Assembly: GCA_001460835.1 (NCBI GenBank)
Contig: CYKH01001464.1
Span: forward strand, 27,830-91,829
DNA: 64,000 bases
Reading direction: 5' to 3'
Source: Bodo saltans
Taxonomy: Eukaryota; Euglenozoa; Kinetoplastea; Eubodonida; Bodonidae
In this document: one piece after another, positions 1 through 64,000 of the stretch
Layout: the number at the start of each line of letters is the position of its first letter
Position numbering within the stretch: position 1 is the stretch's first letter
The notes under the pieces: generated by a model
The model's database searches: none
The model's input: only the letters and a program-made list of their open reading frames with translations
What the model was told of the DNA's origin: nothing
Position numbers and translations under genes: made by a program

Positions 1-3000
1 ACGAACCAAGCTATCACGGTTGGTCTTACTGTAATCGGTGATGCAGATTCGTTAGTGATTTCCCCGGCCAGTGTCACGTGGGCCGTTGGCGTGAATTACT
101 CCTCTCCCCGGTTCATCACGATCACTGGCCTCTATGCGTCATCGAGCCCAAAGATATTGACGCCAACAATTCTTGTTGGTCCCACGTGGATGGCCGTGAA
201 AGCGAACACCGCGGGTACGACAATGAACAACCTACGATCCCTGACCATTTCGCCCTCAGCTACGAGTTATTCATGGTACACGATGCAAGACCACACGATT
301 TACTACTCCCCGGCAACTGTGACCTTCCACAAGTGCAATACCACCTACGACACGGCCCTGGTGGTCTCCATCTACCCCGGATATATTGTTGTCTCGACCC
401 GCACTCTGACACGAGTTGTGAGCTTTGAGTGCTTTGTGAATGACACAAGTTATCAAAATCCCCCTCGCACCACCGTCACCATCTTAGCGAGGAAAACCAT
501 GGCGTTCTCCCCCATGACGTTGTACACGTACGTGGGAGTCGCCAACACATTCTCCGTCACGGTCGATCCGCTGCCCTCAACTGTTCTTGTGATGTCACCA
601 AACCTGAATTTTACCGCCGACTATTTTTCTATGTCGCCTGATGCGCTGTCGTACGGTCCGTCGTCTGATAAGATCCTGCAGTGGAGTGTCACAGGAAAGA
701 TCACCAGTCCGCTACTTACCATGGCCATCGTGGTGCAGTACACTTTGGATGAGTTCGTGGACTACTCGCACTTGGCAGTGCAGCTTCAAGTTCTCCCCTT
801 CCTGACCGTTTCGATCGTTTCTGTGAATTTGGTGCTCAACACATCAGGCCCGACGCTATGGTACCAGGCGGCAACAGGCACCACATCTTACAACGTAGTG
901 GAACTGAGGTTCTCCATTCCCAGAGTGACGGTGTTCGACTCTATTCTCATCGCCCCTAACCTTGCCGAGGACACAAACGGCGCATTACGATTCTGCTCCT
1001 CATCTCAAGGTTGCACGACGACAACCGCCAGCGACTACACGACCTCGAAGCCAATTGTGTTTGACACCACTACGACTCAGCGCAGTGTCTACGTGTACGC
1101 CACGACTGCGGCACTCCGCACGCTTCGATTCGATGTGACAAATGACGCAAACTGCATCGACTACGGTGGTAACGCTTCGCTTGTTGTGGGGACGATCAAT
1201 TTTCAGCAGCTCGAGACACTTGTCGTGGATACTTCAGCAATGAAGTCGATTGTCTACCTTGGGGTGAATAACTCACAGCAGCTTCGCTTGCAGCCGACGA
1301 ACGTGCCACTTGGCTCGAGCTCCGCCGAAATTGTACTGTCGCTTCCAGGAAACCTTGTGGGCACAGTACTCAGCTCTGGCACAGGATTTTCTTCTTCGGA
1401 TCGCGGAAATGGACAGTACACACTTTCCTGGACTGGCACCGCAATGCAGGTCTACTTTTTGATTACAGGCATTGCGAGATCGACGGGACTTGTGACCATT
1501 TCTTTGTCGTGGCGTAGCAAGCCCACTAACTTCGACAGCCTTTCGCAATCTACCATTTCAGTGCGTGTGAACCCTCCCATCTCGTTTGCCGTTACGGTGC
1601 CACAGACAAGTGGTACGGTGACGCTGTCCACTGCAGCGACCACTCAGCTGGCGTTGTACGTAGGCTCCACCAATCAAATTACGCCATCGATCTCCACAAC
1701 TGTATTTCCGGTTCTCGCTACCGACATGCTCACGATTCTGATCACATCGTCAGACCCCACGCTCCTCAGCATCTCCCCGTCAATCATCAACTTGGCAACA
1801 AGCACCAACAACGGAGCAAAGTCAGTCAGTACCCAAATATATGCCAACCCGTTGCGACAAGGTCAACAATCTGCGGCGGTGACAGTCAAATTTCACGTGA
1901 AGGACTCCACGACACCGCCGGAGTTTAATCGCACAGAATACACGCTAGACCTTCGAATCCAGCAGCTGCAGGTGCTCAACTCGTCGCTGTCAACGACAAG
2001 TCCCACGATTTTAGCGATTGGAGCAGAGAACGCGGTGACATTTACCCTCCAGCCACTAGTCGACGTGACTCTCTCCCTCAACGCACTCGTGACCTGCTCC
2101 GATGTGTCCTTCACTCCGGTAGATGCCCTTTCATGGGTGAACTCGAGCGATCCGAAAAGGCTTCGCATTTCCGCAACGAGCGCCACAGGCCTATCGGTTG
2201 GTCGATGTATCATTGTTACACGGACGCTCGCAGGAGGAGATCAGAACATTTTTGCCCAGCCACCGTTTAACGCGACGATCTACTCCCTTGCGAAGCCCCA
2301 GGTCGTGAGCCCTGCACAGAGCCTGATTCCGTTGGCTACCAGCGTGTCTACGACAGGGTACAACATCACTCTGACGTTGTCTGGCTCATATTTTACGTTT
2401 GCAGACACGAGCTTGGCGAGTCTCCTTGCAAATGGTGGTATTACCATCTCGTCTGACATGAGCATCGACGAGGAGCCAGCGTCCTTCTCTGCACTCATCA
2501 GTGCGCAGTTGCGAGGCGGGGCTGCGTTTGTCACGATGGCGCTTAGCGGCGACAAGCGCACCATGACGCTCCAATTTGGCCCCTCCACTGTGTTCCAATC
2601 GAGCACCCTTGAGCAGGTTGTCGTGACGGTTGGCCGCTTGGCGATTGCACAGCAAGTTTCTGTGGATACGACTGCAGCCACGACATCCTTCCAAGTACGC
2701 GGCGTGAAGAGCCAGCTGCTTGGTAACACAGGTGGGTTTATTGGATCAGGCACATCCGCAGCGTCCATCATTGGTTCCATTGTTTCTATGACCAGCGCAC
2801 AGCAAGCTAACCGACTTCAAACCATCTCCCAAGCGTTTGTGTGCCCCAATCAAGACTGGCGTGAGCAACAAGACAACTTCAATTGGAACGATCAGCTGAT
2901 TCCACTTTCTTTTGGCTCGAATGAGGACTTGGGTGGATTCGCTGCGGTTGGTATTTCAGACTTGATGGTGATTGCCGCTTGCATGGTGTTGCATCTCTGC

Positions 3001-4656
3001 GTGGCATGGTGTGTGTACGAGCACCGACGGAAGGGGTCATACGCGGACAAATCGTTTGCTGCGGCTCTCGCTAAGGTACGATTCCCCTCATTCCTTCTCC
3101 TCCCTGTCATGTTCTTCTACCAGACGATGATTGGCAGCGGCCTCACGACTATTATGTACAGCCCTCGACTATGGTTCCGATTGATTGGCGCATTCACACT
3201 GGTCGTGTTCGGCTTCGGCATTCCTATCGCTGCCTACACAGTTATTGGTCCTGGATTCCGCGCAGAGTACGTGACAGAGGAAGAGGAACGTCGTCGTCAG
3301 GCCAAGAAGAGGTATCTTCACCATCTTCGTACTATTATGGGTAAGGACGCTGAGTTTACTCCACAGCAAGAAAAACTTGCGTTTGGAGAGAAAGATCAGC
3401 CGGTTGCTGTGAATAAGGAAGGCGATGTTCCCGCCGCTGACACTGCGCATGCATCAGCAACCGTTGTTGGCCCAGGGTCGCCTGGAAGTCCCTCCGGTCA
3501 TGCATCGGTGAAAGAACGCGACGACCTCGAGGCCTTCGTGGAGCCTGAAAAGAAGAAGCGATCCGCTTTTGGCAGGTTTATGCTTCTGTTCAAACCAACA
3601 GGGGAATGGGTGTGCGAGGAGGACCCCTACTGGATTCAGCGATACGAGATGTTCTTCGGGGAGTATCGTGGAGGTCGCCATCGGTACCTTGCCATCGACC
3701 TTATCCTGACATTTCTTCTTGGTGTCGTGGATGGAATTCAGCCTATCAGCATCACACAGTGCCTGGGACGGACATCGGCGTACGTTGTGTTGTTCGGCAT
3801 TCAGTTCATCTTGATTGTGCTGCTACGCCCATACAGGTCAAAGTTCGGGAACATGTTCTTTATCTTGGCATACTTCTTGCAGTTCTTATCGATGGTGTTT
3901 GTGGCGGTTGCGGTCTACCGCAATGATCCTTCCTGGGGTGGCGTTGATGTCGCCGTGAACGCGTTGGTGATCTTCGGGTCTGTCCTCTACGTGAAGACGT
4001 TCTTGGACTTCTTGCAGTCCCTCAATGAAAATTTCGAATTGGAGAAGTTCTTCGAAGAGCGTGAAGACTTGTCCCCAAAACAAATCCAAGGAAAGCGAGC
4101 AGAGGAACAAGTTGTGCGTAACTTTGAAGCGGAGATCACCACGAAGATGATTCGCAAGCAACAAGAGATGGCACGTGCAAACATCGGCTTTCTCCTAAGC
4201 GGTACCCCGCAACACGACGGCCGTACACTGGAGCAAATCGAGAAGGACATGCTCGACGAGGAGCAAGAGATGCAGCCGTATGACCCGCGCAAGTATCTCG
4301 CCAAGTACCGTGGTCCTGATGGCGGAGAGGCAGATTCGGACGAAGAGGACATTCTGGCAGAGCATGAGAGGAGCGCTACGCGAAGCTTGCCGCGTGTTGA
4401 GGTGCAGACTACGAGGATGACGGCTGCTCACTTTTATGACCCAATTGAGAAGCGACTTCGTCCTGTCAAGAGGTTAGATGATCGCTTTGAAAAACTTCTT
4501 GCCGCCGCGAAAGAGCGACAGCAGCGTGAGACCGCAGCAACTGCTGGTGTGTCGAATCTGCAGAATAGCACTCGGTCTTCGTCGGCTACTGGTGCACAAG
4601 CGACGCCGCAGGGGATGCGAGCACCTCCACCGGTATTCGACGATTCGTTCCTTTAG
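1..4656 (+). CDS. Giant multi-pass surface protein, 5' truncated by window edge
   Basis: The frame is open from base 1, so the start and any signal peptide lie upstream; 1,551 codons are visible. About the first 950 residues are Ser/Thr/Val-rich with many N-x-S/T sites and look like stacked beta-sandwich extracellular repeats, without a family I can name. Then come about seven hydrophobic segments (roughly bases 2950-3018, 3082-3160, 3169-3249, 3685-3738, 3772-3831, 3853-3918, 3943-4014). A charged cytoplasmic loop of about 140 residues separates the third and fourth, and an acidic/Lys-rich cytoplasmic tail of about 210 residues follows. An RPYRS motif after the fifth segment resembles RPFRS at the same relative place in the giant protein at 46298-54844, suggesting a shared membrane module (inference). 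Likely a plasma-membrane or phagocytic-compartment protein. Function unknown. Confidence 0.85.
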   Translation, partial: TNQAITVGLTVIGDADSLVISPASVTWAVGVNYSSPRFITITGLYASSSPKILTPTILVGPTWMAVKANTAGTTMNNLRSLTISPSATSYSWYTMQDHTIYYSPATVTFHKCNTTYDTALVVSIYPGYIVVSTRTLTRVVSFECFVNDTSYQNPPRTTVTILARKTMAFSPMTLYTYVGVANTFSVTVDPLPSTVLVMSPNLNFTADYFSMSPDALSYGPSSDKILQWSVTGKITSPLLTMAIVVQYTLDEFVDYSHLAVQLQVLPFLTVSIVSVNLVLNTSGPTLWYQAATGTTSYNVVELRFSIPRVTVFDSILIAPNLAEDTNGALRFCSSSQGCTTTTASDYTTSKPIVFDTTTTQRSVYVYATTAALRTLRFDVTNDANCIDYGGNASLVVGTINFQQLETLVVDTSAMKSIVYLGVNNSQQLRLQPTNVPLGSSSAEIVLSLPGNLVGTVLSSGTGFSSSDRGNGQYTLSWTGTAMQVYFLITGIARSTGLVTISLSWRSKPTNFDSLSQSTISVRVNPPISFAVTVPQTSGTVTLSTAATTQLALYVGSTNQITPSISTTVFPVLATDMLTILITSSDPTLLSISPSIINLATSTNNGAKSVSTQIYANPLRQGQQSAAVTVKFHVKDSTTPPEFNRTEYTLDLRIQQLQVLNSSLSTTSPTILAIGAENAVTFTLQPLVDVTLSLNALVTCSDVSFTPVDALSWVNSSDPKRLRISATSATGLSVGRCIIVTRTLAGGDQNIFAQPPFNATIYSLAKPQVVSPAQSLIPLATSVSTTGYNITLTLSGSYFTFADTSLASLLANGGITISSDMSIDEEPASFSALISAQLRGGAAFVTMALSGDKRTMTLQFGPSTVFQSSTLEQVVVTVGRLAIAQQVSVDTTAATTSFQVRGVKSQLLGNTGGFIGSGTSAASIIGSIVSMTSAQQANRLQTISQAFVCPNQDWREQQDNFNWNDQLIPLSFGSNEDLGGFAAVGISDLMVIAACMVLHLCVAWCVYEHRRKGSYADKSFAAALAKVRFPSFLLLPVMFFYQTMIGSGLTTIMYSPRLWFRLIGAFTLVVFGFGIPIAAYTVIGPGFRAEYVTEEEERRRQAKKRYLHHLRTIMGKDAEFTPQQEKLAFGEKDQPVAVNKEGDVPAADTAHASATVVGPGSPGSPSGHASVKERDDLEAFVEPEKKKRSAFGRFMLLFKPTGEWVCEEDPYWIQRYEMFFGEYRGGRHRYLAIDLILTFLLGVVDGIQPISITQCLGRTSAYVVLFGIQFILIVLLRPYRSKFGNMFFILAYFLQFLSMVFVAVAVYRNDPSWGGVDVAVNALVIFGSVLYVKTFLDFLQSLNENFELEKFFEEREDLSPKQIQGKRAEEQVVRNFEAEITTKMIRKQQEMARANIGFLLSGTPQHDGRTLEQIEKDMLDEEQEMQPYDPRKYLAKYRGPDGGEADSDEEDILAEHERSATRSLPRVEVQTTRMTAAHFYDPIEKRLRPVKRLDDRFEKLLAAAKERQQRETAATAGVSNLQNSTRSSSATGAQATPQGMRAPPPVFDDSFL

Positions 4657-4917
4657 CAAAGTATGCCAATGTGATTGGCATCCAGTAAGAGTAGTTTGTG
4701 AAGATGGCACTACACCGCGTGGAGTGACTTCGTCGTCAAGCGCGGTATATGTTTTTTCTCTCCCTCTTTGACCCACCACTCCATCAGAGAATCGAAAAGA
4801 GATCAGTTTCCCTACTCCATCCTTCTATTTTTTCTGCGTACGACTATGCGAAATCTGCGAACGACACTTTTGCCTCTCCACTTCATTCCTTTTTATGGTT
4901 GCTTTTGTCACACGTTG

Positions 4918-4942
4918 ACTTTTTTTGATTGTGTCATACAAG
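4918..4942 (+). promoter_or_regulatory. Predicted spliced-leader acceptor for the gene at 4956
   Basis: A T7 run and weaker upstream pyrimidine tracts are followed by the first AG at 4941-4942, 13 bases before the ATG at 4956. This is the usual kinetoplastid trans-splice acceptor layout. It supports starting the gene at 4956 and not at the in-frame TTG at 4929, which would lie upstream of the mature mRNA end. Confidence 0.6.
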
Positions 4943-4955
4943 AGAGGTTATTTCG

Positions 4956-6845
4956 ATGCAACCATCGTCACCCTCAGGATCTACTACCGTGATGGAGGGA
5001 ACTTCACAGCCCACTCAACCGAGTGCCGCAGGTCCTGTTATTGTGCGCGTGACCTTCTTCGTCACAAACCCATCTGTATCTCCGTCATCGAGCTTAACAT
5101 CAACTGAGTCACATCGCACGCAGCTTTGGTTATCCCTTGTCCTAGACCCCACCACATCACCACGAGATGTCATTGTGCATGCTTTTCGACACGCCATTCA
5201 AAGGCTAGGCGGTGCTAAGATGGACGCACACCCAACGCGCATGCTTATATTCCTCCAAAGTCACGGCGAGTTTATCAAACTAGACGACCACAAGAAACCA
5301 CTCTTATCGTACGATCCTATCATAGAGCTTGTGCAACGAGAAGGAAAGAAGAGCATTACAACTGCGTTGCTCAGCGACGTGGAATATCGACGGTACAATA
5401 AAGACATGGAGATTGCTGACATCGCCGAGAAGTCAACACAAGACCCTAGTCTTCTTGCGTCACCTACTGGCCACAAGGACCCCATGGAGTCGTCATTAGA
5501 GTTACAAAACCGCCTCAGTCCCACGTCGATGGGAAGCAACAGCGGCAGTTTTCAATTTCGTGGCCGCAACAGGGCTGGGAGTATTTTGCCAGAGGCCTTG
5601 GCACATGACCCACTTGCCGATCAGCGCATCACCCGCAACAAGACACGAAATTCTAATCTCTCACCTCCCAATCAATCACTAGCCAACAAACTAGACATGC
5701 CTGTCACCGAAGACAGCTTTATGCTGCCACCCTCCGCTGCTGCCCAATTGATGTTGGATCACCGACAAAAAGGCTCCTGCGTTGTGTTTTTTGTGACTCC
5801 TACTGGCCGGAAGCTGAAAGTGACAGTGGAATACCCTTTAGGTGCCCTTGGTGGTGAGGTCATTGATCGTGCCATCGAGCTCCTTCACACAGAGGCAGCG
5901 GCGCACAAATGCGAGTGGGAGTTAAGCAGCGCTTTCTTAGATATGCCTGAGGCGCTTACGCTGCTGTATCAACGTGCAGATGACATCCATCGCAGATTTG
6001 GTAGAGAGGATGTGCTTCCTATCAGTCGTGGAAACCGGTCAGAAGGACCTGTACAACTTTTCCTGTGCGTCGATAGGTCCAAGATGGTGACAAGCAACGG
6101 CTCGAGTCCACTTGCTCGAGGTGCGGCACCTGCTTGGAAAAGTGCATCCCCGACAAAAGCTGCTGCATCTCCGTTAGGAAGCTCGGTGTTATCACAACAT
6201 CGAAGGCGGTCTAATTCTGTTGCAAATATCGGTCGGCCCTCTTTTCCAACTATGGGTGCTTCTGGCAACGGGGGACCTCCGGTCACTTCAGGTGCTGAAA
6301 CCAACACTGCTGCATCTCGGTCTGACGTGCTGCGGGTTGTTGGTGGTTGCAGTGCTCTCACCAGCTTTGTCGAGAATGATGAAGGGAAATTGTTGCTTCC
6401 CTATTCTGAAATTCCTACCTCCCAATTGGAGCGATTTTTTACCTTTAAGGCCCAGGATATTCTGTACGGGGTTCCTGAAGTCTGTCAAAAAGGCTCCGTG
6501 CTTAATCAGGATCAGCAAGACGAGGAAGTTCAAGAGGTTGTCTGTTCGCTGTTGCACGAAGAAACGAGTGGTCGACTGGACCTAGCCAAACAACAAGTCC
6601 GCATCAAGTCGGTCCGAAAAGACATTGATGAACTCACCACAGCACACAGTGAGATGGTGGCTGAAGAGGAGGCACTGTCGGAACAATGCATGGCCTTGCA
6701 AAAGGTCATCGGCGAGGCCAAGGGAGCGGAAAGAGATATTGCACGGATTCAGGACTTGATGGAGTGGTTCACCAAAGACATTGATGCTGCCAAGGAACGC
6801 CATCGTGAACTTACCCGACAACTCTTTTCATTGGATCGCACGTAG
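4956..6845 (+). CDS. Hypothetical protein with ubiquitin-like-type domains and C-terminal coiled coil
   Basis: 629 residues from the first ATG after the predicted splice site. Residues about 17-130 and 265-370 each read like a compact alpha/beta domain with a hydrophobic first strand (VRVTFFV; CVVFFVTP) and a later helix, reminiscent of Ras-binding or ubiquitin-like folds. I infer this from pattern only. Between and after them are Ser/Pro-rich disordered stretches. The last 110 residues are charged and heptad-like (Lys/Glu/Leu), a probable coiled coil. There is no signal peptide or membrane segment, so a cytoplasmic or cytoskeletal scaffold is likely. The protein at 30470-32059 has a comparable mix with the order reversed (coiled coil first, folded domain last). 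Family not recognised. Confidence 0.8.
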   Translation: MQPSSPSGSTTVMEGTSQPTQPSAAGPVIVRVTFFVTNPSVSPSSSLTSTESHRTQLWLSLVLDPTTSPRDVIVHAFRHAIQRLGGAKMDAHPTRMLIFLQSHGEFIKLDDHKKPLLSYDPIIELVQREGKKSITTALLSDVEYRRYNKDMEIADIAEKSTQDPSLLASPTGHKDPMESSLELQNRLSPTSMGSNSGSFQFRGRNRAGSILPEALAHDPLADQRITRNKTRNSNLSPPNQSLANKLDMPVTEDSFMLPPSAAAQLMLDHRQKGSCVVFFVTPTGRKLKVTVEYPLGALGGEVIDRAIELLHTEAAAHKCEWELSSAFLDMPEALTLLYQRADDIHRRFGREDVLPISRGNRSEGPVQLFLCVDRSKMVTSNGSSPLARGAAPAWKSASPTKAAASPLGSSVLSQHRRRSNSVANIGRPSFPTMGASGNGGPPVTSGAETNTAASRSDVLRVVGGCSALTSFVENDEGKLLLPYSEIPTSQLERFFTFKAQDILYGVPEVCQKGSVLNQDQQDEEVQEVVCSLLHEETSGRLDLAKQQVRIKSVRKDIDELTTAHSEMVAEEEALSEQCMALQKVIGEAKGAERDIARIQDLMEWFTKDIDAAKERHRELTRQLFSLDRT

Positions 6846-6936
6846 AGAGCATTTTTGTACGTAGAGTTTGTTTGACGGATCGCTTTGATTTCTTTGTGAG
6901 TTGTTTTTTTTCCTGTTCGGACCCCACCCCCCACTC

Positions 6937-6970
6937 TATATACCCAATCGGAAAATATATACCCGATCGG
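6937..6970. repeat. Short imperfect direct repeat in the intergenic spacer
   Basis: Two 15-base copies (6937-6951 and 6956-6970), TATATACCCRATCGG, differ at one base and sit 19 bases apart start to start in the spacer between two genes. They lie in the probable 3' UTR of the upstream gene. Possibly a UTR regulatory element or chance slippage; nothing identifies a function. Confidence 0.5.
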
Positions 6971-7141
6971 ATATAGCCTGTTTTTTTCCTGTGGTTTGAA
7001 TAAACACTGAACGCCACTTTCTTGTGCATGCAGTCTTTTTGTGCTGTTGCTTTGTTTCGATGTGCAGCTAGAACTACTTTGAAATCAACGATTCATTGTT
7101 CATAGATTTGTTTTCAACAAGATTTACTGGGAACCACTAAA

Positions 7142-9301
7142 ATGGAGCAGTCATACTCTGCCCGAATGCAGCTGCCTGTGATGCCGAAGGGTTCAAATGA
7201 CGTGGACAAGTTTGTGGTGGAATTTGACTTCAATGAGGATTCCACTGGCCTTGACGTTGTGCTTCAAGTCATGGAGCAGCTGGAAGAGGACTACGTCTTG
7301 TGGACGGGAAACACTGCGAGTGGCCCCACCACGCATGTGAAGGATCCTGAGACGTTAAATCAAATGATTGTGGTCTGCAAGGAGGCGGGATTGGAGCAGT
7401 TCACGTCCATCAAAGAGTCCTTGCTGTGGCGTCCAGCGACAAGAAAGGTGTTCGAGCAGCACCTTAAGAAGCAAGCTCCTGATGATCGAGCTCCGTTGTT
7501 TCAACTCACAACGCGCGAAAAACTGAGGACTGCGATGGAGAAGCAGTCCACCAAGGGCCGCTCTCCTAACCGGAAGGAATCCCCTGTATTGCCTCAAGTA
7601 CCTCAGGCACCGCCCCCAATAGCCGGTCGAGGCGACGAAGGAGGCAGTCGGGAGGGCACGGATGATATCGCCGCACCTCCTGCCGCAATCCTCCGCCCGG
7701 TGCCGCTGACCATTCCTGCCGGGTCACCGCCTTCGTCCAGCAGCCTCACCCCCCACCACGAGTTTGCTGACAGCCTTCTAAGTGCTGCATCCGATACACG
7801 CGCGCCAGGTGCGCGAGTCCACAACCGGTCGGCTCGGTCCCCTCAAGAAAACACCCAGGCAGAAACATCTTTCAGCACAATTCACCTAGCAGCTTCCTCC
7901 GCTGCACACCATAATCCCAACGGCGTTTCGCAGGCATCCTTGATCCCGAGCATTCAAGATCTCCCTGCTCTCCTCGACGTAGCTCCCTGTTCGCTTGGAG
8001 TTCTCGGGCCTGAGCTCCGGGCGTTATTTGGTCTCCCCCAAGACCAGCCTGCACTCTTAGACTGGACGCAGTTGGTGTGCGAGCTGCCCATTGAACAGGA
8101 ATTCCTTGACGTCGCAGCGGGCCTTCAAGATGCATCCGTGCAGAAATGGAAAGAGCTTCGAGCAGAAGTACTTCCTGGAAGGCGCCACTGGATTCACAGA
8201 ATGGCATCGCCACCGAGGCGTGAGTCATGGTTGAAGGCAATGGAGAACGAGGAGGACCTCTTGCAGCAAGAGACTGCTGTGCTTGCGCAGAAACGTCAGG
8301 ATGTGGCGGCAGCATTAGAGGCTGCGACAAGAAAACGAGACCAACGCTTAGAGGAGCTCAACAGCCTACAGATTGCCGCTGTCGTAGCAAGCGCTTCGCT
8401 GAAGAAGCGAGACCAACTGCAGCAGAAATATGACGACCTCCGGCGTGAAGCGACGGAGTTCCGGGATGCTGAGCAAGAGCTACACCGCCGTGTTGTGGAG
8501 CAGTTAGAACGTACCGCGAAGCTCAAAACTGGTGTGTCAGGAGAGTCACCACCAACCACTCTCGAGCAGGAACGCGAGCATGACACTCCCAGAAGAAACG
8601 GTGATGAGCAGCATGACGACGTCTTTTTTGATGAGCACCATCAGCCCTTCTCTGCAACTCGTGATTTAGCATTCCTGAGCCCGTCATTGCGCGCATCCGT
8701 CAGTGACGCGTTGCGGCCTGGGCAAGGGGCATCACCACAGTCGGCGTTGGATCCAGATGCACCGCAACAACAGACGACTGAACTTCGCCGCCTCGCGACG
8801 AGCCTGCAAGACTACTTGAATTCAGAAGGATCACCGAGTGCTTCGGCCCGAGCAGACTTGTTGTCTCAGGTGCGAAAGGCACGTGAAGCTGTGGAATCCC
8901 GCAGGTCCCTTACATTGCGTTCAGATTCATTGCCGGGCGCTCCTGCACACTCTACAACCAACGTTGGTTCACGAAGTGTTGTTGGCTCTTTTGTACGCCA
9001 CCCAGTCCAGCAGTCATCCGCATCATTTCGCGGATCGTCGTTGCCAGCGATGCGTCAGTCGATGGGCGATGCAGCACGTGGGCCGTCAACAGGCTCAACG
9101 TTTGCAACTAACGGAATGGAGGCAACTCGATATGTGGATGTGCACTCATTTCACAACAACACGCAACCATCATCGCCTCACCGATACGAACTTGGAAGCG
9201 GAGGCCCCTCCTCTTTGCAACGTGGAGGTGCTGCTGGATCTTCTGCGTTTGACGAACATGTTGCCGCGGAGAGAGCTGTACCATTTTTCCTGCAACGTTA
9301 G
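7142..9301 (+). CDS. Hypothetical coiled-coil protein
   Basis: 719 residues; the first ATG follows a predicted splice AG at 7066-7067. Residues 20-115 look like a small folded domain (alternating hydrophobic strands, then helices, with two conserved-looking Trp). Residues 120-240 are Pro/Ser/Ala-rich and probably disordered. Residues about 260-345 are Leu/Pro-rich. Residues 355-460 are strongly heptad-like, rich in Glu, Arg, Gln, Leu and Ala, a long coiled coil. The C-terminal 250 residues are Ser/His/Gly-rich low complexity. No signal peptide, membrane segment or catalytic motif is visible. This composition is common in kinetoplastid cytoskeletal proteins, but the function is not recognisable from sequence. 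Confidence 0.82.
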   Translation: MEQSYSARMQLPVMPKGSNDVDKFVVEFDFNEDSTGLDVVLQVMEQLEEDYVLWTGNTASGPTTHVKDPETLNQMIVVCKEAGLEQFTSIKESLLWRPATRKVFEQHLKKQAPDDRAPLFQLTTREKLRTAMEKQSTKGRSPNRKESPVLPQVPQAPPPIAGRGDEGGSREGTDDIAAPPAAILRPVPLTIPAGSPPSSSSLTPHHEFADSLLSAASDTRAPGARVHNRSARSPQENTQAETSFSTIHLAASSAAHHNPNGVSQASLIPSIQDLPALLDVAPCSLGVLGPELRALFGLPQDQPALLDWTQLVCELPIEQEFLDVAAGLQDASVQKWKELRAEVLPGRRHWIHRMASPPRRESWLKAMENEEDLLQQETAVLAQKRQDVAAALEAATRKRDQRLEELNSLQIAAVVASASLKKRDQLQQKYDDLRREATEFRDAEQELHRRVVEQLERTAKLKTGVSGESPPTTLEQEREHDTPRRNGDEQHDDVFFDEHHQPFSATRDLAFLSPSLRASVSDALRPGQGASPQSALDPDAPQQQTTELRRLATSLQDYLNSEGSPSASARADLLSQVRKAREAVESRRSLTLRSDSLPGAPAHSTTNVGSRSVVGSFVRHPVQQSSASFRGSSLPAMRQSMGDAARGPSTGSTFATNGMEATRYVDVHSFHNNTQPSSPHRYELGSGGPSSLQRGGAAGSSAFDEHVAAERAVPFFLQR

Positions 9302-9612
9302 TGTCAAAAGGGCTTTAGAGATAGTTTCTTGTTATCTGCGAATGTGTCCGAAGTAACGCAAACTTGTAGCTTTTGATTTTATTTTGTTTCGTTTTTTTTG
9401 CTTTTTCTTTTTTGCAAAGTCTCTCAATGAGACAACGCGAGTGAGATTACAATCCTATCGCCTCCCACACATCTTGGCCGGTTCTTGCAGCATTTTTTTT
9501 TGTGTGTCTGTCGTGAGGATTTATGGTAAACGATTTCAGTTCCTTCCACTCCTTTACTAATAGATTGAAGCAACACTTTTTTTAAAAAAGAAGAATATTT
9601 GTCAAGACGTGC
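9302..9612 (+). other. Intergenic spacer with pyrimidine tracts
   Basis: Contains a strong T-rich tract at about 9373-9415 followed by AG at 9418-9419, and a second T-run at about 9576-9584 with AGs shortly before the ATG at 9613. This fits a 3' UTR, polyadenylation region and trans-splice acceptor. No gene, tRNA or repeat is seen. Confidence 0.6.
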
Positions 9613-11085
9613 ATGGAGCCTGTTGCTGCTGCACCAACGCCGCCGCGTCAGCAGCGCACAGTGGCCACCCAATGCGATCTTCGTGATCCAAGCGTTGCCT
9701 ACATGGCTGAACTTTCAAAGTCTCAGCACCCGGGTAGTGGTGGCGCCAGTGACGAACTTCTGTTACTCTTGGCGCAAGCGTCGAAAACGGCGACCCGGGG
9801 GGTAGGGTACCTTACAGAGAATCACTTTGGATCCACAGCGACACGCGAAACGTTTTTTGTCGTCGATGGCGCAGCACTACCAACCTCAGCGGTTCTTGAG
9901 CGCGGCTTCGCCGATGACAACCCATTCGGCCCGCAGATGTTTTCCGATGCTGTCGTGTTCCGATCACCTCATTCCACGCAAAGTTACGGGGACTTAGATG
10001 GAGCGTTGATGGAAAGCAACAGCACCAGCGACCACAGTCCTGACCAAGTGCAACAGCAACAGTTACGCGAGGCAGGGGTGGAGTCTGCGACACCAGGGGG
10101 CACGTTTATTGTGCCCAAGCTAGCCATTCACAAAGGCATGAAGAATGCTGGCTCCAATTGCAGCCTTGGAAGCTGGGCCTACGTGTTTACGCCAAGGTCC
10201 CCCAGTGCCGCGCACGCCCCTCTGCATTCAACTACTACATCTGGACGACCCCTTCTTCTTGCGCCTACTTCGATCCACAACGATAGTACCACTCCAGAGG
10301 ACGTCAGCTCCACCACCACCACCCAGCACGGAGGCGACATGAATATGATGTCTGCGCGGACCGACTCTACCTATCCGTGGTCGCTGCAGTCGTCGCCACT
10401 GGCGCGGCCTGTCTCATTAGATGCATCGCGCCGCCCCAACCGGCCAGAGACGCCTCAGTCACTCAACTCCGAACACTTTGGCCAGCGAAGAACACGTGAT
10501 GGGATCAAAGGTGTCACACCTCCGAGTACTCCCGCCGCGAAGCAAGTGACCACCCCTGGGATGTCCGCTCCGACGCCACCCCGGCACCCCAACAGTCGGC
10601 GGTGCTCAAATCCTCCTCCCTCCGCGGCGGAGGTTGCTGCTGTGATGACTGCCGTCAATGCAGGTTCCCAGTTCACGTGTGCTCTGTTCGTAGACACAGA
10701 GCCATGCGACCACGAGGAAGAGTGCCTTAATACCACCGGGCGACGATGGGGCTCGAGATCGCCTTGGATCCTACGTGAGGCACTTTCTCGTCTTCTGTTT
10801 CAAAACGTGTGCTTTGCCAGTGCTCGTATTGCTGTTGTCCAAATGGCACAAACTGCTGAGAAGTGGTTAGACAAACAGCCGGCAGTGAAGCATGCTGTGA
10901 TCCAAGCGGAAGTACGTCTCACAGCTCTCCGAGCAATCACTTCCAAGGCAGCGATCAATTTCTTCGTTGCAGTTGCTACAGTGTTTCATAGTTTACCCCC
11001 ATTGCTTTCGACGTGGAGTCCGATCGGCCAAATGTGCGTGTTTCGTGTGAACGAGATTTCAGTGTGCTTTGGAGTGCAGGTGTGA
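9613..11085 (+). CDS. Hypothetical low-complexity protein
   Basis: 490 residues from an ATG directly downstream of a pyrimidine tract. Residues 1-365 are rich in Ser, Thr, Pro, Gln and His with no folded domain that I can identify; several SP/TP and PPR-like clusters could be phosphorylated. The last 120 residues change character: helical and hydrophobic, with a run around 450-475 (NFFVAVATVF) that could be a membrane-associated or buried helix. A cytoplasmic protein with a C-terminal helical domain is the cautious reading. Family not recognised. Codon use is like the neighbours, which supports it being a real gene. Confidence 0.72.
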   Translation: MEPVAAAPTPPRQQRTVATQCDLRDPSVAYMAELSKSQHPGSGGASDELLLLLAQASKTATRGVGYLTENHFGSTATRETFFVVDGAALPTSAVLERGFADDNPFGPQMFSDAVVFRSPHSTQSYGDLDGALMESNSTSDHSPDQVQQQQLREAGVESATPGGTFIVPKLAIHKGMKNAGSNCSLGSWAYVFTPRSPSAAHAPLHSTTTSGRPLLLAPTSIHNDSTTPEDVSSTTTTQHGGDMNMMSARTDSTYPWSLQSSPLARPVSLDASRRPNRPETPQSLNSEHFGQRRTRDGIKGVTPPSTPAAKQVTTPGMSAPTPPRHPNSRRCSNPPPSAAEVAAVMTAVNAGSQFTCALFVDTEPCDHEEECLNTTGRRWGSRSPWILREALSRLLFQNVCFASARIAVVQMAQTAEKWLDKQPAVKHAVIQAEVRLTALRAITSKAAINFFVAVATVFHSLPPLLSTWSPIGQMCVFRVNEISVCFGVQV

Positions 11086-11484
11086 GCCTCGCCGCCTGAC
11101 CTGTTGCCAAGCCAAGTTTTTTTTCCCTCCCCTTTCGTCGAAAGTCTTTAATGCTTCACGGCACTGCCTGGACAGAGGAATTGGGTTGAGTCTTTTTTTT
11201 TCCCCCAGTGATTTTGCGTTCGATTACACTTATTGCACTTTTTTTTTTTTTGCGGATTTGCCTGAAGCTTGGCCTATTTTGTACTCCCTCGGTCAGGGCG
11301 CAAATTCTTTGTCGGTGTTGCGCAGTTTAGAAATGAAAAATCATGAGACCAGTGTAAATCCCTCTGCTTTTAGTGCAGATGCGGCGAAAAAGAACTTGTT
11401 TGTTTGCTATTATTGCTGCGGTTGAGAATCACACAAACAGTAGAGAGGTACAAAAGGAGGAGCATCTTCTTCTTCTCTTATCGC
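11086..11484 (+). other. Intergenic spacer with long pyrimidine tracts
   Basis: Several strong T/C runs (about 11117-11131, 11192-11206, 11238-11251) are followed by AGs, the best candidates being near 11270 and 11440. A CT-rich run at 11466-11480 lies immediately before the ATG at 11485, but its first AG falls inside the coding region, so an upstream acceptor is more likely. Open frames here are T-run artefacts. Confidence 0.6.
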
Positions 11485-12876
11485 ATGAGCAGACGACAGC
11501 AGCAGGCCACTCTCGTGGAAGAGCTTCACGCTAGAGTCCACCTGACTCCTCTCAAAGAAGACGAAGGTCACGCCAACGATGTGTCACCCATGCGTAATGG
11601 GGCCTCTGTTGGAAGAACGAGTGGGGTGGTGGTACAGCAAGGTTACGAGGCCGATGAGCTTGGGGCACCGGATGCAATGCTCTCCACGCGATTGTTTTAT
11701 AACGGAGGTGAGGGTCGCGGATCACTTGTGGAGACGGTGGAAGCAACAGCCACTGCATCGCCACTTAAATCCAATCCAGTTCGCCTTGAACCTTCGCCCA
11801 TCATGAAACCTTCGACAATGACAAATAACAGAAGGGTCATCGTAGCGTCGCCAGCGCCGCGAACGTCGACGACACTGTTGACGTCGGTGAGCCTCGCCGC
11901 TCAGCAGCAGCAGTTGCAGAGCTTGCAGCACCAGCAGCACGTTGTCATCGCTACCGCATCTGCAAGCGGGAGCCTTCCTCGTGCAGGCAGCCACGACTCC
12001 GATGCGCGTCTACGATCGTTGCTGGAAGAAGACAATATTCGACTAAAGAACACAGTGCACGTAAACGTTCAAAAGATATCTGAACTTGAGGCGCTTGTGA
12101 GGGAGCTCAGTGCTACGATTCACAAGCAAGCCGCTGACCTCGTCCGAGAAAGTGCAACTGTAAGAGGACTTCAGGAAACGCTCGCGATGGAGCGAGCATC
12201 TGCAGCTGCGAGACACAATCCAACTGTTGTGAACCGTCCATCATCGCCCAACCGTGGCCCTATCCGAACTGGTAGCCCGCTTGGTGCAGGAGGATCGAGC
12301 CGCAGTGCGTCTGCTTCGGGCAGTGTTGCAGGAATCACACGAACTTCTAGCCCATCGATCACACGACCAACTGTTTCGAGCGCTCGGCGGTCGCCTCACC
12401 TTCCAGAGCGCCGCACAGTATCACCTGGAGGAGTGGATCGGCCAAAGAGCAGTGGCCGCACTATGAGCCCCATTGCTACAAGGCAGCAGCTTGCGACTGC
12501 AACGTTTATGCGCGGAACTACCGCATCGGTATCCAGGACGTCTGCGACGACTCTCGCTGCTAATCCAACTAACGAGCGAAGTAGCAGTGTCACCAATGGC
12601 GCCGCGCGACCACGCCTTGGCGGGGATGGACCGGCATCTCGGTACCACACCACTGCGATCAGCAGGCAGGGAAACAGCCAAGCAACGGAAGTGGCTCCTG
12701 TCCGTAGCAGCACTACCGTTGTCATGCAAAATGGTGTCGTGGTCCCCCCTGCTTCCACGACGTCCACCACCCGACGCATTACACCTGCCCGTGAACGCGT
12801 GGAGGCGGCGATTGCACGAATGCTTCCCCAACAGCATCGACCTCAATTACCGACGTCGTCGTTAGCGAAGCGTTGA
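11485..12876 (+). CDS. Basic Ser/Pro-rich protein with short coiled coil
   Basis: 463 residues. The frame is open upstream to 11404, but the first ATG is 11485. Residues 1-190 are low complexity with a Gln/Leu-rich run. Residues about 195-250 form a clear heptad coiled coil (EEDN..LK..., LEALVREL). Residues 255-463 are rich in Ser, Arg, Thr and Pro with many spaced SP dipeptides in basic context (RPSSPNRGP, RRSPHLPERRTVSP and similar), resembling microtubule-binding or phospho-regulated disordered tails. A cytoskeletal association is plausible but is inference. No known domain. Confidence 0.78.
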   Translation: MSRRQQQATLVEELHARVHLTPLKEDEGHANDVSPMRNGASVGRTSGVVVQQGYEADELGAPDAMLSTRLFYNGGEGRGSLVETVEATATASPLKSNPVRLEPSPIMKPSTMTNNRRVIVASPAPRTSTTLLTSVSLAAQQQQLQSLQHQQHVVIATASASGSLPRAGSHDSDARLRSLLEEDNIRLKNTVHVNVQKISELEALVRELSATIHKQAADLVRESATVRGLQETLAMERASAAARHNPTVVNRPSSPNRGPIRTGSPLGAGGSSRSASASGSVAGITRTSSPSITRPTVSSARRSPHLPERRTVSPGGVDRPKSSGRTMSPIATRQQLATATFMRGTTASVSRTSATTLAANPTNERSSSVTNGAARPRLGGDGPASRYHTTAISRQGNSQATEVAPVRSSTTVVMQNGVVVPPASTTSTTRRITPARERVEAAIARMLPQQHRPQLPTSSLAKR

Positions 12877-13049
12877 AGAAACAGCAACCCAATGACACAC
12901 ACCTAAATAGACCTCCTCTGTATTATTTCAATTCAAAACTGTGTGTTTTCTTACCCTGATGATAGAATTAAATGTGGGAATAAAATACGTTAAATTCGTG
13001 GCGTGTCGTCCGTCTGTGTTGTTTTGACAAACCTAACGACAAGAAAGAA

Positions 13050-14282
13050 ATGTCCTCAAGGAACACCGGTGCGTCGTCCACCAGCAGCGTTCTTCTCGTG
13101 GAACCTACGACGGTGTACTTTCCACCGCCGCATCAAAATCGTGCGATTCGCAATACTATCAACCTTAGCAACGCTAGCGACGGATTTGTCGTCTTTAAAG
13201 TTCGATCGTCGAATCCTGAGCGGTTCGTGGTCAAGCCTACCGCAGGGTTTGCGACGCCCAGCAGCATCACGAGATTGTTTATTACGCTAAAGAAGACCAC
13301 AGAGGACCTTGCAGCTCAACCAAAGAAGGACCGCTTTCGCATTACGGCCAAAAAAGTGAAAGGGACCCCCTCCAGCAAAGATGAGGCACGCAAAGTATTC
13401 GATGCTTCGGACGTCGTCGTGCTGGACACTGATATGTGGTGCTCGTACGATACAAACGTGCCTAGCAATGCAGTGCTGCAGTTTTTGACTGGGGAGGAGG
13501 CTTCTGAGGTGGGGGGCGCCACGCCAACGACGTCGTATGTCAACAGGGCGTCCCGAGAAGACTTATCCTCCGTTGCGTCACCAGCAGCAGATCACCGACC
13601 GTCTCCTGCCAGCGCACGAGGAGTATCGTTTGGAACGCGGGACTCTGCTGCCGCTCACAACGATCCTACTGGCGAGGCAAAATCAGTTCACGACGCCCTC
13701 ACCAATGCTCAACGTGTTAAGGACTCCATTCAGGCCGATATCGACGCCCTCAAGGCCAAAGAGAAGGAGCTGAAAGACAGCATCACGTCTGGTAACGCAA
13801 AGTCTGATAAGATGTCTCGCGAGGCACTGGAACTTGAGGAATTGCGCACCAAGGTAAAGCTGACCCGCGACGAGCTCGCGAGGAAGAATGAAAATGCCGG
13901 ACACGCCGAAACCAACGCGCAACGCGCAGCAGCCAATGCAAAAGCCCAAGGACTATCCGCTTCGGCAGCCGCGGCCGCCGCCGAGGGCTTGAAGCGCCCT
14001 AACACGCAATCTCCAACGGCAGCTGATGGATCTTCCAGCCAAAAGTCCGAGCGCCCAACCGATGCAACACCTCCGGCGTCAGGAATGTACCTGAGCACTG
14101 TGCTGCTGTGGATGATCACAGCGTATATGGTTGGCATGGCGTACCGAGTGTACGTTCACAACAACAGCAGTGGGGACGGTGGCGCAACGCCTCACTCCGG
14201 TCTAGGCCTCTCGTTGCTCCCACCGGAAGCGAGGGAGACGGTGCGGTCCATTCTTTCATACATCAAGCCAAAATTGTTTTAG
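13050..14282 (+). CDS. VAP-like MSP-domain, tail-anchored ER protein
   Basis: 410 residues. Residues about 12-140 match the major sperm protein (MSP) fold of VAMP-associated proteins: an N-terminal strand with a P-rich turn, NLSNASDGFVVFKVRSS (compare VAP's N-L-S-x-x-x-V-A-F-K-V-K-T), a Gly/Pro turn (PTAGFATPSS) and a last strand RFRITAKKV. Residues about 215-275 form a charged coiled coil, and residues 345-372 are a single hydrophobic segment (YLSTVLLWMITAYMVGMAY). VAP proteins are ER tail-anchored adaptors that bind FFAT-motif partners at membrane contact sites. The MSP-coiled coil-TM order is canonical. About 40 residues follow the TM, longer than usual for a tail anchor. FFAT binding is inferred. 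Confidence 0.85.
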   Translation: MSSRNTGASSTSSVLLVEPTTVYFPPPHQNRAIRNTINLSNASDGFVVFKVRSSNPERFVVKPTAGFATPSSITRLFITLKKTTEDLAAQPKKDRFRITAKKVKGTPSSKDEARKVFDASDVVVLDTDMWCSYDTNVPSNAVLQFLTGEEASEVGGATPTTSYVNRASREDLSSVASPAADHRPSPASARGVSFGTRDSAAAHNDPTGEAKSVHDALTNAQRVKDSIQADIDALKAKEKELKDSITSGNAKSDKMSREALELEELRTKVKLTRDELARKNENAGHAETNAQRAAANAKAQGLSASAAAAAAEGLKRPNTQSPTAADGSSSQKSERPTDATPPASGMYLSTVLLWMITAYMVGMAYRVYVHNNSSGDGGATPHSGLGLSLLPPEARETVRSILSYIKPKLF

Positions 14283-14707
14283 AAAAACTGTTGTGGCGTT
14301 TTGTGACTTCGTTTTAGGGACGTTGTGGCAACAGAGGGGGAGGGCTTTGAGGGCTTTCTAGTTTTTATCGGATGCCAATTTGAAGGACATGTGTCATTGG
14401 GAGAGTGGACCCCATCTATCTGTGGGATTAACAAGAAACTGTGTACCCTCTTGCTCACAAGTCACACGCACTTGTTGTTGTTGCTTTGCGCGCGTGTGAA
14501 AACTGTTTGTTTTCTTCGGTGTTTTTGTTTCTTTGGTCTTTTATGTGAGCTGGGAAAGAAAAACGACACTGTGCGTTACCGAGTGCAGGCTGCTATCGGT
14601 GGTTGCAAATAAACAGATAAAGACTTCGATTGGGATTTTCGTCAACACTCTCCTGCGCTGTTGTTGACGGTGCCTTTTTTCTTTTTGCCTTTTCGACAGA
14701 GTGTGAG
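14283..14707 (+). other. Intergenic spacer
   Basis: T/G-rich sequence with pyrimidine tracts at about 14500-14545 and 14673-14696. The latter leads into a predicted trans-splice acceptor immediately before the next gene. No RNA gene or protein gene is recognised. Confidence 0.6.
14673..14699 (+). promoter_or_regulatory. Predicted spliced-leader acceptor for the gene at 14708
   Basis: A nearly pure C/T tract of about 20 bases is followed by ACAG with AG at 14698-14699, leaving an 8-base 5' UTR before the ATG at 14708. This rules against upstream in-frame starts in the same open frame (for example the TTG at 14630). Confidence 0.7.
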
Positions 14708-17491
14708 ATGGAACCGATCAACATCATTCTTTGCGGCGAAGCAGTGACAGAGGTTGATGCGTTGATTGCAGCCATCATCGGAAAGCAGGTCTCTGCCATA
14801 CCGGAGGACAACTTACTCGAAGCTCTCCGAGACCCATCGACTTTGCCTAATCTGTCACCAGGCGTCTCCATTGGGGAGACCTACGGAAAGCCTCCAACTC
14901 TCCGCATTCCGCTAGCACGTGCAAAAAGCTTTCCTCACTCCTCCACACTTCTGCATCAACTAGGAGACGCGACCGGCGTGGATGACATTGAGGTGCATAT
15001 GTACCATGCCAAGGAGCCCAGTCTTCTGATGCAAACATCCATTCGGCCGCATGTGCTGGTTCTGTGCTTCGTTCCGGCCGTTCCCCAAACATTTGAGAAG
15101 CTGAATGCAACATGGGTCGCTACGGTCGATCGACTGTACCCCCGCCCACCTGTTGTGCTGTGTGGAACTCGGGGCGAAGCAGCAGCAAGCCGCACGGTAG
15201 AGCAGCTTATGAACGATCAAGATATTCTTGTCGTTGAGGAGGAGGACATTTGTGACATTGCGCTTCGAGCTCGATGCCTGCAGTACGTGGAAGTAAGCGC
15301 CAGCCTGCTGGTCAACACGGCCGCCTTGGAAGATGGTATCCTCAAGGCTGCGTTTGGTGAACCTGAGAAGCGCCTTGTCCCAGAGACAATTACCGACATG
15401 AGAAAGGCGTGTTTTCGAGCGGCGAAGCTGCGCCAGGCCGCATGGTCGTGGAAGAGGCACCCAAAGACGAACCGCTTGTTCTACATGAATCGCGTGACCA
15501 AAGTCAAGCAATACACGAGACCGTTGGACTACGATGGAGACGAACCCGATTTGACCGCAGAAGAACGAATCAACGAGCAGCGAAAGAAATTAGAGGAAGA
15601 AGAAATTCGTCTGGAAAGGGAGCGTGAGGAGGCAGACGTAGAACACGTCCGCGAGGAGTTGACAGATTTTTCTGCGCGCATGGCGGACAAGTCGGCCCGA
15701 TACAACGTAGTGGTGTCCGAGTCCAATCGACTTCAGCATGTTCTCGATCGATTGCGCGATCAACAACAGGTGAACATCAACGACCGTCAGGCACTGGAAC
15801 GTGAGAGGGATGAGATTGGACATGATCAGGCGAACTTTTCAAAAACGTCCGTTGACGAGGATCGTGAGTGGGACGCCAAGATGGCCATCGCCAAGTCTAA
15901 AATGTTTCAGCTAGAAGCCGTTGCTGCGCTTCGTGCGGAAGATTTGTTCGCCTCAGAAATCACAGAAGCGTTGGTGAGCAACAGTGGGATCGCAAACGCT
16001 ATCCGTGATGTGCTCAAAGAGGAAGTGGAGACACAGCGCAAGGGCGGGGAGGCACGAAGTGCGTTTGATGCCTGCATGAAGCGAATTGCCGTCGCAACCA
16101 TTGAATTCTCAGGACTTGACAAACCTATCGAAGCAGCCAAGTCAGCACTTCGGCAATGCGCCGAGGACACTCGTCAACTAAAGTTGTCTCTTCAAGAAAA
16201 GCAGACAGCAACGGCAGTGGTGCGAAAGGAGTTGAGCGCGCTGGAGGACGACGCACTTTCACGTCATGAACGTGCCAACGCACTTCGCGCTTACATTGCA
16301 GAACTTGACAAAGAAATTTCTGTGAAGCGCAGTGCGTTCAACGAAGCACTGCGCCACGATGTGGAGCGACAGGAATGTCATCGGCTCAAGCTTCTTCGCG
16401 AGCAACTAGTGCGACAAGTGGCTGTCACCGCGGCGACTGTTGCCCACGAAGACGTTGCGCTAAAGAAGCATCACATCAATCTGTCGTTTGTCCGAAAAGA
16501 ATTCGAGCGTGTGTCAACGGCATTGCTTGAGTTGTATCGAACTCAATCCACCGCCGCATCCTCGTTCCGTGACATGCTGCTTGAGAATTCAGCGTACAGC
16601 CCGATTGCTGCTGCGGGCTTGCAATACGGCATCGAGGCAATCGAGAGAGAGGCTCTTGATACCAGTGCTGGTGTTCAGTCGCCGTCAGCGTCTCAGGCGA
16701 ACACGAAGATTCATCCTGGCTCACGTGGTGCGGAGATGTCGGCTACCGCATTTACGAAAGGGCGTCGTCTGGATGCAGCGGGGTCAGCCCATGCGCGTTC
16801 ACTGCTGTCGCCTGATGCAAAGCTGATGGTAGGAACTCTTGATGCGAAGCTACAAGCGGCAAAAGCAGCGGATGCTGCAGCTAAACGTGCGACACTCGCG
16901 GCAAGTAAGTACAGCCGGATGGCAGAGACGATGAGTGTTCAAAGGATTGAAATTGGTGAAGCCTTGGAAATGTGCGAAGAGGCTATCATGCGTTACGATC
17001 CTTCTCGCATCGGCGATGCGAATGGCCAAGCGTCGGTCGAGGGGGCAGCAATGTCAACGATTTTGAAAGATGCACCCCCACTGAAGAGATTAGAAGCTCT
17101 TGTCAAGGGCGAGTTGGGAGGAGATGACGAACTGCTGGAGACACTGCGAGAGACGTTTACCGTTGAAATTCTACGCTCTGTGCAACAGCGTCACGGCGAC
17201 GCGACAAGTAATTCCTCTGGACTGTTACAAAGCTCGACACTGACGACGCAAGCACTGTGGGACCATGTGGGCCTTCACCGGAACGGTGGCAAGTCGAGGG
17301 GCTCGAGTACACTAAGGGATGTGCGCCATGAAGTGGACCATGCCACAAACAAGGCGGCACGATCGGCGGCTGAATACGACGCACTTGCAAAGCGACTGGC
17401 GGACGATATGACGCCGTCAGCTACACGTGACACACCACGAGTCAGGAATGTTGGCACTGAGAAGTCAAGACAGCACCGCTTTGCGTCATGA
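14708..17491 (+). CDS. Degenerate Rho-like GTPase domain fused to WW domain and long coiled coil
   Basis: 927 residues. Residues 1-235 follow a Rho/Rac-like fold: first strand INIILCG, a later strand PPVVLCGTRGEA at the G4 position (Rho: VGTKLDL), and YVEVSA at the G5 position (Rho: ECSAL) followed by a helix ending LKAAF. The P-loop is lost: where GxxxxGK[ST] is expected the sequence has G10 then E15-V16-D17, so nucleotide binding is unlikely. Residues 248-272 match a WW domain (W248, N255-R256, F258-Y259, N261, T264, P272) with the second Trp replaced by Tyr269. From about 285 on it is mostly charged coiled coil. Likely a scaffold with a pseudo-GTPase module. The assignment rests on motif reading, not on a search. 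Confidence 0.75.
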   Translation: MEPINIILCGEAVTEVDALIAAIIGKQVSAIPEDNLLEALRDPSTLPNLSPGVSIGETYGKPPTLRIPLARAKSFPHSSTLLHQLGDATGVDDIEVHMYHAKEPSLLMQTSIRPHVLVLCFVPAVPQTFEKLNATWVATVDRLYPRPPVVLCGTRGEAAASRTVEQLMNDQDILVVEEEDICDIALRARCLQYVEVSASLLVNTAALEDGILKAAFGEPEKRLVPETITDMRKACFRAAKLRQAAWSWKRHPKTNRLFYMNRVTKVKQYTRPLDYDGDEPDLTAEERINEQRKKLEEEEIRLEREREEADVEHVREELTDFSARMADKSARYNVVVSESNRLQHVLDRLRDQQQVNINDRQALERERDEIGHDQANFSKTSVDEDREWDAKMAIAKSKMFQLEAVAALRAEDLFASEITEALVSNSGIANAIRDVLKEEVETQRKGGEARSAFDACMKRIAVATIEFSGLDKPIEAAKSALRQCAEDTRQLKLSLQEKQTATAVVRKELSALEDDALSRHERANALRAYIAELDKEISVKRSAFNEALRHDVERQECHRLKLLREQLVRQVAVTAATVAHEDVALKKHHINLSFVRKEFERVSTALLELYRTQSTAASSFRDMLLENSAYSPIAAAGLQYGIEAIEREALDTSAGVQSPSASQANTKIHPGSRGAEMSATAFTKGRRLDAAGSAHARSLLSPDAKLMVGTLDAKLQAAKAADAAAKRATLAASKYSRMAETMSVQRIEIGEALEMCEEAIMRYDPSRIGDANGQASVEGAAMSTILKDAPPLKRLEALVKGELGGDDELLETLRETFTVEILRSVQQRHGDATSNSSGLLQSSTLTTQALWDHVGLHRNGGKSRGSSTLRDVRHEVDHATNKAARSAAEYDALAKRLADDMTPSATRDTPRVRNVGTEKSRQHRFAS

Positions 17492-17702
17492 TGACGATGA
17501 TAAGGTCTCCCTCTGTACAATTTTTGTATTGGAAACTACCGGTTAGTTTTTGTACGTTGCACAAGATCAAATTGTCGCTCTCAGATGGAGGCGTCGCACC
17601 ATGATCACCACGAACATTTCTTTTTCTCCCGCCGTTTGATTGCTTGAAGTGGAAGAAAGCGAATCAGAGAGAATACGCGGTTTGGCTTGTCTTCTCGTAC
17701 AC

Positions 17703-20700
17703 ATGAAAGCTGCGACGACCACTGCTCCTACGAATCGCAGTAGTCCTGAACCACAGCATAACTCTAATAGCGTTAGTAATCATGCCCCTCAGTCGTTATG
17801 TCAAACCGCCACACATGAGCGGCGGGAAACATATCCCATCGAGTCCGCTGTAGTATCCCGACTCCGAGGCTTTCACGCAAAGCAACTGAAGAAGGCAGCC
17901 GGAGGGAAACTTCCTCCCGGCGCACTTCAGAACATCATACGCGTGGTCCTTCTACGACAAGGCATTCCCACGATCGGCACGTTTGTCCTATTGCTGATTG
18001 GGAGCATTTTGCATTCCACCAACTCCTCTGTCTACATAGTGTCGACGATTGTGATTTTTCTGTTGTACTCGATGTACTCGTTTCTTCAGTATGAGCTTCT
18101 TCGAGCTCGAGCGACAGAGATGCGTGCGCGGTCTCTGCGTGTCTTGGAGGACGTGATGAATAGGTGGGGTAGTGAACTGTTGGAGTACAAGACCGCCACT
18201 GAGGCAGCAGCTCTCGCAAAGCACAACGCACTGACCACGACGCCTACAACCACCACGTCCCCAAGCGTTCTCGGAAATGATAGCAATACCCTTGTGGTGC
18301 AGAGTGGCAACAATAGTTTTGTAGCCTGCGATAGCAACGCTTGGTGTAACACCACTGAGATGATGCCGCCGCCCACCCCTTCAGGGGAGGACACTGACGA
18401 CCAACAGCTCTTCCCCCAATGTCCCCCACAGCATAGGAAGCGCTCATTTATGAAACTGGACGCTGCACTTCTCGCTGCACGCAGCATGCGCTTGGTTGCT
18501 GCACGCACTCTCTGCCCCAATGAGGGGAGAACATCAGGACTCATGGTGATCCCCAAATGTTTGCTGCTACGAGGCAACATCACACAACGTTTTGATGAAT
18601 ATGAATTGCAATGGGAGACGTTTCGCGAAGGCGGCTCAAGGGACTTGTGTAAGCTGCTTGACTGCCTCAGAGTTATCTTTGACCGTGATGCAGTCATGTT
18701 GAAGGCATTGGGTAACGTGGCTCGGCCACCGAGACTGCCGAATCTGCGCATCGCCGCGCTGCTGGAAGAGGAGGTTGAAACAACCGATGAGAGCGACGGG
18801 GAACGCGAAACGAGATCAGTGATTGGTGGCCGCAGCACCACATCGATGCCAAATCGTATGGAATATTTTGTCATGCGTCTTATGACGTTATCGTGGGCTG
18901 CATGTCTTGTTCTCCTTGCAGTCGTAGGATTATTCCGCGCTCTCCTAGCGGAGGGGAATCACTCCATTGCGTATGAATGCATTGTCCAACCAGTCGTGGT
19001 GGTGTTGGGGTTCTTGCCGCTTAACGGATTCTTAGTGAATCGACTGTTGTATTTAGTGAACAATGCGCGAGTACACATTTACGCGACCACTCTGCTCGCA
19101 ATCCGCGCGCCAACCAATAATGCCCCCAACAGTGGCCGAAGCAGCAATAATGCTTCTGTTGATTATGACTCCATAAAACTGGAGAGACCACCAATCTCTC
19201 GTTTGATTGAGACTGGGTGGAACGTCATTCGATACCCTGGTCAGCGCAGCGACCTCCCCGTCTACCTTGCACGATCCGCTGTAGAGACCCTTGGCACGGT
19301 AACGGTGATCGCTGAGTTGGACAGCACCGGAATTATTACCGACATGGTCCCTCTCCCAGTCTCATTGCTGGTCATCAAGGAGAACGCTGGGGCAAACTCT
19401 TCTAGCAGCTCGTCCGATGAGGATGAGCGGTTGTTCCTGACGCAGAAGTCGTTAGAGGCGACTCGACTTCGAAAACGTGAAATGCGAATTCAAGTGCGAA
19501 GGAAACGATTTCAGGAGGAGCGCTTCACGGAACTGAAGTTAAGTCCATCCTCCGAGCCGAATCTTGCGGTGGCGTTCTCAGAACCTGACGAAAGCCGCAT
19601 GAACGCTGCAAGTATCAACCCTGTTTCACTCTGCGCGCTGCTGCATGCCTTTGCACCGCCACCGGTTGAGACATTTGTTTGGTCGGAGGGTCTCCACTTC
19701 GTGGACCGCGCGAGAAGCTGGTCGCAGAACCTGCTGTGGATTGCCAAGGCATCTAGCTTTCATGAATCGGCCGTTCGTAACTTCCACATTTTTGCTCGCA
19801 TATTCTCTGTTCACTCGTCGAAATGTGCCGAAGTCGACTCCGTTGCTGCTCGTTACCCCGAGCAAAGCTGCTCCATTGTCTGCCGTGACACGCAGGGACA
19901 AGTGCATGTGTTTATGATGGGCACAACGAAGACAGTCGTAGATGCCTGCTCATCGTACTGGACCGGCAAGGAGACAGAGGAATTTGATGATCACGAGAAG
20001 GCAGAGGTCCGCTTCTTTGCAGAGAAGCAATGGGGGACCGCACAAGGCATGGATGCAGTTGCCGTATCTCATCGTGTCCTCCCTGATAGGTACCAACGGT
20101 TTCTGACAACATTGGAGGAGGGATCGCGGTTACTAGGACGACCTTTGGAGAGGTACTTTGTAAACGGTGTGCAGGTGCGCAGCAATGAGTCCGTCACTGC
20201 AGCGGCCGCGGAGCGTCCAAGCTCGGCGGGTTTGGCCCGTAAGCGAAGTGCAGGAGACTTCTTGGACGATTCATTTTTACTCCTCGATCGACTGTCTCGC
20301 CCTCCTCGACTTCGTAAGGTGCTGTCACACGGTGACATGCCTCAATTCCACGGAGGCCCTCTTGAGCACGACTCCACATTGTCTGCCGACACATTTGTGC
20401 CGTTTATGACGTCCACGAATCACACACTCCTTGGCCTTGTCGCTCTGCGAGATTCCATTCGGCCACTTGTGCAATCTGCCATCAGTGCGCTTGACGACGC
20501 CGGGATTCGTTTTATGCATTTTGGTAGCGGCAGCGAGCAGCGCACCAAGGCATTTGGCGATCGTATTGGCCTCGAAACAGATTGGAATTGTTGTATTTCT
20601 CTCAAGGCGGAAAGTGTGGCGTTGGACCCTCACAGCATACGAGCACAGTTGCCGTTTGGTATCCCCTCCATTCGTAAGCATATCATCTATGTGGACCCAA

Positions 20701-22319
20701 TTCCCCTGCAGGTGAATCTGTTCTCCCATTCCCGAGGTGTCTCGACGCGATCTATGATTGCGGTTCTGCAAGACAACCATGAGGTTGTCCTCGGCATCGG
20801 GTCCGTGCTGAATCACTGCAACACGCGGTCGTTGGTGCAGGCAGACTATTCAGTGGGCGTGTTGCCGTCACGGGAGGGCGCAGCGTTCTCCAAGCACAAC
20901 ACCCAAGTTGCAAAGGCAACACAACGGCGACTGCAAGACTTGACGAAGTGTTCTGCAGCGCAATCCCCACGAGGCAATTCGTTAAAGCAGAGCACAAAGA
21001 GGAAGAGTGTCGTCCATGTTCACGCCAACGACGATGATGACGTGATGAGTGCCTCCAGCAAAGAGGCAGATGCATTGCAGAACATTGTCGGCAACGTAGC
21101 CGACCTCCTTGGAACGGCGTGCTCGTTGGATGTCGGACGATGCCCGATGGTACTGCCGGTTCTTGTGCGGCTGATCCGTGAGTCTCGCGTGTTGCTCTCC
21201 GCGATGAGTAACTGCAATGAATTTATCTTACAAGCCAATGGATTCCTCGTGTCGCTCAACGTTCTGACGGTTTTCCTTGGGCTGCCCCTGTTCCTCTCCA
21301 CCGGCTCGATCCTGTTGATTCTCAATGTAGCCATCCCACTCCTAGGACTTGGTTGCCACCACAGTGTGGTGTTCGCAACCGACCCAATGAAGGTCAAGCA
21401 GGCGAAACAAAACTTTGACACCAGAATGGACATGTTGCTGCACGTCATGAAAGTGTTCTTGATGAGGTTCACACCGTCTGTTGTCGCAGGTGTGCTGTTC
21501 CCCTCAGTGCTTGTACGCCTGTGGTGTGTTGTCACGGAAATGTATGTTGACGTTGCCATGAATATGACAATGGTGTCAAGTACAAGGATCGACCCTTGGA
21601 AACTGTCTGCAGAAACATCAAACGAGGACGAAGCACAGTGCCTTGCGGATGTGAGATCCGTGACGTTCTTCGTGACTGTGTTGTGGCTAAGTGCTCATGC
21701 GCTGACTCATGTGAGCCGCCATCAATCAGTGGGGCTGGTGACTCAGGGCCTTTCACGGCGAGGAGGATCGTCTGCTGGGCGCCCTCGGTTTAATGTGCGC
21801 GACGCCAAGGCCTTCTTTGTCTACATGTTTGGTGCCGCTACGAGCTCCGTGCTGCTTCACCTGCTCACAGTGCACAATCCCCAATCCTACTCCAACAAAG
21901 TGTCAGCACCGGTGATTGTCTGGCTGCTCGTTGCCCTTTTCTTTCCAGTGGTATTGTTCCTACTGGATATCCCCATCAAGTCGTGGCGTGCCAAGCGGTA
22001 CTCCGATATGCAGAAGTTCCGCACCTTGTCCTACGGCACTCGACTTGGCATGCACTCCCCACGGGGCGACTACGAACCATCAGAGGAGGACGATAATGAT
22101 GCGGAACTTCCTTCTGCTGAGCACAATGCAACCAATGCAGATGGAACCAGTGCCACCGGCGTAGCAGTGCCGTCGGTCGAGCGTCGGACGCTGAGGCAAA
22201 GAACAAAAGAGTTCCTCTTCCGGTGGTGCTCCATCCTCCACGGGTCCTTGGAGAATCAATGCGTCTGTTGCGACCATGATGGAGGGCATCCTGCGCAGTA
22301 TTACGATATCTCCCTGTAA
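17703..22319 (+). CDS. TMEM94-like P-type ATPase-related membrane protein
   Basis: 1,538 residues from the first ATG (the frame is open back to 17640). Four hydrophobic segments fall in two pairs (residues about 88-133 and 385-450), a large cytoplasmic region follows, and about five or six segments lie in the last 370 residues, the TMEM94 layout. Near residue 540 the sequence LGTVTVIAELDSTGI matches the family's degenerate phosphorylation site, keeping Asp540 (DSTG for DKTG). Residues about 945-965 (GLETDWNCCISL) closely match TMEM94's GLETGWNCHISL. A later VLGIGSVLNHCN stands where P-type ATPases have GDGxND. TMEM94 is reported as an ER magnesium-transporting ATPase. Transport here is inferred, given the divergent core motifs. 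Confidence 0.85.
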   Translation: MKAATTTAPTNRSSPEPQHNSNSVSNHAPQSLCQTATHERRETYPIESAVVSRLRGFHAKQLKKAAGGKLPPGALQNIIRVVLLRQGIPTIGTFVLLLIGSILHSTNSSVYIVSTIVIFLLYSMYSFLQYELLRARATEMRARSLRVLEDVMNRWGSELLEYKTATEAAALAKHNALTTTPTTTTSPSVLGNDSNTLVVQSGNNSFVACDSNAWCNTTEMMPPPTPSGEDTDDQQLFPQCPPQHRKRSFMKLDAALLAARSMRLVAARTLCPNEGRTSGLMVIPKCLLLRGNITQRFDEYELQWETFREGGSRDLCKLLDCLRVIFDRDAVMLKALGNVARPPRLPNLRIAALLEEEVETTDESDGERETRSVIGGRSTTSMPNRMEYFVMRLMTLSWAACLVLLAVVGLFRALLAEGNHSIAYECIVQPVVVVLGFLPLNGFLVNRLLYLVNNARVHIYATTLLAIRAPTNNAPNSGRSSNNASVDYDSIKLERPPISRLIETGWNVIRYPGQRSDLPVYLARSAVETLGTVTVIAELDSTGIITDMVPLPVSLLVIKENAGANSSSSSSDEDERLFLTQKSLEATRLRKREMRIQVRRKRFQEERFTELKLSPSSEPNLAVAFSEPDESRMNAASINPVSLCALLHAFAPPPVETFVWSEGLHFVDRARSWSQNLLWIAKASSFHESAVRNFHIFARIFSVHSSKCAEVDSVAARYPEQSCSIVCRDTQGQVHVFMMGTTKTVVDACSSYWTGKETEEFDDHEKAEVRFFAEKQWGTAQGMDAVAVSHRVLPDRYQRFLTTLEEGSRLLGRPLERYFVNGVQVRSNESVTAAAAERPSSAGLARKRSAGDFLDDSFLLLDRLSRPPRLRKVLSHGDMPQFHGGPLEHDSTLSADTFVPFMTSTNHTLLGLVALRDSIRPLVQSAISALDDAGIRFMHFGSGSEQRTKAFGDRIGLETDWNCCISLKAESVALDPHSIRAQLPFGIPSIRKHIIYVDPIPLQVNLFSHSRGVSTRSMIAVLQDNHEVVLGIGSVLNHCNTRSLVQADYSVGVLPSREGAAFSKHNTQVAKATQRRLQDLTKCSAAQSPRGNSLKQSTKRKSVVHVHANDDDDVMSASSKEADALQNIVGNVADLLGTACSLDVGRCPMVLPVLVRLIRESRVLLSAMSNCNEFILQANGFLVSLNVLTVFLGLPLFLSTGSILLILNVAIPLLGLGCHHSVVFATDPMKVKQAKQNFDTRMDMLLHVMKVFLMRFTPSVVAGVLFPSVLVRLWCVVTEMYVDVAMNMTMVSSTRIDPWKLSAETSNEDEAQCLADVRSVTFFVTVLWLSAHALTHVSRHQSVGLVTQGLSRRGGSSAGRPRFNVRDAKAFFVYMFGAATSSVLLHLLTVHNPQSYSNKVSAPVIVWLLVALFFPVVLFLLDIPIKSWRAKRYSDMQKFRTLSYGTRLGMHSPRGDYEPSEEDDNDAELPSAEHNATNADGTSATGVAVPSVERRTLRQRTKEFLFRWCSILHGSLENQCVCCDHDGGHPAQYYDISL

Positions 22320-22420
22320 CACACAACGTGAAATCCAGTCACGAAAGTAACTTGTTGTACGATTACGGTTACGCAAAGTTTGTGGAATATTAACCACGAA
22401 GAGACATTACTATGCATTAC

Positions 22421-22453
22421 TCTCGTTTGCTCTTATGTATCGCCGCAACACAG
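22421..22453 (+). promoter_or_regulatory. Predicted spliced-leader acceptor for the gene at 22466
   Basis: A CT-rich tract is followed by ACACAG with AG at 22452-22453, 12 bases before the ATG at 22466. The spacer is only 146 bases, so this is the only good acceptor for the gene. Confidence 0.55.
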
Positions 22454-22465
22454 TGTTAGAAATCA

Positions 22466-25400
22466 ATGTCCTTGTCATCCGATGAAATCGCAACGGAGCG
22501 CAAGAAACTCGTCGCCTTTCTTACCAAGTACGATGCCGCCAAGATCAGTCTGACGGATGAATTGTTAAAGAAATTTGCTGCTGAGGGGAAGCCTGGGATC
22601 ACAAAAATGTGGCAGTCGTTGATCAAACGGTACAACGTGCAAGCTCCAGGAGCTGCTGCTGGTGCCGCGCCAGTTGCATCCCCACTGGGACCCGCTGGTA
22701 GTGCCTCCCCAAAAACTCCAGCGCCTGCCGCTGCGTCTCCAAAAACGCCAGCCCCGAAGAAAAGTGCGTCTGCGGCAAAAGATGCGAGTCCCAAGAAAGC
22801 AGCGGAGAAGGAACCAGCTGCGGAAAAGGAGAAGGCATCGCCAGCACGCAAACCATCCATGAAGAAGTCGGCCCCGCAAGCAGCACCAGCACAACAAACA
22901 GCAGCGGCTCCCTCCTCCACTTCAAACTCACCTGACGTTGCGGCTGATCAGCGTGTGCGTCTCATGCGCTACTTCGGGAAGCACATGCCCGACAAGGTTG
23001 GCCAAGTGGATGCTATTGTCGCCAAAATGGTGGCCACAGATAAGAACGGAGAGGCGTGGGCGAACATGTGGAAGGCGTTTACGTCTCGTTTTGGCCCAGA
23101 GGACCCGCCACCCACGGTTGGAAAACAGCAACCACCGCAGAGGGACGTGTCCGAGACAAGTAGTGCAGCCGAGGAATCCATGTCTTCCCCTCCACCACAA
23201 TCCGCTGGTAGTAAATTTGCAGGCCTTCATCGCCCGAAGCCGATCAATCCTCCTACAAGCAACGATCCTTCAGAATCTGGTGTCACGTCTAGCAGTGTGT
23301 TTAGCCCGACAAGGATCGACAATGACCTCGCAGGTGAGGGGAGTATTTCCATCAAGAAGGACGCATCCCAGCGGAAAGCAGCTGCGGAGGCAGTCAAGCA
23401 AGAGTGGGTGCAGCGTATTTCTAGGTTCCTTGCTCACTACGATGCTCCAAAAACAGACGAGGAAATTCTTGCTGCTGTGAATGGAGCAGATTCGACCTCC
23501 GAAGGCATGCAAGAAATGTGGGAGACGCTGCTAGAACATTACGGGCCAGAACCACCACAGCCACTCTCTTCAATGATGAGGGTCATGGACGCAGAACAGA
23601 AGCGCAAAACACCTCAGCAAGCTGCGCAATCTCTTATCTTCGGAGAAGTCAGTAACACAACAAAAGCACCGCAGGCAAAATCATCAGCATTACCACCAGC
23701 CCAAGCGAATAGGGACATTGCACCATCCCAAAAGCAAAGTATCGGTCTTAATAGTAGTAGTTTCAACGATGGGATGCCGGTGGGAGCCGCCTTGCCTCTT
23801 TCGAACGCAGCGAGTCAATCCAATGCAGCAAAGAAGAAGGCATGGTACTTAGACGATGAAGAAACAGGTGGTGTCAGTGCTAGTACCCGAGGTGGCCGTG
23901 GTGGGGCCAACAGATCAAACACATTTCGAGATGCGGCTCAGTCAGGAAATTTAGCTTTTCATGATAGTCCCTTCGGCCACAACAACAATCAAGACGATGT
24001 GAACCGAGTCCCACCCAACGCGTTGGTGATTTACGGTGTGTTGCGGCTGATTGGCGTTCAATACGACCTTTACGCTCGTGCCACCGGGCCTGCTCAGCAT
24101 CAGTTCGTTCGGGCCTTGGAGCAAGAAATATCGTTTAACATTGACTGCGATCCAAGTGCAGTCACAGTACGGCGAATGATCCCCAATGTTGCCATTGATT
24201 TTAAGATCGACCTCACTGATTCCGTCAGCGCAGGAACGACGGACAGACGGACCGCACAGCGTATCGGAGATATCCTAGTGAACAGAGTATTGAACGGAAC
24301 CTTTACCCTTCGCCTCATTCGTGACAGCTATCGCCGTGACTTGGGTGGTATCCCCACAGACCTCTTCACACAAAGCTGTGCAGTGTTTGGCAGTGAGGCA
24401 CAACAATACTACACACTTGTCCCTGATGAAGACAACGGTCCTGCGCCACCAGTGGCGTTGCACAGCAATGACATGGAAGCTGCCGTGGCTGGCGGGTACA
24501 CAACTGCCACGGACTCTAGGAACTACGCCGCGGTAGCAGCAGCACCGATGTCACGGACGATGAAGCGTGACGACGTATTCGGTACCTCCCCATCTCCTCA
24601 TCGCTCTGGGCAGCGAGGTGGTGGTGCCCAACCCCGCACGTTAGATGCGTCCATTGAGCAGTGGACCAACAGACTCCACAACATCGCTGAACAAGACCGA
24701 GCTGGCCTTGGCGGTTGGAACGGAGCAAATGATTTCACAGAGCGTTGGCTTGCTGGAGTTCGTCCTCCGCCCGGGGGCACTGCCGCTGATTCCCTTCCGC
24801 AACGCCTCACCTCACACGTCCAGCCATTGGGCGGCAACGGGAACAGAGGAGGTGACTTTGGGGCACGCATGTGGGACGACACCGCATCTGAATTAGCAGA
24901 TTACCAAAGACGAGAAGAAACTGCTCAGTACGACCTCCAAAAGCCAGAGGCCATCAACGGCGCTATGTCATGGAATAGAATACTCTCTGGCTTTGAAGAT
25001 CCGGCGACTGCTGCATCACGCCGACCTGTTGGCCTTCAGCACGTTGCGTACAACCCACGAGTCCACACAGGTATGGCAGGCGTGTTGAATGACTACAGTC
25101 CATTGCCCAAGGCTCGTGGTGGAGTGCCGCCCTCTCAAATGGATCTGCAAGGACTTCAGCGCTTAAAGACGGTGGGCCTACGCTCTGGTGGTGGTGGTGG
25201 TGGTCCAGTATTCGGTGGAGGTGCAGGAAGGCAGACATCGTCGTCACCAACACGAGCTGGTGGTCCGTTTAGCCCAGGATATCGCGGCAAGTATGAGAGA
25301 GGGAACAGCTCCTCTCCTACCAGCCGCAGCCATTTGTACCGCTCTCCTATCGCGGGTGGAGGCGCAGGGGGCCGAGTGAACCCCAGCAGGTCACCACCTA

Positions 25401-25795
25401 GGCAAGGACAGGGACGTGTCGTGTCCGGGCCTAGGAGTCTCGTCGAACCCCCCGTGGCATCGTCTTCGTACAATGATATCGGTGCTGGTGCTCGCCACAG
25501 CGCATCCTCGTATCAGGGGTTCGGGCACAGCAACCCATCCGTCCGCGCAGAGATGGAGCGCCGATTTGACGGTACCCCACAGTACTCCTCCTCGTACGGA
25601 GGCGAGACGTACATGGAACGGGAGGGCCGACGTGCGCGTGCATTCACAGATGCTCGCTTGCCTGCTGGCGGCATCGGTGGCTATGCTCAACAACACACCT
25701 CTTATGGAAGTACGCAGCATCATAGTCCAAATGGGAACGTATGGCCCGTCGATGGTTTCTCTCGCGAGTTCAACTCCATTGTCCGCTCGATGTAG
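22466..25795 (+). CDS. Kinetoplastid-type protein with three KYGPEP-like helical modules
   Basis: 1,109 residues. Three diverged copies of a roughly 50-residue helical module occur at about 9-61, 161-215 and 313-365. Each has the pattern (R/K)-x-x-x-F-L-x-x-Y-D, then a variable helix, then M-W-x-x-L...(R/H)(Y/F)-G-P-E-x-P; the first ends in RYN. Similar short modules ending in YGPEP occur in kinetoplastid cytoskeletal proteins, as far as I recall. Residues about 511-650 form an independent alpha/beta domain beginning ALVIYGVLRLIG. It loosely resembles the conserved domain of flagellum attachment zone proteins (weak inference). Linkers are Ala/Pro/Lys-rich, and the C-terminal 250 residues are Gly/Arg/Ser-rich, including a run of Gly codons near 25187. 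No membrane segment. Probably cytoskeletal; molecular role unknown. Confidence 0.8.
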   Translation: MSLSSDEIATERKKLVAFLTKYDAAKISLTDELLKKFAAEGKPGITKMWQSLIKRYNVQAPGAAAGAAPVASPLGPAGSASPKTPAPAAASPKTPAPKKSASAAKDASPKKAAEKEPAAEKEKASPARKPSMKKSAPQAAPAQQTAAAPSSTSNSPDVAADQRVRLMRYFGKHMPDKVGQVDAIVAKMVATDKNGEAWANMWKAFTSRFGPEDPPPTVGKQQPPQRDVSETSSAAEESMSSPPPQSAGSKFAGLHRPKPINPPTSNDPSESGVTSSSVFSPTRIDNDLAGEGSISIKKDASQRKAAAEAVKQEWVQRISRFLAHYDAPKTDEEILAAVNGADSTSEGMQEMWETLLEHYGPEPPQPLSSMMRVMDAEQKRKTPQQAAQSLIFGEVSNTTKAPQAKSSALPPAQANRDIAPSQKQSIGLNSSSFNDGMPVGAALPLSNAASQSNAAKKKAWYLDDEETGGVSASTRGGRGGANRSNTFRDAAQSGNLAFHDSPFGHNNNQDDVNRVPPNALVIYGVLRLIGVQYDLYARATGPAQHQFVRALEQEISFNIDCDPSAVTVRRMIPNVAIDFKIDLTDSVSAGTTDRRTAQRIGDILVNRVLNGTFTLRLIRDSYRRDLGGIPTDLFTQSCAVFGSEAQQYYTLVPDEDNGPAPPVALHSNDMEAAVAGGYTTATDSRNYAAVAAAPMSRTMKRDDVFGTSPSPHRSGQRGGGAQPRTLDASIEQWTNRLHNIAEQDRAGLGGWNGANDFTERWLAGVRPPPGGTAADSLPQRLTSHVQPLGGNGNRGGDFGARMWDDTASELADYQRREETAQYDLQKPEAINGAMSWNRILSGFEDPATAASRRPVGLQHVAYNPRVHTGMAGVLNDYSPLPKARGGVPPSQMDLQGLQRLKTVGLRSGGGGGGPVFGGGAGRQTSSSPTRAGGPFSPGYRGKYERGNSSSPTSRSHLYRSPIAGGGAGGRVNPSRSPPRQGQGRVVSGPRSLVEPPVASSSYNDIGAGARHSASSYQGFGHSNPSVRAEMERRFDGTPQYSSSYGGETYMEREGRRARAFTDARLPAGGIGGYAQQHTSYGSTQHHSPNGNVWPVDGFSREFNSIVRSM

Positions 25796-26575
25796 ACTGG
25801 GGAGAAGTTGATTTGTCGCCAAGCAGAAATCGAGTGACGAGAACTGCTGCGTGCTGACTACATTTCCTGCATGCCCATTGATAGATTTTACTTAACGACA
25901 AGAAAGTATCGTATTAAATCCCCCCTCCAAGACCACCCCCAACCCCTAGTGTGTTAACGCCCCAAGACGTTTTGTGCCGCAAGAGTCTCTTCTCATCAAG
26001 AGCCTCATGAAAAAAATGCTGAACTTTCTTTTTGAATTGCGCGTTGAAATTAGTCGCGCTCCACTTTTTTATGTGGTGGATGTGTGGCCCTCTGGCGGAA
26101 CCTATGGTAATGCTGATGATTTTGCGCGTGATCTCTGCTCCGTTGTTATTGTACGATCTGCGTTGGTGCCTTTTGACATTTCAGCGTTGTGTAACGGCCC
26201 CGTTCCTTCGATGGTGCCTCTGGATGACACAGCCGTCATTTTTTTGCTGCCGTCGCAATCTGTTCAATACGGATGCTTTTCCCCTGTTGTTGTTTTCTAT
26301 TATCGCCTAGCTACCTGTTTCGTTTCATTTGTGTGCTTCGTTGAATTGCGGTATGACTTCTTCTTCCCCACTCTGTCGCTACTGGAACACATACTCCGTC
26401 ACACTTCCAACACACCACCGCACAACACACCGCCGCTTTTGTACGCTGTTTGCTCACGATATTTGCTTGCCACATACGTTGTTGTTGGCCAGGAATCACT
26501 CTTTTAACCCTCCTCGTGTTTTTTTTTCTCGTTACTCACTGAGCTAAACGCGGAATTGTCGTAGCTACCAAAGAG
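25796..26575 (+). other. Longest intergenic spacer; pyrimidine-rich, no supported gene
   Basis: 780 bases. An open frame from an ATG at 26007 to 26507 would encode a hydrophobic, Phe/Val/Leu-rich 166-residue protein, but its composition follows the T/C-rich DNA, and I see no domain or good splice signal in front of it, so I do not call it. The 3' end holds the acceptor for the next gene. C-rich tracts at about 25920-25945 may mark the end of the upstream mRNA. Confidence 0.55.
26519..26543 (+). promoter_or_regulatory. Predicted spliced-leader acceptor for the TTC27-like gene
   Basis: A T-rich tract (about 26518-26530) is followed by AG at 26542-26543, 33 bases before the ATG at 26576. Confidence 0.6.
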
Positions 26576-28420
26576 ATGTCAATGGAGGTTCCTGCACTGC
26601 TGCTTCAAGCACCGGTGGTCATGATTCCTGTTACTGAGGATGGCTCTTCGTTGTTGGAGTTTAACATGGAACGTAATGCAACTGTCTTGGCGTCGTATCA
26701 AACTGCCGTCAACGAATTCTTGCGCAGCAACGACCTGTTGAGTAATTTGTCTGCTGTTGTCCCAGTGGTGGACTATGCTCTGCGCGTATTTCACTCCGAG
26801 AACGTGACTGGAGAACTTGGCGATGCCGAGGCGGAGGAGTTGCTCCCCCTCACTTCTCGATTCCACTTTGGTGCAGAGGAGGAGCACCGCTTTGTGCAAC
26901 GCCTGCTCACCCAAGATGGAGAGATGCCAAGTCCATGCGTCAAGTATCCTGCGCTGTTGTTGCTGTGTATGGCGTTGACCAACGGAACAGCAGAAGATGG
27001 TTCTCGGCTGTTCCCGTACCACTCCATGTGGTGCCTTCGTGTCATTTTCCGCCACCAACTGTGCCTCCTGCATCGCTCTCACTCGCTGTTTGAGCAGCTT
27101 GCCACATGCATCGAAGCCATCGAGGCGCACCCCGAGACCATCGCGACGCCAGAGTATTTGGTGGAGATTGGTCACGTTCAGAATTACTTTCACCGCCGCG
27201 ATCTTGCCGCGAAGAACTGGCGCCGTGCTCTGGAGATTACGAAGCTCCACATGGAAGAGGCATCCATGGTTGGAGTTCGTACTCGTTGGCAGCAGCACAA
27301 CATCATTCAATCTGTGCTCGAGGCCGCCAGTGAGCGCTCTCCCTCCCCACTTGCTGAAGGAAGTTCAGGGCAACCGACAACCATCGGAGGCGAAGTGGCA
27401 GGTCATGACTTATTCGACCGCCCCAGAGAAAAAATGGCGGACAAGGAGGGTAACGTCACTGAGGAAGACAAGGAGTATCGAGTCAAAGCACTCACTGCAG
27501 TGGACAAGGCCATTATTCTTGCGCTTTGCTCCAACATTAAGAATGAGAACCCTCATCACGGCTTAACCACTCATCACATTCAGACCTACGCGGAACGATT
27601 ACTGATCGACTCTGCCGTATCTCCTTTTATGATCCGCAGTCAGATGCTACTGCTTCGAGCTCGGCTGGAGTATGGCCGTCCTCGCGTTGCACAACGTGCC
27701 TTTATGCAACTGCAGGAGCTTGTGGACCAGTTCTTTGCGCGCCGTAATCCAGAGCTGAACACGTTCTTCCGCAGCGACAGCAAATACTTCTACCTGACCT
27801 CCTTTCCTGCCGTGTGGGACTTGCGTTCGGAGTTCGGTGTCACGTGCATGGAGGAGGGCCTTCATAAAACTGCGCTGGAGATGTTCGAGCAGGTTCAAGA
27901 TTGGGAGAAGATCATTGCATGCTGCAAACAACTTGACAAACGCCGAAAGGCGGAGAACCTTGCCCGCGATCTGCTCGAGAAGGACCCACTTAACCCATTG
28001 TTATGGGTTGCTTTGGGTGAGGCAACACGCGAGGACGAGTACCTGTGGAAGGCTTGGGAACTCTCCAAGCACAAGATGGCGGCACCGATGCGCGCCCTGG
28101 CTAAGCTTGCAGTAGAGCGTGAACACTATGAAAAGGCTGTGGAATACTTTGAGAATGCTGTGATCGTCAACCCCATCTTTGGTGGTGACTGGTTCACTTT
28201 AGGCTTCGCGACGATGCGCTTGAAGAATTACGAACGGAGTGGTGAGGCATTTACTCGTGTCTGCCAAATTGACCCCAATGATGCATTTGCGTGGAACAAT
28301 TTAGCGTCGGTGATGCTGCAGCAAGGAAAGGTGCGGCCTGCGTTTAACGCAATGAGCCAAGCCCTTCGCAACAATCGACGCAGTTGGCGCATGTGGCAGA
28401 ATTACAGTCGAGCTCCTTGA
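26576..28420 (+). CDS. TTC27: TTC27-like TPR protein, N-terminal part (frame broken at 3' end)
   Basis: 614 codons to a TGA at 28418-28420. The C-terminal 200 residues are tandem TPR helices (for example LAKLAVEREHYEKAVEYFENAV and WNNLASVMLQQGKVRPAFNAM), ending NRRSWRMWQNY. That closely matches the human TTC27 ending of this repeat (N-W-x-x-W-E-N-Y). The family continues here for another 100-plus residues, and the continuation is present in the next frame from 28407. One surplus base around 28404-28409 explains the break: skipping one base reads MWQNYVELLEVNECAYAL. TTC27 (yeast Emw1) is a conserved TPR protein linked to growth and RNA biogenesis; its precise role is unclear. This may be a sequencing error, a pseudogene or a programmed shift. 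Confidence 0.85.
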   Translation: MSMEVPALLLQAPVVMIPVTEDGSSLLEFNMERNATVLASYQTAVNEFLRSNDLLSNLSAVVPVVDYALRVFHSENVTGELGDAEAEELLPLTSRFHFGAEEEHRFVQRLLTQDGEMPSPCVKYPALLLLCMALTNGTAEDGSRLFPYHSMWCLRVIFRHQLCLLHRSHSLFEQLATCIEAIEAHPETIATPEYLVEIGHVQNYFHRRDLAAKNWRRALEITKLHMEEASMVGVRTRWQQHNIIQSVLEAASERSPSPLAEGSSGQPTTIGGEVAGHDLFDRPREKMADKEGNVTEEDKEYRVKALTAVDKAIILALCSNIKNENPHHGLTTHHIQTYAERLLIDSAVSPFMIRSQMLLLRARLEYGRPRVAQRAFMQLQELVDQFFARRNPELNTFFRSDSKYFYLTSFPAVWDLRSEFGVTCMEEGLHKTALEMFEQVQDWEKIIACCKQLDKRRKAENLARDLLEKDPLNPLLWVALGEATREDEYLWKAWELSKHKMAAPMRALAKLAVEREHYEKAVEYFENAVIVNPIFGGDWFTLGFATMRLKNYERSGEAFTRVCQIDPNDAFAWNNLASVMLQQGKVRPAFNAMSQALRNNRRSWRMWQNYSRAP

Positions 28421-29297
28421 AGTGAACGAATGTGCTTACGCTCTCCGCGTCGCGATGGAAATTGGTGGGCGAGAGCTGAGACTTGAGCCGTCCACGATGT
28501 TACGGTTTGTGGAGACTGCTCTTCGCTTTATGAAGAATGAGATCACGTCATCCGGCAACGTGCACGCGTCTGAGGTGGAAGTCCCTCACACTGCCCAGGC
28601 AACTGAGGACGAAGGTGATTTGGAGCTGACAGACTTAGTCCCCTTGGCGTTTGAAGTGGAGATGCCCGAAACGTTTTTCCCGGATAAAGAAGCAAACAAC
28701 AAGCGCGTCATCGAAGAGCGCCAGAAAGGGATTGTCTCCCGATACACCGACCGATTATTGGACCTCTTTGGCAAACTATTTGAGATGTTTGTCACCGATG
28801 CTGAACTTTACCACTGCGCCGCCATCCTGCACCGCTACGTTCACGGCCCGTTGGTGTCGTTCTGTTTCCGCGAAAAGGAACTGCGCTGCACAGAACAAGT
28901 AGAGCAGTGGAACCGTACCGAGGAGCTGCTGCAGCGTGTCCTTGACGTGCTACAGCGCATGCACGGTGACGTGGTGGACGCCGCCGCTGGACTGGTCGGC
29001 GTCCGAGGCGAGGCTGAGGCGCTTTCGACACAGGCGGCTGCGGACGCCGCGGAAGCAGCTGCCGACGCTGCCGCTACTGCCACTGCTGAAGGAAAGGAGG
29101 CGGAGGCTGCAACAGAAGTAGCGGTGCGTGCCCCCCAGCCTACAGTCTCCACCGCCTTGGCTGCGGCCAGAGCGTTGGAGCGACACATCGCTGGTGCGAT
29201 CGACACCTCTGCTGAGTACCTCGACCACTCAGAGGTGTACCGACAATTGATGATCCTCCAGAAGAAGGTGAAGGCACTTACGAAGAGCCTTGCATAG
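28407..29297 (+). CDS. TTC27: TTC27-like protein, C-terminal part in shifted frame
   Basis: An open frame of about 296 codons continuing the TTC27 homology of the upstream gene, shifted by one base. It opens with VELLEVNECAYALRVAMEI, a TPR-like helix continuing directly from WRMWQNY. The only good ATGs are internal (first at 28455), and there is no pyrimidine tract or splice site before it, so it is not an independent gene. The middle region of about 200-240 is an Ala/Glu-rich low-complexity insertion. The final 50 residues are helical and Lys-rich. Codon use is normal throughout, so the frame is under coding constraint despite the break. Confidence 0.8.
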   Translation, partial: VELLEVNECAYALRVAMEIGGRELRLEPSTMLRFVETALRFMKNEITSSGNVHASEVEVPHTAQATEDEGDLELTDLVPLAFEVEMPETFFPDKEANNKRVIEERQKGIVSRYTDRLLDLFGKLFEMFVTDAELYHCAAILHRYVHGPLVSFCFREKELRCTEQVEQWNRTEELLQRVLDVLQRMHGDVVDAAAGLVGVRGEAEALSTQAAADAAEAAADAAATATAEGKEAEAATEVAVRAPQPTVSTALAAARALERHIAGAIDTSAEYLDHSEVYRQLMILQKKVKALTKSLA

Positions 29298-29538
29298 GAG
29301 GCCACATGCTGAGAGCACACGTAGTGAGCACACCACACAGGGGATGCGCTACGCGGCTACAAAGAAAAGATATTGCAAGCTATTTACGATTAATTACTGT
29401 TCATTTTTGACGCTTAACAGTTAAACAGGAGTTTGAAAAGGTAGTCGCTTTACCGTACGTTGGTTGTTGTGATTGTAGAAACGAATTCTTTTTTTTTTCC
29501 AAGTGAGTGGGGGCATCACACATTTTGTATCTGCACAG

Positions 29539-30321
29539 ATGACTTATCGAAGTCAGCCACCACAATGGCAGTTCCAACAGGAGCCTCAGCAGCAAATGTT
29601 TAGGGTGCGCGACACAGCAGCAAAAACTCCCCAGGCGACAGGCCGACGAAGTCCGGACGGTCTTAACGACAGCAATTTACCCTCGGTGACGGGTTTAATT
29701 GAAAATGGAACACTAGATCCGCGATTTGCAGTGGTTGGCGCTGGGGTTGCGGCAAACGCGGGCGGCCGGCGTGAAGGTGCGAAACCATTTCTTGATCAAC
29801 TTTTTGATGACGTGCGACTCACAACGGACGCTGAATTAGAGTCACGCAACGCGCCGAACAATGCGTTTGATGGAAGAGTGCCGCCGCAGTCGTACCACGA
29901 ACAAGTTCGGCGTCAATGGGCGAAGCCTAACATTCTTCAAACATGCGTGTCCACCGATGCCGTTCCGTTGCCGACAGTGACTGGCCCGGTCAACTACACC
30001 ACGTTTGATACGTCGCACGTAGAAAGGCCAGAGGACCCTCCGACATACGGCGGACAAGGACGCAGAGGTCGCGTGTTTGCTGGCATGCACGCTGCAGTTG
30101 AAATGCGCAAAACGCGTGACGCATTAATTGTGATGCCGAACGGCACCATACGCCCCGCGTTAGAACGCAATGCGTTGATGAGCGGAAACGGCACAGCCGC
30201 TGCACTGTCGTTTTACAACGAATCAGAAGAGCTTGCCGATGTCCACTTAAAGTTCTTGATGAGCACCATCGACCAAGTGAAGCGTCGAACGAATCCTTCT
30301 GCAACATTTGCAGGCAGATGA
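29539..30321 (+). CDS. Hypothetical 260-residue protein with a repeated LPxVTG motif
   Basis: The first ATG (29539) follows a T-run and AG at 29502-29503; the frame is open upstream to 29503 only by a GTG. The protein is polar, without membrane segment or signal peptide. Two copies of a short motif are visible: LPSVTGLIENGTLD at about residues 47-60 and LPTVTGPVNYTTFD at about 144-157. A further MPNGTIRP occurs near 202. Short spaced motifs like these occur in flagellar or microtubule-lining proteins, but that is only a suggestion. Family not recognised. Length and codon use support a real gene. Confidence 0.75.
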   Translation: MTYRSQPPQWQFQQEPQQQMFRVRDTAAKTPQATGRRSPDGLNDSNLPSVTGLIENGTLDPRFAVVGAGVAANAGGRREGAKPFLDQLFDDVRLTTDAELESRNAPNNAFDGRVPPQSYHEQVRRQWAKPNILQTCVSTDAVPLPTVTGPVNYTTFDTSHVERPEDPPTYGGQGRRGRVFAGMHAAVEMRKTRDALIVMPNGTIRPALERNALMSGNGTAAALSFYNESEELADVHLKFLMSTIDQVKRRTNPSATFAGR

Positions 30322-30469
30322 TTTACCCCTTTGTTACTATTCAGTTCGAGTTTGTACACTTGTTTATTTAATGGGTGGTGCTCGTCAAAAGAAAAAAAAA
30401 GGATTTTGTGCTTCTAGTGCTGCTACCGTATCTGCTGCTTTTTTCCATTTGAAAGAACTGATCCTTTAA

Positions 30470-32059
30470 ATGTTTCCAGAGCGCGTTGGCTTCTTTGGTC
30501 GCGGCGCAGCAGAAGGCAATGCTCAAGCTGGACGAAGGAGGACGAACACAACTGTAGTCGTGAACCCGTCCATGTCTCCCAAGTTTGATGAGGCCTCACC
30601 TCAAGGAGAACGTGCACGCTCTTCTATGCAGATGTTCACTGCATCACCTTCGCCAAGTGGTGCAACAACCAACAGAGCGATGAAGTACTCAGTGCCTCGC
30701 GACGCATTCGAGCACAGCATCATACGTTCCGATGAAGATATGACGCTCATTCATGCCCTTCGACGACACATCGAGGCGTTAGAGGACGATAATTCTGTCC
30801 GCATTGGCATCGCAACATCCTTGGGCAAGACTGTCCTCCATACGCAGAAAAGATGCGGGGAGCTGGAACAGAAATCTGTCTCATTGGAAACTAGCAATGC
30901 TCAACTTCGTCATGCGTTAGAGCTATCGGAGTTGCAACTTCAAACTGCATGCCATCGCGCCCAAACTCTTGAGGATGGTGCGCGTGAACGTGATGAGATG
31001 GCGACTCGCCTTGCTGCAGTGAAGCCAATGGAGGAGCTTGTGGCGTCACTGAAGGCTCAAAATGAAAGTTTAGAGGCCCAAATGGTGGATTGGAAAACCA
31101 AAGTGAAGGAAGCACTGAAAGAGGGGAAGAAGCGAGAGCAGCAGTTGACGAGCGCAGCCATCACATCCCAAACGGAAATAAGCCAATTGCAAGAGAAATT
31201 GAACGAGGCGACGTTCCAACTTCAGGCCGCCTCTGCTCGGCAGTCGAAGCAACGTGTCTCCAAAGAAGTTCAGACCGAGCAGTTCGACCCTTCTGCCAAT
31301 AATGGTGACCTTGCCGCATCCTACGTCGGCAGCCCAATGCTGGGTAGTGAGTCTGGTGCAGTCGCTGGCATTCGTAGGCGACGGTCCATGTTCCAATCTC
31401 GAGACCGAGCGGGTAGCATGACCTTTTCGCCCACGATGATTCCACCGGCGTTGCTAGTCTCAGGGCCTATGGAATATTTGCCAGTATCACCTGGACTGCC
31501 GATCAAATCCAACGAGGGTGGCGGCGGAGCACGCCCAAGCTACACAGACTCGCCGCAGCCGTTGATGGTCAATGTGCCTACTGTTGTGTTTCCCCATCCC
31601 CTGCCTCCACTGAACCCTCAGTTGCTTGCATCTCCAGCTGGGGTAACGCCGCAGTTGCTGCATAGCCCAAAGAAATTCGAAGAATTGCAGTCACCAGAAG
31701 CGCCGCCGTTTATTGTCACTGTTCATTTTAGCACACCAGGGGGCTGGTCAATTGATGCAAAGCAGCGGGTGCCTAGAGGGATGACTGTGGAGGGCCTCAT
31801 GCAACAATGTGCCAGACAGTTCAGTGATCGCTATCAACAAGTGATCAACGTGGATCACATGTGCGTTCGCATGAACCATGAAAAAGCAAAGAGGTCTGTG
31901 ATTCTGCATCGCCTGCGAGACATTCATAGTTATTCTGTATTCCAACGGTACCAACGGGATGGGACGCCCATTGTGCTGTTCTTGGCCCCTCGTGACGATA
32001 TGCAGGAGTTTGTCCAACATAAACTGCAACAACGCCTTGTGGAGGAGCTTGCGTCTTGA
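30470..32059 (+). CDS. Coiled-coil protein with C-terminal ubiquitin-like-type domain
   Basis: 529 residues from an ATG in a 148-base spacer. Residues 1-80 are disordered. Residues about 85-265 are an almost continuous heptad coiled coil (Leu, Glu, Gln, Lys rich). Residues 270-405 are Pro/Ser-rich with basic clusters. Residues 408-525 form a compact domain: a strand FIVTVHFST, a paired strand ending QRVPRGMTV, a helix EGLMQQCARQFSDRY, and a closing strand TPIVLFLAP. This beta-beta-alpha...beta order is like ubiquitin-like or Ras-association domains (pattern inference). Probably a cytoskeletal or scaffold protein. No catalytic motif. Confidence 0.78.
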   Translation: MFPERVGFFGRGAAEGNAQAGRRRTNTTVVVNPSMSPKFDEASPQGERARSSMQMFTASPSPSGATTNRAMKYSVPRDAFEHSIIRSDEDMTLIHALRRHIEALEDDNSVRIGIATSLGKTVLHTQKRCGELEQKSVSLETSNAQLRHALELSELQLQTACHRAQTLEDGARERDEMATRLAAVKPMEELVASLKAQNESLEAQMVDWKTKVKEALKEGKKREQQLTSAAITSQTEISQLQEKLNEATFQLQAASARQSKQRVSKEVQTEQFDPSANNGDLAASYVGSPMLGSESGAVAGIRRRRSMFQSRDRAGSMTFSPTMIPPALLVSGPMEYLPVSPGLPIKSNEGGGGARPSYTDSPQPLMVNVPTVVFPHPLPPLNPQLLASPAGVTPQLLHSPKKFEELQSPEAPPFIVTVHFSTPGGWSIDAKQRVPRGMTVEGLMQQCARQFSDRYQQVINVDHMCVRMNHEKAKRSVILHRLRDIHSYSVFQRYQRDGTPIVLFLAPRDDMQEFVQHKLQQRLVEELAS

Positions 32060-32178
32060 ACCGTTGCAGAGTTGTTTTATTCACGTGGAACGGTGTGCGG
32101 ATGTAGACTAAATTATTGCCATTTCGCTGTACGATCGTTTCCATTCCTATTTTTGTTGAAAAACTGGCCTTGCAACTA

Positions 32179-32225
32179 TTTTCTTCTCCACGTTTCTTCT
32201 TGTGCCTCGTTTTCTTCTTTTCAAG
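32179..32225 (+). promoter_or_regulatory. Predicted spliced-leader acceptor for the NAT10-like gene
   Basis: A pyrimidine tract of about 45 bases ends in TCAAG, with AG at 32224-32225, 26 bases before the ATG at 32251. It lies inside the open frame that runs upstream to 32116, so the 5' part of that frame is not in the mRNA. Confidence 0.7.
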
Positions 32226-32250
32226 TCAACAAACTCTAGGTGACGCATCC

Positions 32251-35200
32251 ATGTCGGACGAAGCCCCACAGCTGCCCACCCATAAGCGCAAGGTCGATGA
32301 CCGCATTAAATTTCTCGTCGAAGAGGCCGCACGCCTCAAGCACCGTGGCATCGTGTTGCTCGTTGGTGACCGCGCCAAGGATCAGATTGTCAACTTGCAC
32401 CACCTCGTCTCCCGAGCAAATCACAGCAGCAAGGTGTCCATGCTATGGTGCATGAAGCAAGATGTCGACTTCGGCTCCACTGGCAAGAAGCGCCAAGAGC
32501 GTGTCGCTCGATTGGAGGTCAAGGGTGGCATGTCCACCGAGGCCAGCAAGGAAGCATTCCAAACATTCCTGCAACAAACGACGATCCGCTTCTGCCAGTA
32601 CAAGGAAACCCACCGAGTCCTCGGCCAGACGTTTGGCATGGCGGTGCTGCAGGACTTCGAGGCGCTCACGCCAAATACACTCGCACGTACGATGGAGACC
32701 GTTGCGGGAGGTGGTTTGATTGTGATTATGCTCCGTGCCATGCGTTCCCTCAAGCAGCTCTACACGATTGCAATGGACGTGCACAGCCGCTACCGTACCG
32801 ACGCGCACCGCGATGTGGTGCCTCGCTTCAATGAGCGGTTCCTTCTGTCTCTCATGGACTGCAATTTAGCGCTGTGTCTCGATGATGATTTGAATGTCCT
32901 GCCCTTCACAACAAAGATGAAGAACCTCGGTTCCTCTGCGACACACGACAAGCTGGACGCAACCCTCGCGATCCAAGGGCGCCTTCAGCACGAGCTTGAC
33001 CTTGCCACATTGAAAGATCGCCTCAAGGTGAGCAAGGATGTTGGTCCTCTCGTGGCGTTGACTCAAACTATCGACCAGGCCAAGACGGTTCTTTCACTCA
33101 TGCAGAGCGTGACGGAGAAGACGCTAAACACAACGTGTGCCATCACCGCTGGTCGCGGTCGTGGTAAGTCGACAGCACTCGGTATCGCAGTTGCGGGTGC
33201 CATCGATCAGGGCTACAGCAACATCTTTGCCACCGCACCCACACCCGAAAATCTTCAGACGTTCTTTGAGTTCGTTGTGAAGGGACTACTGGAATTAGGG
33301 TACAAGGAGCGTGTGGACTTCGAGGCGATGCAGTCGACCAATCCGGAGTTTGCCAAGTGCATTATCCGCGTCAATGTCTTCCGTGGCCACCGACAAACGG
33401 TTCAATACATTGCGCCTCAAGACTCGCAACGCTTTTCCCAAGCGGAGCTCTTGGTCATCGATGAAGCTGCGGCCATTCCCCTTCCGATTGTGAAGAAGAT
33501 GCTCGGCAATTACCTTGTGTTCTTCGCCACCACCATTTCTGGCTACGAGGGCACTGGCCGTGCTCTGTCGATGAAGCTTGTTGCCGATATGCGCAAGAAG
33601 GGTGCTGCTGGTGCCACCGCCACCGATGCTCGCTCCCTCCGTGAATTGTCCCTTCAAGACCCCATCCGTTATGGTCCCTCTGACCCCGTCGAGGCATGGC
33701 TGAATAAGTTGCTGTGCCTTGAGGCCACCTCTACCAAGGTGCCCACCAGCGCATGCCCCCACCCCTCAACTTGTGAGCTGTACTACGTCAACCGGGACGC
33801 TCTGTTCTCCTACCACCCAAGTGCAGAGAAGATGCTGCACACTCTGGTGTCTCTCCTTGTCGCTGCGCATTACAAAAATCAACCGAATGATCTCCAGCTG
33901 ATGTCGGATGCCCCTGGTCATCACTTATTTGTCCTCTGCGGCCCGCTTGCCAACGGCAGCGACATTCCTGAGATCTACTGCGTGATTCATGCATGTGAGG
34001 AGGGGAACATCGCCTCTAGCACGATGCAGTCCAACATGGCCAAGGGACTGCGACCATCAGGTGATATGATCCCGTACACGATGGCACAATATTTCTTGGA
34101 AGATGGGTTCGGAAAGCTTGGCGGTCTTCGCGTCGTTCGCATTGCCACCAACCCTGACCTTCAGCGCTCAGGATACGGCTCTCGTGCCCTGTCGCTCCTC
34201 AAAGAATACTACAAGGGTAACATTGCTATTGACTCCACTGCAAATGCAGAAGACGCCGCCGTAGCTGCTCCCTCACGTTCCGCCGAGGTTGAGGGGGACG
34301 TTGCGCCACGTGCCAAGATCCCTGCGCTTCTGACGCCGCTGCATGAGCGCCCATTCGAGCCATTAGACTACATTGGCGTGAGCTTTGGAGCCACCAATGA
34401 ACTCTTTAATTTCTGGAAGAAGGCCGGGTTTGAGATGATGTACTTGCGCCAAGTCCCTAATGACACCACAGGCGAGCACAGCTGCATTATGGTGCATCCG
34501 ATCGACTACGATGCCACCGAGCTGCGAAGAGAGTTCAGGCATCGCTTCCTTGCTCTCCTGTCGCAATCCTTCCGTGACCTTCCTATTGACCTTAGTTTGG
34601 CGATTGCAATGGACCTTGATGCGCACATTCCTCAATCCCTTGCGAAGGCGACCACGACGGATCCTGCCACGGGCTCAACCCTTGTGGACGGAGTTCCCCA
34701 GTCATCGTTCCAAGACTTGGTGGACCAATTTTCAGTTCCCGATCTGAAACGTCTGCAGTTATGCTCCACGGCGTACGTGGACAACAGTGTCGTGTGGGAC
34801 TTAATCCCCAAGGTGGCCAGAATGTACTTCGAGAAGAAGTGCTTCAAGAACGTTGATGGAACGGAGGGCGTCGTCTTGGCGCACGCTCAGGCTGCGGTGC
34901 TTCTCGCGGTTGGCCTTCAGTGCAAGAGCGTAGAGGCTCTTGTTGACTCTGCGACCTTTGCTGGTGTACCCGCGCAGCAGCTTCGAGCCTTCCTTAACAA
35001 AGGACTCTCTCGCATCGTTGAGCATTTCCAGAAGCTACAGAATGAGGCGAAGAAAACAGTTGTCGCCGAGGCGACAGCGAAGCGCGCCCGCGAAGAGAAT
35101 GAAGAGGATGGTGCTGATGAGGAGGAGACAGTTGAGCGTTTTGATGCTCAGGGCAACCTGATTGGCCTCTCCGTTTCGAGAAAGGCCGAGAAGCGAGCCG

Positions 35201-35337
35201 TTGACGTTGATTCAACACTTCGCCGTGATACCAGAAATGCTGTCTTCACTGCAACGTCAGAAGCATCATCAGGGGCCCGTCGAAGCGCCGGCGCTGGTAA
35301 AATGAAGATGTCCAAGAAGACACGAGGAAAGCAGTAG
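32251..35337 (+). CDS. NAT10: RNA cytidine acetyltransferase (NAT10/Kre33 family)
   Basis: 1,028 residues, full family length. NAT10/Kre33 uses ATP and acetyl-CoA to form N4-acetylcytidine in 18S rRNA and tRNA and works in small-subunit assembly in the nucleolus. An N-terminal TmcA-like region lies at about 10-220. The helicase module follows: Walker A GRGRGKS at 301-307, Walker B with IDEAAAI from about 403, and a motif III-like TTISGYEGTGRALS. The GNAT domain has RIATNPDLQRSGYGSRAL at about 630-647, with the acetyl-CoA-binding Q/R-x-x-G-x-G/A signature, and GVSFGATNELFNFWKKAGF at about 709. The C-terminal RNA-binding region and a Lys/Arg-rich tail (KMKMSKKTRGKQ) fit nucleolar localisation. 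All key motifs look intact. Confidence 0.97.
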   Translation: MSDEAPQLPTHKRKVDDRIKFLVEEAARLKHRGIVLLVGDRAKDQIVNLHHLVSRANHSSKVSMLWCMKQDVDFGSTGKKRQERVARLEVKGGMSTEASKEAFQTFLQQTTIRFCQYKETHRVLGQTFGMAVLQDFEALTPNTLARTMETVAGGGLIVIMLRAMRSLKQLYTIAMDVHSRYRTDAHRDVVPRFNERFLLSLMDCNLALCLDDDLNVLPFTTKMKNLGSSATHDKLDATLAIQGRLQHELDLATLKDRLKVSKDVGPLVALTQTIDQAKTVLSLMQSVTEKTLNTTCAITAGRGRGKSTALGIAVAGAIDQGYSNIFATAPTPENLQTFFEFVVKGLLELGYKERVDFEAMQSTNPEFAKCIIRVNVFRGHRQTVQYIAPQDSQRFSQAELLVIDEAAAIPLPIVKKMLGNYLVFFATTISGYEGTGRALSMKLVADMRKKGAAGATATDARSLRELSLQDPIRYGPSDPVEAWLNKLLCLEATSTKVPTSACPHPSTCELYYVNRDALFSYHPSAEKMLHTLVSLLVAAHYKNQPNDLQLMSDAPGHHLFVLCGPLANGSDIPEIYCVIHACEEGNIASSTMQSNMAKGLRPSGDMIPYTMAQYFLEDGFGKLGGLRVVRIATNPDLQRSGYGSRALSLLKEYYKGNIAIDSTANAEDAAVAAPSRSAEVEGDVAPRAKIPALLTPLHERPFEPLDYIGVSFGATNELFNFWKKAGFEMMYLRQVPNDTTGEHSCIMVHPIDYDATELRREFRHRFLALLSQSFRDLPIDLSLAIAMDLDAHIPQSLAKATTTDPATGSTLVDGVPQSSFQDLVDQFSVPDLKRLQLCSTAYVDNSVVWDLIPKVARMYFEKKCFKNVDGTEGVVLAHAQAAVLLAVGLQCKSVEALVDSATFAGVPAQQLRAFLNKGLSRIVEHFQKLQNEAKKTVVAEATAKRAREENEEDGADEEETVERFDAQGNLIGLSVSRKAEKRAVDVDSTLRRDTRNAVFTATSEASSGARRSAGAGKMKMSKKTRGKQ

Positions 35338-35536
35338 CTGTGTGGCGAGAGTGGATGAGATAATGTTTCGTTTTGTTCAAGCCGTTTAACACTTTACCAC
35401 AACATCATTAAATCCAAAATCGTTGCAATGTGCGACTGGTGACGCTCGCATACAAAATATGAGGACATAATAACAGAGTTGCGCCCGTTTCCCCTCGTTG
35501 ATCATACAAAGACAGTATTTTGTAACAAACAAAGAC

Positions 35537-36775
35537 ATGGCCCATCATGCGATGCCGTTTCTTGTCGTGAATTACGGCGCGGAAATGATTTTTATCTTAG
35601 ACCAGCGCCTCCAGGCCCAAAACATCTCCGCTGAGAAGTCCTCAAAAGTCCTTCACGACGTCATTAAAGCAATGTTCAGTCCAACGTTCGTTGACGAGCT
35701 CCTCCGTCCCCAGGCTCTCTACACGCCGGCGTTGACGAAAGAAATCTTCGACCGCTTGGCCCACAGTTCCATCATGCGCCTCTCTGAAAATTCAATGGAC
35801 AAACTCTACGACTTGATGACCATGGGCTGCAAATACCAGTACGTCACTATCCGCCATCCATATGAACTTGTGGAGGTCACTTTGAACCACTTGGAGAACG
35901 TACGTGCCTCGTTGACGTCAGACTCAGAGTACTTGAAAGAGGTGGAGACTCGCATGCACTCATTGATGGCCTCGCTTTCTGTTGGCACGCTCGCTGATTG
36001 CCGCTTGGGCTTGTTGAACTTTTTCCAAGGAAAGCGCGTGAAAGTATCGTTGTTTCTGCAGGAGGGCATGCAGAACCCTGACGCGACTTTGAACATTCCA
36101 GCCGACACGAGCCTTCCCCCGCTGTACACGTCGGAGCCACCAGGTACGGTCCGATACTTTGACCAAGGTCAGGTTGTGATGGAGGAGGTGCTACACCACC
36201 CTGACGCTGCCCTCCGACACAAAACGCAACCAGCGAACTACAACCCATTTGATGCATCTACCCGCCAATGCACCCAAGGGACAAATCTTTACTTGCTTGA
36301 CCGCAAGAAGAAGGCAGCGGCAGCAGCGGCCTCGGCGCCCGCTGACCCAGCCACCACCCCTGGAACCCCTGTCACCGCTGCACCATCGGGTGCAGTGGTG
36401 CCACCAAAAACACGACCGATGCCAAGCAGCTCGATCTCTAAAATGAGCAAGGTTCAAATTGGTGCACTGAATTCATTATCTTCATTGATTGGAGGTGGAG
36501 CAGCAGCCCCCACCACCAGCCACTTCAAACTATCGCTGTTCGATGACCAAGCTGCAGAAGATGCGGCAGCGTCGTCAAAGAATGATGACATTGCTCCAGA
36601 GCTGCAACCGATAGTCAACATCAGCAAGATCTCGAAGGAGGAAGTGCGCTCCAATAACGCGGAACTTATGGGCGTAGTCAGCCAATTTGACAGGGGGGCT
36701 GGACAAGCTCCAAGTGGACCATCGAACGCTGCTGGTGGAGTCGATGATTTATTAGATCTTATGGACAATGCGTAA
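35537..36775 (+). CDS. OSCP1: OSCP1 family protein
   Basis: 412 residues from the first ATG; the open frame reaches 35498 only through a TTG. Residues 1-215 match OSCP1 (organic solute carrier partner 1, NOR1) closely: MPFLVVNYGAEMIFILDQRL (human: N-L-G-G-E-M-x-Y-I-L-D-Q-R-L), RLAHSSIMRL, ENSMDKLYDLMTM and VTLNHLENV, then a conserved RVSLFLQEGMQNPD. The remaining 195 residues are Ala/Pro/Ser-rich and not conserved. OSCP1 was named for enhancing organic solute uptake in mammalian cells; it is soluble, has no membrane segments, and is found widely in flagellated eukaryotes. A ciliary or trafficking role is an inference from that distribution. Confidence 0.93.
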   Translation: MAHHAMPFLVVNYGAEMIFILDQRLQAQNISAEKSSKVLHDVIKAMFSPTFVDELLRPQALYTPALTKEIFDRLAHSSIMRLSENSMDKLYDLMTMGCKYQYVTIRHPYELVEVTLNHLENVRASLTSDSEYLKEVETRMHSLMASLSVGTLADCRLGLLNFFQGKRVKVSLFLQEGMQNPDATLNIPADTSLPPLYTSEPPGTVRYFDQGQVVMEEVLHHPDAALRHKTQPANYNPFDASTRQCTQGTNLYLLDRKKKAAAAAASAPADPATTPGTPVTAAPSGAVVPPKTRPMPSSSISKMSKVQIGALNSLSSLIGGGAAAPTTSHFKLSLFDDQAAEDAAASSKNDDIAPELQPIVNISKISKEEVRSNNAELMGVVSQFDRGAGQAPSGPSNAAGGVDDLLDLMDNA

Positions 36776-37036
36776 ATGCAGCTGTTGTGCTTCTGTGTAC
36801 TGCGCGTTCCCCCAATGTTGGGAACGATGGGTGTGCACGAAGCTGAGAATAGGGAGGAATGGTGGAAATACCTACTAGGATGGAAGGAAGAAGGATAACG
36901 ACTCCTTTTTTTCTTGAAGTAGAGGCGTGATGGTTCGATGATGATTTGGTTGCCAATATTTTCTTTTCTCTATTCAATGCAACAAGCTTGTTTTGCCCCC
37001 TCCCCTTTTTTTTGTGAGAAAGGAGAAAGATAATAA

Positions 37037-37969
37037 ATGCTGCGACGTGTGTTGTCGGTCGCACAGCTCTCTGCGATTGCAGCAAACTCGTCTGCTGTGC
37101 GTGGATATCGCCTGATTCCGCACATGGACACTGAAATTGAGGAGCTCGCTGAGACTCAGAAATTAGGCCGTTGGCAAATCTCTCACAAAAACACGCTGCA
37201 GCAACCACTGCGAAAGGCGGAAATTGTATGCGACAAATTGAATCTTCGTGAGAAGCGCCGCACGGGTATTCTCCCCGAGAAGTCGATTGCCCGGAAGTTG
37301 AGCCAAATCTACCAAAAAGACGGCTACGTGAGCCACCCAGAGTACAAAGTGAAGCTCATTAACATTACCGTTGTAGGTTTCGATGGCCATCCATTTCACT
37401 TCAGACTTCCTCCTATGTCCGAAGTATCCCTGAACACGCTCATTGACGGTAGCGGTATGTGTCACGGCCACGGAAACCAGTGGGGTAAGTGCAACAACCC
37501 AAGCTGCGAGGACTTCAATCACGGAGACGGTTGCATTGTGAATGTAGACTTGGAGACGCTAGACCGCCTGCCCCCACCGAACCGGTTTGAGTACACGTCG
37601 CTGGTCAACTGGCGTATGATGGATCGGCCTGATGTCACGTACAACACACGCTTCTCCTGCCAAATTATGTTGACCCCAGAGTTGGATGGTGCTCTGTTCG
37701 CATTGAAGCAGTACTGGACTAGGTCTCTGCGTGAAACTGCAACTGGGTGGTACCAACACGATGAGTACGCGACGGTGGCAGTGATGCGCAGTAAGAAGAT
37801 TGAGCCGTGGGCACCACTGATTGAGGAGCCTACGAAGCGTGACTTCCCCATCACCTTCGATATGCTGTGGGTGAATAGCTACCAGGAACTCCTTGCCATG
37901 AAGGACACGAGTTACCGACGAAGAGATGGGTTCCACACGAAGCCGCAGATGTGGGCTATGTACGCGTAA
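37037..37969 (+). CDS. Mitochondrial adrenodoxin-type ferredoxin-domain protein, divergent
   Basis: 310 residues. The N-terminus (MLRRVLSVAQLSAIAANSSA) is Arg-containing and aliphatic, like a mitochondrial presequence. Residues about 108-225 resemble a [2Fe-2S] adrenodoxin-type ferredoxin: a first strand ITVVGFDGHPFHF, a cysteine loop, a DRLPPPN stretch, and TRFSCQIMLTPELDG, which nearly equals the family's SRLGCQIxLTPELDG closing motif (Cys208 as fourth ligand). The cysteine loop is enlarged: Cys142, Cys152, Cys157 and Cys166 with four His between, in place of C-x5-C-x2-C. The 85 residues after the fold are extra. It may be a bound subunit of a respiratory or mitoribosomal complex rather than a free electron carrier (inference). 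Cluster binding is uncertain. Confidence 0.75.
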   Translation: MLRRVLSVAQLSAIAANSSAVRGYRLIPHMDTEIEELAETQKLGRWQISHKNTLQQPLRKAEIVCDKLNLREKRRTGILPEKSIARKLSQIYQKDGYVSHPEYKVKLINITVVGFDGHPFHFRLPPMSEVSLNTLIDGSGMCHGHGNQWGKCNNPSCEDFNHGDGCIVNVDLETLDRLPPPNRFEYTSLVNWRMMDRPDVTYNTRFSCQIMLTPELDGALFALKQYWTRSLRETATGWYQHDEYATVAVMRSKKIEPWAPLIEEPTKRDFPITFDMLWVNSYQELLAMKDTSYRRRDGFHTKPQMWAMYA

Positions 37970-38352
37970 AACCACAGCAACGTTCGCAGGAAAGGGAGCG
38001 CGCTTGATGGTTGTTATCAATTGGGGTTTGATTTTTTTCTTTTTCTGGGTCCCCTCTTTTTTTTTGTTCGTTGTTGTGTTTTTGTCTCCCATTACCCACA
38101 ACGTTGTTCGTGGCTTACGCTACGATAGGAGATACCCTCTCCATGGTTGAAGTGAACTGTGATATCAGTTTTTTTACGTGCAGAGGAACAAGAGGCACAT
38201 ATTTCAATGCCCTGTCGCGTGAAATTTGTGAGATGCAAGAAAAAAAAATGTTTATTGATGTGTGGTTGGTCGCTGTAACTTGGTGCAGCCCTTAGAACAC
38301 GTTCTTTCCACTTGTTCTGATCAAAAAAAAAAAGAATCTTCTCACCGACAAA
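37970..38352 (+). other. Intergenic spacer with strong T/C tracts
   Basis: Long T-rich tracts at about 38028-38090 and a T-run at 38169-38175 followed by AG at 38182-38183 are visible. Both could serve polyadenylation and trans-splicing around the small gene at 38353. An A10 run (38322-38333) lies just upstream of that gene. No RNA gene recognised. Confidence 0.55.
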
Positions 38353-38556
38353 ATGAGCTTCTGGAACTGCGTCTATCAGTACACCTTTGCCCGCGGCTAC
38401 ATCCGCATCCCCCTCATGCTGAGCGTGCCGATTGTCTACAATAAGTACGTTGTGCTTGAGTGGGAGGAGCTCTTCAAGCAGTGGAATGCCGGCCACAACC
38501 AAATCGATATTTGGAACCGCCTGAAGGCCAAAGCTGCCGCCAACGCTGACGAGTAA
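38353..38556 (+). CDS. Small QCR9/UQCR10-like mitochondrial protein
   Basis: 67 residues, with a clear ATG and its own spacer on both sides. Layout and sequence resemble cytochrome bc1 complex subunit 9: MSF start, a YxYTFARG stretch at the matrix end (yeast: L-Y-K-T-F-F-K-R), one hydrophobic segment at about 17-35, then WEELFKQWN and IWNRLKAKAAANADE (yeast family ending: W-Y-x-x-H-N-K-G-K-L-W-K-D-V-K-A-R-I-A-A). Subunit 9 is a single-pass inner-membrane protein next to the Rieske and cytochrome c1 subunits. At this length the match is suggestive, not proven; another small inner-membrane subunit is possible. Confidence 0.7.
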   Translation: MSFWNCVYQYTFARGYIRIPLMLSVPIVYNKYVVLEWEELFKQWNAGHNQIDIWNRLKAKAAANADE

Positions 38557-39038
38557 AGAAGTAACTCCTTTTTGTCCCGGCGTGTCCTGTGAGAGACGTA
38601 AACATTAGGTGTGTGGGTGAGGAGGTTGCGAGGGTGTACGTTTTGGTGAAGGGAGAATTCTAGGTGAGTCACATTCTGGAGACTGTTTCATACTTGTGTG
38701 ACCACATCGATGATGAGAACTTTACCAAAGGTTGTGCGTGTTGTGGCGTAATCATTTGAGCCTCGAGGCAGCCTTGTGTTCTACCCTGCCGTGGGTGGCT
38801 ACAGGCTGTGGTGGTAGCTTTTTTGTTTGTTTGAACCTGTTTTGGTAGTTCCCCTCTTTAGGTTTTCGCTGTTAAAGCGTCCACATTTTCAATTTGAAGT
38901 TTCTTTTGGTGATGGGCAATCAAAGACGCGATATGTGTTGCCAGACTTCCATTGCAAACCCGAGAGATGCTTTCAAATTCTTTTTCTTTTCTATTTTTGC
39001 TGTTGGCGACGTCAAACAAAAGCATTGTAGCAGAGAAA
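38557..39038 (+). other. Intergenic spacer, no gene seen
   Basis: The 5' half is G/T-rich 3' UTR-like sequence, and the 3' half has pyrimidine tracts leading to the eIF3b acceptor. I checked for a C/D snoRNA (an ATGATGA box at about 38710) but found no convincing D box. Short open frames have no recognisable product. Confidence 0.55.
38974..39022 (+). promoter_or_regulatory. Predicted spliced-leader acceptor for the eIF3b gene
   Basis: A T/C-rich tract (about 38977-39003) is followed by the first AG at 39021-39022, 17 bases before the ATG at 39039. The open frame extends upstream through this tract, but that part would not be in the mRNA. Confidence 0.6.
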
Positions 39039-41153
39039 ATGGAGGGAATGAACCGCCATATTGTGATCGACGGGCTGCCAACGAACATTGCTCCCGCTCG
39101 CCACGAAGTGTTCCGAAAGTTCTTCACCACCACAGTCGCAAAGAAGCTTGGCCATGAGAATTTTGTTGTGCATCTGACCATTGACGACGACGCATCAAGC
39201 GCAACCTCAGGTTTTGTGAATGGTGCCTTCTTGACATTTGTGAAGCCCAGCGATGCTGAGTTTGCACTCTCCGCCATGAACCGCTTTCCCCTCACGAAAT
39301 CTGAGATGCTCTCGACCTACCGGTGGTCAGCACTCGCCACTGCCAAAGAACCTGTTACCGAGTACGTTGCCCCAGAGCTCGCCGCTGAGACTGCTGCGGA
39401 CCTCGCTAACGCTATGATGCAGGACCCCGCAGCCCGCCCGATGTTCCTGACCAAATCTGGTCAGCATCTTGACATTGAGCTGTCTTGGTACGACAATGCC
39501 AAGCAGAAGGTGGACTTGCACAAAAAGCCAACCGCCGATCGCAACGACAGCCTTGGCCAGATGTGCGAGATGGACCGCCGTATGGGCCGTATGGCTCTCC
39601 CCGGCCTCATCTACGGCACCAACACAACCCCAAAGCCCCTTCCCATTTGGACCCCCCTCGGCTCCATGATGGTCACGCAGCACCTCACCGGACTGAAGTT
39701 CTGGGGTGGCGAAGACTTTAAGTGCCTCTTCGAGATTGTTGAGGAAAACGTGACAGCGTTCCTTATCTCTCCCCTGGAGAACTTCTTGATTGTTCGCAGT
39801 GACCGCGAGGTAGCCGTGTGGAATCTGAAGCAGTCAAGGAAACTGAAAGTGATTGCCGGCTTTAACCCTGACCAATGGCCCCTCGGCAAATTCAACGCTG
39901 ACGACTCTCTCGTTGCCTTCAACAAATCTGGCGACCTGCTGGTGTACGACACCAAGAATGACATGTCGCTTGTGCAAGCATCCATTGACACCCGTCATTC
40001 CTACACGTACCGCTTAGAAAACCTCGTAGATTTCGAATGGTCACCGTTCCACGCTTCCCACATTGCGCTTATCTTTAGTGGCGATCAGCACGTTGGCTGG
40101 AGTGTGTCCATCGAGGACATCGCTACCGACGACGAGCGCATCGCGTCAATGAACAACGCGATCCGCCGTAACTTCCTTGGTGCTGGCCAAGTGAATGTGT
40201 TGTGGCACCCTGAGGGCACGGGACTGGCGGCTAAAATCACCAAGTTCGACAAGGGCGGTGAAGTTTCGGCCGTGGAGTACTGTCTGTTTAGGATTTTCGC
40301 CAAGAGCATCACTGCCGATCATTTCAAGATTGAGAATATGTACTCAGCGGAGCGTTTTGCGTGGCAACCAGGCGGCAAGTACTTCGCCGTGCTGTTGCTG
40401 GACAAGGCGTCGATCAACGCCAAAACAGTCACTGGACCGAAGATGACCGTTCGATTCTACTCCGTTGATGGCAAGGGCCTCAAGACGTTAGGCTCCTTCC
40501 CCACAAGTGCAAATTCTCTTCACTGGGCACCCAAGGGAACCCGTCTTGTAGCTGCCAACTATGAGAAATCACTTTTTGAATTCTACGGTATCAATGACGC
40601 TGGTGTCGCCCAACAATTTGAGAAGTGCGAGCACCCCGCCGTCGGTGACACACAGTGGGACCCCTCTGGTCGTTTCTTCGCGTCGTGGAACACGTGCCTG
40701 CGTACTCCTGAAGGCTGCCGCTACCGTATCTTTGATATGAACGGTCATCGCATTCTGGAGAAGCGCGCTGAGAAATTCTCCCACTTCGCCTGGCGCCCAC
40801 TCGCCAAGCCTGTCCTTGACGCTGATGAGGTGAATGAGGTCAAGAAGAAGCTGAAGTCGATCATCGAAGAGTACGAGGCTGCCGATCAAGCTGTGGAAGA
40901 TGCCGCTGCTAAAGTGATCCGCGATAAGCAAGAGAAGGCGGAGAGGGAATACAAGACACGCATGGATGCGATCCACAGGCACCACGCCGAGAAGAAGTAC
41001 GCTGAGACGCGTGAGCAGCTCCGCGCCAAGGCCCCGATGACGATCCGCCAGAGGAAGTTCCTTGCGTCCATCCCAGAGGAGCAACGTATGACCACAGAAA
41101 TCGTAACGGAGAGCCGCGTCAAGGCCCGTGATGAGGTTAAGGGCCAAAAGTAG
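39039..41153 (+). CDS. EIF3B: Translation initiation factor 3 subunit B
   Basis: 704 residues from the first ATG after the splice signal, a usual length for the family. eIF3b is the scaffold of the eIF3 complex on the 40S subunit. Residues about 1-100 form an RRM-like domain (HIVIDGLPT ... GAFLTFVKPSDAEFAL). From about 200 a beta-propeller starts with WTPLGSMMVTQHLTGLKFWGG, matching the family's S-P-x-G-x-Y-L-x-x-x-H-x-x-G-x-x-x-W-G-G. Blades continue with FAWQPGGKYFAV, LHWAPKGTRLVAANY and TQWDPSGRFFASWNT, and the propeller closes with HFAWRPLAKP. The last 110 residues are a charged helix used in eIF3a/g/i contacts in other species. All parts are present and codon use is highly biased, as expected for an abundant factor. 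Confidence 0.93.
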   Translation: MEGMNRHIVIDGLPTNIAPARHEVFRKFFTTTVAKKLGHENFVVHLTIDDDASSATSGFVNGAFLTFVKPSDAEFALSAMNRFPLTKSEMLSTYRWSALATAKEPVTEYVAPELAAETAADLANAMMQDPAARPMFLTKSGQHLDIELSWYDNAKQKVDLHKKPTADRNDSLGQMCEMDRRMGRMALPGLIYGTNTTPKPLPIWTPLGSMMVTQHLTGLKFWGGEDFKCLFEIVEENVTAFLISPLENFLIVRSDREVAVWNLKQSRKLKVIAGFNPDQWPLGKFNADDSLVAFNKSGDLLVYDTKNDMSLVQASIDTRHSYTYRLENLVDFEWSPFHASHIALIFSGDQHVGWSVSIEDIATDDERIASMNNAIRRNFLGAGQVNVLWHPEGTGLAAKITKFDKGGEVSAVEYCLFRIFAKSITADHFKIENMYSAERFAWQPGGKYFAVLLLDKASINAKTVTGPKMTVRFYSVDGKGLKTLGSFPTSANSLHWAPKGTRLVAANYEKSLFEFYGINDAGVAQQFEKCEHPAVGDTQWDPSGRFFASWNTCLRTPEGCRYRIFDMNGHRILEKRAEKFSHFAWRPLAKPVLDADEVNEVKKKLKSIIEEYEAADQAVEDAAAKVIRDKQEKAEREYKTRMDAIHRHHAEKKYAETREQLRAKAPMTIRQRKFLASIPEEQRMTTEIVTESRVKARDEVKGQK

Positions 41154-41376
41154 TGTGGTGGTCTGGTTGTGGGTGTCGAGTAATGATCACAGTGTGTTGA
41201 AGGAGATCGGGCTAATAATCCGGAAACAAAATCAAACAAAACAATAAGGAAATGAAATTCAAATTCTTCAAGCGTGAAGGATTTTTTTAAAAAAAAACTG
41301 ATTTTGTTACTTCTCTTTTATCCGAGAATTGCATCTTGTCACTTTTTCCACCAGTATCATAGGTAGAAGTGAAATC

Positions 41377-42159
41377 ATGCGGTCGTTTTTGACGCGCGTT
41401 TCAACACAGCCAGCGGCGTTTTTGTTGTCGCTGGCCGCACCCCGGCGGCTCAGCTCAGGTAAAGCTGTCGACAACACGGATGTATCTGGCTCTGCATCGC
41501 CACCCACTACCACGGTGCCTCCCACACCACCAACTGAGCCAAGTAGCAGCACACCTGTAGCATCTTCTCACGGTATCAACGCTTCCGCAGCTGACGCGGA
41601 GCCAGCGAGATGGATCCAACCATCGACTGCCGAAACGCATCCTGATGGCATCGCCCCGATTCTCGACGAAAAGGGCCAGTACATTGTGTCTACTAAACAA
41701 TGGCCTACAGGAGACGTGGCGTATCGCACCCCTGAAGCGCCAGGGCACCTTGCGCCGCGATTTGGTTACAATGTTCTGCAAGTCAAGAAAGATGTGTCGT
41801 GGTGGCAGCACTACCATAAGTATCCGCGTTTTTCCATGGCGTACTTGAACATTCAGTTGATCTTCCTGTTGGGGATTGCGTGGCTGTCGGCGTATATCTC
41901 CATTGAGTACCGCAACATGACAGACGAAATGAAAACGCCTGGCGCGATGGTCGGAGAGCAACGAGGTCGTGGCGCTTCGAACAAAGGCACTCAAAAGATT
42001 TCCTTCACAAACGATGAAATGTCTGCACTCATTGGGGGAGCGCAACAAGACTGGATGGAGGGTAAGAGTGAGAAGAATTACGTTGGTTCCAAGGACTATC
42101 GTATGAAGCAAATCTCAAGACCGAAGGAGTTCTCTATGGAGGATTTCCGCAAGCGGTGA
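41377..42159 (+). CDS. Mitochondrial single-pass membrane protein, unknown
   Basis: 260 residues. The N-terminus (MRSFLTRVSTQPAAFLLSL, then RR near residue 26) is a good mitochondrial presequence: Arg, Ser, hydrophobic, no acids. Residues 30-85 are Pro/Thr/Ser-rich and disordered. Residues about 95-155 include Trp/Tyr/Pro-rich conserved-looking sequence (WWQHYHKYPRFSMAY), followed by one transmembrane segment at about 163-182 (IQLIFLLGIAWLSAYISI) and a polar 75-residue tail. The architecture is like an accessory subunit of a respiratory or ATP synthase complex in kinetoplastid mitochondria, which is inference. Family not recognised. The frame is open upstream to 41329, but 41377 gives the presequence-like start. 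Confidence 0.75.
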   Translation: MRSFLTRVSTQPAAFLLSLAAPRRLSSGKAVDNTDVSGSASPPTTTVPPTPPTEPSSSTPVASSHGINASAADAEPARWIQPSTAETHPDGIAPILDEKGQYIVSTKQWPTGDVAYRTPEAPGHLAPRFGYNVLQVKKDVSWWQHYHKYPRFSMAYLNIQLIFLLGIAWLSAYISIEYRNMTDEMKTPGAMVGEQRGRGASNKGTQKISFTNDEMSALIGGAQQDWMEGKSEKNYVGSKDYRMKQISRPKEFSMEDFRKR

Positions 42160-42220
42160 GACGTAATTAAGGGGCCTTCACAGATTCCATTGCGTCCCTG
42201 TCACACCATCAACTTTGTGT

Positions 42221-42243
42221 TTGACATTTTTGTTTAACATTAG
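42221..42243 (+). promoter_or_regulatory. Predicted spliced-leader acceptor for the carnitine acyltransferase gene
   Basis: A T-rich tract is followed by AG at 42242-42243, only two bases before the ATG at 42246. A second CT-rich tract (about 42262-42290) with AG at 42296-42297 lies between this ATG and the next in-frame ATG at 42330, so two alternative mRNAs are possible. Confidence 0.55.
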
Positions 42244-42245
42244 CG

Positions 42246-44522
42246 ATGCGTAACTACTCAATTCCCGTTTGCCTCTCCTCTCATTGTTCCATTGAAGAAA
42301 CTTTGTGTGTGCTAAGGACATCGTCTCTCATGTCTACGGTTCCAGAATGGGCCGACCTTCCTCCACGAGAGGCGAAGTCATTTCGACGAAAACGTCACCA
42401 ACAAAATATTCCATTGCTGCACAACGATGGCACCGTTATCAGCGCCTTCGGTAGAACATTCAGCGCACTTACAGCTGAAGAAAGAACTCTGTTGCACCAA
42501 GCTGCTTCATTACCGCGCGAACACCACCAAGCCAAGATCCCGCGCCTGCCCGTCCCGGCGCTGGCGGACACGTGCAAGCTGTACCTGTCGTCGCTTGAGG
42601 GCCTGGTGAACGCGGAGGAGTACGCGGCGACGCAGGAGCGGGTGCGCGAGCTGCTGGCGCCTGGCGGCGACGGGGAGCGACTGCAGCGGCTGCTTGAGGA
42701 GCGCGAGGCGCGGCAGGAGCAGCCGAGCTGGCTGGAGGAGTGGTGGGACGACGCGTACCTCGTTACGCGCGACCCGATCCCGATCAACGTGAACTACTTC
42801 TTCGGGTTCCAGCCGCACCCGGACCACGCGCGCTCGACGCAGGTGGGCCGCGCCGCGAGCCTGCTGCACGCGGCGCTCGACTTCTACGTGCAGGTGCGCG
42901 ACGGGACGCTGACGAACGACATGGAGCGCACGACGCCGCTATGCATGTCGCAGATGCGCCGCGTGTTCTGCGCGTCGCGTGTGCCTGGCGCGGAGCGCGA
43001 CACGATCGTGTCGTACAGCGCGGCGCCGCTGACGGCCGACGAGCGCGCGTCGAAGACGTGCCAGTACGTGGCGGCGTCGCCGGCGCACTGCATGGTGCTT
43101 GTGCGCAACCGCTACTACAAGCTGCGCGTGCTCGAAGGTACGGGCGTGCTGCCGGTGGAGCTGCTGGCGGCTGCTCTTGCGCGGATCGTCGACGCGGCGA
43201 CGAACGAGAAGGCGGCGCCCGGGCCGCCGGTGGGCGTGCTGACGACGATGCATCGCACGGAGTGGTTCGAGGCGCGCGCGCAGCTGCTGGAGCTCGGCAA
43301 CGAGGACGTGCTGCAGAGCCTGCAGTCCGCGATCCTTGTCGTGTGCCTCGACGGCATGGCGGTGAGCGACACGGCGGAGGCGGCGCGCCTGTTCCTGCAC
43401 GGGACCGGGACGAACCGCTGGTTCGACCGGCACAACCTGATCGTCGCGCGCAACGCGGCGGCGGGCATCAACTTCGAGCACAGCGTCGGCGACGGCGCAA
43501 CGACGCTACGCGTCGCGGACTACATGTACCGACAGGACGCGCGCCGCGTGCCGCTGGACGTGGCCGCGTGCGTGGCGCAGTACGGCGCCGGCGCGGCGGA
43601 GCTCGTGACGGAGCTGCAGTGGAGCCTCGACTCGCAGGTGGACCGCACGCTGAAGGACGCGTTCGACGGCTTCCTGGAGCTCATCGAGAGCAACGAGACG
43701 ACCGTGCTTCACTTCCGCCACTACGGCGGCAACATGATCAAGAGCGCGAAGATCTCGCCGGACGCGTACTTGCAGCTTGCCTTCCAGCTGACGTACTACC
43801 GGCTGTTCGGGCGCAACGACGCGACGTACGAGGCGGCGAGCACGCGCGCGTTCCTGCACGGCCGCACCGAGACAGTGCGCTCCGTCACGCGCGCCGCCGC
43901 GGATTTTTGCCGTTCTGCGTCGGACCCTTTGTTTTCCCGTCGTGTCGGATCTGTAATCCCTGATCAGCTTCAACTGCTCAAAAACGGCGCTCAGGCACAT
44001 GTGGACTACATGAAGTTCGCGAAAAATGGCACTGGAGTCGATCGTCATTTTTACGGGCTGCGCATGCTCGCTAAGTCCCATGGTAAACCAATGCCCTCCA
44101 TCTTCCTCGACCCCATTTTTGAGCGCAGTTGCCATTGGAACATGTCAACGTCACACTGCGGCTCCACCGCCCTTAACTTATTCGGCTTTGGACCAGTTGT
44201 TTCCGATGGGTTTGGTTTGGGGTACATGATCTTTAACAAAGAGATCAATGTTGTGATCACAAGCAAGTACACCCACCGACTGACGTCGAGTTCAATCTTC
44301 TCGCAGATGTTAGAGGGTTCTCTTCTGCAGATGCGGTGCATCCTGGAGAGCGCACCAGAGAATCGTCAGAAGGAAGACGGACGCCGCGTTCTGGAGTTCA
44401 CGCACCCTACTGCCTACAACGATTTTTCGTATGAGGCAACACGAGGGTTTACGTACCGAAGCACCAACCGACGCAGTCTTTATCAAAGCAATTCAGGGAC
44501 TGGGTCGGGTGTGATGTATTGA
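42246..44522 (+). CDS. Carnitine O-acyltransferase, CPT2-like
   Basis: 758 residues (730 from the alternative in-frame ATG at 42330). The family transfers acyl groups between CoA and carnitine. Closest pattern to CPT2: LPVPALADTCKLYLSSL, NRWFDRHNLIVARN, then NFEHSVGDG with catalytic His412 (CPT2: H-F-E-H-S-W-G-D-G), YRLFGRNDATYEAASTRAF, MSTSHCGS and FGPVVSDGFGLGY (CPT2: S-T-S-Q and F-G-P-V). The first 28 residues could be a targeting extension that is skipped when the second ATG is used. The stretch 42535-43902, covering most of the catalytic region, has almost only G/C at third codon positions, unlike both ends of the same gene. Fatty-acid oxidation in the mitochondrion is the likely role. 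Confidence 0.93.
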   Translation: MRNYSIPVCLSSHCSIEETLCVLRTSSLMSTVPEWADLPPREAKSFRRKRHQQNIPLLHNDGTVISAFGRTFSALTAEERTLLHQAASLPREHHQAKIPRLPVPALADTCKLYLSSLEGLVNAEEYAATQERVRELLAPGGDGERLQRLLEEREARQEQPSWLEEWWDDAYLVTRDPIPINVNYFFGFQPHPDHARSTQVGRAASLLHAALDFYVQVRDGTLTNDMERTTPLCMSQMRRVFCASRVPGAERDTIVSYSAAPLTADERASKTCQYVAASPAHCMVLVRNRYYKLRVLEGTGVLPVELLAAALARIVDAATNEKAAPGPPVGVLTTMHRTEWFEARAQLLELGNEDVLQSLQSAILVVCLDGMAVSDTAEAARLFLHGTGTNRWFDRHNLIVARNAAAGINFEHSVGDGATTLRVADYMYRQDARRVPLDVAACVAQYGAGAAELVTELQWSLDSQVDRTLKDAFDGFLELIESNETTVLHFRHYGGNMIKSAKISPDAYLQLAFQLTYYRLFGRNDATYEAASTRAFLHGRTETVRSVTRAAADFCRSASDPLFSRRVGSVIPDQLQLLKNGAQAHVDYMKFAKNGTGVDRHFYGLRMLAKSHGKPMPSIFLDPIFERSCHWNMSTSHCGSTALNLFGFGPVVSDGFGLGYMIFNKEINVVITSKYTHRLTSSSIFSQMLEGSLLQMRCILESAPENRQKEDGRRVLEFTHPTAYNDFSYEATRGFTYRSTNRRSLYQSNSGTGSGVMY
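42535..43902 (+). other. Extremely GC-rich segment within the carnitine acyltransferase gene
   Basis: About 1.37 kb with nearly every third codon position G or C, while the gene's first 290 and last 620 bases have the mixed codon use of the rest of the window. Both borders are abrupt and in frame: the left at about 42535 after the codons CAC CAC CAA GCC, the right at 43902/43903, where GCC GCC GCG changes to GAT TTT TGC CGT TCT. The protein homology runs through both borders without interruption, so the segment is a homologous replacement or a local base-composition shift, not an insertion. Confidence 0.85.
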
Positions 44523-45017
44523 AAGAGATGGTTGTTTGTGTTGCACAAGCAGCGAGAGCTTTTCTTACCAAGAGAAGACCCCTGCAAGAGAGGAGATGTG
44601 GATTGATTTTAGAGGCGCTTCGTATTTCGAACTTCTGGATTTTATTTTCTGCAAAATTTCCCCAGCCCTTCGAAGATTCTCATACCTCTGAGATCTTTTT
44701 TTTTCGTTTTCTTTTTTGCAATCGAGCACACACACACGACAGCGACACGAAATCACAAGTATCAAGAAGAGACGGAACCAATGACAGCAGGGAGAGAATC
44801 ACCACGACACTGAACGAATTTTACCTTTTCGATTTTTTTTCAATCAGGAGCGTTTGCTGCAAACTTTTTTGTGACAAATTTTGGATTCATGGATGGAAAT
44901 CAGTTGGCTTTGTAGCTGACCCCATTCTTGAATGTAAAGGGAATCTGAGGCGGTTGCTTTGTGGTGTTCGATTTGCAAGTACATCAAGGAGAAGGGGGAG
45001 AAGACTCACACGCGTCC
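44523..45017 (+). other. Intergenic spacer with two acceptor-type tracts and upstream ATGs
   Basis: T/C tracts at about 44695-44717 and 44822-44840 (AG at 44846-44847) are visible. If the second is used, the leader of the macro-domain gene is about 170 bases and holds out-of-frame or short ATGs (44889, 44893), which could lower translation. A short ACACACAC run lies at about 44727-44738. No other gene seen. Confidence 0.55.
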
Positions 45018-46076
45018 ATGTCTACATCTGGTGATAGTCGCCAAGACAGTAATGTCACAATTGAAAGCGATGAAGGTGCACCCACTTCCATGGGGTTGCG
45101 TGCAAAAACGTCAGCACCAACTGCAGTGGTGGAAAGGACTAACACTTTGTTGCAACGCCAGCAGCTAGATGGAGGCATGGGAGCACGAGCACATACGGAG
45201 ACCGCACTCGACAACGTTCCACCGTACCATCCAGAGCAGATCAACTACGACCTGCATCTCCCGGCAGAAGACGACGGGGGATCTGGAAGACGCGCAAAGG
45301 ATGAGGCACAAGTTGACCGTTATCGACTTCGGACCCTCAAATTACCCTTTGATGACCCAAAGGAACAGCAGATGTTTGACATGTCTTTCGAGCAGTGGCG
45401 TTCGATCGACAGATCCTCCTTTGGGTGGCGCTGCCGAGTCCCACCACCCATAAAAGAAATCGAAGACATTGAACCTTGGGCAAAGGACGACATTCACATT
45501 TTAGACAAAATCGCTCTCGTGCGTTGCGGCGTAACGCAGCTTGCACTTGATGCCATTGTGAACGCTGCAAACGAAGAATGTCTTGGTGGCGGTGGAGTGG
45601 ACGGTGCCATTCACTCGGCCGCTGGGGGTCTCCTCAGGAGGGAGTGCAGCACCTTCAATGGTTGCCGCACGGGCCACACACGTATGACCAAGGGGTACCA
45701 CCTGCCCGCTAAATTTATCCTGCATACAGTTGGGCCGATGGGAGAAAGGCCCACGCTGCTGCGGAGCTGTTATCGATCGTGTTTGGAGCTTGCCAAGCAC
45801 CATAGTTTGCGGACGGTAGGCTTTTGCTGCATCAGCACAGGAATATTTGGATATCCACTAAGGGCAGCCACAGAGGTTGCCCTGTGGGAGGCCTTTTCCT
45901 TCTTGAAGCGAAATAGAGATCACTTTGACATGTTAGTGTTTGCGTGCTTTACGGAGCCCGAGTACGATGTGTACGCCAAGTCTATCGATGACATCTACAG
46001 GCGTGTCATGATCGAGGATACGAAAGCGCTAGCAGCAGCAGCAGCGATACCAACAAGTGTGGCGGAGTCGGAGTGA
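45018..46076 (+). CDS. Macro-domain protein (GDAP2/MacroD-like)
   Basis: 352 residues from the first ATG (the frame is open back to 44961). Residues 1-100 are polar and probably disordered. Residues about 130-165 (SFGWRCRVPPPI...) precede the macro domain in a way similar to GDAP2. The macro domain spans about 160-325: DAIVNAANEECLGGGGVDGAIH at about 178-199 carries the ADP-ribose-binding Asn pair (N182, N185) and the Gly-rich catalytic loop with Asp. GCRTGHTRMTKGYHLPAKFILHTVGP follows, and GFCCISTGIFGYP forms the second phosphate loop. Such domains bind or remove ADP-ribose from proteins or hydrolyse O-acetyl-ADP-ribose. Key residues look intact, so hydrolase activity is plausible. The Sec14 (CRAL-TRIO) domain of animal GDAP2 is absent. 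Confidence 0.92.
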   Translation: MSTSGDSRQDSNVTIESDEGAPTSMGLRAKTSAPTAVVERTNTLLQRQQLDGGMGARAHTETALDNVPPYHPEQINYDLHLPAEDDGGSGRRAKDEAQVDRYRLRTLKLPFDDPKEQQMFDMSFEQWRSIDRSSFGWRCRVPPPIKEIEDIEPWAKDDIHILDKIALVRCGVTQLALDAIVNAANEECLGGGGVDGAIHSAAGGLLRRECSTFNGCRTGHTRMTKGYHLPAKFILHTVGPMGERPTLLRSCYRSCLELAKHHSLRTVGFCCISTGIFGYPLRAATEVALWEAFSFLKRNRDHFDMLVFACFTEPEYDVYAKSIDDIYRRVMIEDTKALAAAAAIPTSVAESE

Positions 46077-46277
46077 CACACGAAGACGCTCTTTTTTATT
46101 TATTTTTTGCTTCCATTTCGTCTGGTAGCCGTGGATAGATAGATCACTAACAGTATGACGTTCAATATCGTAACTACTCTTCGAGAGATTTGATTCGCGC
46201 TACTCGTGTACCGCTCTCGTCTTCCATTGCGGCTCACAATTGTTAAAAAGAGAGAAAAGGGATTTGCACCAACACAC

Positions 46278-46292
46278 TTTTAGTCTTTTTAG
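46278..46292 (+). promoter_or_regulatory. Predicted spliced-leader acceptor for the giant surface protein gene
   Basis: CTTTTAGTCTTTTTAG gives two possible acceptors (AG at 46282-46283 and 46291-46292), six to fifteen bases before the ATG at 46298. Confidence 0.55.
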
Positions 46293-46297
46293 ATCAT

Positions 46298-49200
46298 ATG
46301 GCAGTCATCGCATTCAACACACGGATGCGGTTTGTTTTCTTTGTTTTTGTGTTATTATCTTCTCTGCAGTCCTGCACATCATTAGTTAGCAGCTCAAGAG
46401 GTACGACGCGAGACACGCGATCCATTCCTCGCTCCACGCGACCTCGTGACACTACCGAGCAGCGCGTGATGAATGAATTAGCAACACCACCGCAGTCATC
46501 ATCAAGAGACATGCAGTGGTATTATTCTTGCTGGAATACATCAGAGCGTCGAATTATTTTAGAACGCTCGCTGATCCTTCTTCGTGGCGGAAACTTCAGC
46601 AACTCCAACAGTTTAGGGAGTTGGTGTGAGAATTCAGCAACCACAGGTTCTACTTCTTCGATCATCGATTCGTTTTCAAATGGGGCTAATACCGCGCTTC
46701 GACGACCACGCGTTCGCTATTTTATGTTACCAAGCAGCCCGATTCACACATGTCTTCATACTGGCATGTTAGTTCAGACGATGCAGCGCAACAATAAGTA
46801 TGTGTGTGCTGCGACTGATGTCGCCAATGATGCTGCCGCCGCCTCATTTCTGACAAATGTGTTGCCCCGAGTTGTGCATTGGATTCAGAGAAGTCTATTG
46901 ATTCCAGCAGTGGAGCTGAAACCCAACAGCACCACGACCGGGGAGCGCACCCACCCAGTGAAACCAGACAACGACTTTGGTATCTGTGAAGGGCAAATTG
47001 GTCCTTACATTCCATTGTCTCATGATGGTCGTACAAGTGGCACCAAAGGGCCCGCCAACCCACACGACAGGAGATACGTGTATCCGTCCGTGGTCACCTC
47101 GTCAAGCGGAGCTGACGACACAACATACAGCGTACTGCCCAACACCACGATCCATCGCTCCTCACGGACCGCTTCCCGTGGCACCTATCACGCCATCGAC
47201 GGCGACGTGGTCTTGTACATCACCATGATGTTTTCCTACTTCTACTGGGATGCAAACCCCTGTCAGTTTCATCCAATTACTGGCCGCCCAACAGTGATTC
47301 ATCTCAATCTCGATCCTGGCGTGCTGAACCTTGCCATTGTCCCAACAGGCACCTCTAAGACGGTTTGGGCGGAGCTTCTTTCGCGGTATATTTTGCGTGA
47401 TGTCGTGCAAGCTCTTGCGTTGAAGAACTTCTTCTTAGATCTTAACCCAACGAGATACACTCGTCCGCTTGTGTACAACAACGTGTCATCATCCGCACCA
47501 CTCGATCGAGTGCAGTTGCATCAGGACGAAGTCTTTACGACATTTCGTTCTCCTGAGGGGTACGATTACAACGCTCTTCTTCGAGAGCCGCTGTTGTCGA
47601 TTACAGCAGCGCATTTTGCCTGCAATAGCACCGTTGGTGCGGCCCTTGAGAGCATCAATGACGTGCTGTACACCACAGTCAATCAGAATCTTGCTGGCCG
47701 TCTCTTTACATTTGATCTGTTTACGTACGACCAGCTCGACGTCATCATGAGCGATGTGATGTACGGAATGATGCAGAGCAACGGCTTTTGGGACGTCGAT
47801 TGGACAACTCCTGTCCGGGAGACGAACCTATTCGGGCGGCATGCAGGTTGCACGTTCTCAACAAAGCTCTGCAATGAAACGTTTCCTGGGCGTTTGCTTC
47901 CCTTAGGAGGAACTTGGGGGCTTTCCACTAAGCTAAACGGCACGACGCGACGCACCGTTATCGTCAATGTCTCGACCTCCGCTTCCTTTAGCAACATCGA
48001 TGGCACAGTGAATGAATCAGCATTCGACGTATGGACAGCAGCGTCGGTCTTGTCCAACCACTCATCCCTTCTGCCAACACCATTTTGCTTTCTCGATGAC
48101 GATACCACTCTTAACACTCTTATGTGCCACCCCCTGCGAAGAGGCGTTGGATCTTGCAATGTGGGAAACTACACTGGAAGCCTTCCACCGGCGCTGCGGT
48201 ATTTTCCTGGCGTGCCGAACATGGGCGGCGTGTATGATAAACTCCTGTACTGCCCCATTCCTGATAAAAACTTTGTGGACTGTGCCACCGTCATCACAAA
48301 CCTCTACGGTGACATTGCTTCCTCACCGTACAGTGACTTCTATTGCATCGACCAAGTTGTTCTGAAGCCGTACGTTGTGCAGTGGCCGACTGGCAATACG
48401 ACGCGAAACGTGTGGAAGCGAGTTGGATCGGGTTGCTTCCGCATCACCGAATGCAACCCAACAACACGTACGTTTTCAGTGCGACTGCCCGTTGTCGGGA
48501 GTGGAAACCTCACTGTCTCGTGGCCAGCGGTCATTGAATGCGGCGGTCATGTATCGCAGCAGTTGTTTCCTGCCAACAACCTCACGTACCATTGCCCACC
48601 ATACGACTCTGTCTGCACATCATTTTATCAAAAGAACCCCCTGCTGCTTCCCCGTGACACGCCTATCTTAGCTGGGGACACGGACGCATCGATGTTGCCC
48701 TCGATGACCCCTCAACGCTTTACCTCGTTAGATGTCAATGTCGTGTTGCCCAATTGGACTCTAGCATCCCCACCGTGGTGGCAAGCATCATCTGTTGTGA
48801 ATGCGACCATGAGCATCCAGGCGAATGGTCTTGCAGCTGGGTGGTCGCTGGAAGCCACAGCGAAGAGTAATGCGATAATGTCCTCCACTGTGTTTGTCCC
48901 GCTGTCCATTCAGTTTTCTTTGGCGTCATCAGGAGCTGCTCCCTTTGGTGGCCTCCTCGTTGTGACAACAGAGTGTGGCTTTCCGCTTAGTTGTGCTCCA
49001 GTGAATGCTTCAAGAAGCAACTTCTCGTTGGACGAAGATTTCGTCAACCTGCAATGTTGGAATCAGTCGACTACTCCTTCATGCGATGCTAGCGAATATG
49101 TTCCTGGGCTTGCCACAATGCCCGACCATTGCTCCGCGTCGTCACCAAACCAATGGGTATTTTTTGTGGATGGGCCAGTGGTCGCCAACACGATGTACGT

Positions 49201-52200
49201 CACTGAAACGGTGCGCTGCAGCTACACAATGCAGAACGATGACAGTTCTTCCGATTATGGCGACCCAGGGGAATACTTGGATGTGTCGTTCTACGCATTG
49301 CAGCCGGCATCGTTGACGTTCAACAGTTCATCTGGTCTTTACCAGATGAACAACGCAACGCTGCAACGGAATCAATCGGAGCTCCTTGCAGCGATTCGAA
49401 CCACGCAGGAGTGGTTATCGCCAGCGGCGCAGCCATACTGTGGCAATCCACTTGATGTGCCCGCACAATCACTCAGCAGCAGCAACGCCACATTCTCGTT
49501 GCAGCTGGTTGCCTCTGCAGCACACTTTAACGCTGTGTCCGATGACTTGTCGCCGTTTCTCCCCTCACAGCACGCTGCCCAGAATGTGACGACCCCCACG
49601 TCGTGGGGTGACTTCAGTGAAGTGCTGCATCAGCTATGGAACGGCTCCTCCGGTGCCTGGCAGATTCCTCGAACCTCCGCGTCCGTCGTATCACTTGCTG
49701 TGGAAGATCACGGAATCATCACTCCCAATACAACTGTGACCATTGTCGGTATCCCGATTGTGCCCAGTGTCTCTGTCATTGCGTTAAGTCTCTCTGCAAC
49801 TGTGACACCGCAAGACTTGACAGCGTCTCCCTGGCCATCGTCCTACGGACTTTCTTACGCTGGGCCGGTGACCCCCTGGTGGACAGTATCACCGGTGAAT
49901 AGCAGTCTATTGCTCATGCAGGCAAATCTCTTGAATGGCAGTGGACTTGTGTGCAACACCTCCGCTAACATCCTCCCATCGCCCATCTCTTCCGTGACCA
50001 CTGCTGAGCGTGAGATGTTCGCGTCTGCTGCACCGTGTGATTCGGTGGTGCGCATTCAAGTGACATTCTCTGGCTGCTCAGGATTGCAGGATCGTTGGAC
50101 AACGATGGAAGAGGCAGTCTTCACCGATAACATTATTTCATCACGTGATGCGTGTGCAGGCGCCGGTGCTCAATTGCTCAGCAGACGCGGTCGTGAGCTA
50201 AAGTGGTCCGCGAGCCAGTTTCCCACTGTGATCATCTCGCTCGACATCAACACAACATTGAACGTTTCCCAGCAGCAGTGTTCCTTCGTTGGCGTGCAAC
50301 TGAATACGTTAGTGCCTGTGCTTCTCGGAGGGACGAACTCTACGTCGCGTTTGCAGCGCCACCTTGTCACCATTCAGCAGCGCTTTGTCAATGGTTCGTG
50401 GGCTCCCAGTCAATCTGCCCTCACCGCATCGATGGTTCTCTTTCCCACTGCCACCCAACAAAGTGACTACGCACTGCAACTTGTTTACACTGCGTCATGC
50501 TTGTCTTGCAGCACGTCGCTGTATTATGAGTTCGTGTTGCCTTCTACCTTCCAGAAGTCTCCTCAACGAATCCGTGTCAATGACACTTTTGTGCTGCGTC
50601 TTGATGATACTCAGTATCGTAGGGACCAGATGATCCGCCATCCTTGGTGGAACAGCAGCGACACTGTACTCCTAGGTTGCAGTGGGTTGGGCTTGACTGT
50701 TCAACTTTGGATGGCTCAGAGGATTGTGGTCCGCGTGACACAGTTGCAAGGAAGCCATTTAGACGCTTGCACGCCAAGGTTAGGAAAGGTAGGCGTGCTG
50801 ACAAGTGGATACGTGACTGTGTCCAGCTCCCCCACCGCAGCGTCTGCAGTGGCGGAGTTTCACGTGTCGCTGAATCGCACGACTGTCATCTACCGCACCT
50901 CGGCGAGCGACGCATCTGTAAGCATTGCTTGTGCCCGATGCAATTTCCGTGGTCTCTGTGTGGGCTCCACATCATGCACTTGTTTTGTTGGCTACGGTGG
51001 CCCAGCTTGCAATGTTTGTGCATCGCAGAATATGAGCGCTGCCCCAAATGGCCAGTGTGCGTATTATTGTGACGATAGCAGTCCTGCTGCACCAGTGCCA
51101 CCCACAATCTCCCCACGTTACAAACAGTGGGTGGCAGAATGCATTCAGGTGGGTGGTTACTTGGACCCCCAGTCCCAATGCCGCTGTGTATGCAACGGTA
51201 CGTTCTGCTTCTATCCGACGGCAACACGATCGCAGTCTGTCACGTTAACACTCATGGAGACACCAACAGTTGGTCCTGACACCACATCGTCCCCATCACC
51301 GAGTGGCTCCTCGAGCCCAACGCCTCCGGCATCAACGACTCCTTCCGGAAGGCCGAGCACCACTGCGTCTCCCTCTGGGACTGGGACGACATCGCCAAAT
51401 GGCCCAACGCCAACAACTACCGTCTCCCCTTGGCGCACGTCCACCGCCTCACCGGGTTCGCATACTGCGACCAACCAACCCGCTTCAACTGACACTGCTT
51501 CGCCGACAGGTCCGATTCACACGGCGACGCCAGCGAGCAGTGGAACAGCATCTTCCTCCCCTGACGGCACTGCGTCGACCTCCACAACAACGTCGCCTGC
51601 CGGCAGTCACACCGGCACCCCCGCCACTGTTGTGCCCACCTCATCCATCGGTGCGTCATCGACAACGTCTGTGCCTGGTGGCTCCGTGTCCTCGACTCCC
51701 TCGCCTTTGTCCACAGGATCCCTTCCACCTACTCAGTCCCCCAGTGGTTGGACAGCATCCCCGACGACAGGCACGCAGACACCATGGGTCTCAGGGTCGC
51801 CTGCGCCTTCGGATAGCACGACTTTAGGGCCAACGCCCACAGGGGGGGACTGGACGTTGACGCCGTCCCCAATAAGTACGCCCTCGACTGAGGCGCCCAG
51901 CACCAATACGAACGTCCCCTCGCCCACCGGAACACCAAACGGCACTACTACACCAGCACCGACGCCACCGGCGCCAACGAACCATTCGTGGACGACAAGA
52001 GTGTCCGCATCACAGGAATGGACGGTAACAGCGACAAAGGGACTCTACTCACAGACAAAGACATTCTCAACCTCAGGAGAGCTGTACCCGGCGACGCCTA
52101 TTGTTCCCTTCTTGTCAAGTGCGTTTGTGTTTTTCTCATCGGCCTCCAGCAACGCGAACCTCGCATCGCTATTTCGAGGAGACTCTAATGCACCGACTGC

Positions 52201-54844
52201 CCTAGTTGTGTCCGTCACCTCAGCTTTGCTCGAAGAGTACTACACAAACGCGGCTACTGTTCCGGTGAAGCAACTTCTGGACGAAGTTGACTCTCCTCTC
52301 GCGTTGAGGCGTGTCACCACAACGCCGGTAACGTTCGCGATGGAAGTCGGCGGACTGTCGTACCGAAGGGAACTTTTGGCCTCGGCATTGGTGCCCATAG
52401 CGAGGTATGAAGATCCCAAATGTGCGTTGCGGTACGCTGCATCCGTTCCTCTCGACTCGTGGAACCCCTTGTGGAATGAGACGAACAGTACTGCTGTCAG
52501 TACCTCATCGTCAAACGCAACAGACCAAGAAGACAATACTTCTTGGTTTGCCGTACCGACAGCTGATGCGAAGTATGTGTGCGATTTCTTTGTGTACGGC
52601 CCAGTGTTTCGTTCATGCTTTAACCGCATTCAGTTTTCAGGCAGTGTGAACATGTGGATGGATGAGAAAACCCTTATCGTGTACATGGTGGTCACGGCAG
52701 ATCAGCTCGTGGCCGCCGCACCGCCGGATGAAAGCAATGATGTGAGGCTTCTTGAGGTCGTGCAAAAGGCCCACCAGATTTTCTGGTGCATTCTTGCGGT
52801 GATTATGCTGCTGACGTCGCCTCATCTTCTGCTTGATGCGCAGCTCTCCGCGCTGCTTGCCGCGATCGCGATGCGCTCACCAGGTGCGTGCGTGGATGGT
52901 GCAGCGACGAACATCTTCTCTTACTTGTTGAAGCCGTATCCCATCATTGCGGTGGTGCTTCCCTTTTCATGGAATGGGGAAGTGAGTACATTGAAGCAGC
53001 ACTTAAACAACTTCTGGGCTCATGCTGCGGGCCTTGTGTTCTTCTTCGTTATTGCTGTGATGGCAAAGGTGTTATCAGCCCTTCGTGGATGGGGCGATGG
53101 AAGTGACCTTCGAGGAGAGGCGCCAAGCGTGCTACGAAAGGTGTTTAGGATGGAGGGGTGGGTGTTCTTCAGTCAGTTGGTCTCTGCCCTTCTTGCGACG
53201 GGCATTATTTTCTCCGGGGTCAGCGGGCTGCGTGCGGTGGAGGCAGGAGCAGAAACAGACGGCCCATCATCGATAGCCTCTCTTGTGTTGATGCCGATTG
53301 CACTTCTTCTTGTGTGTGTCATGTGCGCCACGCTCATGTACTTTGCGGATAACGCTATTCCGTCCCTCGACCCGATGGCCCCCAAATATTCAAGCATTGA
53401 CAGCCTTCTCCGTATGCGGGGGGATGAACGCTCATCCAAGGCTCTTCGCGCCGAATTGAACAGAGCAGCACCAAAGACGTTGATGTGGTCAAAACGGCTT
53501 GCAGTGTGCGTATCTGTGTGGTTTCCTCCAAGGTGGCTCCTTCCGAGGGGATACTGGACCTTTCCTATTCGCAAACAGTGCTTCCCCAGAACACAAGCTA
53601 CACTCCATCAGCAAAGGCGAGACGATCGCATGCGAGAAATCCTTACTCGCTGGACCCCACTGATTCACGTCTTTCGCAACATTGTTGTCGCTGCCCTGCT
53701 CGCATTATCTGGGGCTGAATCACTCTGTTGGAGCCCATCAGCAACGACCGTTTTTGCACCACCATGGATGCAGAGCGGGTACATCTCCTACCGCATAGGG
53801 TTTGGCATCGCTGCAGCAGTGGTCTGTTGCTGGGTTCTTTTTGTGATCATCGTGAGACCATTTCGCAGCGTCAACTTAAGCCTGCTTAGTGTCTGGTTGA
53901 GTATGACGTTCGTGGTCGTCGGCGCAGTGATGATCAGCTATGGAACCTCACCCCGTGGTGGGGTTTATTCGTTGTCGTCCGTAGGGACATCCACAGTGCC
54001 TGACGACACTCCTGAGGGCATAAGCTCGCTCCTGCTTGCCACAGATGCGGTGGCCACTATTGTCACCATGTTGTTGGTGCTGGAGCACTATGTTCTCGAC
54101 GAGTACATCGAGGAAGTGGATCGCACCGCTTCATCGCAACTGCAGCACATCGATGCACTTGAGGCATGCTTTTTGGAAGTCCCCCACAGCCGTGGAATCG
54201 ACATGAGTCTGAATGCCGCCGCAGTGGCGGAAGGTGACGCTCTCGAGATGTCCAATATTTCCGTCGGAGGGCTGGGGTACAAGTCCCCCACAGTACCAGC
54301 GCCTATCGCTCCGTTTTCACCTCTTGACGCACTGCGGAAAATGGTTGAGGAGGATGCCCCCCGCACTGGTGGCACCAAAGCAAAAGGGAAGAACTCGAAG
54401 AAAAAGCACAGAGGGGGAAAGCGACCTGCAGTGTTGCGTCGTGAGGGCAGCGATCTCAGCGACGACGACGCGTGGAGTCATTCGGGGAGCTCCAGCGGCA
54501 GCAGTATTTCATTAGATGCCAAAGCGAAACCGTCGCCAGCTCCTCCCGCTGCACCGAAAAGCAGCGCAACAGCACCAGTCGCTCGGTTTAACCCTCTGGA
54601 TGATTCTTCATCAAACAATAAGAAGCGCGGCGGTAAGAACAAAACAGAGACAAGCGCAAAGGCAAAACCAACTGCCACAACATCGTTGTCACGACGAAGT
54701 AACAACAGGTCGGAGTTCGACTTTGACGCGTTGGAAGCGATGCTATTCAAGAGCGATCCGCTGCCTCCTCATGTTGGGGAAAGCACAGTTGTGGCGCCCC
54801 CGCCATTGGATCGTGAAGCAGCTGCAAATTTGTGGAAAAGGTAA
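46298..54844 (+). CDS. Giant surface protein with inactive leishmanolysin-like domain, EGF-like motif, mucin-like stalk and multi-pass membrane module
   Basis: 2,848 residues. Signal peptide 1-29 (basic, then FVFFVFVLLSSLQSC). Residues about 330-780 follow the leishmanolysin (GP63, peptidase family M8) pattern: GVLNLAIVPTG, then NLFGRHAGCTFSTKLC (GP63: W-G-R-N-A-G-C-x-F), LLYCPI, FYCIDQ, CNPTTRTFSVRL and LTYHCPPYDSVC. The HExxH zinc site is replaced by R367-D-V-V-Q371, followed by ALAL where GP63 has ALGF, so it is not a peptidase. Many N-glycosylation sites follow. A Cys-rich EGF-like motif lies at about 1545-1580, and a Ser/Thr/Pro stalk at about 1653-1898. About eight hydrophobic segments lie at 2157-2602, and a Lys/Ser-rich cytoplasmic tail of about 240 residues ends the protein. 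Likely a plasma-membrane adhesin or receptor in phagotrophic feeding (inference). Confidence 0.88.
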   Translation: MAVIAFNTRMRFVFFVFVLLSSLQSCTSLVSSSRGTTRDTRSIPRSTRPRDTTEQRVMNELATPPQSSSRDMQWYYSCWNTSERRIILERSLILLRGGNFSNSNSLGSWCENSATTGSTSSIIDSFSNGANTALRRPRVRYFMLPSSPIHTCLHTGMLVQTMQRNNKYVCAATDVANDAAAASFLTNVLPRVVHWIQRSLLIPAVELKPNSTTTGERTHPVKPDNDFGICEGQIGPYIPLSHDGRTSGTKGPANPHDRRYVYPSVVTSSSGADDTTYSVLPNTTIHRSSRTASRGTYHAIDGDVVLYITMMFSYFYWDANPCQFHPITGRPTVIHLNLDPGVLNLAIVPTGTSKTVWAELLSRYILRDVVQALALKNFFLDLNPTRYTRPLVYNNVSSSAPLDRVQLHQDEVFTTFRSPEGYDYNALLREPLLSITAAHFACNSTVGAALESINDVLYTTVNQNLAGRLFTFDLFTYDQLDVIMSDVMYGMMQSNGFWDVDWTTPVRETNLFGRHAGCTFSTKLCNETFPGRLLPLGGTWGLSTKLNGTTRRTVIVNVSTSASFSNIDGTVNESAFDVWTAASVLSNHSSLLPTPFCFLDDDTTLNTLMCHPLRRGVGSCNVGNYTGSLPPALRYFPGVPNMGGVYDKLLYCPIPDKNFVDCATVITNLYGDIASSPYSDFYCIDQVVLKPYVVQWPTGNTTRNVWKRVGSGCFRITECNPTTRTFSVRLPVVGSGNLTVSWPAVIECGGHVSQQLFPANNLTYHCPPYDSVCTSFYQKNPLLLPRDTPILAGDTDASMLPSMTPQRFTSLDVNVVLPNWTLASPPWWQASSVVNATMSIQANGLAAGWSLEATAKSNAIMSSTVFVPLSIQFSLASSGAAPFGGLLVVTTECGFPLSCAPVNASRSNFSLDEDFVNLQCWNQSTTPSCDASEYVPGLATMPDHCSASSPNQWVFFVDGPVVANTMYVTETVRCSYTMQNDDSSSDYGDPGEYLDVSFYALQPASLTFNSSSGLYQMNNATLQRNQSELLAAIRTTQEWLSPAAQPYCGNPLDVPAQSLSSSNATFSLQLVASAAHFNAVSDDLSPFLPSQHAAQNVTTPTSWGDFSEVLHQLWNGSSGAWQIPRTSASVVSLAVEDHGIITPNTTVTIVGIPIVPSVSVIALSLSATVTPQDLTASPWPSSYGLSYAGPVTPWWTVSPVNSSLLLMQANLLNGSGLVCNTSANILPSPISSVTTAEREMFASAAPCDSVVRIQVTFSGCSGLQDRWTTMEEAVFTDNIISSRDACAGAGAQLLSRRGRELKWSASQFPTVIISLDINTTLNVSQQQCSFVGVQLNTLVPVLLGGTNSTSRLQRHLVTIQQRFVNGSWAPSQSALTASMVLFPTATQQSDYALQLVYTASCLSCSTSLYYEFVLPSTFQKSPQRIRVNDTFVLRLDDTQYRRDQMIRHPWWNSSDTVLLGCSGLGLTVQLWMAQRIVVRVTQLQGSHLDACTPRLGKVGVLTSGYVTVSSSPTAASAVAEFHVSLNRTTVIYRTSASDASVSIACARCNFRGLCVGSTSCTCFVGYGGPACNVCASQNMSAAPNGQCAYYCDDSSPAAPVPPTISPRYKQWVAECIQVGGYLDPQSQCRCVCNGTFCFYPTATRSQSVTLTLMETPTVGPDTTSSPSPSGSSSPTPPASTTPSGRPSTTASPSGTGTTSPNGPTPTTTVSPWRTSTASPGSHTATNQPASTDTASPTGPIHTATPASSGTASSSPDGTASTSTTTSPAGSHTGTPATVVPTSSIGASSTTSVPGGSVSSTPSPLSTGSLPPTQSPSGWTASPTTGTQTPWVSGSPAPSDSTTLGPTPTGGDWTLTPSPISTPSTEAPSTNTNVPSPTGTPNGTTTPAPTPPAPTNHSWTTRVSASQEWTVTATKGLYSQTKTFSTSGELYPATPIVPFLSSAFVFFSSASSNANLASLFRGDSNAPTALVVSVTSALLEEYYTNAATVPVKQLLDEVDSPLALRRVTTTPVTFAMEVGGLSYRRELLASALVPIARYEDPKCALRYAASVPLDSWNPLWNETNSTAVSTSSSNATDQEDNTSWFAVPTADAKYVCDFFVYGPVFRSCFNRIQFSGSVNMWMDEKTLIVYMVVTADQLVAAAPPDESNDVRLLEVVQKAHQIFWCILAVIMLLTSPHLLLDAQLSALLAAIAMRSPGACVDGAATNIFSYLLKPYPIIAVVLPFSWNGEVSTLKQHLNNFWAHAAGLVFFFVIAVMAKVLSALRGWGDGSDLRGEAPSVLRKVFRMEGWVFFSQLVSALLATGIIFSGVSGLRAVEAGAETDGPSSIASLVLMPIALLLVCVMCATLMYFADNAIPSLDPMAPKYSSIDSLLRMRGDERSSKALRAELNRAAPKTLMWSKRLAVCVSVWFPPRWLLPRGYWTFPIRKQCFPRTQATLHQQRRDDRMREILTRWTPLIHVFRNIVVAALLALSGAESLCWSPSATTVFAPPWMQSGYISYRIGFGIAAAVVCCWVLFVIIVRPFRSVNLSLLSVWLSMTFVVVGAVMISYGTSPRGGVYSLSSVGTSTVPDDTPEGISSLLLATDAVATIVTMLLVLEHYVLDEYIEEVDRTASSQLQHIDALEACFLEVPHSRGIDMSLNAAAVAEGDALEMSNISVGGLGYKSPTVPAPIAPFSPLDALRKMVEEDAPRTGGTKAKGKNSKKKHRGGKRPAVLRREGSDLSDDDAWSHSGSSSGSSISLDAKAKPSPAPPAAPKSSATAPVARFNPLDDSSSNNKKRGGKNKTETSAKAKPTATTSLSRRSNNRSEFDFDALEAMLFKSDPLPPHVGESTVVAPPPLDREAAANLWKR
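51255..51990 (+). repeat. Mucin-like Thr/Ser/Pro-rich stalk coding region
   Basis: About 245 codons almost entirely Thr, Ser, Pro and Gly, with recurrent units such as SPTG, TPSPS and TASPSG. This is a degenerate low-complexity repeat, expected to be heavily O-glycosylated and extended. The DNA is C-rich, and long shadow frames on both strands arise from it. Confidence 0.8.
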
Positions 54845-55004
54845 ACGTGGTGCGTGCGACTGTGCGTGGAAATTATGTTTCGTTTGGCCTCATTTTCGTG
54901 AATCACTGGCGACGCTGAAAACGTGTGCATCAGTCCGTTGGTCGGTAGGATTTCATTCGCCTCTTTTATCGTTTGTCACTGGAAAAAGGAACAAGCCAAA
55001 AAGA

Positions 55005-56222
55005 ATGTCTAACACGTTCCTCGATGCAATGATTCTCGGGGACTACAACGGACTCTCAATAGCGCTCCTTGTGTTCTTTGTCCTGTATCTTATCTACACG
55101 CGCTGCCTGTTCCCTCGGTTTAACAAGCCGCCTGGTACGTTCAAAGGGAACTTTGACCACAAGCATCCTGACTTCATTCAGCGGCGCCTTCGGAAGTTCC
55201 CCCCTCCGTATCCTAATGGTTGGTACAAGTTGTGCGACGTGACTGACCTGGCACACGGCAACATTGTCTCTGTGACGTGCCTCGGGCTGGACTTGGTCGT
55301 GTTTCGCGGCAAGAACACTCAGCACGAAGGTGCCATTGGCGTGTTGGACGCGTTTTGTCCGCACCTTGGGGCTCATCTTGGCCAAGGCGGTACGGTAGAC
55401 AAAGGCTGCATCAAGTGCCCCTTCCATGGATGGCGTATGAACACGGATGGCAAGTGCGAATCGATCCCCTACCTGGAGCCTGGCTGCCCAGTTCCGCAAG
55501 CTGCTGGAACGAAAGTCTACACCCACTGCGTCTACAATGGCATGGTGTTCTTGTGGTTCCACGCTGAGGGGGAGGACCCAACGTTTGAGCTCATGAAGGT
55601 TCCTATCACATCGTCATGGGTTCGCCACGGAACTGCCTGCACGACGTACGACATGCACATTGTGGATATGGCTGAGAACTCCGCAGATTATTTCCACTTC
55701 AATTATCTTCATGGCCCTGTAGAAGTTCCACTTTTGAAATCATTGATTCACATGACGTACAATACCAAAGTCTTCTTTCCTGACGATGAGGCGAAGCGCC
55801 ACACAATATACTTTGAGAATTACGCAACAACAATTGTTCTGAAGTTTCTCACAGTTCCGTACATCCAAAAAACACGAGTGACCTTTGATGGGCCAGGCGT
55901 CGTGCACTTTGACATCCAAACGCCCCTTGGGCACATGTGGTTGATCAAGACGAACCTACCCCGCCGACCTTTTGATTTGTATTCAGAGGATGCGTGGTTT
56001 GCGGAACCACGAACACCAAGGTGGCTTGTACGCCTCGTGACCACCATCGCGAAGGGTGCACTGGAGCAAGACCGCGAAGTGTGGCAGAATCGTTTGTTCA
56101 CTGGGAAGCCCTTCCTAGTGAAGGGCGATGGGCCATTCCCGCAGTATCGAAAGTGGTTCGATCAATTCTACTCGGAGAACTCTGTGAAGGTTGCACAAGA
56201 GCGCACTGCGTTGACGTGGTAG
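55005..56222 (+). CDS. Rieske oxygenase, sterol 7-desaturase (DAF-36/Neverland) type
   Basis: 405 residues from the first ATG after a 160-base spacer; the frame is open upstream inside the previous gene, but that part is shadow. An N-terminal membrane segment lies at about 14-36 (LSIALLVFFVLYLIYTRCLF). The Rieske [2Fe-2S] site is C118-P-H120-L-G-A and C138-P-F-H141-G-W. The mononuclear iron site is ENSADYFHFNYLH, with N225, D228, H231 and H236. Neverland and DAF-36 convert cholesterol to 7-dehydrocholesterol in the ER. Order, length and the N-terminal anchor fit this group well. All metal ligands are present, so the enzyme should be active. Substrate is inferred from family. Confidence 0.93.
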   Translation: MSNTFLDAMILGDYNGLSIALLVFFVLYLIYTRCLFPRFNKPPGTFKGNFDHKHPDFIQRRLRKFPPPYPNGWYKLCDVTDLAHGNIVSVTCLGLDLVVFRGKNTQHEGAIGVLDAFCPHLGAHLGQGGTVDKGCIKCPFHGWRMNTDGKCESIPYLEPGCPVPQAAGTKVYTHCVYNGMVFLWFHAEGEDPTFELMKVPITSSWVRHGTACTTYDMHIVDMAENSADYFHFNYLHGPVEVPLLKSLIHMTYNTKVFFPDDEAKRHTIYFENYATTIVLKFLTVPYIQKTRVTFDGPGVVHFDIQTPLGHMWLIKTNLPRRPFDLYSEDAWFAEPRTPRWLVRLVTTIAKGALEQDREVWQNRLFTGKPFLVKGDGPFPQYRKWFDQFYSENSVKVAQERTALTW

Positions 56223-56602
56223 ACTTGTATTCAGGAAGTTGACGTGGCACCATAAGCATTCATTGTTCAAGCCTCATCATAGAGAGCGAGATGCATCTTT
56301 GAGTACCTGTTTTAGTTCTATCGTCATCAATTTCAAAAGTTGTTTTCTCGATCGACCCACACGGTTTGCTGTTGTCGCTCCACTTTTTGTCAACATGCAG
56401 CTGAACCAATTAACACTGTCCGATACCTTCACCGATCTTTGCATTGCCGCGATACACATGAGGGTCTATCAAATAGAGCATACCAAAAATTGAAAAAGAA
56501 AAACGCGCTTTTCTTTCTGTCTGATCATCTGCAATTCATTAACCTTTTGCCCAAGTCTTACTTTTGCACTTTGGTTTTCATCTTTTGTAAAAGGCGGCAC
56601 TT
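56223..56602 (+). other. Intergenic spacer
   Basis: The first half is mixed sequence with no supported gene; the second half is pyrimidine-rich and ends in an acceptor before the METTL25-like gene. Confidence 0.55.
56561..56593 (+). promoter_or_regulatory. Predicted spliced-leader acceptor for the METTL25-like gene
   Basis: A CT/T-rich tract is followed by AAAAG with AG at 56592-56593, 9 bases before the ATG at 56603. Confidence 0.6.
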
Positions 56603-59431
56603 ATGCACCATCGCTTGGTTCTCCCGCTTCCAGCAGCCTTTGCGTCAAGCCAGCGTGTTGGTGGTTCAGACGAATACTCTGTGTTTGATCATCAACACGA
56701 AGTTCATGCTTCCATCACGGCGTACATGACTGACTTGATTCAATTTCTCTCTCGCCATCGAGTGGTCCAGTACCACCCGGAGAGTTACTTCTCATACAAA
56801 CCCTCTGCAGAGCGTAGTGCCACTGATGAGGTCCCTCTTCATTACGATGGGACTGCAATATCGGATGAGGAGCTACACGAGTTTCATCGACTGCTTTCTG
56901 CGTTCGCTGCATTTCTGCCTGAGGACCCAAATGAAAGTGTGAAGGCTTTGGCTGAGATTGTGCGTGACGGACCTGCAATTATCACAAATGAGCGGGTTCT
57001 GCTGAAGCCACACCTCACCGAGGATGCCTCACGACTGCATGAATTCTACGACACCACAAAGCGGCTTATGATTTGTAGGCAGCGTCGACCACAATGTGAC
57101 TATGCCTCGCTCACTTTCCAAACGAAAGCAGAGGGAGAGGAGGTCACATTGCAGTCACGTTGTTGCCCTGACCATAAAGACAAGGAATCAGAGGCCATTA
57201 TGTCCATCATGGTCGACCATAATATGTGCAAGAAGAAGCAGCATGAAGTGTCTGTGATGCGCGGCTGCCTTCGTGACTTACTCCAGAATTGCTGTCCAGA
57301 CGACGCCTCTTCGTGTGACTTTCGCTCTAGAGATGGAATTCAGGGCTCAACGCTGATGAACATCGGGGAGGGAAAGGGATACTGCTCTCGTGTTCTTGCG
57401 CTGTGTGATGGAGTGCAGGTGGTGGGGTTGGATTGCAACCCGGACCACAAAGAAGGCTCATCTGGTCGAGTGGAGAAGGTAGTGGAGGGTCAAGTCGGCA
57501 GCTCTGGCGTGAATCTTCTTTACCGACCACGAGGACACATGGCGTCTATCACGTGCCGCGTTGGCCCGAATATGAACTGGGAAGAGACACTGAAAGGGCA
57601 CGTCTCTACAAAGCGTGAAGATGGCACTGTCACCCCTCTTTCCACTGCACTTCTTCACGAAGACACATCAGGGAAGCAACTTGCTTTGGCGCAGTTGGAG
57701 AAGGTTCAATGCCTTGTGTGTGGCCACATTGTGCGACGCCAAGCACAAGCACTTGTTCTCAAACACATTCGAGAACACATGGGAAAAGATATGACGGCAG
57801 GGGACATCAACAAACCTCTTACGTCATGCTTTGATGGCAGTGCACTAACGTTGCAGCCTGCTCAGTACAAACAGTATTTGGAGACTGTGCCCCAGGCCGA
57901 ATTTGTTGCACTGGTGTTAGACTCTTGCTTCACAGACTCGATCACAATTATGTCAAGCAACTCTAACTTGAAAGGAAAACCTGGTTTGGACAAACGACCT
58001 CGTGACGAGGCCACCACTGCTTCATCCTCTACCGTTGTCCTTCCGCGTGCGACACGTGCAGAAGTGTGGATTGCTGTGCAGCTTCACGAAGAAATCCGAC
58101 AGCCAGCGTCCATTGCTGCTGAGGTTGACGACGCCGCGAAGAAGGCGGTGCCCCCTACGACGAAACGGATCTGTGTGTGTCCTGGAATCGCCACTGTCCT
58201 CGGATTTGACGAAGGGACGGGGCGGCACAAACTTTTGCTTGATCCTCTTGACGTTGCGTTGTCACGGACACTACCGACCACCGATGATACTCCACCGTCG
58301 AGCGCAGTGGTGTTGAACCTCAAGAACCTGGCGTCCCAGAACATGTGCATTCTGCAAGAATTACCTTGGGAAGAAGCAGAAGACGCTCATCAACACGCAG
58401 AAACATTTTTATTGAACGCTGTTGCTGCTGCATCAGCACCACGCGAATCCGCACCTTCAGGCCAGAAGCATCTGCTGTCACCTCCTCCGTCCACTGGTGT
58501 GTTTCCACTTGTGGTTCTCCGTCGGGTGGTGCCCATGTTAGCACCCCTCGCCCCACCTATTTCAGTGCCGTCGCTGTCGAACGTCGTGATGATGGGCCTT
58601 CACACTTGTGGCAACCTCGGGTCTAGTATCTGTAGACTGTTTACGGAGTCTCAGTCTCCTGGTCTGCTGCTTGTAAGTTGCTGCTGGCATGCTCTTACCA
58701 ACGAGGGGTTTCCCTTGTCAAACATCGTGAAGAGTGCTGGCGTGACAACACAGTCCATCTCCCTTATGTTGGCCACGCAACCGTTAGATATGTGGGGCGC
58801 TGAATCGTCCGAAGGGCATCGAGGGTCGACGAAGTTGATGTTCTTTCGCAGCATTCTTACACCGTTGTGGCGAAGCATTCAACGCGAGCACGCCACGTGG
58901 AAGAAGGAAATTCAAACCTCTTTCCCTTCGGAGTGTTCTTGTACGTTTCCACCCCAACCTCATTTGGAGCCTGCCTTCCTCAGAAGGATGGCAAAGGTGA
59001 AACATACGGTCACATTGTTTGAGTTTGCCCTGGAAGTCTTACGGGAGTATGTCGTCAATCCCAGCGGGTGGACTCTGCGCCAGCAGGAGGAGCACGGCAG
59101 TCGAATGTGTGAGGGGTGTTCCCTCTGGTCAAAGAGGTTGTGCTCAACGGAAGGAGGGGAACCTTCTGGCGGAAACGCGTGGCTGCACACTGTTGCGGAT
59201 ACCATCGAGGTAGAGTACATGAAGCAGGACTTCAAAAAGTTTATAGGCTTGAGCGTCTTGAGGATGTGGATGTCACATCTTGTCGAAACGCTATTGCTCC
59301 TTGATCGAGCTCTCTACCTTCATGAAACGCTCAAGCAGTCTGGCATCGCTGGATCCGACGTCACTCTTGCACCTTTATTTGATGGAACATTATCACCTCG
59401 CATGTTTGGCATTTTTGCACGGCGACACTAA
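56603..59431 (+). CDS. METTL25/RRNAD1-like methyltransferase-domain protein
   Basis: 942 residues, longer than human METTL25 (about 600). Residues about 215-275 have the family entry KKKQHEV (METTL25: M-S-x-K-K-x-H-E) followed by SAM motif I, LMNIGEGKGYCSRVLAL (from 252), and a second strand VVGLDCNP. A long divergent insertion follows, with a Cys/His cluster near residue 370. The second conserved block from about 664 reads MMGLHTCGNLGSSICRLF then LLVSCCWHAL and GFPLSNIV, matching METTL25's G-L-H-T-C-G-D-L, S-V-G-C-C-Y-H and G-F-P-x-S. The C-terminal 200 residues are helical, with FLRRMAKVKHTVTLFEFALEVLREYV. In motif I the family's usual acidic-Gly start is N-I-G-E-G, slightly altered. Substrate unknown; RNA is a guess from the RRNAD1 name. 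Confidence 0.88.
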   Translation: MHHRLVLPLPAAFASSQRVGGSDEYSVFDHQHEVHASITAYMTDLIQFLSRHRVVQYHPESYFSYKPSAERSATDEVPLHYDGTAISDEELHEFHRLLSAFAAFLPEDPNESVKALAEIVRDGPAIITNERVLLKPHLTEDASRLHEFYDTTKRLMICRQRRPQCDYASLTFQTKAEGEEVTLQSRCCPDHKDKESEAIMSIMVDHNMCKKKQHEVSVMRGCLRDLLQNCCPDDASSCDFRSRDGIQGSTLMNIGEGKGYCSRVLALCDGVQVVGLDCNPDHKEGSSGRVEKVVEGQVGSSGVNLLYRPRGHMASITCRVGPNMNWEETLKGHVSTKREDGTVTPLSTALLHEDTSGKQLALAQLEKVQCLVCGHIVRRQAQALVLKHIREHMGKDMTAGDINKPLTSCFDGSALTLQPAQYKQYLETVPQAEFVALVLDSCFTDSITIMSSNSNLKGKPGLDKRPRDEATTASSSTVVLPRATRAEVWIAVQLHEEIRQPASIAAEVDDAAKKAVPPTTKRICVCPGIATVLGFDEGTGRHKLLLDPLDVALSRTLPTTDDTPPSSAVVLNLKNLASQNMCILQELPWEEAEDAHQHAETFLLNAVAAASAPRESAPSGQKHLLSPPPSTGVFPLVVLRRVVPMLAPLAPPISVPSLSNVVMMGLHTCGNLGSSICRLFTESQSPGLLLVSCCWHALTNEGFPLSNIVKSAGVTTQSISLMLATQPLDMWGAESSEGHRGSTKLMFFRSILTPLWRSIQREHATWKKEIQTSFPSECSCTFPPQPHLEPAFLRRMAKVKHTVTLFEFALEVLREYVVNPSGWTLRQQEEHGSRMCEGCSLWSKRLCSTEGGEPSGGNAWLHTVADTIEVEYMKQDFKKFIGLSVLRMWMSHLVETLLLLDRALYLHETLKQSGIAGSDVTLAPLFDGTLSPRMFGIFARRH

Positions 59432-59520
59432 ACTCCTATAATACTTTTGTCGTTCACAATTGCACTAATCACTTCGAAACTCTCTTCTTTTTCCCTCTTA
59501 AAACCGCTACTTCATCTTTT

Positions 59521-59552
59521 CGTTTTTTTTTTTTTTTACTGGTGTGTGTAAG
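59521..59552 (+). promoter_or_regulatory. Predicted spliced-leader acceptor for the gene at 59558
   Basis: A run of about 16 T residues is followed by AG at 59551-59552, six bases before the ATG at 59558. Confidence 0.6.
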
Positions 59553-59557
59553 ACACA

Positions 59558-60442
59558 ATGAAAGCTAGAGTAACCAAGGTGCTCTCTGACACAGCACCAC
59601 GCGTGGAGGGGGAACCTTTTTATGCTCTTCACAGATTCCAGTTGGCCTCTGATGTGGCTTTTTCATTTCGGTGCTTTGAGCAGCTGCCACTTATCGACGC
59701 TGTGGGCCTTTTGTCTGGCGATGATCAAACAGGGTTGATTGTGTGGGAGGGCACTCTCAGGCTGCTGCAATATTTATACGAAACAAAGTATTTGTCCTCG
59801 AGAAGTCGATGTGCTGCCCTGACCATATTGGAGCTTGGGTGTGGGTGTGGTGCCTTGTCGACTGGTGCAGTCCAAGTTTTGCAGTGTGAAACCGGGGAAT
59901 CTGAAAGCCATTCGGTGTTTATCGCAACAGACGGGAATGATGATTGCGTGGAACTTGCGCACCGAAACCTTTTATCCATTGAGCCAAAGACCTTTGGGAA
60001 ACGTCTTGCGGTTTCCTATTGGTGGGATAGCACACTCCCAGCTGTTGTGACCGAGCACCTTGTTGGCCCTTTGGCTAAGCGGCACTGCATTGTACTTTCA
60101 GGCGATGTGATTTACTCCCCGGAGGCAATCGTTCCACTTGTTCGATCTGTTCAACGCATTGCTGATGCTGCTGACCATCACGTGACGTGGTTGCTTTCGT
60201 ACATCCCGCGAAGTTTGACGAAGGCTGCGAATGATCACATATTCGATGAACTGAAGAAGGAGCTGTGCTCGCTAAACACGGTTGGCACAAATGCATTTTT
60301 CCCGATCCCGAGTTCGTCCACTGACGAGGAAAGCAATGACGAAAGTCGACAGTGGTGGATGAAGAATGTGGACATTTTGCACGACACCTTCCGTGATAAC
60401 GGTTTTGTTGCTCTTCTCACGGTTTGCCGTAACGCAGTCTAG
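59558..60442 (+). CDS. Methyltransferase-16 family (METTL23/EEF2KMT class)
   Basis: 294 residues. A class I SAM methyltransferase of the lysine-methyltransferase family 16: TGLIVWEGTLRLLQYL (family: T-G-x-x-x-W-x-x-x-x-x-L-x-x-Y-L), motif I ILELGCGCGALS at about 90-100, motif II FIATDGNDDCVELAHRNL, and post-motif VLSGDVIYSPEAIVPLV, where the family has A-x-D-x-x-Y. Such enzymes methylate lysines on translation factors, chaperones or other single proteins, and METTL23 methylates a histone arginine. The specific substrate cannot be told here. No targeting signal. Length is normal and all motifs look intact. Confidence 0.9.
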   Translation: MKARVTKVLSDTAPRVEGEPFYALHRFQLASDVAFSFRCFEQLPLIDAVGLLSGDDQTGLIVWEGTLRLLQYLYETKYLSSRSRCAALTILELGCGCGALSTGAVQVLQCETGESESHSVFIATDGNDDCVELAHRNLLSIEPKTFGKRLAVSYWWDSTLPAVVTEHLVGPLAKRHCIVLSGDVIYSPEAIVPLVRSVQRIADAADHHVTWLLSYIPRSLTKAANDHIFDELKKELCSLNTVGTNAFFPIPSSSTDEESNDESRQWWMKNVDILHDTFRDNGFVALLTVCRNAV

Positions 60443-60564
60443 ATTGGGCCAACTGTACCGTGACTGCGCTTCATTTTAGAGCGGTTCCTCTGTCGTTGCC
60501 TAAGAGCTTGCAATTTTTTGTTTTGGATTGTCTTTGTTGTGCGAAAAGGCCTAGAATTATTGTG

Positions 60565-61683
60565 ATGAGCTTACGAGACACAAAACCAACCAAATTGCAG
60601 GAGTACCTGTCTACAGTGTACGCCGCCTCTGAGAGGCTCGAGGTATCTGACCGCGTTGAGCGTCCAACGTCTGCATCGCCATCGCGCAGGGTCTCTGCCG
60701 CAGTCGTCAATAATCGAAGCGTTGGGCTTTATCATATCGTATCGACCGTAGCGAAAGACCAGCGGCACGAGGATAGAAGCGATGCGACGTCTATTGCAAG
60801 CGACGATAAATTTGGAGGAAGTAGTGGAGGAAACGCACGTAGCATTCTCGACATGTTTCGTAGCGACACGGAGAGGCGCCGAACGCTTCGAAAGGCGCCC
60901 CTCTTTGTGCCGCATGAACAGCAGTCTTCGCGCACTTCTGTTGTGCCGCATCACCACGACACGACAACCCAGTGGAGTACGACATCTCTAGCGGGAGGAG
61001 GAGGAGGGGCGTCGCGGCAACCAACACAACACACCACTGCGGCACCACACATGAAGGCCCCAAGTGATTTGCTCGAGAGGAATACAATGCTTGCGAATGA
61101 GCTCCATGACACTCGTCAGAGCCTTTCTGCTTTGTTTGTGGTGTTCTCCGCGGAGCGTCAAAAGTGCGTGTTGCAGAGTGAAGCCTACGAACGATCTGCG
61201 CTGGAAGAGGAGCGCGTCACGCAGATGCGCCTGTGGTCACAGCATTTGACTTTACTGTATCGACTGAAAGCTAAGAAAGCAATTCTGCGACCGTCGCAGA
61301 TCTATCTTGAGTCTCTCAGAGAAAAAGATGCGCTTGAGATCAAAGCACTGCGAGGGCAAATCACTGTGCTAGCGTCTCAAGTTGCTTCACACGAATCCCA
61401 CGAAAGTTCAACGTTGGGTTCGAGTGTTGAATCAGGACGAAATTCTGAAATCGCAGACGTTGAACGCGCTGAGTGGAATGAGTTGTATCGAAATATGCAA
61501 GAATGCATCTCAAAACAACGAGATGAGATAGTGGAGCGAGACCGACGCATCGCGGCTCTTACCGCGGGAGGATCTGTTGAAGCACCGCGGACCCCAGCGT
61601 CGCAACATCGTCTCCTAAACGGTGGATTAAGAGCTTCCCAGTCTGTTGCACATCTCGGAGCATTATCCCCTTCCGATCGTTGA
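60565..61683 (+). CDS. Hypothetical coiled-coil protein
   Basis: 372 residues from the first ATG (the frame is open back to 60460 without ATG). Residues 1-195 are polar and disordered, with Ser/Arg/Thr-rich stretches and a Gly run. Residues about 200-265 (LLERNTMLANELHDTRQSLSAL onward) and 280-350 are heptad-like coiled coils with Glu/Arg/Leu. A short Ser/Arg tail ends in HLGALSPSDR. No enzyme motif, membrane segment or signal peptide. Typical of kinetoplastid basal-body or cytoskeletal proteins, but not assignable. Confidence 0.75.
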   Translation: MSLRDTKPTKLQEYLSTVYAASERLEVSDRVERPTSASPSRRVSAAVVNNRSVGLYHIVSTVAKDQRHEDRSDATSIASDDKFGGSSGGNARSILDMFRSDTERRRTLRKAPLFVPHEQQSSRTSVVPHHHDTTTQWSTTSLAGGGGGASRQPTQHTTAAPHMKAPSDLLERNTMLANELHDTRQSLSALFVVFSAERQKCVLQSEAYERSALEEERVTQMRLWSQHLTLLYRLKAKKAILRPSQIYLESLREKDALEIKALRGQITVLASQVASHESHESSTLGSSVESGRNSEIADVERAEWNELYRNMQECISKQRDEIVERDRRIAALTAGGSVEAPRTPASQHRLLNGGLRASQSVAHLGALSPSDR

Positions 61684-61822
61684 GAATGTCCTCTTTTGTT
61701 GAATGTTGTTTCGTTCTGTTAACTTTCCTTTCTTGTGTGGTTCGTCGCAATGTATTGTTGCGCTACGTTTTTAAAACCATATTTCTGTTTCCGTACTTGT
61801 GTACATCTTTTCAGTGATCATC

Positions 61823-63655
61823 ATGTCGTTGGATCATAGTTCGCGACGCGAGTGCGTTGCTACTGCGTTTCAACTTCTCTTGAAACACGAGGGGGAGTGC
61901 CGTGGAATGGAAGTGCGACGACTTTCTCCGAATGTCTTCTCATGGGGTGCCCTAGCGCTAACGGGGAAGCATCGAGTGGATCGCCTTGAAGCAAACCTAC
62001 GTGCTGATATTGCTGCAGAGTTTTTGATCGATGAAGCCGCCGCACGCCAAGGGATTACCAAAGAGTTTGCCGTCCATCAATTTGACAAAGATGCGGACAT
62101 ATGCAGTCTTGGCGAGGGCGATTTTCTGTACTTCTTTGGCGTAGAGAACGACACCAACAAGCCATCTGCTCCAGAGGACGATGTGATTATTGGTGGCGTT
62201 GCCGCTGCTGATTTACTTCTTTTTCGATCTGTCCCATTAATTAGTGAACCACTTGCCTTCCTCGCGACGTTCTTGGATGCGCGGCTCCTTTTCGTGCGCA
62301 GTATGAGAGTTCTAGTCGATGCAGAGAAATTGTCACGAAGAGAACTTCAAGATGTTGAGATTACCTCACGCGACGAGTTGCAATCTACGAGCCGAAGAAG
62401 AATGTATGCAGCCGCATTACGTACTCGGCTTGCAGAGGACCGGAAACTTGCTCAGCAGGAATATGCTCTCAAGTCAGTTGATGACGACTCGAAGAAAGAT
62501 GCGGTGGAGTTGCAAAACCTCAAGTGGGAGCAAGAGGCGGTCCAACGGAGCATCGAGGCGACGAGGGACGCTGCCGTAAAACTAGAGCTGTGCTTGCAAG
62601 ATACACATCACTACGTCCGGCGTTGTGGCGATCATTTTGGCGTCTTTAAACAATACAAAGACACGCTTCTTCAATTGTGTGCGAATGAAGTGCAAGATGA
62701 CGTTCAAAGTTCAATGGCCGCCATCCACACGCATCATGACAAGTGGGGAGGCCGTTTTGACGCCATTGAAGACAAGGTGAGGGAGGTAGGCAGAATGATG
62801 CTGCTGACATCAGCTGGAGCGAGAGGGAGGGCACATCACGCCGCGACATTAGAGGCGTGCAATGTGGCGCACAAAAGGACGCACGACGGTGAACCTCTCG
62901 ACTTTTCTTGGCTGCTTGATACTGCGAGACCTCGTGTGATGGCGACTGATGATGACGAGACGATTGCTCGATGGATGCTGCGAGACCCTACGATCTTTGT
63001 CCCGCAATCCGTTTTGGGCCCTCATCAGAGCCTTCAGCTCACCAAAGACTCCGTCGGAGTGATTCAGCGTGTGTTCAATCGGCTCGCTTCGATCAGTGCT
63101 GTTGATGCTGCAACTGTGACCAACTGCTCTTCATTGCCGTCGGCAAAGTTTGCGGGATCATCGAAGACGCCTGCAAATTCTAACGCCCCTTCAATCTCGT
63201 TGCCCGTGTTTCGAGATTTCTGCAAGGCGACGGGTTTGTGCAGTGCGGTGAAGGACTCGTTGACGTTAGAGTTTGAGTCGTTTTGTCCCGTGGACCGTAA
63301 CATGATGGACTACGAGGGGTGGCTTCAGTGCCTGGCCTCACAATCGACTCTTATGTTCCCTCGATTTGCAGCAAACATTTCTCGGCCACTACTGATGGAC
63401 ATTATGTGCACGTCATTGTTAGTGCCGTGGCTTCACGCAGATGCCAGTCGCGGAGATCTTTCGACGAGCCCCATCCCCCATAGTTCCGATGCAGCAGGCA
63501 GCCGGTCTGTTGTGGTTCGATCCATGTATTCGCAGAGACGCCAGCCGCTGTGTTTTGACATCAAGGAGCTTGCGGAGGAGTGCTTCGGTGCGCTCCTGGC
63601 TTCCCACCGGACGCTCGAAATCTTTCTTCAATACTTTTTTTGTGCAGTGCGGTGA
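61823..63655 (+). CDS. Hypothetical protein; 3' end disrupted by a tandem duplication
   Basis: 610 residues from the ATG after a splice-like TTTTCAG at about 61808-61814. Residues 1-170 look like a folded alpha/beta domain, residues about 175-265 a charged coiled coil (RRELQDVEI ... LKWEQEAVQRSIEATRDAAVKLE), and residues 270-600 mostly helical. Residues from about 472 (CSAVKDSLTLEFESFCPVD...) are encoded by a segment that is repeated 404 bases downstream. The frame stops at 63653-63655, just inside the second copy, because the period is not a multiple of three. One more T in the T7 run at 63635-63641 would join both copies in frame. The true C-terminus is therefore uncertain. Family not recognised. 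Confidence 0.7.
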   Translation: MSLDHSSRRECVATAFQLLLKHEGECRGMEVRRLSPNVFSWGALALTGKHRVDRLEANLRADIAAEFLIDEAAARQGITKEFAVHQFDKDADICSLGEGDFLYFFGVENDTNKPSAPEDDVIIGGVAAADLLLFRSVPLISEPLAFLATFLDARLLFVRSMRVLVDAEKLSRRELQDVEITSRDELQSTSRRRMYAAALRTRLAEDRKLAQQEYALKSVDDDSKKDAVELQNLKWEQEAVQRSIEATRDAAVKLELCLQDTHHYVRRCGDHFGVFKQYKDTLLQLCANEVQDDVQSSMAAIHTHHDKWGGRFDAIEDKVREVGRMMLLTSAGARGRAHHAATLEACNVAHKRTHDGEPLDFSWLLDTARPRVMATDDDETIARWMLRDPTIFVPQSVLGPHQSLQLTKDSVGVIQRVFNRLASISAVDAATVTNCSSLPSAKFAGSSKTPANSNAPSISLPVFRDFCKATGLCSAVKDSLTLEFESFCPVDRNMMDYEGWLQCLASQSTLMFPRFAANISRPLLMDIMCTSLLVPWLHADASRGDLSTSPIPHSSDAAGSRSVVVRSMYSQRRQPLCFDIKELAEECFGALLASHRTLEIFLQYFFCAVR

Positions 63656-64000
63656 AGGACTCGTTGACGTTAGAGTTTGAGTCGTTTTGTCCAGTGGACC
63701 GTAACATGATGGACTACGAGGGGTGGCTTCAGTGCCTGGCCTCACAATCGACTCTTATGTTCCCTCGATTTGCAGCAAACATTTCTCGGCCACTACTGAT
63801 GGACATCATGTGCACGTCATTGTTAGTGCCGTGGCTTCACGCAGATGCCAGTCGCGGAGATCTTTCGAGCCCCATCCCCCATAGTTCCGATGCTGCAGGC
63901 AGCCGGTCTGTTGTGGTTCGATCCATTTATTCGCAGAGACGCCAGTCGCTGTGTTTTGACATCAAGGAGCTTGCGGAGGAGTGCTTCGGTGCGCTCCTGG
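63235..64000 (+). repeat. Near-identical tandem duplication, period 404 bases
   Basis: Copy 1 is 63235-63599 and copy 2 is 63639-64000, continuing past the window. The copies differ at only a few bases (for example C/A in the GTCC(C/A)GTGG stretch, T/C in GACAT(T/C)ATG, G/T in TCCAT(G/T)TATTC) and by one 3-base deletion of ACG in copy 2 near 63867. About 39 bases unique to the junction lie between them. The substitutions and the codon-sized indel suggest a real recent duplication, or two alleles or paralogues joined in assembly. Confidence 0.92.

What the first reader, a model, noticed from the sequence alone, without database searches (positions are those of the whole stretch)
42535..43902. 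Sharply bounded ultra-GC-rich patch inside a carnitine acyltransferase gene
Within one continuous CPT2-like reading frame, about 456 codons use almost only G or C at the third position, while codons on both sides have mixed usage like every other gene in the window. Both borders fall inside coding sequence, in frame, with family motifs running across them. Possible causes are homologous replacement by a copy from a GC-rich relative (trypanosomatid-like codon use), strong GC-biased gene conversion between paralogues, or an assembly chimera with another organism's gene.
Basis: seen in the sequence. Interest (0 to 1): 0.82.

Follow-up and report, generated by a model that had tools for sequence, protein, structure and literature searches.

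The report
Foreign core inside a carnitine enzyme
In a kinetoplastid-like protist, the middle of one ordinary metabolic enzyme gene appears to have been swapped, in frame, for the same stretch from a relative with very GC-rich DNA, leaving a working-looking patchwork enzyme; an assembly error is less likely but not excluded.

Summary
In the frame 42246-44522 (a full-length carnitine/choline acyltransferase), GC3 is 0.43 before, 0.95 within and 0.58 after a block best bounded at 42531 and 43901. The block has its own ancestry: it is 89% and 83% identical to metagenome proteins P0002 and P0003 but at most 59% to the 54 other proteins aligned, while the C-terminal flank is 50-53% identical to those two and 64% to P0004 and P0006. 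Identity borders (codons 93/555) match GC3 borders (95/552). Patch codons are foreign in style (GCG/ACG/CCG), unlike this genome's GC-richest sampled genes. None of 96 sampled long ORFs or 15 other window genes has such a patch. Best reading: recent in-frame replacement of the enzyme core by the homologous stretch of a GC-rich relative of P0002. An assembly chimera is not excluded: no reads or relatives' DNA were available, and this assembly has odd joins elsewhere. P0002 and P0003 also part near the same 3' edge, hinting at repeated exchange or at fast-evolving C-termini.

The parts
42246..42530 (+). N-terminal flank of the gene, host-like codon use (GC3 0.43). A second in-frame ATG lies at codon 29.
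   Evidence: the 730-aa protein P0001 starts there
42531..43901 (+). GC3-saturated patch (457 codons, GC3 0.952), 89% / 83% identical in protein to P0002 / P0003; holds the catalytic-type histidine
42525..42533 (+). 5' border: protein-identity changepoint at codon 93, GC3 changepoint at codon 95, at the outer edge of the alignable HQ..IPRLPVP block
43902..43910 (+). 3' border: GC3 changepoint at codon 552, identity changepoint with P0002 at codon 555, at the outer edge of the conserved HGRTETVRS.TRAAADFC block
43902..44522 (+). C-terminal flank, host-like codon use (GC3 0.58), ordinary kinetoplastid-type C-terminus; closest by identity to P0004 and P0006 (64%)
43479..43481 (+). His412, aligned with the EH of the human carnitine acetyltransferase chain 1nm8 (catalytic role recalled); lies in the patch
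   Evidence: alignment; coordinates
44145..44153 (+). Ser-Thr-Ser motif, residues 634-636 (active-site role recalled); lies in the C-terminal flank, so the active site mixes two ancestries
   Evidence: alignment; coordinates

Best explanation
This is a mosaic gene. A native, kinetoplastid-type carnitine/choline acyltransferase gene had its central 1.37 kb replaced, in frame, by the homologous stretch of a gene related to P0002 and P0003 that had long evolved in GC-rich DNA. The proposed route is segmental gene conversion or homologous recombination with foreign or divergent DNA. The tract appears to run to the edges of the alignable homology: on the 5' side it stops where the variable N-terminal tail begins, on the 3' side where a variable, indel-bearing stretch begins. 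Shown on the assembled sequence: separate ancestry of patch and C flank, coincident borders, foreign codon style, intact frame and motifs. Inferred: the donor's genome is GC-rich, the event is recent (the patch has kept 95% GC3 in a genome whose profiled genes average about 57%), the molecular route, and that the product is active.
For: Identity to P0002 is 407 of 457 in the patch and 68 of 135 in the C flank; to P0003 379 of 456 and 72 of 136. Among 903 pairs of 43 homologues, query-P0002 and query-P0003 rank 1st and 2nd for patch-minus-C-flank identity (0.387, 0.302); the largest value outside the query/P0002/P0003 trio is 0.153. Borders by identity with P0002 (93/555) and by GC3 (95/552) agree within three codons. 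Patch tree of 23 rows: query+P0002 98/95, with P0003 100/100; holding P0002+P0003 together is rejected (AU p 0.009), and so is query+P0004 (p 0.0001). In the C-flank tree of the same rows P0002+P0003 group (99/94) with the query outside that pair. P0002-P0003 also share an N flank (27 of 47) that the query lacks (11 of 47 and 13 of 48). A search of the database with the patch alone (290 hits, best 120 listed) again shows only P0002 and P0003 above 58%. The amino-acid GC index, patch minus C flank, is 0.203 in the query; 40 other homologues have mean 0, sd 0.052, max 0.107. Four-fold codons ending in G among those ending in G or C: 0.69 in the patch against 0.40 in the genome sample's GC3-richest ORFs; Ala GCG:GCC 51:8 against 147:228, Fisher p 4e-12. 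Precedent: T. brucei mosaic VSG conversions join donors down to 73.2% nucleotide identity, with under 4 bp of identity at 49 of 496 borders (PMC3708902, passages).
Against: No reads were available, so the borders are not proven in DNA molecules. The DNA of P0002 and P0003 could not be fetched, so their GC content is only inferred from amino acids, and that test is inconclusive for their C flanks. The C-flank AU tests reject neither query+P0002 (p 0.12) nor query+P0004 (p 0.09), and P0002 and P0003 sit on long branches there. In the 43-row C-flank tree the query is sister to P0002+P0003 (99/85), so donor and recipient may be close kin. Ranks 4 to 10 of the 903 pairs all involve P0002 or P0003, so their C flanks are unusually divergent from everything and part of the excess is theirs; P0002-P0003 itself ranks third (0.260), which a single event in this genome does not explain. 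A drop in identity at the 5' edge is seen in control pairs too, so only codon use and the missing P0002/P0003-type tail mark that border.
Confidence: 0.7

Rival explanations
1. Assembly chimera: the contig joins the flanks of this organism's gene to the core of another organism's gene (or another haplotype's) from the same sample.
For: Every contig whose length I saw is at least 10 kb, which looks like a size-filtered, possibly metagenomic assembly (inference). The assembly has other odd joins: for 3 of 9 T or A runs of 9 or more inside sampled ORFs, a 30-base stretch starting 3 bases after the run repeats upstream sequence exactly. No independent record of these junctions was seen: the protein cluster P0001 has 1 member. 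No reads could be examined.
Against: Two switches would be needed, both in frame and at homologous positions, within a 91.8 kb contig. GC3 changes within a few codons, leaving little shared sequence for a k-mer based switch between host-like and GC3-95% DNA (inference). No duplication, long homopolymer or N marks either border: the longest T or A run in the gene is 5, no direct 18-base repeat lies within 41001-46000, and the window holds no N. No GC-rich contaminant contig appears among the 24 sampled stretches (23 contigs) with readable bases, GC 0.46-0.56; a 25th read only N.
Confidence: 0.17
2. Gene conversion from a paralogue in the same genome (a P0002-type copy) that is now lost or missing from the assembly.
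For: The C-flank tree of 43 rows puts the query next to P0002/P0003 (99/85), as for paralogues of one clade. About 15% of the sampled bases read N, so a copy could be hidden.
Against: DNA search with the gene and protein search with P0002 find no second copy; the other protein matches are 30-35% identical. A paralogue with GC3 0.95 would itself be foreign in style here.
Confidence: 0.08
3. Local GC-biased gene conversion or selection for host-preferred codons raised GC3 in place.
For: The patch holds conserved core sequence, and some sampled genes have raised GC3 (a glutathione peroxidase-like ORF, best 40-codon window 0.93).
Against: The sample's GC3-richest genes favour C-ending codons, the patch G-ending ones, save Gly and Arg. 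The patch protein is closest to different relatives than the C flank. The GC-type amino-acid make-up of the patch is shared by P0002 and P0003.
Confidence: 0.03
4. The patch is constrained by a second, overlapping reading frame.
For: Another + frame is open for 401 codons in the patch.
Against: Synonymous reshuffling with the patch's own codons reaches that length in 5.8% of 500 trials, with no correction for five alternative frames, and it would not explain the different ancestry of the patch.
Confidence: 0.02

Closest known systems
Subgenic lateral transfer in eukaryotic enolase (Keeling and Palmer 2001; not read, seen only as described in a passage of PMC1665464 and in reference lists)
   Same: Part of a housekeeping metabolic gene taken from another lineage and recombined with the resident copy, giving a mosaic gene.
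   Different: There, as described in that passage, insertions moved between alveolates and land plants by fine-scale recombination; here one block of 457 codons with a sharp codon-usage signature, in a kinetoplastid-like genome.
Mosaic VSG genes of Trypanosoma brucei made by segmental gene conversion (PMC3708902, passages)
   Same: In-frame replacement of a segment inside a reading frame in a kinetoplastid; borders there need little perfect identity.
   Different: VSG donors are an archive in the same genome and the process serves antigen change; here a metabolic enzyme, and no donor copy was found in the assembly.
Kinetoplastid carnitine/choline O-acetyltransferases (T. cruzi, T. brucei, Neobodo designis proteins)
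   Same: Full-length PF00755 domain; aligned STS region; an ordinary C-terminus.
   Different: The core is 83-89% like P0002/P0003 and only 52-59% like P0004 and the Neobodo and trypanosome rows in the table.

Membership tests
Carnitine/choline acyltransferase family (PF00755) | Full-length domain match above the curated cut-off | tested here: met
   589.8 bits against a cut-off of 22.3, profile positions 1-573 of 574
Carnitine/choline acyltransferase family (PF00755) | Catalytic-type histidine and Ser-Thr-Ser motif in place (roles recalled) | tested here: met
   His412 and STS 634-636 in the alignment with 1nm8
Carnitine/choline acyltransferase family (PF00755) | Acyltransferase activity | not testable with these tools
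   needs an assay
Mosaic gene by subgenic transfer | Different segments of one reading frame have different nearest relatives | tested here: met
   patch nearest P0002/P0003, C flank nearest P0004/P0006 by identity; patch tree rejects P0002+P0003 as sisters
Mosaic gene by subgenic transfer | Statistically rejected common tree in both segments | tested here: inconclusive
   patch AU p 0.009 against the flank pairing; C flank AU p 0.12 against the patch pairing, with long branches
Mosaic gene by subgenic transfer | Compositional break at the same borders | tested here: met
   codons 95/552 against 93/555
Mosaic gene by subgenic transfer | Donor lineage identified and shown to be GC-rich | not testable with these tools
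   only proteins of P0002 and P0003 are held; scans of metagenome contigs were capped at 0
Mosaic gene by subgenic transfer | Junctions supported by sequencing reads | not testable with these tools
   no reads available
VSG-type segmental gene conversion | Donor copy present in the same genome | tested here: not met
   no second copy by DNA or protein search; about 15% of sampled bases read N, so absence is weak

The most novel reading that the evidence does not exclude
The acyltransferase core is a recurrently exchanged cassette. In three genes (this one, P0002, P0003) the same stretch is 80-89% identical while the three C-terminal flanks are only 50-54% identical to each other, and the drop falls near the same 3' edge. 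Repeated conversion would keep the core exchangeable while the flanks drift beyond recombination, so that a catalytic core spreads between lineages of free-living kinetoplastids independently of the rest of the gene.
Probability: 0.2. Interest if true: 0.78.

Novelty: new member of a known kind. Interest (0 to 1): 0.52.

Why it matters
If the junctions hold up in reads, this is a clear case of a eukaryotic nuclear enzyme gene rebuilt by taking only its core from another lineage, recent enough to keep the donor's codon signature. That makes tract borders, homology needs and loss of the foreign codon signature measurable. It also shows a simple way to find such events (sharp in-frame GC3 steps) that whole-gene trees would miss or misplace.

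Tried and rejected
Host-optimal codons: disfavoured, because the GC3-richest sampled ORFs prefer C-ending codons. Overlapping gene: not supported. A virus or prokaryote as source: scans of viral contigs and genome contigs with the patch protein gave 3 and 28 pattern matches, none a relative by tblastn; such scans find close relatives only. A plasmid DNA search gave no match. RNA element: no Rfam family at gathering level in the window. Origin of the P0002 C flank: a search with residues 515-688 found 4 proteins, P0002 itself, P0003 (53%), P0031 (44%) and P0132 (46%), which does not name a source. Other patches: the ORF in L033 with a 0.97 60-codon window looks on inspection like an Ala/Ser-rich stretch read past a likely frameshift, and L022 is a short ORF with generally high GC3; neither is a comparable patch. 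Papers: the searches gave listings only, save passages from PMC1920508, PMC1665464 and PMC3708902; in these listings I saw no report of a GC-rich patch inside a kinetoplastid acyltransferase, which is weak evidence of absence. Rows: 61 sequences were aligned (the query in place of P0001, P0002-P0057, and 4 paralogue ORFs). The pair ranking and the large trees used 43 of them; P0041, P0044, P0045, P0047, P0048-P0057 and the 4 paralogues were left out. The AU tests used 23 rows, the query and P0002-P0023. I ran no structure prediction.

Full report
What was reported and what is there. The window lies in a 91.8 kb contig of a 29.3 Mb, 934-contig genome. The nearest relatives of the acyltransferase are kinetoplastid and unnamed metagenome proteins, and each listed minus-strand ORF of 150 codons or more overlaps a plus-strand one, as in one-directional kinetoplastid gene arrays; so I take the organism to be a kinetoplastid, probably a free-living bodonid (inference). 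The gene at 42246-44522 is one open frame of 758 codons with a full-length PF00755 match. Its third-position GC jumps from 0.43 to 0.952 and back to 0.578; the best two borders are codons 95 and 552, i.e. 42531-43901, with a gain of 101 log-likelihood units over a uniform gene.

How unusual it is. The 15 other window genes profiled have GC3 0.51-0.66 and no 100-codon window above 0.78. In 25 stretches from the same genome (249 kb, about 211 kb not N) none of 96 main ORFs of 200 or more codons has a 200-codon window above 0.79. The sample is under 1% of the genome, so further patches could exist.

Separate ancestry. Against P0002 the protein is 407 of 457 identical in the patch but 11 of 47 in the N flank and 68 of 135 in the C flank; against P0003 379 of 456, 13 of 48 and 72 of 136. 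The C flank is closest by identity to P0004 and P0006 (64%), which are only 59% identical in the patch. Fitting changepoints to identity alone gives codons 93/555 with P0002 and 93/552 with P0003. A drop near codon 93 is also seen in control pairs, because the N-terminal tail is variable in the whole family; the 3' drop is not, the three control pairs standing at 70-81% identity after their second changepoint. Of 903 pairs of homologues the three pairs among query, P0002 and P0003 are the top three for patch-minus-C-flank identity (0.387, 0.302, 0.260; next 0.153; mean of the pairs outside the trio -0.040, sd 0.049). Ranks 4 to 10 all involve P0002 or P0003, so the C flanks of those two are unusually divergent in their own right. 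For P0002 against P0003 the best fit is a fall to 20% identity at codons 557-592 and 64% after that, but the first changepoint is poorly bounded (85-558).

Trees. In the patch, query and P0002 are sisters (98/95) with P0003 next (100/100); forcing P0002+P0003 is rejected (AU p 0.009), and forcing query+P0004 is rejected (p 0.0001). In the C flank of the same 23 rows P0002+P0003 group (99/94) with the query outside; forcing query+P0002 costs 10.6 log units but is not rejected (p 0.12), and forcing query+P0004 is not rejected either (p 0.09). P0002 and P0003 are long branches there; with either one left out, P0004 is still the query's nearest row by path. In the 43-row C-flank tree the query is sister to P0002+P0003 (99/85) and these three sit by P0004 (95/76). 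So donor and recipient are probably members of one clade of related genes, and the C flanks of P0002/P0003 evolve fast.

Foreign style. In four-fold codons the patch has G/(G+C) 0.69; the GC3-richest sampled ORFs (GC3 over 0.65, 7781 codons) have 0.40. Ala, Thr, Pro and Leu each differ strongly (Fisher p 4e-12 to 5e-5), Ser and Val more weakly (p 0.004 and 0.01), Gly and Arg not at all. The amino-acid make-up of the patch is also shifted toward GC-rich codons (index 0.118), equally in P0002 (0.109) and P0003 (0.121), while the query's C flank is at -0.084; the difference, 0.203, exceeds that of all 40 other homologues in the comparison (max 0.107) and of P0002 (0.128) and P0003 (0.075). For P0002 and P0003 themselves the contrast is weak, so whether their genes are GC-rich throughout is open.

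Mechanism. The simplest account is one recent segmental replacement. Recent, because the core keeps 95% GC3 in a genome whose profiled genes average about 57%, while 11% amino-acid difference from P0002 implies that the lineages have been apart long enough for synonymous sites to change (inference). Segmental and homology-guided, because the frame is kept and both borders lie at the outer edges of alignable homology. In T. brucei, mosaic VSG conversions used donors of at least 73.2% nucleotide identity, and 49 of 496 borders had under 4 bp of perfect identity (PMC3708902, passages); such machinery would tolerate this kind of event, though its presence in this organism was not tested. The result puts His412 (patch) and the STS motif at 634-636 (flank) of two ancestries into one active site (roles recalled). 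The borders do not match the enzyme's two structural domains as I recall them, so this does not look like domain shuffling.

What stays open. No reads were available. The assembly has local repeats beside T runs inside ORFs (3 of 9 in-ORF runs of 9 or more T or A in the sample; no such run lies in an ORF of the window), a warning about joins or a real oddity of the genome, but nothing of that kind lies at the patch borders. No second copy was found, though about 15% of the sampled bases read N. That P0002 and P0003 also part company near the same 3' edge is not explained by one event in this genome; either their C-termini evolve unusually fast or the core is exchanged repeatedly.

Noticed in passing
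L020 about 6170-6272; L013 5859-6107; L026 about 2824-2891 (genome G000): Inside ORFs, a run of 10-13 T is followed by a near-exact repeat of sequence just upstream; 3 of 9 in-ORF T or A runs sampled show this. Either haplotype mis-joins in the assembly or a real duplication process.
   Followed up: partly
window 63235-63947: A tandem near-duplication with an offset of about 404 bases and scattered differences.
   Followed up: no
L013 about 5449-6045 and 6104-7309 (contig C120:60448-62308; also L005, L007): Another carnitine acyltransferase gene whose match is split over two pieces in different frames, with an internal repeat and a run of T between them; the contig reads N further on.
   Followed up: no
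P0002 and P0003 C-termini: Both share an inserted stretch (YLA..HP.L.H.NR) and lack the usual C-terminal FTHPTAY..F tail.
   Followed up: partly
window 46298-54844: A 2848-codon ORF with no Pfam match at E 0.001; GC reaches 0.638 at 51501-52000.
   Followed up: no
L022 384-1022: A short ORF resembling a glutathione peroxidase (name recalled from its look, not searched) with a GC3-rich body (best 40-codon window 0.93) and a lower-GC3 N-terminal part.
   Followed up: no
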